From contig OX467091.1 in NCBI GenBank assembly GCA_950106755.1, positions 5,411,538 to 5,475,537 of the forward strand: 64,000 nucleotides of DNA. The letters run 5' to 3'. Positions 1 through 64,000 of the stretch are shown one piece after another. Source of the stretch: Climacium dendroides (lineage: Eukaryota > Streptophyta > Bryopsida > Hypnales > Climaciaceae). Made by a program: the position numbers and the translations under genes. The notes beneath the pieces were generated by a model that was given only the letters and a program-made list of their open reading frames with translations, was not told the origin of the DNA and did no database searches. Each line of letters begins with the position of its first letter. The stretch's first letter is position 1.

Positions 1-323
1 TTCATCCAGACTCTTAGTTAGTCGAGGGCTAGCTTGAGGCGTTAAATATTGATACCAGTATTGAGCAGTGCCGTCCTGGAATCTTGAAACAAATATAACA
101 AGGCAAGTGCCTCATTCTCGTGCCCTTAATTTTTTGCTAAGCACAATAAGTTTGGTAACTAATGCATTCGTGTCGATCAGCTATATGTACGTCCGTTCGT
201 CCGTGTGTTTCACTTGTTTGAGGACTTCGAATCGTTGGTCAAGTTTTTGCTAGATCGAAAGTTCGAAACCCACCTGGAAGCATATATATACTTAGATAGA
301 AGCTAGCTAGATCCAGGGAGATT

Positions 324-342
324 ATCGATCGATCGATCGATC
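324..342. repeat. Short (GATC)n / ATCG microsatellite
   Basis: About four and a half perfect copies of the tetranucleotide atcg. The matching place in the gene 2 copy (near 18151) has only two units, so the array length differs between the duplicates. Confidence 0.7.
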
Positions 343-460
343 TCTGGTTCTCGGATTGCCATTTCCAATCATATTTCCGTAAGAGAAGAACCCTGGACAG
401 TCTCTCTGTGAGACACATGGTTCGGTAGTGAGGGCAGTCGCGTCTTGTATCTTCCACTGA

Positions 461-471
461 GGTTTATATGG
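461..471 (+). promoter_or_regulatory. TATA-like motif conserved between gene 1 and gene 2 flanks
   Basis: The string ggtttatatgg occurs here and again at 18389-18399, embedded in matching sequence ('cgtcttgtatcttccact' just upstream in both). It lies about 1.4 kb before the ATG, so it would imply a long or spliced 5' leader. It may simply be a conserved duplicate rather than a working TATA box. Confidence 0.22.
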
Positions 472-1718
472 AACTTCGTCATTAAAGCTGCAACCCTAGC
501 TGCAAGATTGACTTCGGTTCGAACTCCTACTGTTCATGTATCTCGCGGCCGTATTTGTTCGTCACGTCAAGTCTTGCATAAATTTGATGAAAAATGTATG
601 TCCGTTATCAATGAGGTCGGTTTGGGATAGCATGATGGCTTGTTATTCGGGCTAATTTCGAATTTAGAAGTGAAGACGTGCGGATCGGACACGATGAATA
701 CCATCTGGAACAAAAATTTTATCGATAGAGTCATCAGATTCATCATCGTGAAGCTTTCTAGAGACGTTTTTCATAGTTTACTTCCGTATTCTGTAATCCA
801 GTACATACAACTGGGGATACTAAGTAGATGATTCTTAACAAGACGGGGGGACAACGTAATATGAACAATTCAGCCCGAACATAGATCTTTGGTGTATGGT
901 CATGTTTGAAATTTGGGCAAAATTTGCTTGAGATTTACTCATTCTAGATCCATGCATGCCAGTCCCGATCTCTAAGTCCTGTGAGCACTTGTGTGTCACA
1001 ATTTTGAATTTGAAATAAGCAAATTGTAATGTTCAAATGAGACCATAATTACAACGTCAATTCCGTTGAATTGGCGGTATTTCCATGAGCCATTTGACAT
1101 TTACGGATAGATGTTCAAATTAATATGCAAGTACGTTGAACATTTTATCCACAACATTGTGCACCGCTGCGCTAGGATGTCAATTCCGTTTGGCGGTATT
1201 TCCACGAGCCATTTTGACATTTACTGAAATCGCTTGTTGTACGGATAGATATGCAAATTAATGTGCAAGTTACATATTTAATCCACAACATTCTACACCT
1301 TTGCGCTGGGATGTTAATGAAACCCCGTCGATCCCCTTCCGGCTCCCAAAATCACTTCTGGTCCTTTTCTGTTTGAGGGTCCACGGCACCATAAGATATA
1401 ATGGGATTTCGGCAATTCAGCGAAACTATTCTATTCATTTGTGTTCAAACCTAATGAGAAATCTGGGGTGCATGATGCAGGCATTTCAATACTTCGAAGT
1501 GCTCTTCCCAATATTTTCACGGATCACAAACTAATGGCGTAAGAGATTTCTAGAAGATGAAGGGTAATCTGAATCCTGTTCAGACTGTCAAATCATAAAC
1601 CAATTCCACCATGACTGTGCTCACAACTGGGAAGGCCATTTCTTGGGTGTCAAGTGCGGGACTTGCAAGTAATGGAGGACTAGGCTTGTAATTCTTAAGA
1701 AATAATTGGAATCTTGTG

Positions 1719-1748
1719 AAACCCTAAGATGAGAGAGGTTTAGGGTTT
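1719..1748 (+). promoter_or_regulatory. Paired telobox-like motifs (AAACCCTAA / TTTAGGGTTT)
   Basis: AAACCCTAA at 1719-1727 is followed by the reverse-orientation motif TTTAGGGTTT at 1739-1748, about 140 bases before the start codon. Gene 2 keeps the second motif at 19554-19563. Teloboxes are known plant promoter elements near transcription starts. Assigning a role here is inference from motif and position only. Confidence 0.3.
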
Positions 1749-1888
1749 CGGGTGCAGAATCCAACCTGATTGCTACAGTTTTTTGATACTATACCCCACA
1801 GATTATTGACCAGATTATCGATCTATCTACTCAGTTCGATCCTATTTATTTCACATATACTCATTACGTATTGTGTGAGGCAATCGTC

Positions 1889-4800
1889 ATGGACTTCTCA
1901 GCCTCCGGAGGGTGCCACCAGCCAATTCACCCGGTTCCTAGGAGATCAAATGTCAGTTCTGAGCACTCCTCCAAGCTCTCGTTCACAAGATTCTTCTCCT
2001 TCATTCCAGCAGGGGCTCGTCTGTTTTGCTTGGGTATGCTGGCACTTCTTCTGACCTCGCCATGTGCACACCGCGTTGGAGCTGTCACTTTTGCCTTCAG
2101 TGGCTTCCAAGAAAGCGATGTTTACATGGTGCCTGGTAGCCCCTGGACTTTCCAATCCAACACCAGTTGTTTCTACTTTGATCCTCCCGAGGCGTCGTGG
2201 AACAAAAGCGTTGCTGGTCGGTTTCTGTATCCGTCCCTGGTGCAAATGAAAGATCCAGCCACCAATCGAGTCAAATCTTTCAGTACCACTTTCATTTACC
2301 AGATCCAGATTCCACAGGCTAACTCTTCTACTGTTCCCATTGGTCCTGGAATGTCCTTCATCGTGGTTCCAGACAACGTCACAGTGGGAGCTGCAGAAGA
2401 CTACATGGGACTTTTCACCGCCGACACCTCCACTTCTGCCAAGAATTATGAGTCCGATGTTCATACCCTCGGGGTGGAATTGGACACCTTCAAGAACCCC
2501 GAGTTCCACGATCCCGATGACAATCATATTGGTTTGAATTTGGCAAGTATGAATTCGACTTTCGTAGTCGACCCTGTCTATACCTTAGCCTCAGTTCGTG
2601 AAGATGTTTACACACAGATCTGGATTGACTATTCTGAAGCCGATTCTCGAATGGATATTTCCATTGCACTCTATGGGGAAGGCAAGCCAGTTACGCCGCA
2701 AGGGTCACAGACAGGGGTAGATTTATCGCTGCTCCTGGAAAACATGTACATTGGATTCTCCACTGCCAAGGGGATTGAAAGTAATAATGTGCCGATTGTG
2801 TATGCGTGGAGCTTCAGCAACGACGGCATTCCAGCTCCTCGAATTGTTTTTGGCCTGGATGAAACCTCAGCAGCACGATCAACTTGTATGTTTCTACTTA
2901 CACATGTTTGCATTTGGAATTTTCCGTTAAATAACCGAGCGTCTCGTTTTTAGAAGACCAAATTATAATGAATATTATGTTGCATCTTTATATCATAACA
3001 AGTGTTATAATTTATTTTAACACAGTCAATAAAAACGCAGTAATTTCTATGTCATAAAAAGTTTTATGTTTTAGCACTAGAAACTCTTGTTGTCCTTGAA
3101 GATAGGAATCCAACGATGTAATTTAAGAGAAAAGTTAATAGATCTTGCCAAGTTTAAGATGACTTTGAACCCTGTCTGGGTCTTTCAAAGAGATACTGAC
3201 CATTTCAAAGTCAGACCTCGTAACCCGTGCATTCTGTGAGTCTACATAATTCTCTCGTTTGTGTTCAGTTTAATTTGGTCTTGAAAATGATTTTTAATTG
3301 CATTATAAATTACATATACTATCAGAATAAAGCTTACCAATTCCAGTTTCTAATCAACTTAAGTCTATATATGATTCTCAAAAATTCCTAAAAATGAGAA
3401 CGTTAGTACAAATTCAAGTAAAACACGCAGTAACATGTTTACAAGGGTACCTCGTCAAATTTCCTAATTAAACATGATTCTTCACCATGGTTGGATGTTC
3501 TCGTAGAAGTTTACACTGACCTTCAGATTCTCTGATCGAGATGATCGAGCTCATTTTGTAGTTGCTATGAATTTCCTTTCATAAACTGCCATTAGGTATC
3601 ACGTTAGTGTTTGCACTTTTTACATAGCTACAGAATGTTCAACTGTATGATTGACAAGTTATTTGTTTCATCCTCACAGCAAAGAATTGGGCGGCAATTG
3701 GAGGAATTGGGAGCTCTGTTGTAGCAATATGCTTACTGGGTTTACTTTGGTGTTCTCGCAAGGTTTATCAGCGTCCACTGCGTGTTTTTATATCCTACAC
3801 AGGTGCTTCTGATGGATCAAGGAATAACATTCCACTGTGGCTAAATGATGGAATAAAGTCATTACTTGAATCACATGTCAAAATCTTTTTTGATCCAGAT
3901 GACTCTCGACTGGGTGTATCTCTGGCACCTACAATCATTATGGAATTAGCAAGGTTTGATGTAGGGATTGTGGTTATAACTAAGGAATATTTTGAAAGGA
4001 AGTGGCCTATGATAGAGTTGATAGCTTTTGTGGAAGCTGAAAAGAATGATATGAGGAGTAGAATTCATATAATACCCTTGTTTAATGAGCTCAAACCTGA
4101 GCAACTGAAGGTTCATCTGGATGAAGGAACTTGGGAAGAGAGTTGGAAAGAAATGGCCAAGGGCCGTCATCCAATTGAGGTGGAAAAGTGTAGAGAAGCA
4201 GTGATGTGGCTTTGCAATGCAAGAGGTATGCCATACGATTCTGACAGAAGCGGCAATGACAAATTTTGCACAGAGACAGTTTCTAAGCAAATATATGAAA
4301 TTTTATGCGAAGAAAGGAGTTTTGCATCAAATTTTTCTTGGATCAAGACCACAGTGGTTGAGACGGTAATCCAAATGCCCTTCATTTGCACTGAAAAGAG
4401 AAGGATAGGCGCAAATCAAAGAGCTGGAAAGGAAAATGGCTTACTGAACTACATCAACAAGCGGCTGCAACTTCTATTTGCATTGTCCGGGCTGTTGAAT
4501 ATACTTCTCTCTATCATCTTGGACAATTTTTTCAATGATCTACCCGTCCGCTTCATTGCTTTTGCAATATTGGCCCCTTTAACGATTTGTTTGGGCTCTC
4601 TAGCTTCAGGATGGTTTCCACGTATCCCCTTACGGTTCATTGCATTTGTAAAACGGCGTGGGTTTCTTCAACAGGTGGTGCCTTGTAGCCCTTGGCACGA
4701 CAATGTAGTTACTGATTTTTGTGGTGAAGTTTGTCCTTTGGAACACTTGGACAAAGCTAGAGGAACAACAGTTTCTGAGCTCCCCATGGTAATTCAAAAT

Positions 4801-6273
4801 TTCCTCTATGGGGATCAAATTCGTCCTCCAAGAACCATTGCCACTACCACCACTCATTCTACATCTCATTCAGAAGCTCAAGACTTTCAAGTGGAAACTA
4901 CAATGGGAGAAGGCCAAGACCTTCAAGGGCTAACTACAAGGCGTGAAACGTTTGATTTTGCCCCTTTGAGTGCAATTCTTGAACGCTCCCATTCAGAGAT
5001 GCCAACAAGTCAAGCATCATCGCCGAATTTACAACAATCACCCTCTCACGATGAACATATTGTTGTCAATATTCATCGTTCTTTACTGTTTCATATTTTA
5101 GACAATGAACGAGCACCCATCTTGGAATTTGATGGTCCCAAGATCAATGGGTTTCCTTTGATAGTTCAAGCTTTCAAGAATATGTCGATAACGAACCATA
5201 CTTTTGACCTATCTTGTACCTTCAGAAATAGGAGGACAAAGAGGATGTACCTAACTGCTGAAAGACTACATAACTTGGTTGAGAATATGTGCCGATGGGT
5301 GGAGAATCCTTATCCAATTGTAGTCGACGAATCAAGCGACATTCTACACTGCATGGCCATTGAAGACATTCTTTGGGACTTTACAAAAGCAGTTTACACA
5401 TTCACACCAGTTCCTGTGGAACATCGTTTTCTTGCTGGTTTGGGGCATATCAAATTCTTCATCGGATTGTCCTATGCTTCTGTCTCATTTGTGTTGAGTT
5501 TAATACCGCTTCTCTCTGACAAAAGAAGTTTATTCTTCTTGTTCTTCTTATTTGTCCTTGTGCCCTATTTGATTGCCTTAGATGACACAAATCCCCTCAA
5601 TTTTTATATCATCAGATCTCTCTTGTGTCCCATATGTGTTAAGATCTTTGGTTTCAATAGATTGTACAAGTCAAGGTCTTCCTTCAGATGGTGCAACGAG
5701 TTCAGAAAGAAGAGAATAGTCAATCCCACACACTTTTGGATTGATGAAGAGTATGCAAACACATGCCCAGTTGCAGCTAGTTGTCTTGATGTGTGTGGGT
5801 TTGTAGATTCACCAGATAGTCCTCCTAAGGATCAAAGTTTCACCGTCAGTTGCAAAGGTTGGCCAGCAGGGGTTCCAGCAATGTGCAAGAAACAACATGA
5901 TTATAAACTGAGGGTCAAGTTTGATTCAGTCAAACTCATTCAGGATGTCAATTGCTACACCAATGTGAGGTTGGCATTCTTTGAAGATGACTGTCTTCTT
6001 GCTAGTCACAACTACAGTGCCATTGAGGTCCAGAAAGTCCACTTGGTCGAGAAGTTGTTTCATTGTTTCTCTAATCCATCATTTGGTGGATATGTGGAGA
6101 AAATCTGTCCCAGGGGTTACTGCTCGACGACCTTCGTAGCCCACAGCCCTAGATTTATAGACTTCTGCCAGACTATTTTTTTCAGTAATCCAATTCCTAA
6201 ACTCTTGGTAGCTTCCAGAATGCGTGACTCCAAAGTCGTTGTTGGCATCCCTTTCTGGTCTTCAGAACTGTAG
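1889..6273 (+). CDS. Lectin-TIR receptor-like protein, gene 1 (L-type lectin - TM - TIR - polytopic tail)
   Basis: Two exons, 1889-2885 and 3680-6273, joined by a phase-1 GT-AG intron, give 1196 aa. Residues 1-65 are a basic tail plus a hydrophobic signal segment (about 45-56). Residues 66-316 are a legume-lectin domain with the metal-binding pattern VELDT (196-200), N203, D208-D211 and HIG (213-215), and a C-terminal strand YAWSFS. A membrane helix (about 336-356) leads to a TIR domain (about 365-515): box 1 RVFIS, then VGIVVITKEYF, then KWPMIEL with E445 at the position of the TIR NADase glutamate, then IIPLF. Two membrane segments (about 595-616, 623-644), a Ser/Thr-rich linker, two more (about 923-944, 949-966) and a conserved C-terminal domain follow. 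The ATG at 1889 is chosen because upstream in-frame starts are not ATG and gene 2 conserves only this one. The likely location is the plasma membrane, with lectin outside and TIR inside. I know of no named family with this order. Confidence 0.88.
2886..3679 (+). other. Phase-1 intron of gene 1
   Basis: The donor is GTATGT at 2886 and the acceptor is tcctcacag ending at 3679. The donor GTATGT is identical in all three paralogues and the phase is the same. Splicing joins a single leftover T to CA, giving Ser, and keeps exon 2 open to 6273. Gene 1 uses an acceptor with a different local sequence from genes 2 and 3 (tcctcattag), and as a result lacks the extracellular Pro/Ser linker they have. 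Much of the intron aligns with the gene 2 intron. Confidence 0.85.
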
Positions 6274-6790
6274 TTGTATGACGTGAAGGTTGTCTTCAGG
6301 TTTTGAGAGTTTTGGAGAGCAGCATCCAGGTGCAGGAGGTGTCAGGTAGCATTGCAGAAGACAGTTTCAATTGGAGCCTTCGAAGTTCTTCCTGTATTTT
6401 GAATACAAATCTGCTGTCAAGGAGATGAAGGTGTTATTGAGCACTGAAAAGATTGGAGTATGTGGATAGAGGACATTTCATTCACTTAGCAGCCTATTTC
6501 AAAAGTGTAGTGACGTTGTGCATTTGAATACTTTGGAAAAAGTTGCTTGTAGCAAAGGGAGCTTATAATTAGTGCCAGTCTGTAATATACTGATGCCCCA
6601 GGATGATCCTGTTTTTGAACAGCCTAACAGAGGGATCTTAGGGTGGGAATTCAGATCTCCTTTGATGTTGACTCTGTTACTGTGCAAGGACTCACACTTG
6701 TGGTATGATGCACTGTATTACGTGGTAAAGTTGTGGTATGTATTGCACATGTCTTGTAATTTCTGCTATTGTAAATTTCCAAGTCACCGA
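6274..6790 (+). other. 3' flank / probable 3' UTR of gene 1
   Basis: This stretch matches, in reverse complement, the DNA after gene 3 (58953-58500). Shared pieces include 'gagagcagcatccaggtg', 'tttcaattggagcctt' and 'acaaatctgctgtcaaggag'. Gene 2 shares less of it. No clear AATAAA signal was found. The match shows that the duplicated unit that became gene 3 included the 3' end. Confidence 0.55.
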
Positions 6791-6990
6791 GAAATCTGCA
6801 GACTTCGGCGAGTAAGCTTACCCACAGCCACTGAGCTTCCCCAAACCTCCACCAAGAGTAGACGATGATACTCTCCTAGCTGGAAGTCGAATCGGCATGA
6901 CGACGAATGGAAAACCCATTCACAATGGGGATGTTGGCATGTTGCACACTGCAACACACACCCAACCCCGCACTCTGACACTCCTTGCTG

Positions 6991-7220
6991 CTACACACAC
7001 AGCCCACCTAAATTCAAACCGAATTGGGCATTCAGAGCAGCCTCAATGTCCACAAAAGAGACCTCAGGGGCTCCCAAAGCAATAGAATGGGTCTTCAGTA
7101 TCAGCAAGTGCTCTGTTAATTTGTGACCGACTTCCAAATTGGTTGAAGCTTGCGAGAATAAGCTCTTGGAGAAATCACGAAGTAACCCAACAAGCTTGGT
7201 CCAGTTTATGGAAATTCCAA
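6991..7220 (-). CDS. Possible exon of an unidentified gene
   Basis: On the minus strand, a candidate acceptor (aatttcag) ends at 7221 and is followed by 76 open codons to a TAG at 6991. The reading includes LVGLLRDFSKSLFSQ and LTEHLLILKTHSIALGAPEV. The region is richer in G+C than its surroundings and reads like coding sequence. A possible donor (GTGGGC) precedes the stop. There is no start codon and I do not recognise the product. It could be one exon of a degraded gene or a chance open frame. Confidence 0.22.
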
Positions 7221-7846
7221 CTGAAATTCAGTCTCGATTTCCGCGCTTCCGCAAGAGAAGACAGAGAGATGAAGAAGCTGGTGAAGTGAGGGCTTTCAAA
7301 CAGTCCTCTCTAACTGCAATCCTCTCTAATTGCACTGCATTAAATTGACAAATGAGCCGCTACAAGAGTGGAGAACCTTTGGCATGTGGAGATTGTGTTC
7401 CCACATGTGTTCAAAACCTAACACTTGCATTTGAATCCAAAAGGGTCACTGTGTCCTAGATATTGATAACACAAGATGTACACAATCAAAATATGAAAGT
7501 CTATAGAAAAACTACTATTCAAATAACTAATCACCCTCATTCATCAAGAAATATTTATGGAATCAAAAACTTGAATTTTTCTTATAAATTTGCATATAAC
7601 TACAACCATTATAATTTTATTACATTAATGTGAAATTCCTTATTTTGAATGCACTTTTAAACTAGTGATGAAAATCTTAGAAAATATCGTATGAGCTTGA
7701 GAAAAGATCTTCATCCAAATAAATAATTATTTCGTCACCATGGCGACAAATCAACCTCACTACTAAGGTACTTCATATTTGTTTTGGTACTCTTAGAGAT
7801 TCTACTTTGAAAATTAATAACTTATTCACATGGGGGCACAAATATA

Positions 7847-8540
7847 TTAACCCTTAAAGAACCAAATGGCATTTTTTGGCAACACAGCAATTTTGGGCAA
7901 CTCGCTACAAATGAAATTTTTATGTTTTTTCATTGAAATTTACACACAATATGTGCCCGAGGAATAGCTTTAAGGCCCAACAATTTTCATACATTTTGAC
8001 TATATGGTTAAAAAGTTATTGTATGATATGAAATCATTAGGAAAAAATTGAACCCCAAAAGAGGCCGATTTGTAATGCAGAAGCTTGGGTGGAAAGAGCC
8101 TTCTCAACTTACTAATTGGACCGAGAATTGCATGATGAATTTGAAAATTCATCATTATTATCCAATTTATCTCCACAATCTCATAAATTTAGGTGAAAAG
8201 AGCCTTCTCAACTCACTAATTGAGCTATGAATTGCATGATGAATTCAAAAATTTGTAATCATTACCCAATCCATCTCCATGATCTTATAAATCTCATGAT
8301 GGTTCTATCATGAAGAATGAAGCCCACGCCACGTGGTGGTCCTAATGAGAACATGACCACCTGATATTCATTCAATTAAAATAATAATTAGTAAGAAAAC
8401 TCAAGGCCTCTTTGTGAGTTCAATTTTTTCCTAATGTTTCAACATTTGATAGGTAGTCAACGCACCAAAAAACTTTTATTAAAATTTCGTTTTAAAAAAA
8501 TAAAAATTTGAAATTGGTTCATTAGATTTATTATTAGTTG
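7847..8540 (+). repeat. Dispersed repeat R1 with a TTAACCC end, interrupted by a CATTAGG element
   Basis: It begins TTAACCCTTAAAGAACCAAA and contains the segment 'aatagctttaaggcccaacaattttcat'. Homologous copies lie at about 15210-15562 and 26795-27172 (both reversed) and 52840-53130. Comparison with the 27-kb copy shows that 8035-8436 is an insertion into this repeat. No coding capacity was seen. Confidence 0.65.
8035..8436. mobile_element. MITE-like element, family CATTAGG, copy 1 (402 bp)
   Basis: The ends are inverted repeats: CATTAGGAAAAAATTGAACC on the left and the complementary sequence on the right (..caattttttcctaatg). Inside are short direct repeats of 'gaattgcatgatgaatt'. A second copy is at 11695-12084, and a degenerate end is at about 53131. 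There is no coding capacity, so it would be non-autonomous. Against the uninterrupted R1 copies no clear target duplication is visible, so the superfamily is unassigned. Confidence 0.75.
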
Positions 8541-9329
8541 TGACTTTAGGGATCTTTAGCTTTGCAGCCAAAAGTTTACAAAGCACAAGTGCCACTCTTT
8601 GCTAATCATCCTTCTCAAGCTTTATTAATTAAAAATGATTAGAAATCTCTAAATCTTTATTTCATGAAGTTTCTAGTCTTACATACAAACCGCCATAACA
8701 CTTGGAATAATAAATTTGTACTCCCTCTTAACCACCGTTCTTATTGCTTGTCAGGTGGTCATCTACATAGGCTTGGGATTTACCAATAACTACAAGGAAA
8801 CAACCTTGTTTAATTCTCTCCAAACCACTCACTTCCCTCACTTGTAATGCCAAGTAAGAATGTACCTTTAGAACAAGTAAAAGTCCAGCTAACAGTAGTA
8901 GTACCTGAATTTAGTTGAGGACATTTTCTAGCTGATGACTAACAAAGAATCTCTCCATGCAAGACATCCCATGTAGGATATAAGTGCAACTATTCACCCT
9001 CTAAATTTTATGTAGAAAGAGAAGGTCTTTTAGAGTATTTTGACTTCCAATGAATGCTTTGGCATTTTTTGAAGTCAACAATTCTAAAATAGATGATTTC
9101 CATGATGATTGGCTCATTGTTTAAGGATTAAAAAAAAGTTAACTTAATCATATTTCAAGGCTGATATCTAGTAAACGAGCTCCTCTTGGACTACCATATT
9201 TTTTATGAAATAATTTGGCCGACTTGTTAATTTTTTTTGACACAAATAAAAGACGGTACCTTTACTGTACGAAAAAAGAACAAAAGAACTTGGGTACAAG
9301 TGGTGGTGGGGGAAAGTGTAGAAATCAAA
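8541..9329. other. AT-rich intergenic DNA, nothing recognised
   Basis: No convincing open frame, inverted repeat or tandem array was found here. The stretch is low in G+C with many stop codons in all frames. Confidence 0.5.
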
Positions 9330-9890
9330 TACTCCCTCCATCCCAGAATGGTCTTTTTGGTAGACAAAATGTCCCAAATTAAGTTTGAAAATAATATCTT
9401 AAAAATCCGTTTTGCATTGTAAATAGAATTCAATGCATTTCTTGCATCCTTGAAACTTTGAGGTTTAGAACCTTTTTCAAATTGTAGTTTTGGAGTATTG
9501 AAAAGTAAAATCTTTGGGCATTTTTAAGGAGCACGAATGGACACTTATTGTGAAGTGTCATTTTGTAAGTAGTTAGTATAGGCCTAAGACCATGTGTGAA
9601 TTTCTATACCACCTTCCAAAGCTTTATTTGCATCAATTGGGCAACATTCAAAGAGATGCAAAAAAATAAGAATGAAAAATGTTGATTGACCACTTCAATT
9701 ATTTCATTTGTTTTTCAATGATGATTGCATTAATGAAGGAGGAACTAATGCTCATAGTTGTTTTGCTAGTCACAAATGAAAATCAAAAGCCAAATTTAAC
9801 CAATTTCAACATCACAAAGTGCAACAAAAAGATCATTTGGGAACAAAAAATAGAGGGCAACAAAAAGATCATTTTGGGTACAATTCAATA
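9330..9890. mobile_element. Stowaway/mariner-like MITE, degraded copy
   Basis: The left end TACTCCCTCCATCCCAGAAT matches the classic Stowaway/mariner terminal motif (CTCCCTCC after a TA target). The interior matches the better-preserved copy at 45133-45595 ('aaactttgag', 'gtagttttggagtattgaaaagta'). The right end is worn (near 'gatcattttgggtac'), so the right boundary is approximate. Confidence 0.55.
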
Positions 9891-10429
9891 TAACTACAAC
9901 AAGGAGTTGCCCAAGCATAGAGGCAGAGCCTCCCCACTATGGTTCCAATCACCTAAGGTAGTTGGAAAACAAAACTGGCTCAAAGGCTAGCTAAAGCCCA
10001 CATAAGAAGGACTGCCTTCTCTTGGGTAGAATAGCATGGAATATTCTACATTATATCATCCAAGGATGAAATGGTCTAGAGATGAAATGGTGTGGAATAT
10101 TCAACACCCATTAGTAACTAATAATCCACACATTGCAAATTGTTAAAAAATTAAAGCTCACTTGCCTAGGTACTTGGGCTAGAACTACAATTAAACTTAA
10201 TAATAAAATGGGTTGCTACAAAGTAAAAAACAATGTTCTCAACTAGAAACAAAATAAATGTTTTAGAATAAAAATCTCAAGAAAATAGCATTCACTCATT
10301 GAAATCAAGGTTTCAAGTTCTTCACTTTGTTTTGAATGTCATTTATGATTTGTGTTTCTAGATGAGAAGACAACTCTTTATATACATATGTGGTAGTAGC
10401 AAGTAAAACAAACAATACAGGATATATAA

Positions 10430-10930
10430 ATTAAAATTAGTAGGAGCTCAATCACTCATAGTTAAATCAAATTAAAGCAAGAATTATACTTGAAGTAGAA
10501 TTTTAAACCTCATTTAGTCATAGTAGAATAAATATTTCAAAAAACTTTGGGCTAAAAAAAAATTGGGAAATCAAGTTAAATTTCATCTTCAAAAATCATT
10601 TGATATTTCAAGACTTCAATAAAAGGTTATGGACAAATTTCAAAAAGGAGTTGGAAGGGACATTTTCTTTTACATTTTCAAACATCCTCTCTAAACTCTT
10701 AATTGAAGGCTTGAAATATCAAACAATTTTTGAAGATGAAATTTAGATAGATTTCCCAACTTTTTTTAATCCAAAGTTTCTTGAAAAAAGTTATTCTACT
10801 ATGACTAAATGAGGTCTAGAATTCTACATCAAACACAATTTTGACATTTTAACAATGAGTGGTCAAGCTCTCATTTTCAAATTATCCCATATCCTTTGAG
10901 GATTTATGGTGGACAATCAATTTCAATATG
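10430..10930. repeat. Foldback repeat F1, copy 1
   Basis: The left arm ('cctcatttagtcatagtagaata', near 10509) reappears reverse-complemented on the right ('ttctactatgactaaatgaggt', near 10793). The inner arms 'gggaaatcaagttaaatttcatcttcaaaaatc' and its complement also pair. Arms are roughly 130-200 bp with a short centre. A related foldback lies at 44200-44760, with its core in the opposite orientation. It is non-coding. Confidence 0.65.
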
Positions 10931-11159
10931 AAAATGATATCTCCAACCTTTAGTCCTACAAATAATTTCTAAGCAAATCCTTAACTCGGCCATCAAAATT
11001 AGTTTTTGTTGGCAAAGGGTTCAATGACAATGGGATTTTGATTCAAAGGATTCTAAAATTTTTAGCAAATCATCTTAACATTTCTATGTGGTTTGTTCTA
11101 GATCTAGCAAAGAAAATAGTATGTAGTAGTGTATTGTAAAACAAACCATCTCCTTCAAA

Positions 11160-11560
11160 TAGACCCTAGCTTTAGGGGGAGAATGGAGATGAAATGATCC
11201 TTGAATGAACTACTTTAGCAATTGAATGCATCTAGAAAAATTTATTTTTCTATTGCCAAAGTCAATCATAGTCTTTGAATTTGCACATCTCTTTACAAAT
11301 TGCAAGTGGATAGATTTTGGGAGACCTATGGTCACAAATAGGTGTCTATGTCCTTAAACTTTGAAAATTTATAAGTAATTCAAAAATGCTTAGAAAAATA
11401 CAAAATCACTTGTGTTATGTTCCATGTCTATTTTACTTTCTTTGAAAAATTATCTAAGAATATTTTTGTCCACAAAAACCTATGAAAAAGGCAAACTAGC
11501 CCTTAAATGGTTGCTTTTAGAGCATACTACCATACACCATAAATCTACTACGATAATCTT
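11160..11560 (+). repeat. Dispersed repeat R2, copy 1
   Basis: Clearly homologous, in the same orientation, to about 45780-46145. Both contain 'cacaaataggtg', 'ctttgaaaatttata', 'acctatgaaaaaggtaga/caaac' and 'cttttagagcatactacc'. Both lie downstream of a copy of the F1 foldback, so the two loci (about 10.4-11.6 and 44.2-46.1 kb) are probably copies of one longer element. Confidence 0.65.
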
Positions 11561-11694
11561 GACACCGTGTACTAATACTTACTTTAATTCCCCATGTGGA
11601 TGTTTTTTGTGGATGAAACTTACACAGAGGAAACTGAAGGCAGCGTCTCTAGTCTACTTAATGTTATTCACCTTTGGCCGACTTGTTCAACTTT

Positions 11695-12084
11695 CATTAG
11701 GAAAAAATTGAACCCCCAAAGAGGCTACTTCGTAATGCAAAAGCTTGGGTGGAAAGAGCCTTCTCAACTCACTATTTGGGCCAAGAATTGCATGATAAAT
11801 TAAAAAATTCATCATCATTATCCTAATCATTTATTGCACAATGAATTCAAAAATTCATCATCATTATCCTAGTCATTAATTGCATGATGAATTCAAAAAT
11901 TTGTCATCATTACTCAATTCATCTTCATGATCTTATAAATCTCATGATGGTTCTATCATGAAGAATGAAGCACATGCCAAGTGGTGGTTCTAATGAGGAT
12001 GGGCCACCTTCATATTCATTCAATTAGTATAAAAATTGGTAAGAAAACTCAAGGCCTCTTTGTGGGTTCAATTTTTTCCTAATG
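11695..12084. mobile_element. MITE-like element, family CATTAGG, copy 2 (390 bp)
   Basis: It has the same inverted ends as the copy at 8035-8436 (CATTAGGAAAAAATTGAACC ... GGTTCAATTTTTTCCTAATG) and a near-identical interior, including 'cttgggtggaaagagccttctcaact' and 'tctatcatgaagaatgaagc'. Flanks (aacttt / aatagg) show no obvious target duplication. Confidence 0.75.
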
Positions 12085-12689
12085 AATAGGGTGATAATGC
12101 AACGAAGTAGGTGCTTTCATTTTTCATCTTAAATTACCTTCTTTGCCTCACTAGACTATTTCAAGTAAGTTATAATTGTGTTCAAGGGGATTCTTTTTAT
12201 AAACAAATTGGACCCCACTACATTACCAAAAAACATCACATAATAATTAGCCAAGCTTGAAGGCTAGGTAATGACGAGATACCGCTAATGAGCAAGGAAG
12301 ACCAAAACCAACTAACTGAAGAAAGACCTACATCAGGAAAAAGCCCCCCCATTGCAACAATATTGTTGTGTTAAGTACTATTTAGCCGGGTCTTTATAGA
12401 AAGTACTTTGCATTATAGGCCACAAAGACCTGATAATGAAGCTTGGCATTGGTTATAGTGCTTGGCATGATGTTTTCATTGTTTAAGGCAGCTCAAAAAT
12501 TTTGGGACATTGAATTTTGGGGCTTCAGGGAAATTTTTCAAACAGGGTCTGTTGTCCGCGTGCTTAACGCAGCAGGAGTCCTTCCCCCTTGGGCTTCCCA
12601 TCATGTGAGGGCCCCACCCCTCAGGTTCGGGCTCCCACCCTCACCTTCCAGGCACGACCCTCATATGACAAGAACCCCTGGGAGAAGGC
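12085..12689. other. Intergenic DNA with a small GC-rich island
   Basis: Mostly unremarkable, but 12545-12690 is sharply richer in C+G than anything nearby (runs such as 'gggccccacccctcaggttcgggctcc'). The island ends where the 12690-13310 inverted repeat begins. The open frame over it looks like a by-product of composition, and I do not call a gene. Confidence 0.4.
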
Positions 12690-13310
12690 CTCCCACTGTA
12701 CAGTAAGGTCTACCTCATTTACAAATCTTTCAATCAGTTTTCATTATAAAGTTCAACAACTTTAGGAAGCTCTAGCATGCTCAAAAACAAACCAATTTTG
12801 AAACCACAAATTGTGTTGGAATCTCAATGAAGTGCACTTCAACTTTATAACAAGTGAAAATGTAAAATCCAAAATCTTACCACAATTTGAATTTCTTTTA
12901 TACAATATCTACCATCCTTTGAAAGATAGTCAAAGATTTTTTGCAATGTGGTGAAGAATAAGCAAGAAATCATGCAAGCAATTCAAGTGGTATAGAATGA
13001 AGTGTATCTACAACAACTACAAACAATCATTTTGAACATGCCTAATCAGATGTGAGCAGAAATTTTGGCGAAAGGTGGTACTACTAAATGATAGATAGTG
13101 TACAAAAAACATCCAAAATGTTGTATAATTTTGAATTTCACATATACATAATTGTTATGGTGATAAAGTTCTCTTCTCTACAATTCCAACACAACTTGCA
13201 ATTTGAAAATTGATTCATTTTTGAGCATGATATGGTTTACTAAAGTTTAGGAACTTGCTAGTGAAAACTGCCGGGGAGCCAAAATTTGTAAATGAAGTAG
13301 ACCTTACTGT
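12690..13310. repeat. Inverted repeat, about 620 bp, next to a larger foldback
   Basis: 'cactgtacagtaaggtctacctcatttacaaat' at the left is the reverse complement of 'atttgtaaatgaagtagaccttactgtacaat' near 13280-13312. 'tagcatgctcaaaaacaaacc' at the left pairs with 'tcatttttgagcatgatatgg' near 13214. Arms are about 170 bp, imperfect. Its right terminus abuts or overlaps the left terminus of the 13307-14306 foldback. Confidence 0.65.
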
Positions 13311-14306
13311 ACAATGGGGTACAGCTCAATTACGAATTCTTGCATTCACAGTGAAAAAAAAGTTCACTGCTGCCCACTTTGACGCCCTCCCGAGGGCTGA
13401 AAAATTAATATTTTCTCACGAATTTTTTTTACAAGATCCTCTTTATGCTAATAACATATGTGCCAAATTTCAAGTCCAAAAAATTTATACAAAAAAAGAT
13501 ATTCAAACATGTACCAACATGTGTTGTTCAAAAAAAATTTCACTAATACCAACTTTGACACCCTCCCAAAAATTGAAAAAAAAAGTTTTGGCCTTGAAAT
13601 TTTTGGTGTAAGATAAACTTAGTGAAACTAACTTATGTACAAAATTTCAAGTTCAAAAAAATTTCCCACAAAGAGTAGTTCAACTTCTACCAACATGTGT
13701 AGTTATGAATTTTTTTTCCATAACAACACATGCTGGTAGATTTTGAATATATCTTTTTTTAAGTAAATCTTTTGGCCTTGAAATTTCACACACATATTAC
13801 CAACATAGAGGTGATCTCATGCCAAAAATTTCATGGTACATAAACAATTTTTTTGCCCTTGGGAGGGTGTCAAAGTTGGGCCATAGTGAAATTGTTTCTC
13901 ATGGCTACACCTATCAATTGGTAGAAGTTGAACTACTCTTTGTGGGAAATTTTTTTGAACTTGAAATTTTGCACATTAGTTAGTTTCACTAAGTTTATCT
14001 TACACCAAAAATTTCAAGGCCAAAACTTTTTTTTTCAATTTTTGGGAGGGTGTCAAAGTTGGTATTAGTGAAATTTTTTTTTGAACAACACATGTTGGTA
14101 CATGTTTGAATATCTTTTTTTGTATAAATTTTTTGGACTTGAAATTTGGCACATATGTTATTAGCATAAAGAGGATCTTGTAAAAAAAAATTCGTGAGAA
14201 AATATTAATTTTTCAGCCCTCGGGAGGGCGTCAAAGTGGGCAGCAGTGAACTTTTTTTTCACTGTGAATGCAAGAATTCGTAATTGAGCTGTACCCCACT
14301 GTACAA
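13307..14306. repeat. Long near-perfect foldback, about 1.0 kb
   Basis: Arms of about 400 bp (about 13307-13705 and 13905-14306) are near-perfect reverse complements, from 'gtacaatggggtacagctc' at the left to 'gagctgtaccccactgtac' at the right. The arms carry repeated sub-units around 'tttgacaccctcccaaaaattg' and 'ggccttgaaattt', which also recur in the loop, so the element looks built from an amplified shorter unit. The transcript would form a long double-stranded RNA. An open frame of 118 codons in the left arm (13255-13611) is mirrored by the repeat and is probably not a gene. Confidence 0.85.
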
Positions 14307-14342
14307 TACTGCTTCAATGGTTGAACAATGGTTGAATAGTAA

Positions 14343-14442
14343 AGTATTAAAAGCAAACTGTTGTAGTGTTGCAACAATACAATTTCAATGGGGATATACT
14401 CTATCCACTGTTGCAGTATAGCAATAGTTTGCTTTTAATACT
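14343..14442. repeat. Hairpin with about 33-nt arms
   Basis: 'agtattaaaagcaaactgttg' at 14343 pairs with 'caatagtttgcttttaatact' ending at 14442. Over about 33 nt there are roughly four mismatches, and the loop is about 34 nt. Size and pairing resemble a small-RNA precursor or a tiny MITE. Confidence 0.6.
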
Positions 14443-15209
14443 CTCTGTCTCTAAATCTGCTTCATCTCGTCCAACTATTCCAATCAGGATTCAAATGTAC
14501 ATCCAGTACCTAAGTACCGAGGAAACAAAATAATCAGACACCTTCTCGTGTACTTCAGACTTCAATTTCTACCCTTCTTTCAAGCTGCAAGGTCATTGGG
14601 AACTGGCTGTTCTAATTCCCAAGGTAAGCAACCTGTTCTTCAGAGGTAAGCAACCCTCAAATTTCTTGACTATGTTTTTACCAAAATTGCTCCAAAACTG
14701 CCATTTTTTAGTACAAGTATCAATTTTAGAAGGAAAAAAAAATTTGGACTCATGTAATTACAAGATCTGTAGTATGTTGTAGTATGTAGTATGTTGGATT
14801 GAGAAGATGTGGAAAACAATTCAGAAATTTTCCTTGCGTAGATTGCAAAATATATGCGTTTGAAGTGACATAAATTCTTTTTAGGGTCCCAGGGCAGCTG
14901 ATCTCCACAAGGTCACATTTGTATGAAGAAACGTCCCAAATGGTGGTGATTCTTTCGATTCATTCTTCAAGACAAGTTGGCTATATGCTTGAAATATTTT
15001 CAAGTCATTTGGAATTGTACAACATATAGGAAAAAAATAGTAACTAGAAAATGATTCAAAGTACAAAATTGTTAACAATTTAGTTATAGAATTGAAAATG
15101 ATGATTCCAATGGTTATTGGTTAATGAACAATCTATATCCTAAGATTTTGTTTTTTCCAATTTTTTTGAAAATTGAGTTGAATGAAGGACTTCAAAGTTT
15201 ATCTTAGAA
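14443..15209. other. Intergenic DNA, nothing recognised
   Basis: No supported gene. Two 'aggtaagcaac' strings near 14620-14650 look like splice donors, but no open frame leads into them. Confidence 0.45.
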
Positions 15210-15562
15210 TAGAGAATCTATAATTGTACACAAACTAAAACTTCTTGTAACTTTCATCTCATTAATCAAAAGGGAATGATTCAAAGCTTTCCACATATAA
15301 ATAAATCTAGAGAAACAATTTTAAATTTTTATTTCTTAAAAGAGTGATTTAAAAAAAAATTGTTGCTTGAACTGTCCACTAAGCAATGGATACAACATAT
15401 TATACAATAACTTTTTAAACATATAGTCAAAAGTTATGAAAATTGTTGGTCCTTAAAGCTACTCCTTAGGCACATGTTGTGTGAAAATTTCAAAGAAAAA
15501 AAATAAATTTTTTGTTTATAGTAAACTACCAAAAAAACACAATTTAGGGCTTTAGGGGTTAA
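15210..15562 (-). repeat. Dispersed repeat R1, reversed copy with TTAA end
   Basis: It ends 'ggctttaggggttaa' (reverse complement TTAACCCCTAAAGCC). It contains 'gttatgaaaattgttggtccttaaagct' matching the copies at 7847-8540 and 26795-27172. This copy has no CATTAGG insertion. The inner boundary is approximate. Confidence 0.6.
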
Positions 15563-15975
15563 TCATGCTTACTAGAGTTAGTGAATGTTGTGTGCCTTTG
15601 TCTTCAACTATTCTACACTTAGCTTTATTTTGCCAATTGCACCAACAAAATAATAGTAATTGTGGCTCAATTTTAAAAAAAAAAAACACATGGACATATT
15701 CCATTGAAAAAAGGAACAAGTACATAGAACCACAAGAGCAAGTCCCTAGTGGAGATTTTTTCATTTTCTAAAACAATATCATTTTCAATCTCTTTTTAAA
15801 AAAAATACAAAACAAAACCAGGGGAGAAAAAATAAGTTAAAAAGTAGACCACCCTAGTAGGCAAAGCCTACTACTAAGCTAGGGCCATGTAGGCCTAGAC
15901 TCAAGCAAGCAATCCTAAAAATCCAAAACCAACTCATGCAAAGGCCCTCATCTTAGGTTAAACTGTCAACTCATT

Positions 15976-16526
15976 TTAACCTTTAAAAGAACATTTCACG
16001 TCCAAATTTGGTCAATCTTCATTACATTTGTACATTAAAATATAAATTTCAAAAATTTGATATTTTTCATATGTAGTAATATATTTTTAAAATTTAATCT
16101 CATTTTTTCATAATTAAAAATATAAAATTGGATTTTATATGATTTTAAAAAGAACTTTCCATCTAAAAATCATAATAATTACAAAAATGATTAAATAGTA
16201 AGATATTTTAAGAAAAATAGAAATAGTAGTGAAAAACATCATGGTGTAATTTATGTATTCCATGAGATTGCACCAAGGGAAATTCGATAGAAAAATTTCA
16301 AATGTGGTGTATTTTGAGTTTTCAAGATGCTATCTTGAAAGTGTCACAAAAATTACAATTTTAACAATTTTGAAAAAAATTCAAATGGATTAATAGGAAA
16401 TAGATTATTGGAGCTAGTACATTTTCTTAGTTAATTTTTTTTAAAATTTAAATAAAAAACTATGTGAAAATTCAAGTTTTGACTTTCAAAATGCCTGAGG
16501 GGCTTGTATTGTCCTTTAAAGGTTAA
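15976..16526. mobile_element. TTAA-bounded inverted-repeat element (551 bp)
   Basis: The left end is TTAACCTTTAAAAGAACA. The right end reads, in reverse complement, TTAACCTTTAAAGGACAA. Both ends include TTAA. There is no coding capacity. It shares the TTAACC(C) terminal theme with the elements at 30291, 43437 and 55015. Confidence 0.5.
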
Positions 16527-17879
16527 GATGGGATCTCTTGCTCAAAACCTTTTTTTTTTCAATCAAATGAAACGAAATTTTTCCCATTGAAATACATGGA
16601 CAATTTCCATTGGTAAAAGGAAGTGAAACAATAAAAGGGAATTTTATTGCAAAGGATAAAATACGTAATCAATATGTAAAATATTATGAGCTTTTTGGGG
16701 TGACTTTTCAAAGTATAGAATATTCCTCCCAATTTTGCCCTAATTTTTGTCGATTTTGAAATTTCCCCTCTTTTTTTGTAGGCCATTAAATTTCAATTAT
16801 CCTCAATAATTTCAAAATCAAATTGTAATTGTTTTATTCACAATTTCCATTCAAATGATACATCACTTCAAAATTCTACAATTGCAATAATGTAAATCTA
16901 TATCCGTACAAAAGAATCTATACACCTATCATGTTGAATCTATACAACAATTTCACTTTGAGTTCTTCAAAAAATCCTTCAAGCTATTTGTGTCAACCGT
17001 GATGTTGAACGTGCATCCCGTGCAATTTGAAATGCAACTTACAAAAGCTCACACAACAAGTGCAACGGCGGAAGTGGAAGTGGCACAAGCAGAGCAAGCA
17101 TCGAGACCGCCAGAGAGAAATGAAATGTGAAAAAAAACCATTGAAAAAGCGCATGTAACCCTAAAACAGACAGGACCAATGGTAGGGAAAATCTCGCAGG
17201 TTCTGATTACGCAATGGAACGTCCATTGGTCGGCGCCTTGTGGCAGATTACGCCAATGGACGCTCCATATTACGTGCCACATGTGGCCTGGCAGGGAGCG
17301 AGCGACGACAGAGAGCAAGGATACAAAGACACAACAGGACCCAGCAAAGACAGAAAGGAAGGAGGAGATCAGCACAGGGAGGGCCACCCCCGCTGCCCCA
17401 GCCGTCCATTCTCTTCAGGAGGGTTGAAAAGATGAAGCTCTGCTAGGAAGCGACTCAACCTTTTGCTATCACCAAGGGCCAAGGCCGCGGGGGCCCGCAA
17501 TCATACTGAATGTTGAGACCGCAGCAATATTATATTGTGTGTTTCTGTGACTTGTGGGGGGTCCTTCTTTTATGAAGCTCCCTGCGTCGGTCGCCGCTTC
17601 TCAACTTAGCTGGACCAGGGCTTGCGTCCGGGAAATGGTCAGTGGCTAACATTAATCTAGTCAGTCGGTACAGACTTTTCACTTATCTGTATTTCCCCTT
17701 CTTTCCGAAATCAATCAAAGGAGTGAGTGGGAGCCCTTCCCTTATCAATCTTAATTCATGAGAGAACCCGATTACAAATCCAACTTTAATTTGAAGATCC
17801 TGAACGGTCCTACACGGAGTCTCTCCCCCTCATCGATCGAGCGTTCCTCTGTTTGAGTTTGTGTCGCATGTTCACGTTC
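16527..17879. other. Intergenic DNA before gene 2; 17050-17650 GC-richer
   Basis: No supported gene. Several overlapping open frames on both strands at 17049-17446 contradict one another and none shows a recognisable domain. The G+C rise may mark regulatory DNA upstream of gene 2 or the remnant of another element. Confidence 0.4.
17206..17275. repeat. Inverted/direct repeat pair around CCAATGGACG
   Basis: 'tggaacgtccattgg' (17215) is matched by 'ccaatggacgctcca' (about 17253) as an inverted repeat with one mismatch. Both arms are preceded by 'attacgc', giving a direct repeat as well. It contains CCAAT and could be a regulatory palindrome; position far from a start codon makes this uncertain. 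Confidence 0.4.
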
Positions 17880-19700
17880 AGTTTCATCTTGGCTCTAAAT
17901 TAGTCCTAGCATTGAGCTGTGCTCCTAGGATCTTGAAACAAGTATATAACTAGGCAAGTGCCTCATTCTCTTACTTTTAATTTTTCCGAGCACAATTCTT
18001 TGGGAACTGTATTCATGTTGATCAGCTGTACGAATGTACGTGTGGTTTCGCTTGTTTGAGAACTTTGAATTGTTGGTCAAGTTTTTGCTGGATCGAAACC
18101 CACCTGGAAGCATGCTTAGACACAGGCTAGCTAGCTAGAACTAGGGAGATTATCGATCGATCTGTGGTTCTCGGATTGCCATTCCCGGTTCATAGGCTTG
18201 GTCGTCAGACAATGGGAAAAGTTGTGCCACTGCTTTTTCCTACGACTTTTTAATTTCCCTAATTGCAAAACCATTACCTAAGGAAAACTGTCAATGTTTC
18301 CGTAAGAAAAGAACCTTGGACAGTCTCTCTCTGAGACATAAGGTGCGGTAGTAAGGGCTGTCGCGTCTTGTATCTTCCACTATGTAAGGTTTATATGGAA
18401 CTTAGTCAGTGAAGCTGCAAGCCTGGCTGCAAGATTGACTTCGGTTCGAACCTCTACTGTTCAAGACATGTAATTTGCGGCGGTATTTGTTCGTCACGTC
18501 AAGTCTTGCATAAAAGTTGATCAAAAGTGTAAGTTCGTTAACAGTGAATTTGGTGTGGGCTATCATGATAGCTTGTTATTCGAGCTAGCTTTGAATTTAG
18601 AGGTGAAAGCACGCGGATCGGAGATGATGGATACCATCTCGAACAGAGATTTTGTCGATTGAGTCAGTAGATTCGTCATCGTGAAAATTTCTCCAGACAA
18701 TTTACATAGTTTGCTTCCGTATTCTGTAATCCATTACGTGCAACTAGGGCTACTAAGTAGATGATTTTTACCAATTAAAAGGGGACAGCGTAATATGGAA
18801 AAACCTAACTAGACCTCTGGTGTATGGTCATGTTTGTTAGTTGGGCCAAATCTGCTGAGATTGACCCTTTTCCAGATCCATGCATGCCAGTCTCGATCTC
18901 TAAGAGTGTGAGCACTTGTGTGTCACAATTTTAAATTTGAAAATAAGCAAGTTGAAACAAATGTGACCATGACTATTAACGTCAATTCTGTTGAATCTGC
19001 AGTATTTCCATGAGCCATTTTGACATTTACTTTTACTTGTGCGGATAGACATGCAAATTAATATGCAAGTTGCACATTTGATCCACAACATTGTGCATAG
19101 CTACTCTAGGATATCAATGAAACCCCATCGATCCCCTTCTGACTCCTTAAATCACTTCTGATCCTTTTCTGTTTGAATGTCCATGGCACCAAAAATTTTA
19201 ATGGAATTGCCGCAATTCAACAGAACTCACCGTTATTATATTTTGTTTAAACCTAATGAGAAATCTGGGGTGCATGATGCAGGCATTTCAATTCTTCCAA
19301 GTCGAACTGCTCTTCCCATTTCCACGGATCACAAATTAACGGTGTATGAGATTCCTCGAAGATGAAGAATATTCTATCTTCTGTTCAGACTGTCATATCA
19401 TATACCAATTCGATCCACCATAATTGTGCTCACCACTGGGAAGGCCATGTCTTTGGTGTCAAGTGCGGGACTTGCTATCAATGGAAGTAATGGAGGACTA
19501 GGCTTGTATATCTTCAGAAATTGGAATCTTGTGATACCCCAAGGTGGGAGAGGTTTAGGGTTTTGGCGTGCAGAATCAATCCCGTCGATTGCTATATTGA
19601 TACTATACCGCATGGATTATTGACCAGATTATCGATCTATCTACTGAGTCCGACCCTTTTTCATTTCCCATATTCGTACTGTACGTGTGAGGCAATCGTC
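17880..19700 (+). promoter_or_regulatory. Upstream region of lectin-TIR gene 2, duplicate of 1-1888
   Basis: This aligns with the upstream region of gene 1 over its whole length, with small insertions (spacing to the gene 1 copy varies from about 17.81 to 17.93 kb). The TATA-like ggtttatatgg (18389) and telobox-like TTTAGGGTTT (19554) are kept. No gene was found. The in-frame TTG at 19521 and the extension it opens are not conserved in genes 1 or 3. Confidence 0.6.
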
Positions 19701-22700
19701 ATGGACTTCTCAGCCTCCGGAGGGTGCCACCAGCCAATTCACCAGGTGCCAAGGAGATCAAGTGTGAGTTCTGAGCACTCCTCCACGCTCCGTTTCTCAG
19801 GGTTCTTCTCCTTCATTCCAGCAGGGGCTCGTCTGTTTTGCGTAGGTATGCTGGTACTTCTTCTGACCTTGCCATGTCCACACCGCGTTGGAGCTGTCAC
19901 TTTTGCCTTCAATGGCTTCCAAGGAAGTGATATTTACATGGTGCCTGGTAGCCCCTGGACTTTCCAATCCAACACCAGTTGTTACTACTTTGATCCTCCT
20001 GAGGCATCGTGGAACAAAAGCGTTGCTGGTCGGTTTCTGTATCCGTCCCTGGTGCAAATGAAAGATCCAGCCACCAAACGAGTCAAATCTTTCAGTACCA
20101 CTTTCATTTACCAGATCCAGATTCCACAGGCTTACTCTTCTACTGTTCCCATTGGTCCTGGAATGTCCTTCATCGTGGTTCCAGACAACGTCACAGTGGG
20201 AGCTGCGGAAGACTACATGGGACTTTTCACCGCCGACACCTCCACTTCTTTCAAGAATTATGAGTCCGATGTTCATACCCTCGGGGTGGAATTGGACACG
20301 TTCAGGAACCCCGAGTTCCACGATCCCGATGACAATCATATTGGTTTGAATTTGGCAAGTATGAATTCGACTTTCATAGTCGACCCTGGCTGTCCCTTAT
20401 ACTCATTTGCTGAAAGTCTTTACACACAGATTTGGATTGACTATTCTGAAGCCGATTCTCGAATGGATATTTCCATTGCACTCTATGGGCAAGGCAAGCC
20501 AGTTACGCCACAAGGGTCACGGGCAGGGGTGGATTTATCGCTGCTCCGGGAATACATGTTCGTTGGATTCTCCACTGCCAACGGGATTGAAAGTAATAAT
20601 GTGCCGAGTGTGTGTGCGTGGAGCTTTAGCAACGACGGCATTCCAGCTCCTCCAATTGTTTTTGGCCTCAATGAAACCTCAGCATCACCTTCAGCTGGTA
20701 TGTTACTTTCTACTTATTACACGTGTTTTCATTTGGAATTTTCCATTTTTAGTTTATGACCGTACGTCCAGTTTTTAGAAAACCAAGTTATAATGAATAT
20801 TATGTCGCATCTTTATATCATAACAAGTGCTATGATTCATTTTAACACTGTAAATCAAAACACAGTGAATTTTAAGTCATAAAAAGTTTTATGTTGTAGC
20901 ACAAGAATCTCTTGTTGTCCTTTAAGTTACGGATCCAACAATGTAATTTTAAAAGAAATCTTAATACATCTGGAAGCTTAAGATGACTTTGAATCCTATC
21001 CTGTGGATCTTTCAAAGATATTTTGACCATTTCAAACCTCGTACCACCGACTTGGAGTGCATTCTTTCAATCTCCATGTTTCTCTCGTTTGTGTTTTACT
21101 TAATTTGGTCTTGATACTGATTTCAATTGCAAATGCTATGAATTGTATATACTATCAAAATAAAGCTCACCAATGCTAGTTTCTAATCAGCTTAAGTCCA
21201 AAGTTTCCTTAAAATGAGAAATTCAAGTAGGATATTCAGTAACATGTTTACAGGTTGCCTCATCAAATTTCCTAATGTAAGCCTGATTCTCAGCATTTGA
21301 TGTTCTTTGTAGAAGTTTACTTGGACCTTAAACTTTTAAGATTTTCTGATTGAGCTGATCAAGCTCATTTGGTTGTTGATATGAATTGCCTTTCATAAAT
21401 TGCTATTAGGTATCACGATAAGGTTTGCACTTTTGACATAGCTACAAAATGTTCAACGTTCTATATGATTGACATGTTGTCATGTGTTTCATCCTCATTA
21501 GATGCGCCTCTTGCTCTCCGGCCTTCACATGTATTAAGAACTCATTTGCATAGTGGAAGTCGACCTCTAAGCCTCAGTATCACACCTAGACCATTACACA
21601 CAACCATGGAGACAGTTATACTCGATTTGGTGATAATGATAATGATAGATGTCTCTGTTATCTTTCTGGCAATATACTTATTTCTTCGGCGCAGAAATCG
21701 GGTTCAACATCCTTTGCGTATTTTCATATCCCATGCAGGTGGTCCAGACGGATCAGGGAAACACTTTGCAAGGTTTCAACATGATATTATGACGTCAATA
21801 TTGAAGTCTCGCGTCAAAATCTTTTGTGATCGAGGTTGTTTTGAATATGGCAAAATCTTTGCACAGAGAATCTTTGAGGAATTAGCAAGGTTTGATGTAG
21901 GGATTGTGGTTGTAACTAAGGAATATTTTGAAGGGAAGTGGTCTATGACAGAACTGATAGCTTTTATGGAAGCTCAGAAGAATGATCCGAAGGAAAGAAT
22001 TCGCATACTACCCCTGTTCTATGGGTTCACACCTGATGAATTAAAGGGTCATTTGCGTGAAGGAACTTGGGAAGATAGTTGGAAGGAAATGGTCAGAGAT
22101 CCTCATCCAATCACGGTGGAAATGTGTAGAGATGCAGTGACGTGGCTTTGCACTAGAAGAGGCATTCTATACAATTTACACAACAGTCGTAATGACAAAC
22201 TTTACATGGACACAATTTGTAAGGAAATAGACGATTTAGTAGACATAGATAGGGAGTTTAGATCAAGTCTTGGCCCAATTGGCTGGATCAAGTCCACACT
22301 ATTAGGGAGGGTAACCTCAATGACCTTTATTGGCACTAAAAAGAGAAAGAGACTTGCAAATCAAAGAACTAGAAAGGAAATTGAAGTGATGATTTACATC
22401 AACAAACTGCTACGACTACTATTTGGATTTTCTGGGATATTGGTTATACTCCTCTCTATCATTTTGGACAATTTTTTCAATGACAAACCTATCCGCTTCA
22501 CAGCATTTGCAATATTGGCTCCAGTTATGATCTCTTTGGGCTTTCTAGCTTCGGGATGGTGTCCACGAATCCCTTTACGGTTCATCGCATTTGTAAAACG
22601 ATGCGCGTTTCTTCAACATGTGGTGGCTTGTAGCCCTTGGCATGATAATGTAGTAACTGATTTTTGTGGTAAAGTTTGCACTCTGGAACCCTTGGAACGA

Positions 22701-24224
22701 GAAGGAACGAGGCTATTAGACTTCCCCACGTCAGTTCAAAATTTTCTCTATGAAGATCAATTTCCTCCGCAAAGAACTAGACTCACTACCTACTCTCACT
22801 CTACTTTGGAATCAGATATTCAAGACTGTCAAGTGGCAACTTCTCCTTTGGAGATACAATTTCAAGACATTGGAGATGTATCTACATTGAATCAAGCATT
22901 CAATCCACAAAGCCAAGACTTTAAAACCAACAATGTTCCAGATCAAGCTTCTATGAGTGAAATTCTTGAACGTCCTCATGTATTCGTGGCAACAGGTCTA
23001 GTATCATCTCCAAATTTATATGAAGCACCCTCTCGAGTTGAGGATATTGCTGTGGAAACTGATGATTCTCCCCTATTTTATGTTTTAGGCGATGAACAAG
23101 CGCCCATCTTGGAATTTGAAGGTCCTAAGATAAATGGGTTTCCTTTGAAAGTTCAGGCTTTCAAGAATACTTCGACAAGAGCTCTTAATTTTGACCTATT
23201 CTGTACCTTTCAAAACAAGAAGAGACGGAGAATGAACTTGACTACTGAAAGACTATCCAACTTAATTCAAAATATGTGCCAGTGGGTGAAAATGCCTTAT
23301 CCGATTGTAGTCGACGAATCAAGTGACATTCTACACTGCATGGCCATCCAAGACATTCTCTGGGCATTTACAAAAGGTGTCTATACATTCAATTCAGTTC
23401 GTGTTGAACACCGATTTCTAGCAGGTATGGAGAAGGGCGGATCCGTTGTCTTCGTATCACTTACTATATTCTCCTTAATGGTGAGTGTAATACCTCTTGT
23501 TTCTAACAAGACAAGCAATTGGTTCCTATTGTTCTTGATTGTTCCAGTGGCCTATGTGCTTACGTTATTGGACATTCCTTATTACTTCAGATCTATCTTC
23601 TGTCCTGTTTATATGAAATACAAGGATTTTAGAAGATTATACAAGTCCAAGTCTCCCTTTATATGGTGCAACGAGTTCAGAAAGAAGAAAATTGTCAACC
23701 CCAATAGCTTTTGGATTGACCAAGAGTACGCAAATAAGCTCTCAGATGCGGATAGCTGTTTTTATACAGATGAGTTAGTAATATTACCTGGTAATCCTTA
23801 TAGGGGAAAGAGCTTCAAAATTGCTTGCCAAGGTTGGCCAGAAGATGATCAAAAAATATACAAGAAACAACATGATTATGAACTCGAAGTGAACTTCGAC
23901 ACCTTCAATCCAGGTGACACTTGCTACACCAGTGTAAAGTTGTTATTCTCTGAGAATGGTGATCCTCTTGGTACCAGACAGTACAGTTCTGTGGAAATCC
24001 AAAGGTTGCAATTGATAGAGAAGCTCTTTTATTGTTACTCTAATCCATCTTTTGGTGGATACATTGAGACAATACGCCCATGTTCTTGGTCCCAGTCACA
24101 CTTGGGAAATTGCCGCAGATTTCTAGATGTTTGCGATAAAATCATCACAGATAGTACAATGCCAATCCCTTGGGAAGCGGCAACAAAATCTGACTCTCAA
24201 TTCATCATTGGTGTACCTTTCTAA
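19701..24224 (+). CDS. Lectin-TIR receptor-like protein, gene 2
   Basis: Exons 19701-20697 and 21502-24224 with a phase-1 GT-AG intron give 1239 aa. Exon 1 has exactly the same length as in gene 1 (997 nt) and an estimated 85-90% of its residues match. It holds the signal segment and a full legume-lectin domain (VELDT, HIG, CAWSFS). Exon 2 adds a 37-residue extracellular linker absent from gene 1, a membrane helix (about 370-394), TIR (about 403-555; box 1 RIFISH, KWSMTEL with E483 as putative NADase glutamate, RILPLF), and the same polytopic tail with SPFIWCNEFRKKKIVNP. It ends in IIGVPF, lacking the WSSEL extension of genes 1 and 3. Upstream in-frame starts are not ATG, so MDFSASGG is taken as the start. 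Exon 2 is more diverged from genes 1 and 3 than they are from each other. Confidence 0.88.
20698..21501 (+). other. Phase-1 intron of gene 2
   Basis: The donor is ctg|GTATGT at 20698 and the acceptor is tcctcattag ending at 21501. The one-base remainder G joins AT to give Asp333. An ATG at 21465 inside the intron is in frame with exon 2 and open through the acceptor, so an unspliced or alternatively started transcript could encode a lectin-less TIR protein beginning MIDMLSCVSSS. Confidence 0.82.
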
Positions 24225-25140
24225 TCTTCATCACTTTTCAGAGAATGGGAGCATTTCGGAATTAGCGAGCAGATGTGATCGCTGACAAGGAGTAGAACTG
24301 CAGACAACTTCACATTGAGACACGAAAACTTGCCCGACTGGGCTTTTCACAAAAATCTGCAACCACAGAGAGGAAAGGACTGTTTTCGGAAATGCAGTTA
24401 TATACTTCCCCAAAATTGGATTGGTATCTGAAGTCTACCATCAAATTTCAGAGAACTAGGTCTGACATGCAAGACATCTGTCGGTGAGGAACATTTCAAT
24501 CATCAACCAAAGTTTGAAGCGGCTGTGCAATTTGGTACTTGGAATATTTTTTTTAAGTGGCATAGGAAGCTTTGTAAGAGTCTGTAACATATTATGATTG
24601 TGTATTTGTCTACTTGTACTTAGTGGTTTTGAACAACCTGTATGAATAAGAAAGAGGTCGGAAAGTCAGTCCATCTCTTTTGAGTATGTGTTTTGGATTC
24701 TTTGTATGAGCTTGCCTTGTGGTATGTTATGCGCGGTACATGTCTTGGAGAATGCTATTGCAAATTTGGCAAGAGTTGGAGCTTTGACAGACTTTGAGTG
24801 TGCATTGAGAAGCTTGAATTGTTATTGTTGTTTAGCAATGTGATTTCCTAAAAGTTTTATATCATGAGCCTTCAATTACAGTACAGATGGTACAGTTGTG
24901 CAAAACTGTGGCATTTGAGATGAGTTTATTTGCAAAGTGAGTTAAAATTGCCTTCAGTTATAGTATGATGGCGTATAATGCGGTTTGTTTCTCAATAGGA
25001 GTTGATTGCAGACACGATTGGAGAGTGCTTAACGTTAAGGTTAGTTGTTTTTAACTTTCTTATAGAGTGATTTGATTAATCCCCTTTCACAAGTACTTTT
25101 AGAGACCCAATTTGACTTCTGTCAACCAACAGCTCAAGTG
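24225..25140 (+). other. 3' flank / probable 3' UTR of gene 2
   Basis: No gene. A 'ttttgaacaacctgtatgaataa' segment near 24629 weakly resembles the gene 1 3' flank ('tttttgaacagcctaac'), but most of the sequence has diverged. Polyadenylation position cannot be fixed; 'aataag' occurs near 24645. Confidence 0.4.
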
Positions 25141-25713
25141 TTGTGTGTTAGTATTATTATGGTTGCGAACCCATTATGGCCCTCTTCCAATTGCGTCTCC
25201 TAATAGTGTCTACCTATCTACAATTGTTGAAGATTAGTGGGCTGAAATATTGGATAGATAAGGGTGCAACTGAAGACTTGCTAACCTTGTCTTATTTTAG
25301 AGTGATAGAGATTTCTCACAAGCACCAAGTAGTTTGAACAGCCTCAAGGAAAGCTTGGGAAGTCATTGTCTTAGTATTTGGAAGTTGTGTGTTTTCGTAC
25401 TTGGTAATTCCATTTTCAAGAAGATTGACTAGATATTGAACATTTAGAAGCTAACTATCTATGATGGCCTGTAACTCTCTACAATATTGATTTACCAGTT
25501 TGTAGCAAAATTCCAAATTTACCCTAAGCTCGGGTCAAATTTGTTAAAAAATAAATCAAAATATAAATAAATAGGGCATGAAATGAAATTTTTAGAAATT
25601 ATAACATGGTATATATGAACATTGTAGAAAATATAAATGAAAATGATATGAAATCTGAAAAAAAAAATTGTAGAAAAGTGTGGAAGTCCCACTTGTGGTC
25701 CTACAAAATTTAG

Positions 25714-25788
25714 GAAAAGTTGAACTAGTGGCAATGTAGTGTAATTAAGCATTTGAAAAGTTGAACTAGTGGCAATGTAGTGTAATTA
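25714..25788 (+). repeat. Tandem direct repeat, two units of about 41 bp
   Basis: 'gaaaagttgaactagtggcaatgtagtgtaatta' occurs at 25714 and again at about 25755, separated by a few bases. No function is apparent. The rest of 25141-26794 holds nothing I recognise. Confidence 0.7.
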
Positions 25789-26794
25789 TAATGCCTTGCA
25801 TTACAATCCACAAATAATTCAAAATAAAATAAAAACAAAAATTTATAAATTTTAAAAGTAGATAATAAAGTGGATATTTAGCCAAAAAGAAGATATTTCA
25901 TATGGGGTCTTACAAACTTGACCCCAACGTACAGTATAAGCATTATCTACCTCCTTGTGAGTCTCTCTACTTTTTATGTCATTACATCTCGTAGATAGAA
26001 AATTCCTCAAACAAGAGTATTAGAGGCTCATACCTAATAAGTTCTTGAGTAAGGTTAATGAAACGATTGCTATTTAGTTGTCCATAGCAAATTAAAAACT
26101 GCCATTTGTAACATAACATGTTCAATTTGGAAGTGTGTGATTACTAGTGCATATACGGTATTACCAAATGCACCTAAAAATTCTCTAATTCAGCAATTGA
26201 ACTTGGTTCATTTCTTAAACCATCAAAAAAAATTGTTGAATCTTGTTGGGAGTTAAAAGGAAATTTTGTATTTTCTAAAGTTGTATATAATTTTTGAACA
26301 ACTTATGAATAAACTTGTACCTAAAATTGAGTGTGAGCTCTTACAACCCTCATTTTTAAAGAATTACATTTTAGGCAAGAAACTAGATAGGACAATTTTA
26401 GAAAATGGTCACAATTAGGTACAATTATCTTATATTGAAGTAAATAACTTATTTCATATAAACGTATAATTTCCCCTTCTGAAAAATAAGAAGTGCACCC
26501 AATTTTGAGTGCAATTTTTTTACCAAGACTTGTTTTAGTATTTGAAAGTCCTTGCATACATAAAGATATTAATATGAGTGTACTATTAGTATCAAAATTT
26601 TCAAAGCACCTACACACGTTGAGGGATTAACATAGGGGTGCTATTTTTTGTATGTAATAAAAAGCCCCACATTTATTATTTATTAGACTAACATTAACTA
26701 TTTTATGGCACCTTAATAGTAGTCTTGCTAGTAGTTCAATTTTTTTTGGAGAATTATGCATGTAGTCCCTTTTGTTTGTTATCATTTTTTGAGG

Positions 26795-27172
26795 TAGGTA
26801 TGGAATCTTTAGATGCCATACCTACCCACAAAATAAAACTCCTCATAACTTTAATTTCATTGATCAAAATGGAATGATTTAAAGCTTCCCACTTATATAT
26901 AAATCTAAAGAACCAATTTCAATTTTTTTTTAAAGTGATTTTTAAAAAAGTTTTTTGAGTTGCCCAAGCTGCCTGCCAAATGTTGAAAATTACATACCAT
27001 GTAATAACTTTTAACCATGTAGTCAAAAGTTATGAAAATTGTTGCGCTTTAAAGCTATTCCTTGGGCACATGTTTTGTGAAATTTCCAAAGAAAAGAAAT
27101 AATTCCATTCGTAGTGAACTGGCCAAAATCGCTATGATGCCAAAAAACAATGTTTGGACCTTTAAGGGTTAA
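26795..27172 (-). repeat. Dispersed repeat R1, reversed intact copy
   Basis: It ends 'ggacctttaagggttaa' (reverse complement TTAACCCTTAAAGGTCC) and carries 'gttatgaaaattgttgcgctttaaagctattccttgggcacatg'-type sequence shared with 7847-8540 and 15210-15562. At its inner end is a hairpin, 'ggtaggtatgg..ccatacctacc' (26793-26826). It lacks the CATTAGG insertion and so serves as the empty-site reference. Confidence 0.65.
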
Positions 27173-27526
27173 GCTATTTTATGTATTGTACATAAAGTTC
27201 AGATTCAGATTTTATGGTTACAAGTGTCATTGTTTATATTTTTTCATTGATAGTTCTTGGCACAAAAGTGACCATTTTAGCAAACTAAAGGAATTTTAGG
27301 GGTTAATAGACACATTCTACTCATTTCCAATACCCACCACATCCTAATGATCCTATTCTTTGGTACCTTCTGAGCTCTAGTAATTCACAAACTGCATATG
27401 CACATCCTAATCAACAAATTATACCAAATAGTATGGAGTACGCAAGGTAGGTATTAAATGATAATTTTTCAAGCTTAGCATAATTATTGGGGAATTTTAA
27501 TATAATGATCAATATCCAAAGCATCT

Positions 27527-27764
27527 ACACACAATAGTGAAATTAGGTTGCCTTTGCAATTAGGTTCGCCTTTACATGAAGAAAGGTACTATTGTAGAAG
27601 TTGTTAAAGTCAACAAATATTTCTAAAAACATTTCCATTTGTACATTTAGTTACAAGAAGATCTAATTCAAAAATAGTGTGTTCTTGTAAAATAATTGAA
27701 AATATTTACATAATATAAAATGTTGAAAAATTAGTGTGGGGCAACATAATTTCACTATTTTGTA
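27527..27764. mobile_element. MITE, family CACTAAATAGTG-like, copy 1 (about 238 bp)
   Basis: The left end 'tacacacaatagtgaaattaggttgcc' and right end 'gggcaacataatttcactattttgta' are inverted repeats, and the family match at 43157-43407 is clear. Outer TA dinucleotides on both sides would fit a TA target. No coding capacity. Confidence 0.65.
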
Positions 27765-28803
27765 CATGTTAAACCTGTCTCATAAAGTGAGACTAGCAAG
27801 GTGAAAGTGCAAGAATTTTACCTTGTAAAAAACATAGGAATTTTTTTAATTTTTTACATATAAAAAAATTTATAAATTTTGAATTCATATTTGCATTTAA
27901 AGACTCCAAATTAGCTTCAAGGGATTTAAACATACCCTAAATATGACACAAAATAGGATGTAAGATTCTACTTTTATCCTAGAGAACTTGCATTTTCATC
28001 CTACTAGGCACATTTTGTGAGACTAGTTTAGCATCTTGAATTTCCTACTATCACCAAAGAATTAATCACTTAAATGGAGACCTTCATGAAAATGGTGCCA
28101 TACTGCAACTTTGGCAATTTTCACAATTCAATTGGACTAGGCAATTTGAAATGTAATTTATCTTAAATGTTTGAAATCTATGGCACTTTTATAGCTAAGA
28201 CCACATAGTCTGAAATCCATATTACTTCTAGATTTTTGAAATCTATACTTGTCCTAAATGCCACTTCTCCAATTTTGACCAGTTGGTTTGAAAATGGCAC
28301 ATGGAATACCGCCATTTTAACAAAATTTCCCATTCAATTAGTGTTCAATCAAACTTCAAAGATTTTGTCGTGCAAGGCTTGTCACTAAGTCACCGTTGAT
28401 ACAAAGCTATTGAGCTGGTAGCTGTGCAAACACAAAGACATTCCGCAATGGGTTTGAAGGAAAATCCCTCCCACAAAGATACGTGATTATGGAAAATCCT
28501 CCTGCAAGAAGAAAAATTTGTAATCCATCCAAGGAAAAAATTTTGCGCACCATTTTTATCAATGCCAATGAAGAAGGATTACTCAAGAACTCCCTTCAAA
28601 AAAATTCTTCATCTTATATACACATGATACTAGCATCAATTTCCTAAGTTTGGCGGAATTCCTGCGCCAAAAGTTGTGATCCAAATCTACAGAAAGTTCT
28701 AAAAACTAGGGCACGTCAAGTATTGAATGATGTATCTATATTGTGCGTCAGGAAAGTGCGAGCCAAATTTGTGGAAAACGCCAATTGAACTGCAGAATTG
28801 ACG
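27765..28803. other. Intergenic DNA, nothing recognised
   Basis: AT-rich with no supported open frame or repeat. The right part (from about 28620) is the probable 3' side of the small minus-strand gene. Confidence 0.45.
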
Positions 28804-29103
28804 TTACAATCCTTGAGCTGAGGTTGGTAATGGGCACCCAACAACCACTCCCCCTCCACCAATTCCACCTCCACCAGCACCCCCTCCGCCATAGTTTCCC
28901 CCATGGCGAACTTCAACACCACCCCCTCCGCCTCCACCAAACCCTCCTCCCAGACCGCCCCCTCCAAATCGTTTGAAATTCTCGCGTCCATCGCCATCTT
29001 GATTGTGACTGGCGCAGCACATGCTTGTCACCACAACGGCTACGATGACAAAGAAGACCAAAAACATCATAGTCCCAATGATGATCGCCACCTGATCAGA
29101 CAT
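28804..29103 (-). CDS. Small membrane protein with glycine-rich tail (hypothetical)
   Basis: An ATG at 29103 opens 99 codons. Residues 1-9 are short and polar, about 8-29 form one strong hydrophobic helix (VAIIIGTMMFLVFFVIVAVV), then come MCCASHN, an acidic/basic stretch, and a tail from about residue 50 that is mostly glycine (FGGGGLGGGF and similar). Upstream in-frame codons are TTG, so this ATG is preferred. Plant glycine-rich proteins are diverse, and this one has no signal-peptide cleavage site I can be sure of; a tail-out or tail-in anchor is possible. The overlapping plus-strand frames look like shadows. No operon-like context. Function unknown. Confidence 0.5.
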   Translation of the reverse strand: MSDQVAIIIGTMMFLVFFVIVAVVVTSMCCASHNQDGDGRENFKRFGGGGLGGGFGGGGGGGVEVRHGGNYGGGGAGGGGIGGGGVVVGCPLPTSAQGL

Positions 29104-30290
29104 ATTCAATATCGATCGTACTCGAGGATTGATCAATCCAGCAAGGGCTCTGACTGATACCCAATTTGATCGACCGAGGTTCTCACAAATGCTCGATCAG
29201 TTCAGTCGATTAATCAGAATGATCTGATGTGGCAGTCCCCAAAGAATCCACATACACGTACACCGAAGCTTCTGGTTACAAGCTTTAAACACTAACTGTC
29301 AATTAACTAGTACAGGAAAACTTGTTGAAAAATACCTACCCCAGAAATGACAGAGTGCTCTCTAACGTTGGCTGTGCACGACACATAAAAAGCTTAATAC
29401 GGAGCTCTGTGGACGTACTCTTTGAAACACTCGTTTTCTAGCCAGACGGAGACTCTCGGCAGTGGGCACCCCAAATTAACTCGTTGCTGAACTTCACTCG
29501 CCCCGGCCAGCGCGTACTAGCTACGGTACCAGTGTACTACCGAATGACATCCATGATATTGTGGTGGAAGTCCGTGACGGGTTTAATTACCTTGATTGCA
29601 AATATTGAATCTAGAGCACTAGTACAACTCAAGTGCTAATACACAAATTTACATGGCAGCTTAGGCAGCGGCATTGGAACCATCGGGGTTTTCTGAGGCA
29701 AAACTTCGTACTCTGTGTCAGGTTTGAGCCTGTCAGATCCCGTCCCTCCAGAATTGCGCCAGTGCTGTGAAGGCCTGTGGCAGATACTGTTCCGAAAAAA
29801 ACGGTGATTCGAAACTTCGGGAACCTTAATTTCACCCAAAACGCGTTCTTGGATATTCACCGCGAATCCTGCGCGGCTTCAGTCGGCACCTTGGTAACGT
29901 AACTGTGATATGCAAGTCTACAACCCTTGCTTGGAACAGGCGTTTGGTGGTGATCGTTCAGCTGACGCAGCCCGGCCAGAACTCCGGAGGCAAGCAAGCT
30001 AAGCTAGGCCACACATGCACAGTAGTGAACGAGGTCTGATCTCCACTTAACGGAGACCAACTGAAAAATCGATCTGTCAGCAGCAGTCGGCAGGAGCTAC
30101 CGATTTTGTAAATGATGTTGTAAATGATGGAAACCGATACCTGTCTGCATAACCCACAGGGGGCTCGTGGCTTGAAATGGAGGAGGATCGCATGCCGACT
30201 GAGGGTAAATAGCTCGGCAAGAGGACACTGTCTACAAAGCTGGGGACTCTGTGAGTGTGTGAAAGAAATCAGTTCGATCGAGCCACCGTA
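29104..30290. other. GC-richer region upstream of the small membrane gene; weak coding-like stretch
   Basis: Higher in G+C than the spacers on either side, so it may be promoter plus leader of the 28804-29103 gene. On the minus strand 29860-29629 is open in two frames without a shared domain; one frame reads GAILEGRDLTGSNLTQ, which superficially looks like a pentapeptide repeat but is too short to claim. No gene is called. Confidence 0.3.
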
Positions 30291-31232
30291 TTAACCCCTA
30301 AAGGACCATTGTCCCTTTGGGGGACAAATTGGATTTCGGGCAGGTACCTACAGGCTGAAATTTTGTCATGATTTTTTGAAACTTTTTTTGAAGATAGAAA
30401 AACTGATGAGCTTTGTGGGAATATAATTTTTTTCACATTTGATGCCCGGAAACAAAAGTTATGACCAAATAAGTTCAAAGTAGGGGACGGGGGGCAGTCC
30501 GGACAGCAAAAAAAAAATTTGCAAAATTTTGAATTTTTCTTTGTTGGATTTTTTTTCTTGTAGATTATATTTTTGTCTGCATGGAAAGCTTTGATTCATT
30601 CTATTTGGACTTATTATGAGAAAGTTATGGACAATCTTGTTTATCGGGCAGTTAGAGCATCTTCCTGAAAAAATAACTTATAAAATTCATTTCTGAATGC
30701 AATTTTTACAATTTTTTTGAAAATTTTTTTTGCATGATTTTTTTTGCTTGCTAGAACAATCCCACCATTGGGATTAGTGCATTTTAATTCCATCTTAAAG
30801 ATATTAATAATCTAGATTTTCCTTCATTCTCATACCTACTTCTACTTAACAATTTTTTTAAGCATGAAAATTAATCTTTTTCTTAAAATTTTCTTTTTCC
30901 CTAGATTCTCAATTCAATTTCCCACAATAAGGATTTAAAGCTCAAAACTCTATAGTGCAAAAAATTTAAGTTAAAAAAGTTTAAAGTCAAATAATCCAGT
31001 CCCACAAGGTGTTGAAAAAATTGTTTTTTTTCACTTTAAACGCAAATATCTTTTAATCTAAGTGGTCAAAATTTCTGAAATTTTTTCCACACATTTCCAT
31101 ACTAGTAAGGTATAAGATCCTATGGTTGGATGTGCAAAAAAAATAATTTTCAAATTTTTTTACTCTTTGCTACAGAAATGGTAGTTTGAGTGTTTTTTGG
31201 CAGAAATAAGGCCTTGGTCCTTTAGGAGTTAA
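30291..31232. mobile_element. TTAA-bounded inverted-repeat element (942 bp)
   Basis: The left end is TTAACCCCTAAAGGACCA. The right end reads TTAACTCCTAAAGGACCA in reverse complement, one mismatch in 18. Both ends start TTAA then C-rich, the layout seen in piggyBac-type transposons (TTAA target, CCC ends). The interior is very AT-rich with poly-T runs and no transposase, so it would be non-autonomous. Assignment to piggyBac is inference; other TTAA-using families are possible. Confidence 0.65.
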
Positions 31233-33846
31233 GACAACTTACAGTATAAGGTATGCGCATCTGCAATTGACAACTGAACACAGTTACAATCGTTAAATAT
31301 GAATATAAGAGAATTTTAAAAGATCTTAATATTGGCAACTGGAAGAGGATTCTGACACATTTTAGTATGTCTTATTTGGACAACGTATGAAGAAATTGTG
31401 AGTTTTCAAAGTATTGCTTCTAAGAAAGTGTATCAAATTATTACCAGTACTAAGTTATCATAGACTCTCATGTTTGATTGTGTGGATTTTATGTAATCAA
31501 TATCTAGATTTTTGTGACTCTTTTTGGTTCAAATGCAAGTCATACATTGCATGGTATTGGTTTTATATAACAAAATTATGTAACATTATACTAGCCTTCC
31601 AAAAATGTCAAAGGAAAGTTGTTTTTTGATATTCCTTGCATTATTTAGTTTGAATGAGTGAAATTGAAGTTCTTTGAACAAACAATACCATCTAGAATCT
31701 TTCTTTTAACCTTATGTTGCTTGACATAAAGATGGTAAGATTACTTTGAATTCTTCTAAGAAATAGTTGAAACTCTTTTATCATGGTTTAAAATTATAGG
31801 TTATAGGTTATAATTTTAGGGTTATAGGTTTAGGATTTATAAAATTAAAATTATTAATATTATATTATGTTTCTTGAAGCCTCCTCAATGAAAATAAATA
31901 TGATGAAGGCTTTTTCAAAAATGGTCATCATCATTCTAAGTAATGGATAATTGAGAACTTAGGGGTTATTTTCATCTTTGAAAAGTTAGCTTTAATTAAG
32001 AGTAGAAATTAAAAGGCTTTTGCATCTCATTATTTTCATGAATATCCAAATGGTGCATTTGTTGGTGCACTAGAAATCAATCATTTTTAATTTTGTGAAA
32101 TTGACATGATTTTGAGCTTCCAAAAATTTCAATGGCAAATGTACATGATATTAAGATTGACATTTCATGTTGAAAATATAATTAAATATAAAAAATTCAA
32201 TTCAATAGATTTTAAAATAGGAATATTCCTTCAAAAATTTATAATTTTATGTATTCAATTTTTTAAGTTGAAAAAAATCCATGAAAATTCCAAAATCATT
32301 TTTTTTCTAATCTTATAGCCAAATACTATATTCACCTATACTATGTTCTAAAAAATAGGATTATTGTATTAACCCACAAAAGTGCTAATAAAAGTTATAC
32401 AATTGCTAATTTGACAAAATTAAAACAAATCTATTGAGTAGGAGATAAACATATAGCTCAAAATTAATCCATCTTTGCTTTCCACTATAAACATATAGAA
32501 TTTGGTTAATCTATGTTTATTGCACCTGGTAATCAAATTTGAAAAAATAAAAATATTATTTTATGAAAATAAATGTCTAAATTTGTGAAATATCATTTTT
32601 CTAATAAACATTGTTTAGAAAAAACAACTAACTTAAGGCATATGTTGAATTACATATACTAGCTTTAGTTAATTATTCTATACAAAATACCAACCTTGAT
32701 TCTCAAATATATTATACAATAATAGAAACTAGGATGTTGAGTGCCATGAGCAATTGTTGTAGTGGCTTTAGTATGTAGCTGGGTTGGCCCTTATTCTCAT
32801 ATTCAATTGCTAGATCCCAAGACTTTACCAACGAACTGCATCTAAATGACTTTGATCAACATCTTGTAAATAATTGAAATGCAAGCACCTTGAAAAGTAG
32901 ATCCATCCTCACTCATTGTTCCTTCATAGTTCACACCCACTCCTTTTATTTCCATTTCAAGTTTTTTATACTTGTGATTTATATGTTTAATTTTGCAATC
33001 ATGGTATGTTAGCCATTCAAAAGGGTCTTTCTCAAATTAAGTAACTAAGATAACATTACCTAAATGCTTCCAAATAAGGGTTTGAGTATGGTTCTTGTTA
33101 TTGAGCAATAGAAGTTTTTGGTGAATTTTGTTAATAGTAAAAGGGAACTCTTAAATTTCTTGAAATATACTTTCTTAGACTCCATATAAATTATAACATA
33201 CTTAATCTTAACATAATTAATAAAGGGGTCTCTTTGCCATCCCTGGCATATGGGGTGCACTTCCAACTTGCAAATTGTATGTCGTGGTAATACATCAAGG
33301 CACTTCATTCAAACCAAAGGTTCTCCCCAAGGTATCTAGGAAGAGCTAATCTCTCTCTTCTAAGAATCCAATGGAAAGTTTGAATGATGATGCTATATAA
33401 AAATTCTAGTTATATATAAACTATGAATTTTTAAAGTCTTGAAAATAGATGTACATACCAAAGAGTGATTCTAGGCTCTCAATCATATATGGATGTTGTA
33501 CGTTCTATATAAAAACCTAGATGGATAGTTTTACAAACAAATCACATTCAAGTAGGTGGTGTAACCTTAGTACTATTATATTACAATTCTATAAGTTATC
33601 CACTATTAAATTTTTATGTCCCCAAATCCTAAGGTTATTACTAATAATCTATATTTTTTTGGATTGTTTATTTATCCAATGAACAAATCTAATGATTCCA
33701 ACCCACCTATGAAACATCTTTTACTTATATGTATACATGTAAACAAATACCTATTAAATACTTGGTGTATCATCTATTTAACATATACCAAGATTTGAAG
33801 GACTAAAGATATTTACAAATATAACCCCTTAGAAGTAACTTGTGCA
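31233..33846. other. AT-rich intergenic DNA, nothing recognised
   Basis: Scattered short open frames (at most about 82 codons) with low-complexity composition; none has a recognisable domain. A minor 'gggttataggtt' repetition occurs near 31800. Confidence 0.5.
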
Positions 33847-35127
33847 TTAACCCCTTGAGGCCTAAGTGGACAAAAGTGTCATGTTTAAATTTGTGATTGT
33901 AAATTTCAAGGAATTGGTAATAAAAGAATCCCACTACTTTTATAGCTAATTGATGTTGTAGAATACAATGACTACATACTTGTAACATTCTTTGATTTTA
34001 AAAATTTGAATAAGTTATTGTAGTATTTAAAAAAAAACTAGAAAAAGAATCATGGGATCATTGCAAGAAAGAATGTGTGTATAGAGTAGCATTTTGTATA
34101 GTACTCATTTTTTTTCTTTGGGATCATTTTATAATTAGAAAAAGAAATTATGTAAAAAATATGTTCAATGTATACACCTTTAAGAAAAAGGTACCCTAGG
34201 AAGGAAAAGCATAGAAAAAATCTCAAAGTAGAAGAAATCTCAAAGTGCAAAATCTCATGAAAATAGGTGTTGTCACTGTAGTTTCACATTTTAATTTGTA
34301 AAAAATAGGATTTTTTTTTTAAACTAAAAATTTCCCATTTGGGAAGAGTTCATTGTAAGATTTCACCACAAGATTGATCTTAGAACCATCTTCCTTTTTC
34401 AAATATTGCATGCAATTGTGTGAAAAGAAGTGATGAAAAAGAACATGTATACACATGCAATGTAAAGTTCAATGTATACACATGCAATGTTCAATGTATA
34501 TACTTCAAATATTGCATGCAATTGTGTGAAGGAGTGTTATTTGCACTCATGTAGAGGACCCAAAATAATATATTTTTAGATTTCCTTTGGTAGGAACATG
34601 CTTTTCTATTATGCAAATAGACCATGAAAATTTCAGCTTTAAATCATTAAATTTGGGGACTCCTAATGTAGTGAATACCCTTAAACCTCATAGAATGATA
34701 AGTAAACAAAAATGAGGTTTCCATAAAAAATGATTTTTTAGTTTCTCAAAAATAAGAGATGTGATTGCCATCAAGTTAGACATCTCCAAGAAAACTTTCA
34801 AGTTCATGAGGTTTAACATGCTTCAAAAGTTACAAAAGATGACTAGAAGGTATACCCTCATTGTGACTTGAAATAGGACTGGTCTTTCTTGCATTGACCC
34901 CATGTGAAAAGAAGGGATGGAAAAGATTTTAGGAAAAGTTCTTTATACTAATTTTTGATACAATATTAAGCTACTACAAATGTGATTTATTAACCCCTAA
35001 GACCACCAACATCCATTCTTTGGACAATGAACAGAACTGATAGAGTGATAGTCCAGAACTAAAAATTGGGGATGTGTTTTCAGAACTGAAAAATGGGGAT
35101 GAAATTTTGAAATTCCCCTTTCCAAAT
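33847..35127. other. AT-rich DNA with two solitary TTAACCCC ends
   Basis: TTAACCCCTTGAGGCCTAAG starts at 33847 and TTAACCCCTAAGACCACC at 34990, both pointing right, without a nearby partner. A short direct repeat, 'caaatattgcatgcaattgtgtga', occurs at about 34400 and 34506. No gene was found. Confidence 0.4.
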
Positions 35128-35612
35128 TTATAACAAGATATAATTTGAATAAAAAATACTTACACATTCTTTAGCTTTGTTTTGTTTTGGAGCAATTGAA
35201 CAGAGAGTTTCATTGCAAAAAGAGAGTAAGCTTACAGCATAGCCCGCCGCAAGAGTGTCTAATCCCACAGGCGCAGCCTTTAAGCTTAGATGGCCAAGTA
35301 TATGCGAAGAGGAAACCGAACATTCACAATGCAGAAATACTATCTTTCTAACGGCGATAGAGAGTGCATTCTTATTAGCACTTGAGCTGCAGTGGTTTTT
35401 CGACACCCTTTAAGATAGCTTGGGAAGTCGATGTCTCTCGGTCTTTTGAAGCTCAGAGTTTCCGTATCAATTGGGCATGGGCTCAACCAGCTAGTGGAAT
35501 TTACAGTTAATGTTAGTGTGTTCTGCAAACTGACATTTAAATTGAATGAGGTGACAGAGATTTGAGAAACTGATTTGTTGCTGGGATTTGCTGTGGTCGA
35601 AAGTTGAAACAA
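35128..35612 (-). pseudogene. Possible broken coding remnant, unidentified
   Basis: Two overlapping minus-strand frames (35612-35340 and 35406-35128) each run 90 or more codons and change frame where they meet, as a frameshifted coding sequence would. The first reads VTSFNLNVSLQNTLTLTV, which faintly recalls the repeated strands of LEA-2/NHL-type domains. I do not claim that identity. It could equally be two chance frames. Confidence 0.22.
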
Positions 35613-36333
35613 TTTTGTTATGTCCTAGGTAATTCAATTTTGGAGGAGATGAACAGGATACTCCATTCTGAGTCCAGCAATGACAAGGCAGGTAACAAGG
35701 CAGGTATCAATTTCCTACCATGCATATCTCCAAATAGCTCATGAGCCTTACCTCCATGCATGATCTCTCTCTAATTGTACAGAACAGTACTTTTCATCAT
35801 TGGACCTTTTCCTCAAATAAGAGTGTCTCCTCCGAAACAAGTTCTTGAGCTTGATATGAGAATTAAGAAAGAGGCTATAACTTATTTTAATCGATGGCAA
35901 GAATCAGAAACTGTCTCATATGTTTTGGTCACGCATCCAGAAGTAAAATTAAAATGGGCAACTTGTTAAAGTTGCAAAATAATTGTTCAAATGACAAGTT
36001 TCGGAGTGCCAGAAATGTGGCCCATTCAAGCGAACGAAATCTAGAATCAAATGATAGTTTGACAGGAACATGTAAACCACTTTGAAGTTCAGTTGGGGTT
36101 CAAACGAGCAAGCAACTCAAAATTGCTCAAAATTAATTTCAAACTGCATCAACTGGTCAGGTCTTTCTTGTATCTTGCAAGACAAATGTTGAACGTACAG
36201 TTTATATAAAACACTTACAATCGACACCCATCCACGCTCACCCTGAACATCTGACTCACCCTAGCAAATTAATCAAACCTCTCCCAGATTAATTCTGCTC
36301 CACTAAGTTAAACCCCGCAGCAAGGTAGCTTAC
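35613..36333. other. Spacer between the coding remnant and the M6 gene
   Basis: Contains the short direct repeat 'aaggcaggta' (35686/35697) and weak open frames. The part next to 36333 is the probable 3' UTR of the M6 gene. No gene was found. Confidence 0.4.
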
Positions 36334-39294
36334 TCACAAAGAAACACTTGTGGCGGAGATGCCGGCAGCAGCAGGAGGAGCCGCCGCCGCAGCCGCACGG
36401 TTCCCTTCCCCAACACTGACGGTGAACGTCATGACGTCCTTAGGATCACTGATCTCCGTGATGGCCACGCCCGTGGCGGCGCCGTTGTTGGCCTTGGTGG
36501 ACGGGTTGCTGGTGGAGTTCACCAGGCGCACAGCTTTGGTACCCGGGAATGGGTCGCCGGCGTCGCCGCGGTCCTCGTCGCGCTCGAGGTCGCGCGTGCC
36601 GTCGCTTTGCAGGAGGGCCACTTTGTAACCCACCGACTCATTGGTGTTGTCGTCCTTGGTCTCGTCAATGTGCCAGATGAGTAAGCCTCCCGCGGGGAGG
36701 TCCGCGTCGCGACCCTTCTTCTGACGATTCTCCACGAGGAAGTACTCGGCTTGAGGGGCACCGTCTTTCCACAGCTTCACCACCCTGCATCAATGGCGGA
36801 ATTTTGGCACCCCAATGTTTTGTTCAATGGCGTGATGAGAACAGTCATGGCTACATTTCAAATTTGTAACAAATTGTGAAATTTTTGCACGTCAATTTTA
36901 GCCCAATATTTGGCTTGATGAGGAATTGAGAACAGACTTGGCTTCACTTCAAATTTGTTAAAATGGTGCAATTCTTGCACCCCGTACCCATTTCAGCCCA
37001 CTGACTGGAATCGAACATTCAAAATGTGAAAACTTTGTACCCCAAGTTTGGTGCAACCACTTGAAACTGACATTAATTCTTGGCTACGTACACGTCAAAT
37101 TTGTTCCAACAAACAAAATAAACAATGAAACCAAGAAAAAAACAGAACCCCTTGCTTGCCTGTGCTGGTCAACGATTGTTAAATTTGATGTTTTAGGCTT
37201 AACTTTCAGCAGTCACTTCAATTTGGCTTACAGTGCTCACTTACGAGCAGTTGGTACCAAATACGGTCGATCACAAGAATTTTAAATTTAGATGTACTTT
37301 TGAGCTGGATTCATTTTCAATTGTTTTCACCACGTACCTCTAATACTAAGTGCAAACATACCTTTTGAAACCTCACGAACTGATTTCCAAGTTCCAAATT
37401 CAAAGCACTAGTTCCAATGTGTACCAAACCACAACAAACCACAGCAAATCACGACACCACAAGCAACCCGATTCCCCCTGCTTGCCTGTGCTGGTCCTTG
37501 ACGTCGTGCACCTAGCTCGACTTTCATCGAGCTAAACCATTCCCAAATTTCATATCGAAAGACCTAGTTTCAATGTGTATCAAAACACAACAAAACACAC
37601 AACAACATGCTTGATTGCGTTGATCATTAAATTTTTACATGTGGCGTTACGTTTCAGTAAAATTTGCATGAAGAGCAGTATTGAACAAAATCTCAGGCAT
37701 GATTAATTAAACTGGATTCTTTCTTTTCTTACACCACCTCCCAAACCAAGTGCAAACATACCTAAACCACATGAACTGATTTCCAACCAAATCAAGAGCA
37801 CTCGTTCTAGATGTGCCAATGTGTCGCAAACCACAACCCAGCACAAGAAATTCAAGCCCCCAGAACGATTAAATTAAATATCAGTCCTTACCTGTGCTGG
37901 TCCTTGACATCGGGCAGGCTTACTTGCATGGTCTTCCCCGGGGTGTCGACGTCCACCCACCCCTGGTCCACTTTACACCACGCGCAAGGCACCGACGGAT
38001 TGTCCTCGTTCCCATTATAACTCCCCGCGGCCATCAGACACCACACCCCAACCCCCTCGGAACTATAATCCGCGTCATACAGATCTGGCCACCCGAACGC
38101 CAGGTGCCCGAGCTCATGTGCACAGACACCGAGCTTACAATCCCCGGGAACAGTCAAGTAGGAGTAGATCTTCGTCCCGTCCGCGTCGTAAGGCCCATTT
38201 GCTAAAATCCACTTGTGCGACCAGATGTCCGTTGCTTTGCCGGTGCGCTCGGCGCCCATGCCGGCGTGCACGATGACGAAGGCGTCCACATATCCGTCGT
38301 TGTCGTTGTCGTACTTGGAGAAGTTGACATCGGGGTTGGCAAGGCGGGCGGCGTCGCGGGCCATGAGCTGGGCGTTCGGGGTGCGGTCGCCTAAGCCGTT
38401 GGCGTTGTTCGCGTAGTAGGTGATCGGGTGGGGGAGGCGGTAAGGGCCGACGACTTCGCCCTGGGGGGAATGGTCGTTGAAAAAACGTTAAGTTAGCCCA
38501 CATAATGAAGTTCAGTAGCGGAACACCAAAAATTTGCCCCAAAACGAAAGCACACAACACTGACAACAGTGGCCACCAGTACTGTACAGAAGCCTAAATT
38601 ACAATGTTCACTTTTGCAAGACCACCAGAAATCTATTAACAAGTTTGCAACAAGGTCAGTTTGCATTAGTTCCATACCCAAGACTTTTGCAACAAGTTTG
38701 CAGCACATAAATTGCAATGGTTAATGTGCAACATATATGCCACATGTGAGTTTCAAGGCAAAGTATGGAACCACTACTTCAAAAACCGTTACAATTCAAG
38801 CCATTGTTGAAGTGAACATTGCAACCGCTACTTCATTCCTGGTGTAGTGGAGTACTGACCTGGATGGTGACTGCGCCATTGGAGACATCAGTGTAGTAAT
38901 CCCTCACGCTGTTCGACTTCTCCTCAAACCACAGCTTATCGAAATGCTCCTTCGTCTGCGTCGCCGTGAACTTCTTGTCCGCGAAGTCCACCAGCACCAC
39001 AATAACTCTCACTGCTCCTCTGAGGGGCGCTCTGTCCGCCAGCTGCTCCGCCAGCGTGACCCCCGGTCGGAATGTGCTCGGCGGACGCACCACACCGTCG
39101 TTGAACCCCTTGCGCCGCTTCTCCACAGGCCGAAGCACCGACTTCAAGAGAGCATTCTCGGGGGATTCGGACAAAAGTTGCTGGATCTGGTCGTAACGGT
39201 GCAGGAGTTGCTGGCGAACATCGGGCGATGGAGCCACCAGGCAACGCTCGGAGTAGTGGGCCACCACGGTCTCGGGCAGGCGAGGAGACGCCAT
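36334..39294 (-). CDS. M6-family zinc metallopeptidase (immune inhibitor A-like)
   Basis: Three exons on the minus strand, 39294-38860, 38460-37892 and 36784-36334, with GT-AG introns in phase 0 and phase 2, give 484 aa. The N-terminal part has VRVIVVLVDFADKKF and SVRDYYTDVSNG, typical M6 strands. A DNDGYVDAFVIVHAG segment precedes the zinc motif HELGH (H260, E261, H264) and the third ligand Asp271 in GWPDLYD. The Met-turn is WCLMAAGSYNG (Met288). The C-terminal part holds LLIWHIDE and an Ala/Pro-rich end. M6 peptidases are metal proteases best known from bacteria and scattered eukaryotes. No signal peptide is apparent at the ATG chosen (MASPRLPE), which suggests a cytosolic product or a missed upstream exon. 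The exons are far richer in G+C than the spacers, and its introns show it is a real eukaryotic gene. Confidence 0.88.
37060..37920 (-). repeat. Repeated exon-2/donor fragments inside M6 intron 2
   Basis: The last bases of exon 2 with the donor (plus strand 'cctgtgctggtccttgac' at 37891) recur at about 37482 with a GC donor, and partly at about 37156 ('gcctgtgctggtcaacg'). Flanking sequence is also repeated ('gaactgatttccaa' at about 37378 and 37769, 'caatgtgt..caaaccacaac'). This shows tandem duplication of roughly 390 bp spanning the exon-intron junction. Confidence 0.7.
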
Positions 39295-41940
39295 GGTTGG
39301 GTCAAATAGATCTCTGTCAAGCCAACAGCAATCAATTCATTGGAAGAAAACAGAAGAACAAAGTTGCTAGCTTGTACGGAAGGCTGATAAATATTGCTAT
39401 AATTTTTGCAGTCTGTGGTTTTTGTTTAAGCCAAATTATATTGAAACGGACCAAACCTTGTTTCTAGAGCTGTGAATGTGTTGGAACGAGAACTGAACTG
39501 AAACAGTTCAACCCAAACAGAAGATGCAGAGACAGTTTTAATGAACATCGAATTTGGTGAAGTGGCAACAGGTCCTCACACCTCAAGAACCGCAGGTCTA
39601 TAGCTTTTGAGCTCTCAGCACTTTGGTGCCCATCGATTTCATTCTATTGGCGTGATTCGAGGCCAAAATTGTGCGACTCAGAGTTTCAAGTTTGTGAAAT
39701 TTAAGTGCACAAAAGGAGTTCTACGAAATACGACTGGCGTGACTGGATGCACGTTTCTAGATGGATGGGCTGGAAACGTGCCAATGGCGTGAAATTTCGT
39801 CAAGATATCTAGAACTTTTGGCATTCTAAACTATAGTAATTTAGTATCCATGGTGTGACATTTCTTTAGAAAATGAAACCATTTATGAATGATTGCTTGG
39901 ACCTCAAAGGGTTAACAAATTTCACCATACAAGTGTCTACAGATAGGGACTTAGTTATGAAGAATGGCGTTCAAGAACATATGAACATTCTCGCTTTCTA
40001 GATCACACTCAATCTGAACAATTTGTCCATTGTGATGCTATTACATCTTTGAATTCACAACTCAAGAACATCGAAAATTGATGATGAAGAGACAAAAACG
40101 CACAACTAGTCAGCCAAAACGCACTCCAAGACATTCCAATCTGAAATATGCGACCAGAATTTGTAACAATGGCGGCCTGTCCATTTCCAGGTGCTTGAGG
40201 TGAGGAATCCCAATTCTTAAGCACCTAAAAGACAGAGGTTGGTTCAAGGTCTAGATTTTGATTAAACACTGTTAGAAATGTCCAATTCAGATAGACATCA
40301 ATATTTAGGGAGTCTTCGAAATCTCAAGGAATGGAGTACCGACATTTCGGTACATACATACAATCATGTCAATCAGCTAGTAAGCTCCTAACCTTGGTCA
40401 AATTCGTATGTCTTCAATTCCTATCTCCAATTCCGGGAATTTCCTGCATCACAAATCGAGTACAACTAAGAATCTCTTCAACGTAGCTCTAAACATCTCT
40501 TTCGCATGGATTACAAAAGAATTTCAGATTCAGCGCCCTAGTCTACCAAGTCGCCCGGGAATCTAATGCATCCAAAGCCTGCATCAAGCTATGAAACCAC
40601 AAGCAAAAGTATATAGAGACCCTAGACGCTGTTTCTAGAGCACTGAATCCAAAGCATCCAAAGCTTGCATCAAGTTATAAAACCATGAGGATCAATTGAC
40701 AAGAGCTTGGTACCGAGCCTACTCTACGGAATCTCGTAGCGTAGAAATCTCATACCACAAACGAGATGATAGTAGTTGTGACTAAGTTACACTTACAATA
40801 TGTCTAGTAAGCTGTGATGAACACACAATGAAGCGGAGGCATGCAGACAGACATTTATACCTATTATTTTGTAGGTGACGTGTCAGTCTCTGATGACTCA
40901 CAGTTGGAGTGTGCAGAAGCACTATGCTTTCCGAAAACAAATGATCGTTCCACTCCTTGTTCGCCCCTGTTTCACTCCAATTGTCAGACTGTTGCTTCCT
41001 ACCAGTCCAACACTCCTGCCAGGATCAGGACCATCACGTTTTACAAGCTTAAGGAAATTGGGTTTCGAAACGATTCATTTGATTTAATCACTTACTTCTT
41101 GCAGAAAACATAGAATTGTGAATGATGGGCTTAATTTTACATCTATGGAATCAGTGAAGAAGTTAGACTGGAATCCATTTGTTTGACCACTGACATTAAT
41201 AATGAATTTGAAGTTTCGAACAAAAGCAAATCATTACGTGCCACTTGCTCGATCAAAACTGCTAAATAAAAGATGAGAGCAAGAAACGAACTAGGACCAT
41301 AGATTGCTCAGTCTTGGTTTTTTTACTGTAATGTGAACTTTATTGGACTCGACCACATTAAGTATTACGTGGTGGGGTTGAATCTTTGTTGCAGAATCGA
41401 CTGACTCTTTTGCAATGAAACATAAATTTCAACAACTGTAACTTATTATTATTATTTTTAAATTACCAATTTTCCAGAAGCCGGTACATGGAAACATGAA
41501 GCCCATGTGAATCGTGCTGGAGGATGAGATTCCGGCCAAGGCCTTTTCAAACACAAGAAAGCTGTTATTTTTAAACACAAGAAAGCTTGAAGGGTACTAC
41601 TGCTCCTGCACAGTACACTAGGACTGTACAATAGTGCAAAAGGAGTTTCAGTTTTGCAAAAAAGCCTCAAGTTTAAGATTATCTTAAGATTAAGATATTC
41701 ACAGAGATTCCAAGTGCTTCTGTATGCCACCGACTCTCTCTGTCTGACGCATCATCAACTGTACGTCAAAGCTTAAAACGTGCTCTGGACAGCCAGCTCA
41801 GTGAGCTCACTATCCCCTCACAACACGCCACATCACCATCTCCAATAAACAATCCCACCCAAACCATCTCAAAAAGACAAAAGAAAAAGGGGTCCAGGTG
41901 GCAGGTGGCAGGTGGACGAGAATTCAAATATATACAGATA
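39295..41940. other. Upstream region of the M6 gene and spacer
   Basis: Presumed promoter and leader of the minus-strand M6 gene near 39300-39600. A TTAACCC end pointing left lies at 39912-39915. The duplicated phrases 'atccaaagcctgcatcaagctatgaaaccac' and 'catccaaagcttgcatcaagttataaaacca' (about 40569 and 40656) form a small direct repeat. The plus-strand frame at 40841-41113 (90 codons) has no recognisable domain. No further gene is called. Confidence 0.4.
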
Positions 41941-42220
41941 TAAGGTAGGCACACCCAAAACCGCCACTTTTTGCTACTGAGCTTATTTTCTATTATTAAA
42001 CTAGTCAAGTTTTCGTATGTTCTTGTTGGCAAGTGAAAGGAGGTTCCAACACACCAGAGAACGTGGCATTTGGATACTGTATGCAACAGTTATTAAGGAA
42101 CAAAGTTTGGTTCTAAAAGCATTTCTTCCACATAGGTACATAACTGATTTTGGAGATGTACATATAGTATGGATGGCACTTTAAGGTCAGTGGCACATTT
42201 GGATGTACATACCTACCTTA
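41941..42220. mobile_element. MITE, family TAAGGTRGG, copy 1 (280 bp)
   Basis: The ends TAAGGTAGGCACACCCAAA and (reverse complement of the right end) TAAGGTAGGTATGTACATCC are inverted repeats. The interior 'gttcttgttggcaagtgaaaggaggttcc' is shared almost exactly with the copy at 42882-43157. Terminal TA dinucleotides could be the target site. Confidence 0.75.
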
Positions 42221-42881
42221 TATGCAAGTAAAAACACATGCAAGAACATATAAATAATCACATATTGTATGCACACATACAGTATCCAACACTCAAAGTT
42301 TTTCACTTTCTAATAAATTTATAATTCAAAATTAACTCACCTCAATAATGGTAACTATGTTCAGTTGCTATTAGAGTTGATTCTGGTTGTGCACTTACTG
42401 ACTTAACTTGCAAAACCTTTGTTATACACAAACAATGTAAATTGCCACTTCTCCATTCAGAAATGAGTGTCCTAATTGGGTCTCATGTTTTTCAAGGTTG
42501 TGCTAAGTAAGACATATGCAGGTTTTTCAATTTTTCTGTCCAATTTTTCTTTGGATTGCAATGAGCACATGCAATGTTCTTTGTTGATTTCCATGAATGA
42601 AAAAAAAAAAAAAAAAAATTGTGCTTTTCACAATGTCATCAATGGAATTGGTATGATCAAGCATTTTCAACAACAGTATGTCCTCTTTTTTTCTACAGGA
42701 AAAAGGGAGTATGAAACTTTAAGGAACTGCTGTGTGGATGCTGTGAGTCCCTTGCTCATGATACTTTTGTGAACCAGGCGCAGCCATAGCGGCTGTTGAC
42801 AAAGCATTGGGGAGGAGGAGGAACCTTGTTTTCTTGCCTTTGCTGAGTGAGAGGCTGTCTACCTGACTGATACAGCTGCAC
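42221..42881. other. Spacer between two TAAGGTRGG MITEs
   Basis: Nothing coding. It contains an oligo-A run of about 19 at 42599 and 'aattgggtctcatgttttt', which recurs inside the 55015-55350 element. Confidence 0.45.
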
Positions 42882-43157
42882 TAAGGTGGGTACACCTAAA
42901 ACCGCCACTAATTGGTATTGAGCCTATTTCCTAATATTGGACTGGTAAAAATTTCATATGTTCTTGTTGGCAAGTGAAAGGAGGTTCCAACGCACCAGAA
43001 AACGTGGCATTTGGATACTGTATGCAAAAGTTATTAAGGAACAAAGTTTGGTTCTGAAAGCATTTCTTCCACATAGGTACAGAACTGATTTTGGAGATGT
43101 ACGTATGGTATAGATGGCGGTTTAAGGTCAGTGGCACATTTGGGTGTACCTACCTTA
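42882..43157. mobile_element. MITE, family TAAGGTRGG, copy 2 (276 bp)
   Basis: The ends TAAGGTGGGTACACCTAAA and (reversed right end) TAAGGTAGGTACACCCAAA differ at two positions. The interior matches the 41941-42220 copy. It is immediately followed by another MITE beginning at the same base. Confidence 0.78.
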
Positions 43158-43407
43158 CACTAAATAGTGAAATTAGGTTGCCTGAACAATTAGGTTGCCT
43201 TACTCAGGAAAGTTACCTCATGATTCACCACTCGTCCAGATGGAGGCACAAGCAATTCTCTAAACCGGAGTCATGAACCAATGCACCAACCCATGCAACA
43301 CACATGGTTCCTACATTATTGCATCCATCTATACTAACTGTACATATTTATATAGTGTGGAATGTCGAGAATTTAGTGTGGGGCAACCTAATTTCACTAT
43401 TTAGTGT
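43157..43407. mobile_element. MITE, family CACTAAATAGTG, copy 2 (251 bp)
   Basis: It has perfect 26-bp inverted ends, ACACTAAATAGTGAAATT... at the left and ...AATTTCACTATTTAGTGT at the right, flanked by TA on both sides. A related copy is at 27527-27764. The perfect ends suggest a younger insertion than the 27-kb copy. Confidence 0.8.
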
Positions 43408-43436
43408 AGGCAGCAGCAGTGCAATCATTCATAAGC

Positions 43437-43773
43437 TTAATCCCTGAGCGCCCCAGCAACAGGATCCTGTCTCTCCAATTGCCCTCCATCCACTGTCAAC
43501 GAACATTTGACCGATATAGTCTCCTCATTCATTTGGTGAAAGTACTTGTGATCAATCCCTCCATGATCCCTGATTTTCAACTTGACTAATATAATCTCCT
43601 CATTCATTTGGTGAAAACACTTGTGATTAATCCCTGTATGATTCCCTGACTTTCAACTACCATTCTACACAGTCAGATCCCGTAAATGGCAAAGTCGCGG
43701 TAGTGGCGCCAGTTCAATTGCAAGTAGGTCGTTGGACCCTGCTTTCTCGTGTTCATGGGCGCTCAGGGGTTAA
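43437..43773. mobile_element. TTAA-bounded inverted-repeat element (337 bp)
   Basis: The left end TTAATCCCTGAGCGCCCC and reversed right end TTAACCCCTGAGCGCCCA differ at two of 18 positions. Inside, a unit of about 72 bp ('tctcctcattcatttggtgaaa...cttgtgat') is repeated twice in tandem. No coding capacity. Confidence 0.68.
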
Positions 43774-44199
43774 GGTAACTTAACTACGCCTTAAATTGCA
43801 CAGGCTAGATTCTTGCTTAAAATGTACTTCCATTATTCATGAGAGTCTATGGTTGTTTAAAATTACAATTTCATGTGCTACTCAAGGCCCATTCCCATCT
43901 AGCGTTTGCAAACTCCATGTATTAAAAGATAAAACTTCTGCATAAAAAAAAAAGAATCTTTTTTATAGAAGTTTCCTAACTAGGTGCACTTCTCACATGG
44001 CTCATACTTCATCACCCATCTTGAGGTGTTGCACCCCTATAGCCAAAGGTCACCTTCATCAAAAAATAATCTAAATTTTAAAGTTTGAATAATTTAAAAA
44101 ATTAACAAGTCACCTTGAATGATCCAAGGAAAATTAATTGTAGTAGAAGCTCAAATACTAGTAAAGATATCATCATAGTTTGAATTCAACACATATCCA

Positions 44200-44760
44200 C
44201 CAAATAATGGGTGGAGAGGTTGTTTTTATAATGAAATTCATTGTCCACCATGAATCCTCAAAGGGTATGGAACAATTTGAAGATGAGAGCTTGACCACTC
44301 ATTGTCAAAACTTCCACATGAATTGTGTTCAATGTAAAACTTCAAGACTTCATTTTGGCACAATAGAATAACTTTTTCCAAGAAACTTTGAACTAAGAAA
44401 AGTTGATAAATCAAACTAGATTTCATCTCCAAAAATCTTTTTGTGATTTTGAACCTCCAAAAAAAATTATGGACAAAATTCAGAAAAGATGTTTTAAAAT
44501 GTCAAAGAAAATGTCCCGCCCAACTCCTTTCTAAATTTTGTACCTAAATTTTGATTGGGGTCTCAAATTCTCAAATGGATTTTGGAAGATGAAAATTTAG
44601 CTTGATTTCCCAACTTTTTTTAATTCAGAGTTTCTTGAAAAAAGATGTTCTACTATGTATAAATGAGGTTTGAAGTTCTACATTGAACACAATTTCTACT
44701 TTTGACTTAACTAGATATGAGCAATTGAACTCTTACTAGTCCTAATTTACATATTCCACA
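44200..44760. repeat. Foldback repeat F1, copy 2
   Basis: 'attgtgttcaatgtaaaacttcaagacttcat' near 44323 pairs with 'atgaggtttgaagttctacattgaacacaat' near 44660. 'gataaatcaaactagatttcatctcc' pairs with 'gaagatgaaaatttagcttgatttccc'. It is homologous to 10430-10930 but in the opposite orientation. The open frames in it (e.g. 44180-44371) follow from the repeat, not from a gene. Confidence 0.62.
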
Positions 44761-44780
44761 TGGGTTCTTTTACTTCCTAT

Positions 44781-45007
44781 CACTATACTTGTATAAAAAA
44801 ATTGCCTTCATACCCTCTCAACAATAGATTTTCAAAATTTATGTGAGGTGTTTGTTGGAGAATTACAATATCTTTTATTGTTCCAAGTTGAGTTCACTAT
44901 ACTTGTATAAAAAATTGCCTTCATACCCTCTCAACAATAGATCTTCAAAATTTATGTGAGGTGTTTGTTGGAGAATTACAATATCTTTTATTGTTCCAAG
45001 TTGAGTT
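44781..45007 (+). repeat. Tandem duplication, two units of about 114 bp
   Basis: 'cactatacttgtataaaaaa...ttccaagttgag' at 44781-44894 is repeated at 44895-45007 with only one or two differences (for example 'tagattttc' versus 'tagatcttc'). The near-identity shows that the duplication is recent. Confidence 0.85.
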
Positions 45008-45132
45008 TCGCTAATTATTGCGTTGAACATTTGTTGTTCTTATATAATGGACTCTTGAGAGCTCCACTTCATAAGAACAACCATCAAATCCTAAAATCTT
45101 TATTTTCAGAAGATTGTCAAGATCTTGTAATG

Positions 45133-45595
45133 TACTGCCTCCATCCCAAAATGATTTTCATGTAAGACAAAATGTTCTAAATCAAGGCTAAAAATAATAT
45201 TTAAAAACCAATTTTGCACTTATTAGTAGAGTTTGGCGCACTCCTAGCATTCTAGAAACTTTGAGTTTTCAGTGCCCTTTTCAAAGTGTAGTTTTGGAAC
45301 ATTGAAAAGTAGATTTTGGGGGACATTTCAAGAATCACCATTGGACAATTAATTGTTGACTGTGAGGTTGTCATTTTGACCCCTTTAGTCAATGTTGATT
45401 GAACCCTTTAGTCATTTCATTTTTCTTTTGATTAATGATTGCATGCATAGATATACTTGGAGTTGGTTTATTGATCCCAAATAGCAATTGAAAACCAAAT
45501 ATGTTCATTTCGCAACGTTACAAAGTTCAATAAAAAGATTATTTTGGGACAAAAATTAAGGCTAGTAGGAAGATCATTTAGGGACAAAGGGAGTA
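45133..45595. mobile_element. Stowaway/mariner-like MITE (463 bp)
   Basis: The left end is TACTGCCTCCATCCCAAAAT. The right end, reversed, is TACTCCCTTTGTCCCTAAAT. TA is present at both outer borders, and the CTCCCTCC-type end with 'CCCAAAAT' is the known Stowaway signature. There is no transposase. A worn relative is at 9330-9890. Confidence 0.72.
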
Positions 45596-45779
45596 TTACT
45601 TTTGTTGTAGAAGGCCAACAAAGCAGAAGTGATTAATGGATGTAGTAGCACTGTCAAGTCCATTCCACCTTGATTGCTGTGCCAATTTAGTGGATAGATG
45701 AGCATTCAAGTGGGAATGTACTACAATTTAAGGTAGTACTACCTCCCCCATTTCCTTCAAATTTTCCCTATTATCAGCT

Positions 45780-46145
45780 TAGAGAATGGAAATTAGGTGA
45801 TCTTTAAATGGATCAATTTAGCAATTGAATGAATCTAAGAAAATTTATTTATTTATTGCACAAGTCAATCATTGTCCTTGATTTCCACACATTTCCTTAT
45901 AGGTTGCATGTGGACGCATTTTGGAAGACCTATAGTCACAAATAGGTGCCTATGCTCCAAATCTTTGAAAATTTATAAATAATTAAAAATACTTGGAAAA
46001 ATACAAACCCACTTGTGCTAGGTTCCACATCTATTTTTCTTTCTTTGAAAAATGATCTAAAGATATGTTTGTCTATGGAAACCTATGAAAAAGGTAGACC
46101 AACCTTTAAATGTTCACTTTTAGAGCATACTACCTTACAATTCAT
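45780..46145 (+). repeat. Dispersed repeat R2, copy 2
   Basis: Matches 11160-11560 in direct orientation ('gacctatagtcacaaataggtgcctatg', 'ttttagagcatactacc'). Both copies stop near the same phrase, which may be the true edge of the element. Confidence 0.62.
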
Positions 46146-47055
46146 TTAGTACCTTAACATTACTACTATAAGGCCACATAGAAATGTACCTTCATCCAAA
46201 ATGTAGCCAAAGAATTAGCAGGGAATTTTTTTTGGTGAAGGGCTATAATTGTTTAAAAATGGTAAATTTTTTGTTGTAGCCTTGCTTTGTGTATGAATAA
46301 TTTGAAGCAATTTTATAACACTACACTATTTTAGGGATTAAATTGGTAAGGCTTTTATTTGAGCTTCTTGGAGTATGTTCTAAATAGAACTAAATTCAAA
46401 GTTTTCGACAGGTTGAAATATTTTTTTTGACATGTTATAGTGGGATCATAATCCTTGATTGACCATTCTCATATTTGCAGACACTATTGTATCATTTAAC
46501 ACCATCCTATCTCATCCAACCATTTTTTTCCTAATATCTTTGTATTTGTTCATAGAACATAGACAGTGTAGAATTCCAAAACTCCTACTTTAAATTCTTT
46601 TATACCTAAAAAATGCAAGGGGCTTTCATTTCAAAGTTACTTCCTCACTTCAAAAAATGGCCATTCAAATATGACTTTAATAAGCAAAATAATGTGAAAA
46701 CCACCAAAGTCACCGAAATTTACATTATAATTTATAATCTTTTGAAAATCACTCGTGTTTAAGCCACATATGATTCAAGAGAGAATTTTTAATTTAGGTC
46801 TCATATTGCATCAATATATTATGGTTGATGCAATGGTAGTTTGAAACGTGTATAGATATAATCAATGAGTTGTGATTTTTAACCTTCGTTTGAAGTGCAA
46901 TTTTATAATGCATCTTAACATAATTGGAAGTTTGGATTAAAGTAAGAGGTCCTTAAAGCACTTAGGAACTAAAAATGTCTTCAAGAGCAAAACTACATTT
47001 TGTTTTCTCATTGCATCAGTACTATATAAATAGTATATATTACAAGAGGTTGATG
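46146..47055. other. AT-rich intergenic DNA, nothing recognised
   Basis: No supported gene or repeat. The sequence leads up to the ATG target duplication at 47053-47055. Confidence 0.45.
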
Positions 47056-47329
47056 CACTACAATAAAATGTGTATTTTATGACCACATAAATAATACTAC
47101 AGTCAGTTATAATATTGAAAAATGTGACTGAGGCAGAAATCATTGTAAATGAATCAAAATATGATTGGATTTAGTTATTACCAACTAGTCACATTTTTTT
47201 AGTTATATTTTTAGTCATTTGGTTTTTGGTATAATTTCTTGTATTTTGCTTATGTGGCATATATGTTGACCACCTTTACAACTTGATTTTTTTTTTAGGT
47301 GCCCGAGCAAGGAAAAAATCCTACATGGA

Positions 47330-47720
47330 ATGTGACTAAGTGCAATCATATTTTCAACTAATGTAAAATATGACTTTGTGTAGTTGTATTTTTTACTAAT
47401 GTGAAATATGACTATGGTAAGTCGTATTTTGGCTAATGTGACATATGACTATGGTGAGTCATATTTTTTGCTGATGTATAATATGACAATTGTGAGCCAT
47501 GTTTTTTGTTAATATTAGATGTGACTCTTATGAACCATGTTTATTGATGTTGAATGTGATTCTTATGACTTATGGTTTTGTTGATTTTGAATATGAGTTG
47601 TGTAAGTGATATTTTCTTTTGATGTGTAATGTGACTTTTGTAAGTGATATTTTTGATTGATGTGGAATATAACTATTGTGAGTCATATTTTGGTTGATAT
47701 AGCAATTCAACTAAATATCA
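47330..47720 (+). repeat. Subterminal repeats of the CACTA-like element
   Basis: About eight degenerate units of roughly 46 bp, each with an 'aatgtgaaatatgactatgg' core and a 'gtcatattttt' partner, so the units are themselves partly inverted. In En/Spm elements such subterminal motifs are transposase-binding sites. That role here is inference. Confidence 0.65.
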
Positions 47721-48369
47721 CTGGTAATTTTGTGATTGAATGTAATTATATAGTCATATATCAATATGGTTTAGCTAATAAATAAAAGAATTCATGCAAT
47801 TAAAAATGAGTTTATATGATTTACAAAATGTACAAGAAATAGTCATATTGAAAAAGGAAAATGCAAAAAACATGTAAATCTTTTCAAAAACATTTATTAG
47901 TCACTAATACAAAACATAGTAGAAATATTACAATGACTCATTTTATGATTGAATATTCACACATCCTTTTGCTCCAATTTTTAGTGCCTACATATATAAT
48001 CAAGGAAGTTAATTTTAGTGAATGAATAATAAAAATTAATCTTCAAAGGTTTATGGTAGCACAAATATGTAGCACAAGTTGAGGGTGAAAAAAAGCCAAA
48101 ACAACTATGTCTTTAGAAATTACAAGAAATAAAAGAAAATAATAATGGAGATGAAAAAAAAAGTAAAAGGTGGAAAGTGCTAAGAGGTAGCAACAAATAA
48201 GAACTAAGATGCAACAAAAGGCAACAAGAGGCAACAAGTAAAAGGCAACAAGAGGAAATAAATATGAATAAAGGTGCAACAAGAGGAAGAAAGAAGTAAG
48301 GAGTAAGAAAACAATAAAAGACAAGATTTAAGAGACAATAAAAGGCAAAAATTTAAAATGCAACTAAAG

Positions 48370-48800
48370 ATAACAACTAATAAAAAACAACTAAGAAACA
48401 ACAACTAAGAGACTCACAACAACTAAGAGACTCACAACAACTAAGAAACAACAACTAAGTGACTCACAACAACTAAGAGACTCACAACAACTAAAAAGTA
48501 GCAACTAAGAGACTCACAACAACTAAAAAACAACAACTAAAAGACTCACAACAACTAAGAGGCTTACAACAATGAAGAAACAACAACCAAAAGACTCACA
48601 ACAACTAAGAGGCTTACAACAATTAAGAAACAACAACTAAGAGACTTACAACAACTAAGAGACTTACAACAACTAAGAAGTAACAACAAAGAGACTCACA
48701 ATAACTAAGAGACTTACAACAACTAAGAAGCAACAACTAGTAAGAGGCTCACAACAATTAAAAAATAACAACTAAGAAACAACAACTACGAAACAATAAC
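48370..48800 (+). repeat. Degenerate tandem repeat, CAACAACTAAGAGACTCA
   Basis: An array of roughly 18-bp units with variants (caacaactaagaaa, agaggcttacaacaac). One strand is almost free of T and the other of A, so strand asymmetry is extreme from about 48050 to 49000. It lies within the CACTA-like element. Confidence 0.8.
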
Positions 48801-49520
48801 TAAGAAACAACAACTAAGAAGGAACAACTAAGAAATAACAATTAAAAAGCAATAATCAAGAGACAAAAACTAAAAACTAAAAACCAAGAGACAACAACAG
48901 AAGACACCAAAAAACAAAAGAAAATAAGCAATAAGAAACAAAAAGTAAGAATTAAAAAGAAACAAATGACAAGGAAAAGAAGGCAAATGAAGTAGTTCAA
49001 TACCTTAAAGAAGTGGAAGCTAAGGTTTCAAGACTTTAAAAATGGTGAATAAGGTTTTGAAACCCTAAAAAAAATGGCGACTAGGATTTCAAAATTTTTT
49101 AAAACTGATGGCTAGGATTTCAAAATCTTCCAAAAGTAGTAGTTAGGATTTCATAATTTTGAACAATAATATATATATATATTTTTTTTAAATTGACCAA
49201 ATTTTTAGGTGTTGCTTCCCCCCCAAATGAAACTTCTATAAAATGTGACTATAAAATATAATTACATATAGTCACATGCAAAAATATGATTGATACATAT
49301 AACTAGGTGTTCTGAAGACATTTTTCCTATAAAATACTTTGACATTTCCAACAAGCATATATTATATGCCCATCAAATATAAGGACAAAATATGACTAAC
49401 TTTCATATTTGCAGTCATATCTTTTCCCAAAGTTTTGGCATCCAAAAATTTGACTACAAGCAGTTGCCAGTCATCCCTAATCATATTTTCCTAGTCATAA
49501 AATGTACATTTGTTGTAGTA

Positions 49521-52417
49521 ATGCTTTTTTGTGGGTATTGCATTTCAACTTCAAAAATTCATCACCAATCCCACAAGCTCTCAAAAGTATGAAACACCTT
49601 GGGTTAGATGCCAATTCCTTTTGTCTTTTCCAAAAAAACAATTACTGAAAAATATTCCCCATAGTAAACCTCCCCATTTTAGGGTAAGTTGTGTACATTT
49701 AGGATAAATCTAGTCACATTTTGGATAAGTTCATTTACATTTAGGGTAAACAATCATCACCATTCTAATGTGCCATCCCAAGGACAAAAGCATTCTAATT
49801 AACGTTCCTATACTATGGTTTTGAAAATTAGCATTAGGAAGAATTTTTATATTACTTACATCTTGAATATTATAAAGTAGAAGTATAAACATTTTTATTT
49901 GGTATGTAAATAAGTTGTTACCATAATCTTTAAGTGATTGTAATTCTAGAAATTCCAATTTAAAAGTTTTCTCTAGACGATACCTAAAGGCCTTCATGAT
50001 GATGAGAATCATGAGATCTTGCTTCATTAACAAATATTGTTTCAGAGTCATCCCAAACTTGGTCATCTTTTTTATTATGGAAATTAATCATGTTGAAATT
50101 CTTCTTGGTTTAAACTCAAGTCTCCAATGTTTCAAGTCCTATTTTCTATAGTAAAAACTAGAGGTGAAATGGGTGGTGGACCACGTGCTTGCCTTTCAAG
50201 ATCATCTTGCAAATGTCAATTAATTAATGTTTTGATGGATCAATACAATATTTTTTCCTATACATTGAGTACAAAAACAAGGTTTTAAAATGCTTAGTTG
50301 TTGTAGCAGTCTGATGTTTCTTTCCCTCCTAGCATCATAGTCAACATGTTTCTTCCTTATCTTTGGATATACTAATTTGACTCTGCTCTCACTATCTTTG
50401 TAAGAATAATTATAAAAACAAGGAATTGGTACTAGTATTCCACAACATGATTAATCTATTGTAGGCTTTTTTTCAACAAAATATGATAAGAAGATGATCA
50501 AATGCCAAAAAATGCAATAATATAATGTACAGGGAAAAAAATTACTTTACATAAAGCATATCTCAGATTTTTAGATGGCATAGCCATGATTGTTGGACAC
50601 AAGTGATATAATGTACGTGTTACCATTTAAAGAAGAAATATGTGTATGTAGTTTGAATCTTAAACAAAGATATATTTATAAAATAATTATGAATCATGTT
50701 TGTTTATAATGTGTTAGCTTTATGTATTCTATGGTAGCCTTTTATTTTTGCCCTTTTTTAGCCTCTTATTCTTAGCTTTTTCTTCTTAGCCTTTTATTTT
50801 AGTTATTTAGTTTTGATATTTTATTTGTAATCTTTTATGTTGAGCCTTCTACCTTAAGTCATTTTTTTACTGAAAATAAATAGGTTTGAACAAATTTATG
50901 ATACTATAGACTATAGAACCTTTTTCATCGATTTGTACTTCATTCAAATGAAAGGTGCTAAGAGACTAAGCAACCAAACCATTAGTTTGTAGTTACTAAT
51001 TTTTTTGTAAGGCTTGCTTGGGATGAAAAATTAATAAAATCCAAAAAATGTTTATAAATTGAAAATCAAATGAATTTGTAATTCAAAGTATGAAGCATGT
51101 CATGAGGTCTAAAATTCTACTTTGAACACAATTCTTATCTTTTGATAATGAGTGGTGAAGCTTTCATCTTCAAATTATTCCATACCCTTTGTAGATTTTT
51201 TTTCTATATTTTTTTAGAATAATTCTAAGCTACTATCTCTAACCTATAGCTATGATATATTATATTAGAGAAAAATAAACTTTGATGGAATGTATTTTTG
51301 GTAAATCCTAAAATCACATTGTATAATCAATTCAATGCTTATTCATATATAGTATGCCCTATGCCATTGTTACAGTAAAAAGAACTAAAATTAATTTTTA
51401 AAATTTTTTTACTCATAAAAACTTTGGAATTCAATATCTTTTGTGCGTAGATCCAAACATCACAAAATGAAGTTGTACACCCCTCCTCACACAAAGCTTT
51501 TCGATGGTTTAAGTACATTACTGAGGAATGTATAGTCTAGAAGATCTCACCATAACAAACAAATAAAACAAAATAAACAAGCAAACTAACTTATTTGGAT
51601 ATTTATTTTTTACAAATGATGTCATATGTCCACTACAAATGGAAATATATCCAAATTTAGTTGGAATAATAGTAATTTCATCTAGGATCATTCTTATTAT
51701 TATTAGAAAGCTCTTCGCAAGTGTACTTGAATTTTTCAGTATTTGTTTTGATTTTACCTCTAATAAATCCATGTATTTTATTTAATTCTAGTTGACTTTT
51801 GTGATTCCAAATTAGATCAATATCTTGTTGATAGTTATTTTGTAATTACTTCTTTTGTATCATGACTACTTTGTTTTGTGGCATTTGGATCTATGATGTG
51901 AAAGTTATGGAATTTCAAAGTTTTTATTAATTCAAAAAATTAATATTAAATTATCTTTCATTTCATTATTTCAAAAAAATCATAACTTTCAAGTACACTA
52001 GCATGTCCAAATGTCACAAAACAAAGGCCTTGTACTTTTTTGTGAAAAATTCTTTCTATTTGTGCCATTTTGTGGCATTTTGACCTATGGTGTGAAAGTT
52101 ATGGATTTTTGAAAATTAAAGATTAAATCAATATATCTTTTATTTTGAAAAAAATCAAAACTTTCACATGGCATGTTCAAACGCTAAAAAACAAAGCCTT
52201 TGTACTTTTTTGTGCATAGAGCTTTATATATTTACCTAGAACACAACCATTTCACACTATGGTGTGAAAATTATTAAATTTCAAAGTTTTATAGAATTTA
52301 TATAAATTAAATTTTCTTTTAACATTTATTTTTGTTGTAGCAACAATACAAAGCACACTAGTAGTATATAACATCATGGCTTAAAAAAATTATTGTGTCA
52401 CTCTAAAATAGATAATA
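49521..52417. other. AT-rich intergenic DNA, nothing recognised
   Basis: No gene. A fragment near 51100-51190 ('tctaaaattctactttgaacacaattc..gagtggtgaagc') resembles one arm of the F1 foldback. 'gtggcatttggatctatgatgtgaaagttatgg' near 51880 is echoed at about 52070. Short open frames are low in complexity. Confidence 0.45.
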
Positions 52418-52575
52418 TACACACTACTAGAAAATTTCGTTTTTCTGTTGTTTTGGTCGCGTTGATCCGGTCAAAATCTGACAGAAATCTGTTGAAATCA
52501 ACAGATTTCTGTCAGATTTTGACCGGATCAACGCGACCAAAACAACAGAAAAACGAAATTTTCTAGTAGTGTGTA
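52418..52575. mobile_element. Perfect 158-bp palindrome with CACTACTAG ends
   Basis: Positions 52418-52495 and 52498-52575 are exact reverse complements over 78 bp, with only AA between them. The arm begins TACACACTACTAGAAAA and contains 'ggtcgcgttgatccggtc'. The layout is a miniature foldback transposon; TA borders would fit a TA-target family, while the CACTACTAG start recalls CACTA ends, so its class is open. Confidence 0.88.
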
Positions 52576-52839
52576 CAATCTATGGTTTGAAGGAATCTTA
52601 TTCTAAAATATTGAAATTTATGAATTTTAGATATTTCACATTCAATTTTAAATTCCACTTAATAATCTTCATTTAGTAGGAGGATTCAATTTTTTTAAAT
52701 GTCATTTTTAAAGATGAGAAATCAATTCAAGAGTAAATAGCATAAAATGGACAAAATATAATGTACATGATATTCATATATTAATACCTAAAGCACTCAA
52801 TTGCATAACGGTTTCAAGCCACTTACTACAAACATATTT

Positions 52840-53130
52840 TTTTTTTCTTTCAAATTTTCACACAATATGTGCGAAAGAGTACCTCTAAGGTGCAACAATT
52901 TTCATAACTTTTGACTACATCGTTATTGCATGATATGTAATTTCTAATTTTTAACAAATAGCTCAAAAAAATCATTTTTTCAAGAAATAAAAATTTGAAA
53001 TTGACTTCTTACATTTATATATATAAGGAATGCTTTGAATCATTCCATTTTGATTCATGAAAAAAAAGTTATGAGGATTTTAGTTGTGTGCAGCTATGAA
53101 TTATCTATTCTAAAATAAACTTTGAAATTC
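52840..53130 (+). repeat. Dispersed repeat R1, partial copy
   Basis: 'cacacaatatgtgc', 'gcaacaattttcataacttttgactaca' and 'ttgaatcattccattttgattcatg' match the copies at 7.9, 15.4 and 27.0 kb. No TTAA end was seen. It is followed at about 53131 by 'cattaggaaaaaaatgagccctcaaagggg', a degenerate CATTAGG element end. Confidence 0.55.
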
Positions 53131-53159
53131 ATTAGGAAAAAAATGAGCCCTCAAAGGGG

Positions 53160-55014
53160 CTGTGAATCTATGGACAATGAGAACAACATGGAATGCTATC
53201 CAGAAAAAAATTCAATTTTTTTTGGCTAGTGAATTCAAAGGCCTAATCAACATAGGATGGTTCAATTAAATAATTTAAAAGAATTTAAAAATTAATATTA
53301 AAATAAATACAAAGTTACAAAAATTTCAAATATGATGCTACAAAATAAAATCATTGCTACATTTTTTTTACAACATTACAACCATTGGAATTGACATTTT
53401 TCAATTCCATAATTAAATTCTTAAGAATTAGTATTTTGAATCATTCTCTACTTCTATCAACTTACTATATTTTTTCATAAATGAAGCTATAATTCTAAAT
53501 GATCTGAAATTTTTCAAGCATGTAGCCAACTTGCCTTGGAAAATGAATGCAAGGAAGCACCACCATTTTGGACATTTTTTTCATACCAATGCAACCTTGT
53601 TAGGCGCAATTGTCCAATTTTTTCCAAAAAAAGTTTTTTTTTGTCTATTCAAATGTTATTATCTTACAATCTACATGGTAGAAATTTTTGACATATTTTC
53701 AACATCATCTCTAACCAACATACTACAAGATTCTATAGTTACATGTGTCCAATTTGTTCAACACTTGTTCTAGAATTTGTAATTTTGGACCATTTTTTGT
53801 GGAACACAATCAAAAACTTCTAGAAGTTAATACTAAAAGCCTAAAGGGTTCAAACAAAATTCAAATGTTATAAAATAAAAGTTCTATAAATTTTTGGAAG
53901 TTTGTATCAAATAAGTTAATGTGAAGTATGAAAAAAAAAAGTAATTGCAATGTCAAAATTATAAAAATTAGTAGATTATCTTCAAATGAATTTTGAAGAT
54001 ATAACCTCAAAAATTCACCTAAAATATAATTTTATTTTTTATCATTTTATTTATTTTTTGGATTCATCAAATTTGTAGTCTACATTGATTCATGAAAAAA
54101 TGTGTAACATCTACTAATGAAAATACCAACACTTTTTCCAAATAGTAAATTTTTTTAACACTAATAAATTATAAACACTTTGTGCTATTTTTCTTATAAT
54201 TTTTGTTGAATCTCTATGTTGAAAATATTGAATGACAAATCAATCTTTTTATTTTAAAAAATAGAAAAAAAACACTCAAAAATATTGCTCAAAGTATTCA
54301 AGTGACTATAATAATTAGTAGCAATGAAAATTCAGTATACAAATGAATCTGACAAGTTCTTTTTCAAGAAAATGTTTTCATTGCTTGAAAAATCAGATTG
54401 TGCACAAATTTCATACAACAAATTCAAATGGGATGAATAAAAGATTCACATGTACACAAAATTATAATCTATTCAAAATAAAAATTTAAAATTTTTAAAA
54501 CTAATTTTGGAGAGTTTTTTTTTGCTTGCCACACCTAAGAAAAAATGCTTTTTGTGCCATAGATTTTGTTTGTGGGCATCAATTCAAAAAAAATTATATT
54601 GCTAGAAAAAAAGTGTATTTTTTCCTATCAAGATTGCAAGGAGATTGCTCAAAATGCATTTTGTCTCTTGAAGGGACAATGAAACTTCAAGGGTTGAACT
54701 CCATGCCCTACACAATTGCTATACAAAAATAATGAAATGAGGTTGCCCTCACTAATTTCTCAACAGTTTATGTTATGTAAATATTCTTTTTTATTGGTGA
54801 AAAAAACAATACTTCCAAATTACGTTTAGTTGTAATTTTATTGACATTCATGAACCTCCATGTATGCTAATGAAAATATTTGTAGAAATATTTGTTGACT
54901 TTTATAGCTTTAATGTACGTGAATCAAGCTATGAATGGTATTGCTAAAAAGGTCAATGGTGCTACTGGAACTCTGTGGGAAAGTAACCATGAATTAAAGT
55001 TGATGGTTCTGATA
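53160..55014. other. AT-rich intergenic DNA, nothing recognised
   Basis: Open frames at 53531-53773 and 54526-54732 are phenylalanine/lysine-rich and without a domain. No repeat was noticed. Confidence 0.45.
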
Positions 55015-55350
55015 TTAACCCTTTAGTGTCTAAGAAGCCCAAATTGGGTCTCATGTTTTTTTTCAGCAACTTTAGAGATTTTATATGGGGATTTTTATTT
55101 ATTTAAATAATTATTTATTTAAATAATTATTTATTTAAATAATTATTTATTTAAATAATTATTTATTTAAATAATTATTTATTTAAATAATTATTTATTT
55201 AAATAATTATTTATTTAAACCAATGAATGCAATGTTCTTCACTCAAGGTAATTATGTAATAAAATTTTGCCTTTAGAATATGCTTTCTACAAAACATTCA
55301 ATCAAAGTCCTGTACTTGAAATAGTGAATTCTTAGTACGTAAAGGGTTAA
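55015..55350. mobile_element. TTAA-bounded inverted-repeat element (336 bp)
   Basis: The left end TTAACCCTTTAGTGTCTAAG and reversed right end TTAACCCTTTACGTACTAAG share the first 12 bases and the last five. TTAA is included at both edges. The interior is dominated by a 16-bp AT-only tandem repeat. Confidence 0.58.
55097..55219 (+). repeat. 16-bp tandem repeat, about 7.7 copies
   Basis: Perfect or near-perfect repetition of atttatttaaataatt. The unit contains self-complementary stretches (atttaaat, aattatt), so either strand can fold. Confidence 0.9.
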
Positions 55351-57108
55351 GTTGTTATACTATTTGATAGTCCCGCTTAGAAATTTATCAGAAAAGAAGC
55401 AAACTGATTTCAACAAAACCAATGGTGACCAAAGCTAGTTTGCAACCACTCCAAGCCATGAGTTTAGAGAAGTTTAGAGAAGATGTTTTCATAATGCCAA
55501 ATTTGATTTTTAAGGCAAATTTGTCACCATTTCATTGGATAGTAAAAAAGTCTTAACTATTTCATAATGCAAACCCTCTTTTTTCTTTGCAAAAAGCTCA
55601 AATATGAACTTTTGTGATGAATTATTAGACTTGGCATTATGTCCCATAAATAATGCTCTTGAGCCTCCCGACTCGTCAGGATTATCTAGTCCATTGTTGA
55701 GCAGTGCTTGTCATGTGGCTTACTCACATTTTGTCCAATAGAAGAGAAGAAAAGAAGAAGAGTAACTCTAGTCATATGACCATTGTGAATAGAGAGTCTG
55801 TTGGAGATAGTTCTACTATTTAGGCTATGTAGGCTTAGGCTATGTAGGGTGCTATCTTTGGTGCCTCTTCTCGCAAGTAAACTTTGTGATATGAACTTGT
55901 AACTTGTAAATAGTAGCCCATATCTATTAATATGTGTATTTCTTAAGTAGTAGATCACCCTATTGAATTTGTCCAATGTTGAAAGTTCTCACCATCTAGT
56001 TGGATTGGGTAGCACCTTCCAATACTAATAATCAATGATTTTTCTTGCTTTGTGTGTGGAGATTTCTGTGTACGTTAGTGACAACTTGAGTGGCAATCTA
56101 CACTCAAATTTAGGATAAGGTAGAACTGCCCATTATCACCATCCATTTAATTCTGCCATTTAGGGATTCCTCCCATATGCGTCAGTGACCCACCCATCAC
56201 CACAATCTTACCAACATTTTATCATGATGACAATGTACTTGGAATGCAGACATGTCAGCTCATGATTTAATAAGGGTTTGCCCACGCTTTAACAATGATC
56301 TATTCATGCTTTAATACTTCACCTTTGAAAAATCACAAAAAGTTTAGTCATTGTCTGAATGTCTTCATTTTTTTAGCAAATGAATTCTCTCAAACTTTTC
56401 AATCTTTATAAAATATAGGAGCTGACAACCAACTTCTCTAAAGTACCTAGATAGCAAATCTGTATAGTAATGGGTAGTTCTACTTTAGTACTCCTCACTC
56501 ACTCGGGTGTAAACTAAGATGTTAGCTTTGTATTTGTTTCATTGAGGTCTAACTCAATAGAACTAAGAAAATAGAATACTGTAAATCATATAAATTAAAA
56601 ACAAAGATTATGTATTAGATAATTGATGAGTTGCGCAAGCGACAAATAGGTTATTATACACAGTTGGTTGTACATTTTCCAATCACAACCTTTGATCTTT
56701 ATAATCAAAGGGTGTAGAAAGCAAATTGAAAGGAAAGAATGTTATGAATTACAACTTGTAATGGCAATGGTGATACGTTGCCAATGGAATGAACCACATT
56801 AGTATTAAAAAGTCAACAACTAGTTATATCTCTCCAATAATTAAATTGAATCACATCTGACTTTAGACTGTTAAACAAACCTTTTCCAAAACCTCTACTT
56901 GTTAGAAGCCTTGGCATAAGGTAGGAGTTCTATAAATCTTAGGACTGAATTTTAGGGATATAAAGCTTCTTTAAATATTTTTCAATAATTTTTCCTTGAA
57001 AGACAAGTGGACTTGGCATCTAACCCAAATTGTTTCAAAAAATTTAGAGCTTTTTGGAATTAGTTATGAAATTTTGAAGTTGAAATGGCATAGGGCTTTA
57101 AAACCGAC
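55351..57108. other. AT-rich intergenic DNA, nothing recognised
   Basis: No gene. Small repeats only, such as 'gagaagtttagagaag' at about 55466 and 'taggctatgtagg' twice near 55821-55850. Confidence 0.45.
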
Positions 57109-57193
57109 CACCTCTTATAATGTACACTATTTGTACATTGCTAAAGGTTATGAAAAAGCAACATGTACAAATAGTGTACATTTGAGGAGGTGA
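57109..57193. repeat. Hairpin with 19-bp perfect arms
   Basis: ATGTACACTATTTGTACAT (57120-57138) is the exact reverse complement of 57163-57181, with a loop of 24 nt. Flanking 'cacctc' and 'gaggtg' extend the stem after a small bulge. It is of a size compatible with a small-RNA precursor. Confidence 0.75.
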
Positions 57194-58499
57194 GTGATTT
57201 TAGAGATTGCGCTTTTAGAACCTCCAACCTTTACTTCTATCTGCACATTCCAAGCAAGTAATGAACCTTGAAAAAACTCACAGATATCACCACTTTTTTT
57301 AATTTCAAAGTTCCTCTCTCATTTCCTCCCATTTAGCAACTATCTATGTAAATGAATTTTTTTGTAATTATTTTTTAGAGATGTGATTTCATATCTTCTA
57401 TGAATTGTAAAAATTCTAGATTTTTTTGAAAATATTTGGAATTATTGTAAATGTTTCTAATTGAAAGTGCAAGTAATTCATATTAAATACAAATATGTTC
57501 AAAAAAAATCTAGAGGTTTCTCCATAGGTGGACCTTATAGTTTAATCATCATATCATTTTAAAATTAGAAAATCAACACTCTATGGTAATATAAGTCCAA
57601 AGTTCAAATTGCAATACAATATATTCAAGTTTAGGAATTTTTGAAAAATTTCAAATTGGAATAGAAACTAAACTTGATAAGCTTCATTTTCCATAGTTGA
57701 TCTTAAATTCAAAAAATTAAGATTATTTTTTGGCACAACCCCTAAATGTCTAAATTCTTCTCCGAAATTCTTGATTTTGAGAAAAATCATCATAAAGTAC
57801 TATTTGAAAGAATATTTTGGAATTCATATACAAATAAAAGTTGCAGATTTTGAGTCTTAGATTCCATCCGTGTGGTTAGATTCACCAATGCTATCACCAA
57901 TATTTTGTTATAAATTTTGAAAGAAAAAATTCAAAAATTCATTTCAAATTCAATTACAAGCAAAATACTATCATTTTTTTTAGTACAATTTGTTGGAATG
58001 GATTTGAAATGAGTTTCCCTTCACAAGGTGATTTTTTGAAATTTTTGTGTTTTTAAAATTTATGACCTCATTTTTGCAAATCTAGTTTTGAATTAAAGTC
58101 AATGCAATTTGGGTTTGGTCAACTACTTGACATACTTCCACATATGTATTCTAATAATGCCAGTTGATTGGACAACAACTTGATAAAGAATCTCTACAAA
58201 TTAGGATGACTTTCATCCAAGTAGTAATGAGAATGAAACTTGAGTTTCAATCTATTCATCATTCAGAAATTGGACATTGGAGCACATTAGGATTAAATTT
58301 AGATCTCAAGAAAGGAGTACAAATTGCCAAAAAACAACACTAAGAACACATAGTACTCCATATTTAGGGAACCAACATTTTTCACCAAAATCTAAACGAA
58401 TAATTTTTCAAAATTTCTCAACGTTTCTAAATGTTTCTCAACGCTCTTTTAATAATTTTACTACAGCAGAAATTGCAAGATATGTCACAAGGTGAGTCC
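57194..58499. other. AT-rich intergenic DNA, nothing recognised
   Basis: No supported gene or repeat. Confidence 0.45.
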
Positions 58500-58953
58500 T
58501 TGCACAATACCATTAACATATAGCACAGTCACTTGTCAAAGGAGATTTGGATTCCCAAGCTAAGATTCCTCTCTTAGGGTGTTCAAAAACAGGAAGTATA
58601 AGTAGACAAACCCACTATCATCCCAGGGCAACAATATATATTACAGACTGGTACTAATTATAAGCTCTTTTTGCTACTACAAACAAAAAATTTCCAAACC
58701 AAATACTCATATGCACAAGCGTCACTACAATCTTGTAAGTGGATGTTTAGTGAATGAAGAGTCATATGCAAGTACTCCAATTCACTTTTTCAGCAAATAA
58801 TTCCTTCCTCTCCTTGACAGCAGATTTGTATTATTAAAAGTACAGGAAGAACTTTTAAGGCTCCAATTGAAACTCCTCGGCACCTGGATGCTGCTCTCCA
58901 AACTCTCTCTAAACCTTCAGTAAATTACTGAAAACAACCTTCAGTTCGTCAAA
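58500..58953 (-). other. 3' flank / probable 3' UTR of gene 3
   Basis: In reverse complement this matches the gene 1 3' flank (6274-6790), including 'gagagcagcatccaggtg', 'gagtttcaattggagcct' and 'gtactaattataagctc' (compare 'ataattagtgcc'). The match places the breakpoint of the duplication beyond the coding end. Confidence 0.55.
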
Positions 58954-61900
58954 CTATAGTTCGGAAGACCAGAATGGTACGCCAACAACTAATTTGGAGC
59001 CAGGCATTCTGGAAGCTACCAAGAGTTTAGGAATTGGATTACTGCAACAAATTTTGTGGCAGGTATCTATAAATCTGGGGCAGTGGGCTACGAAGGTCGC
59101 GGAGCAGTAGCCTGTAGAGCAGATATTTCCCACATATCCACCAAAAGATGGATCAGAGAAACGGTGAAATAGCTTCTCGATGAAATCTAATCTTTGAACT
59201 TCAACGGCACTGTAGTTGAAATCACCAAGAAGATGGTCATTCTCAAAGAATGCCAACCTTACATTGGTGTAGCAATTGACATCCTTCATCAGTTTGACTG
59301 CATCAAACTTTACTTGCAGTTTATAATCATGTTGTTTCTCGCATATTGGTGGAAGTCCTGGCATCTGTTGTAGCCAACCTTGGCAACTCATGGTGAAACT
59401 TTGACCCTTAGGAGGACCGGAGAACTCTGGAAAACCACACACATCAAAACAACTAGCTCTGTCTGGGAATGTGTTGGCATACTCTTGATCAATCCAGAAG
59501 TATGAGGGATTGACAATTCTCTTCTTCCTGAACTCGTTGCACCATCTGAAGGAAGACCTTGACTTGTACAATCTACTGAAACCAAAGATCTTAACACATA
59601 GGGGACACAAGAGAGATTTGAATCTATACAGAGTGAGGGGATTTGTGTCATGTGAGGCAATCAGATAGGGCGCTAGGACGAACAAGAAGATTAAGAAGTA
59701 ATAACTTTTTTTGTCAGAGATGAGCGGTATCAAACTTAACACAAACGAGGCAAAAACAAAAGACAATACAAAGAGGAATTTGATTTGCCCCAAGCCTGCT
59801 AGAAAACGGTGCTCCACATGAACTGGTTTAAATGAGTAAACCGTTTTTGTAAACTCCCAAAGAATGTCTTCAATGGCCATGCAATGTAGAATGTCGCTTG
59901 ATTTGTCGACTACAATTGGATAAGGATTTTCCACCCATTGGCAAATGTTCTGAACCAAGTTTTGTAGTCTTCCTGTAGTCAAGTACATCCTCCTTGTCTT
60001 CTTGCTTCTAAAGGTACAAGATAGGTCAAAAGTATGGTCTTTCGCCAATGTATTTTTGAAAGTGTGGACTTTCAAAGTAAAACCATTGATCTCGGGACCA
60101 TCAAATTCCGCTCTTTCATTGCTTAAAATATGAAACACACAAGAAGGATCAATCTCCACAACAATATCCTCACCTCGAGGAGGTACTTCATGTAAATTTG
60201 GCGATGACGCTGGGCCTATTGCCACCTTTGAATGGGAGCGTTTGAGTATTCTACTAGCGGGAGCAAAATCAAACATTTCACTCCGTGTAGTTTGCCCTTG
60301 AAGGTCTTGGCCTTCTTGTACCAAAGTTGCCACTTGGAATTCTTGAATCTTTGAATCAAATGTAGAGTGAGTGCTTGCAGTGGCAATGGTTCCTTGAGGA
60401 GAAATCTGATAACCATAGAGGAACTTTTGAAATGACATGGGGAGCTCAAATAGCCTTGTTTCTTCTGCTTGCTCCAAGGGTTCTAAAGTGCAAACTTCAC
60501 CACAATAATTGGTAACTACATTGTCATGCCAAGGGCTACAAGGCACCACCCGTTGAAGAAACCCATGACGTTTTACAAATGCAATGAAGTGTAAGGGAAT
60601 CCGTGGAAACCATCCTGAAACGAGAAAGCCCAAAAAGATAGTAATAGGAGCGAGTATTGCAAAAGCTGTGAAACGGACGGGTTGGTCATTGAAAGAATTG
60701 TCTAAGATGACCGAGAGGAGTATAATCAATAGCCCCGAAAATGCAAACAAGAGTCGCAATAGTTCGTGGACGTAAATCATCACTCCAATTTCTTTTCCAG
60801 TTCTTGGATTTCCACATCTCCTTCTCTTTTCAATGTCAATACAAGTCATTGAAAAGCCCCCTATGACCCAGGTAAGGTTCGATGCAAAGTTCCCTTCTTT
60901 CCATAAGATCTCTATTTCCTTACAAACTGCGTCTACATTAAGTTTGTCAAAATCTTGTCTCTGTGAATAGTATGGCATACCTCTTGCATTGCAAAGCCAC
61001 ATCACTGCTTCTCTACACTTTTCCACCTCAATTGGATGACGGCCCCTGCCCATTTCTTTCCAACTCTCTTTCCAAGTTCCTTCATCCAGATGAACCTTCA
61101 ATTCCTCAGGTGAGCATTCATGGAACAAGGGTAGTATTCGAATTTTCACCGGGTCTTTCTTTTGAGCTTCCACAAAAGCTATCAATTCTATCATAGGCCC
61201 CTTCCTTGAAAAATATTCCTTAGTTACAACGACAATCCCTACATCAAATCTTGCTAATTCCTTAATGGTTTTATGGGGACAATCACCTGGAGCAAGAAAG
61301 ATCTTGACACGATACTTCGAACTCAACCTTGACTTCGTTATCTTGTTTAGCCAAGTTAGACAGTTTTCCCCTCGTCCATCTAGATCACGTGCGTGGGATA
61401 TGAAAATACGCAGCGGACATCGAGAAACTTTGCGCCGACAAAGAGTCTTAAGTATCCAGATTCCTACAAAAACAGCAGCGAGAACAGCAGCGAGAACAAT
61501 TCCTCCTATAGATAGTGGCTCCACATCGGATGTTTCTGAAACCGAAGGAGTGGATGTTGGTGCAAGTGAAGGCGATGGAGGAATTTCTGGGGGAGCAGCA
61601 AGAGGCCCATCTAATGAGGATGAAACAAATGACAACGTGTCAATCATACAATTGAACATTTTGTAGCTATGTAAAAAGTGCAAACACTAATATGATACCT
61701 AATAGCAGTTCATATAAGGAAATTCACATCAACTACAAAATGAGCTCGATCAATATCTCAGAATTTTAAGTTCTGTGTAAACTTCTACAAAGGACATCCA
61801 ACCATAGTGAAGCTAGAATCATGTTTACATTACAAATTTTGATGGGGTAATCGATGATACTGTTTTTACATAAAGCTGCATTGTATGGAATCAAAACTTG

Positions 61901-62268
61901 GACTAATAAAAAGGAGAGTTGCTCACCTAGAAAAATTCCAAATGCAAATGTGATGGTGAAAAGATTCGTAGAAACATACCAGATGGAAGAGCGGGAGGTG
62001 ATGCTGAAGCGGCATCCAAGCCCATAACAATTGGAGGAGGAGGAATACCATCGTTGCTGAAGTTCCACGCATAAGCAGAGGGTGGATTCCATGGCAAGAT
62101 CAGAAGAAGTGCCAGCATACCTACGCGAAACATACGAGCCCCTGCTGGAATGAAGGAGAAGAACCCTGAGAATCGGAACTTGGAGGAATGCTCAGAACTC
62201 ACACTTGATCTCCATGGCACCTGGTGAATTGGCTGGTGGGGGCACCCTCCCGAGCCTGGGAAGTCCAT
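58954..62268 (-). CDS. TIR receptor-like protein, gene 3 (lectin core deleted)
   Basis: Exons 62268-61980 and 61610-58954 on the minus strand, with the same phase-1 intron position, give 981 aa. Exon 1 is 289 nt against 997 in genes 1 and 2. It keeps the N-terminal tail and signal segment (MLALLLILP), then jumps to the last lectin strand (YAWNFSNDGIPPPPIV), so 236 codons are missing with the frame intact. Next are a Pro/Ser/Thr-rich linker (about 97-127), a membrane helix (about 130-152) and a TIR (about 162-310; RIFISH, VGIVVVTKEYF, IRILPLF). The KGPMIEL segment keeps the Glu (E238) but has Gly where genes 1 and 2 have Trp. The polytopic tail ends VVGVPFWSSEL, closest to gene 1. Without a lectin fold it could be an adaptor-like or decoy partner of genes 1 and 2. 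It shows no stop or frameshift, so it is probably functional or very recently altered. Confidence 0.82.
61611..61979 (-). other. Phase-1 intron of gene 3
   Basis: Donor GTATGT at 61979 and acceptor tcctcattag ending at 61611 (minus strand), 369 nt against about 800 in genes 1 and 2. As in gene 2, an in-frame ATG within the intron (61647, or 61683 further out) is open into exon 2, allowing a start without exon 1. Confidence 0.8.
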
Positions 62269-63780
62269 GACGATTGCCTCACACATTACAAATATGGGAA
62301 ATTACAAGGCTCACTAGATAGATAGATATTCCAGAAAATGATCACTGGGATAATTAAATTATCAGGTTCAATTTAGCAGGCACTACAGAGTTTCACAAGA
62401 TTCCAATTTGTGAAGGACCACAGGCATAACAATCCCCAATTTCGGTAGAGTCGCAGGCATAGAGAGACCCCAATTTTTTGCACGGACAGCACTTTACTTT
62501 GCACCCAAGAAATTGTCTCCCCAGTCGTAAGCACTGTCACGGTAGAATTGGTGCATGTTCTGACAGTTATAACAGAGGAATATCATTCATCTTACAGAAT
62601 CTCAGATCCCTAAACGTGACAAGGGAAGTTCAACGGTAGGAGTCCGAGCGCAGAATGGCAACCAGCTGCGCATGTCGATATGATGTTACACGAATACAAA
62701 TAGGTTGAACATGCTGAGCTTAAGAAAAACCTGCATCACGCACCCCAGTTTTCGCATTAGGTTTTGAACCCGTGGTCTAACAGGCTTGTTGCAATTTCTT
62801 GTTTCCAGTTCAAAATTGTGACATTCCATCGATTAAGTGCTTTGACTGACATATCTCTGGAAAGTTTGCCAACGGAACGAATATGATCATACACTAAAGA
62901 TCAAACTTAGGATAAAATTGTTCATAGACGTTAGCTCCCATTTTTAAAAGAATGACCTAGTAACCGCAGTTGCACGATTACAACATACGGAAGCAAACTA
63001 TACTAACTGTAGAAATGTTTACGAAGCACCTGACGACTCTACCGACAAAACCCCTAGTTTGTTTGAGCTAGAGCCTTCTTCTCGGACCTTAGTACCCGTG
63101 ATTTCAAACCTAGTCAGCGATCTCATTAACTATTTATACAGGTCTAGTTTGCACAAAGCTCAAGCAAGAAGAGAACAAATACCTTCGTATGAATATGGTA
63201 GCAGTTGGAACCTAAATAAAAGTCGCAACCCCACTTGCGCGCAGCTTGAATTAATATTGACTGTATGTAACATAACCCCGGCCCTTGTCAGTGGGAGATA
63301 CAAGGTAACGCCCGACCTGTCCGCATCATATACTGTATCCTCCACAGGGAGATTATCCCTGGACAGGTTCCCTTATTTCCCAACGATTGAAAGTCCTAGC
63401 TCAAACAAGAGAAACCACATGCAGGTACTGAGCAACAAGTCCTGATCACTGGGAACTCTGAAATATGATTGTGCTTCGGAAGGATCAGGCGCCGTGAGGC
63501 ACTTGCATTATCACATCTGCTCCAAGCCTTATGATCGCAGGGCAGAGCTCAATACTGGTATTGTGTAGAGAAGGTCGGAAGAATCGAAACTGTGTACAGC
63601 ACAATTAATATTAAGCTAGTGACACAAATCAGGCAGGAGAAGCGCGAAACATATTTTGATCGATGAGAGCGAGAAAGCTATTGGTTTGGATTGGCCCTGT
63701 TTGAGACCTTCAAGCTGGCTTTGGACTTCGCATGCATCCAACCTTACGTGTTAGAGGGAACCAAGCGCGGTTGACATTAA
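62269..63780 (-). promoter_or_regulatory. Upstream region of gene 3, diverged duplicate of the gene 1/2 flanks
   Basis: Read on the minus strand, several landmarks recur in the same order as before gene 1: 'aacctaatgcgaaaactggggtgcgtgatgcagg' (compare 1450-1483), 'agtttgcttccgtatgttgtaatc' (compare 776-798) and 'ggaccta..gagaagaag'. Divergence is greater than between genes 1 and 2. The frame at 63059-63445 has no recognisable domain and I do not call it a gene. Confidence 0.45.
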
Positions 63781-63800
63781 TGTGATTGCACCCTTGCCAA

Positions 63801-63983
63801 CTACCATCTGACCGTCCCATCAGCAATCAATAGGGTGTCTATAATCTTTTCTTGGTTTCTGACCATCAATTCCTCCATTCTTGTCATGACAGAAGTCCTT
63901 GGTTTGGAATGCCAAAGTGAACAAAGAAGTAGTCTCTTAAATGAGCAGTTTTGGAATAGTCTAGGCATTAGATATGGCTCCAT
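63801..63983 (-). CDS. Possible coding fragment at the window edge, unidentified
   Basis: A minus-strand frame reads MTRMEELMVRNQEKIIDTLL then IADGTVRW and stops at 63801. A weak resemblance to the start of the coproporphyrinogen oxidase domain (helix followed by DG) came to mind but is not strong enough to name it. It may be an exon of a gene extending past the right edge, a gene relic, or chance. Confidence 0.15.
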   Translation of the reverse strand: MEPYLMPRLFQNCSFKRLLLCSLWHSKPRTSVMTRMEELMVRNQEKIIDTLLIADGTVRW

Positions 63984-64000
63984 ACCAGCTTTTTGCTTTC

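Follow-up and report, generated by a model that had tools for sequence, protein, structure and literature searches.

A predicted membrane protein of Climacium dendroides joining a legume-lectin ectodomain to a TIR domain

The window (the whole 64-kb stretch of DNA analysed) holds three copies of a gene. To judge from the DNA alone, its product appears to be a membrane protein whose lectin-like sensor faces outwards and whose TIR immune-signalling domain lies inside. Copy 1 starts with the ATG at 1889, ends with the stop codon at 6271-6273, and is built as follows:

1889..2885, + strand: exon 1 (signal peptide, legume-lectin domain, start of the stalk; 332 codons plus 1 base)
2000..2056, + strand: hydrophobic core of the signal peptide (residues 38-56; hydropathy)
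2201..2830, + strand: Lectin_legB match (residues 105-314; Pfam, 1.1e-42)
2886..3679, + strand: GT-AG intron, splice phase 1
3680..6273, + strand: exon 2 (membrane helix, TIR domain, C-terminal membrane module, stop)
3691..3747, + strand: membrane helix 1 (residues 337-355; hydropathy), followed by a stretch of net charge +4
3775..4227, + strand: TIR domain (residues 365-515; Pfam and PDB sequence search)
4015..4017, + strand: E445 codon; this residue aligns with the catalytic glutamate of plant TIRs
4300..6270, + strand: C-terminal region, no Pfam match, relatives P0040 and P0041
4465..4608, + strand: membrane helices 2 and 3 (residues 595-613 and 624-642; hydropathy)
5458..5583, + strand: membrane helices 4 and 5 (residues 926-944 and 949-967; hydropathy)

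Joined at the donor TT/GTATGT (2885/2886) and the acceptor CACAG/CA (3679/3680), the two exons form one frame of 1196 codons with no internal stop. Exon 2 by itself is open over 863 codons, as against a longest open frame of 202 codons in 200 base shuffles of that exon read in six frames. The observation with which the original prediction began, a single spliced frame encoding lectin, membrane helix and TIR domain, is confirmed: the joined frame and the Pfam matches agree. A search of Rfam returned no match at the gathering threshold. That prediction did not mention the C-terminal ~680 residues of copy 1, nor the other two copies, whose gene models were built by similarity:

19701-24224, + strand: copy 2, whole gene, laid out as copy 1
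19701..20697, + strand: copy 2, exon 1 (lectin; Lectin_legB, 4.2e-40)
20698..21501, + strand: copy 2, intron
21502..24224, + strand: copy 2, exon 2 (helix, TIR at 8.1e-7, C-terminal module)
62268-58954, - strand: copy 3, whole gene, lectin core missing
61980..62268, - strand: copy 3, exon 1 (in-frame loss of the lectin core; what remains is the signal peptide and the final ~30 residues)
61611..61979, - strand: copy 3, intron
58954..61610, - strand: copy 3, exon 2 (Pro-rich stalk, helix, diverged TIR-like region, C-terminal module)

The open frames of copies 1, 2 and 3 comprise 1196, 1239 and 981 codons, and the donor and splice phase are identical in all three gene models; the existence of three copies with open frames and the same splice phase argues against an artefact. 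When exon 2 of copy 1 is aligned with exon 2 of the other two copies, 22 of 24 gaps have a length divisible by three; in the intron (copy 1 vs copy 2) this holds for just 5 of 15. The domain order is repeated in copy 2 and, with the lectin core gone and the TIR below the Pfam cut-off, in copy 3. A description of the three as simple duplicates was set aside, since the closest pair of copies shifts along the gene. The single phase-1 intron splits the ectodomain exon from the signalling exon, so that copies may be able to swap or drop the sensor and keep the signalling half; copy 3 may be an instance of such a loss.

Exon 1 matches two Pfam families, both legume-lectin, and one of them, Lectin_legB, lies above its cut-off (146.7 bits vs 26.3). 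An assignment of PF18483 as an ER cargo-lectin family was dropped, its Pfam name being legume-lectin domain. Against PDB sequences exon 1 has 94 distinct matches at E<=0.01, and the 60 listed of these are all named lectins or agglutinins, or chains thereof. Residues E197, D199, N203, D208 and H213 align with the metal ligands of legume lectins, positions that we take to be metal-binding there, and all five are kept. The L-type lectin ectodomain that had been proposed is supported; the proposal that it senses glycans is not supported as stated, because P153 occupies the place of the legume-lectin Asp before the loop glycine, presumably the sugar-binding residue. The copy 1 ectodomain contains five N-glycosylation sequons, and ~37 residues precede the signal-peptide core. 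Purifying selection on the lectin was considered and rejected (dN 0.055, dS 0.055; dN/dS interval 0.50-2.43, which includes 1).

Helix 1, placed between lectin and TIR, is predicted by hydropathy in all three copies, although identity across stalk and helix is only 34-37% among them. By the positive-inside rule, the positive flank of a membrane helix faces the cytosol; the net charges of +4, +5 and +6 that follow helix 1 in the three copies thus predict a TIR on the inner side. Beyond the TIR of copy 1 lie ~680 residues, more than half of the protein, with four further predicted helices and no Pfam family at E<=10. Copy 3, P0040 and P0041 give no more than sub-threshold Pfam matches (PRIMA1, Hol_Tox, Tetraspanin and DUF3614), besides a weak TIR_2 match in copy 3. 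Outside the window this C-terminal membrane module was seen, among the protein matches listed, only in P0040 and P0041, two unnamed proteins; P0040 has a helix and the C-terminal part in one open frame, with neither lectin nor TIR. Residues 781-1196 are clearly constrained, at dN/dS 0.30-0.59 in all three copy pairs.

The exon-2 protein of copy 1 scores 30.5 bits with TIR_2 (Pfam cut-off 28) and 28.7 bits with TIR (cut-off 21.3), both at about 1e-6; the isolated domain scores 35.0 and 30.6 bits. Among PDB sequences the top four matches of exon 2 are plant TIRs (AT1G72930 at 1.8e-6, Roq1 at 2e-5 and 2.2e-5, RUN1 at 2.1e-5), non-plant TIRs following from 4.1e-5, and a profile of the exon-2 alignment matched PDB through its TIR part alone (16 sequences at E<=1). 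No kinase appeared among the Pfam matches of exon 2 up to E 10, and NB-ARC, LRR, TPR and Nictaba/PP2 had no Pfam match in copy 1. A kinase-only or non-TIR match for residues 365-515, the outcome that would have told against the original prediction, was looked for in Pfam and PDB and not seen; the HMM searches that it had suggested gave Lectin_legB in exon 1 and TIR/TIR_2 in exon 2, at the values already quoted. AlphaFold modelling, also suggested, gave models too weak for use, both of the whole of exon 2 (mean pLDDT 35.7) and of the TIR (46.0). The five best PDB matches of the TIR model are all TIRs, but none of them reaches E 0.001, so that the support they lend is mild.

The glutamate of the E-L motif is present in all three copies (E445 in copy 1) and aligns with the catalytic glutamate of RUN1, the E100A form of which has been solved with NAD (PDB entry title). 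The tryptophan before it is kept in copies 1 and 2. The cysteine that stands beside it in plant TIRs is replaced by P, S and P in the three copies; according to PMC9153377 (excerpt), it has a role in plant TIRs that make 2',3'-cNMP. In copy 3 the TIR scores 16.3 bits against the cut-off of 28, the tryptophan has become glycine, and the second conserved strand is followed by a loss of six residues. The median dN/dS of the TIR is 0.63-0.86, with intervals (0.36-1.75) that pass 1 in all three pairs; since the intervals of lectin and TIR both include 1, selection on either domain is not detected. Of 20 non-flowering-plant TIRs, 11 caused cell death in N. benthamiana, at moderate to strong levels, and E-to-A changes in one fern and one Ginkgo TIR abolished it (PMC11218826, excerpt).

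The 39 matches listed in the lectin-side protein search all combine Lectin_legB with an LecRLK-type kinase, and the five-row profile search of proteins returned one protein, P0040; no lectin-TIR protein from outside the window is among the matches listed in the protein searches, the profile search included. The proteins nearest to the lectin point to a land plant or streptophyte as the source; AT-richness as a pointer to a moss was set aside. In viral and genome contigs, respectively, 0 of 47 and 0 of 67 pattern matches of the exon-2 alignment, and 0 of 147 and 0 of 113 of the TIR alignment, were confirmed as relatives. The earlier statement that no named family with this layout was known to its author agrees with the literature found and with the listed protein matches. 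A helix and a TIR are not new by themselves, because 'TM-TIR' classes are already mentioned in surveys of plant resistance genes (e.g., PMC8160138, PMC10150063, PMC9616956; listing entries).

These facts lend themselves to a composite, partly conjectural model. On balance we lean towards the lectin-TIR family being a plant cell-surface receptor that acts like Toll, its TIR occupying the position that the kinase has in LecRLKs. The signal peptide would deliver the legume-lectin fold to the outside and helix 1 would span the membrane, leaving the TIR in the cytosol, as helix position and sidedness predict. A ligand would then cluster ectodomains at the cell surface, and the TIRs would self-associate and, as putative NADases, hydrolyse NAD+, which would yield nucleotide signals. 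With its two helix hairpins, the C-terminal region would tether the cytosolic part to the membrane and may also regulate or assemble it; splicing in the cell and a role in immunity are presumed. The more specific statement, that some plants evolved Toll-type receptors of their own in which a lectin ectodomain is linked across the membrane with a TIR NADase and a membrane module, we would put just short of an even chance. Counted against the Toll-like reading were the sub-threshold TIR of copy 3, the cysteine missing from all copies, the proline at the sugar-binding position, the weak TIR model, the dN/dS intervals that include 1, and the want of a two-domain relative outside the window.

Three other accounts have been weighed. 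That two adjacent genes, exon 1 for a secreted lectin and exon 2 for an independent TIR protein of the membrane, were wrongly joined is improbable: the donor and phase agree across the three gene models, copy 3, its lectin core gone, still has the signal peptide, the end of exon 1, the intron and the reading frame, and the first Met of the copy 1 exon-2 frame, residue 96 from stop to stop, falls inside the TIR, although in copies 2 and 3 there are Mets before the TIR and P0040 exists without either domain. Exon 1 also reads through to an in-frame stop of its own at 2951-2953, so that a secreted lectin form is possible through intron retention. ER-Golgi L-type lectins exist, and the protein might sit in an ER, Golgi or vacuole membrane, its lectin sensing lumenal glycoproteins or damage and its TIR reporting to the cytosol; five predicted helices and the long lead before the signal core are judged unusual for a single-pass surface receptor. 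This location is unlikely, given that both Pfam families of exon 1 are legume-lectin and that every listed lectin match belongs to a protein with an LecRLK-type kinase.

A slightly larger, still minor, probability goes to a real gene whose TIR is either decaying or an adaptor without enzymatic activity, in which case the protein would serve as a scaffold or decoy rather than as a signalling enzyme. The dN/dS values of the TIR, the losses in copy 3 and the missing cysteine fit that account, as does the fact that some TIRs do not hydrolyse NAD+ (PMC9153377, excerpt); the glutamate of all three copies and the tryptophan of copies 1 and 2 speak against it.

Plant surface receptors are generally understood to signal through a kinase, their own or a partner's. 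Proteins that carry TIRs in plants are of NLR type, TIR-only or short TIR forms (PMC9153377, excerpt). The Toll-like receptor preferred here, with its lectin outside and TIR inside, would if real link surface sensing directly to TIR signalling, and would amount to a Toll layout attained from plant parts with an unrelated ectodomain. In a non-seed plant it would be relevant to the way TIRs operate in that group: non-seed plants are described as having TIRs and lacking the EDS1 family (PMC9153377, excerpt), though EDS1 and PAD4 are reported in some ferns (PMC12512272, excerpt).

Among known systems, L-type LecRLKs share the signal peptide, Lectin_legB ectodomain, membrane helix and subsequent cytosolic signalling domain. 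Their lectins are 27-35% identical over 16-23% of the query (39 matches listed), with metal-site residues largely kept and the sugar-binding Asp absent in 7 of the 8 aligned from those matches; copy 1 has no kinase, and in its stead a TIR together with ~680 residues in which another four helices are predicted. Some LecRLKs bind extracellular ATP and NAD+. Plant TNL, TNP and TIR-only proteins share the TIR (AT1G72930 is the best PDB sequence match), whereas that of copy 1 lies mid-protein behind a membrane helix, with no NB-ARC, LRR or TPR. The 'TM-TIR' classes suggest by their label a membrane helix and a TIR, and that label names no lectin. Arabidopsis TIR-Nictaba proteins (PP2-A5 type) also unite TIR and lectin, but with the TIR N-terminal and a lectin of another family, PP2/Nictaba, C-terminal; in the excerpts of PMC12355970 and PMC5485960, an ectodomain-helix-TIR order is not among their described features. 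The TIR-NBS-Lectin_legB-Pkinase class (PMC11126693, excerpt) likewise combines TIR with Lectin_legB within a single predicted protein of plants, but contains NBS and kinase, has the opposite order and is named there among highly species-specific classes. Animal Toll and Toll-like receptors have an LRR ectodomain in place of the lectin and no long C-terminal membrane module, and the TIR described here retains a catalytic-type Glu and finds its best matches in plant, then other non-animal, proteins. The plant Toll analogue originally proposed is accordingly not a simple three-part protein, its C-terminal helical region exceeding half its length; what it does share with Toll is the order of ectodomain, membrane helix and TIR, the cytosolic side being predicted from charges.

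The coordinates that the original prediction assigned to the lectin-helix-TIR gene (copy 1) are exact to the single base when the ATG, splice sites and stop are re-read. Two relatives that it did not mention, copies 2 and 3, were detected in the window by tblastn, and their exon models were built by similarity.

Landmarks of copy 1 and exon models of its relatives
1889, + strand: ATG start codon of copy 1; frame open up to the donor
2885/2886, + strand: copy 1 donor, TT/GTATGT
3679/3680, + strand: copy 1 acceptor, CACAG/CA
6271-6273, + strand: copy 1 stop, ending a spliced frame of 1196 codons
19701-20697 and 21502-24224, + strand: copy 2, 1239 residues, lectin and TIR both present
62268-61980 and 61610-58954, - strand: copy 3, 981 residues

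Exon 2 of copy 1 runs for 863 codons without a stop, compared with at most 202 codons for any open frame in 200 base-shuffled versions. Both named domains are confirmed by Pfam: a legume-lectin domain in exon 1 (Lectin_legB 1.1e-42, residues 105-314) and a TIR domain in exon 2 (TIR_2 5.9e-7, TIR 1.3e-6; 2.4e-8 and 3.6e-7 when the isolated domain is scored alone). No kinase appears among the Pfam matches up to E 10. Beyond the end of the TIR domain (near residue 515) lie ~680 more residues that had gone unremarked; this C-terminal region matches no Pfam family and contains two helix pairs by hydropathy (595-642 and 926-967).

Whether exons 1 and 2 form one gene is addressed by comparing the copies. 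All three models share the donor GTATGT and splice phase 1. Exon 2 of copy 1, aligned with its counterparts in the other two copies, shows 24 gaps, of which 22 have lengths divisible by three; the remaining two, of 5 and 13 bases, sum to 18. Of the 15 intron gaps between copies 1 and 2, 5 have such lengths. The exon-2 frame of copy 1 has no Met upstream of the TIR interior and therefore needs an upstream exon, an argument valid for copy 1 only, since Mets occur in the intronic part of this frame in copies 2 and 3. Copy 3 has lost the lectin core in frame and retains the signal peptide, the last exon-1 residues, the intron, the helix, a TIR-like region and the C-terminal region; that both exon-1 ends are kept in frame points to joint transcription of exons 1 and 2, and we infer that they are spliced in the cell. 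If the copy 1 intron were retained, the exon-1 frame would read on through 2886-2953 and give a predicted secreted lectin with 22 added residues ending at 2950, possibly a soluble form.

The best PDB match of a three-copy TIR profile is AT1G72930 (2.2e-9), followed by the non-plant chains 4c7m (4.4e-8), 4lzp (8.3e-8) and TcpB (1.2e-7), and then by L6tr (2.6e-7). The motif reads W-P-M-I-E-L, versus W-C-L-D/E-E-L in the plant TIRs among the matches listed. In the PDB sequence search, E445 of copy 1 aligns with a RUN1 glutamate that we take to be E100, counting along the chain from an assumed construct start. All three copies have this glutamate, and none of the three has a Cys beside it. Entry 7s2z is, by its title, NAD-bound RUN1 E100A; a Cys next to the glutamate is tied to 2',3'-cNMP synthesis in PMC9153377. 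NADase-type activity, with cNMP activity absent, is predicted for copies 1 and 2. The TIR of copy 3 is likely weak (16.3 bits against a Pfam cut-off of 28; W replaced by G).

Of 7,993 proteins scored against the whole copy 1 protein, 39 reach E<=1e-3, and every one of these carries Lectin_legB and kinase domains; a five-sequence alignment retrieves one among 7,996 scored. Because scoring in both searches was confined to the candidates with the most shared words, more divergent lectin-TIR proteins may have escaped them. Exon 2 retrieves two proteins, probably metagenomic, at E<=10 among 6,782 candidates.

Database proteins related to exon 2 of copy 1
P0040, source jgi: 48% over 73%
P0041, source ena: 41% over 56%

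P0040 has a membrane helix and the C-terminal region in a frame without TIR, and the C-terminal region may thus exist independently of TIR.

The proposal that the ectodomain senses glycans is not borne out in that form. In the PDB sequence search, E197, D199, N203, D208 and H213 fall on the metal-binding residues of legume lectins of solved structure. In legume lectins the Asp before the loop glycine serves sugar binding; copy 1 has P153 there. Among 8 aligned of the 39 lectin-kinase matches, one (P0005) has the Asp and one (P0012) has G-P-G as in copy 1. Fold and metal site are thus kept, and classical sugar binding is doubtful. Copies 1 and 2 differ at 43 positions over residues 1-332, eight of them clustered at residues 230-240 (2576-2608), a candidate ligand-contact stretch worth testing.

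Net charge after helix 1 (residues 337-355) is +4, +5 and +6 in the three copies, and five N-glycosylation sequons lie in the ectodomain of copy 1; both features fit a lectin outside and a TIR inside. With each of the two later hairpins bringing the chain back to the side it came from, the C-terminus would be cytosolic; this topology is read from a hydropathy scan that, at its threshold, leaves helix 5 of copy 3 unlisted and also flags copy 1 414-432, read as TIR core.

Constraint, judged from 200 bootstraps in three copy pairs, is clear for residues 781-1196 (median dN/dS 0.40-0.42, bootstrap range 0.30-0.59). Medians are 0.45-0.68 for residues 516-780 (upper bounds 0.64-1.0) and 0.63-0.86 for the TIR, whose interval passes 1 in all three pairs; for the lectin (copies 1 and 2) dN/dS is about 1 (0.50-2.43). 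Constraint on either named domain is thus not established. Immune domains usually change fast, and relaxation would give the same picture. The lectin part of exon 1 has a dS of only 0.055 between copies 1 and 2, which are 81.3% identical in the intron, 82.9% in the upstream flank and 70.7% in exon 2; in exon 2, copy 1 is more similar to copy 3 (79.6%), and in the signal-peptide part copies 2 and 3 form the closest pair (93.1%). The three copies resemble mosaics whose lectin segment seems to have been homogenised recently.

Elsewhere in the window, a GC-richer block holds an M6 (immune inhibitor A-like) metallopeptidase (36337-39336, - strand; Peptidase_M6 3.2e-20 on 37891-38487). Two adjoining frames could be part of it: 36337-36789, with a VEG domain at 0.088 that misses the cut-off, and 38836-39336, for which there is no match. 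At 13308-13693/13918-14305 lies an inverted repeat of 388 bases, possibly a small mobile element, whose arms are 98.7% identical and separated by 224 bases. There are also a direct repeat (41941-42214/42882-43155; 274 bases, 89% identical), a segment matching its own reverse strand (52408-52583; 168 bases at 97%) and a short frame encoding a hydrophobic segment and a glycine-rich tail (28807-29196, - strand; GRP family 4e-6, below the Pfam cut-off).

We lean modestly towards copy 1 being a surface receptor with Toll-like action and a putative immune role: the ectodomain would meet a ligand outside, the TIRs would self-associate inside, and NAD+ would then be cleaved. A legume-lectin ectodomain followed by a membrane helix and then a TIR is not described in the accessible parts of PMC12355970, PMC5485960, PMC6362431, PMC9153377, PMC10834447 and PMC11126693, nor in those of PMC11096116, PMC9915684, PMC12512272, PMC9806590 and PMC11218826, subscription literature lying mostly outside this scope. 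The term 'TM-TIR' occurs 5 to 8 times each in the plant papers PMC8160138, PMC10150063 and PMC9616956, which counts against novelty; PMC10671692 is one of three papers that contain both Lectin_legB and TIR terms, and PMC11096116 gives 26 Lectin_legB combinations for Zygnema, among which a TIR partner is possible. The nearest systems in these sources are Arabidopsis TIR-Nictaba (PMC12355970, PMC5485960) and the TIR-NBS-Lectin_legB-Pkinase class (PMC11126693). Copy 1 belongs to none of the LecRLKs, TLRs or TNLs, which bear a kinase, an LRR ectodomain and an NB-ARC, respectively, whereas copy 1 has none of these; judged by its sequence, it combines known domains, in an order unmatched elsewhere in the protein and literature searches made, with an unnamed C-terminal module.
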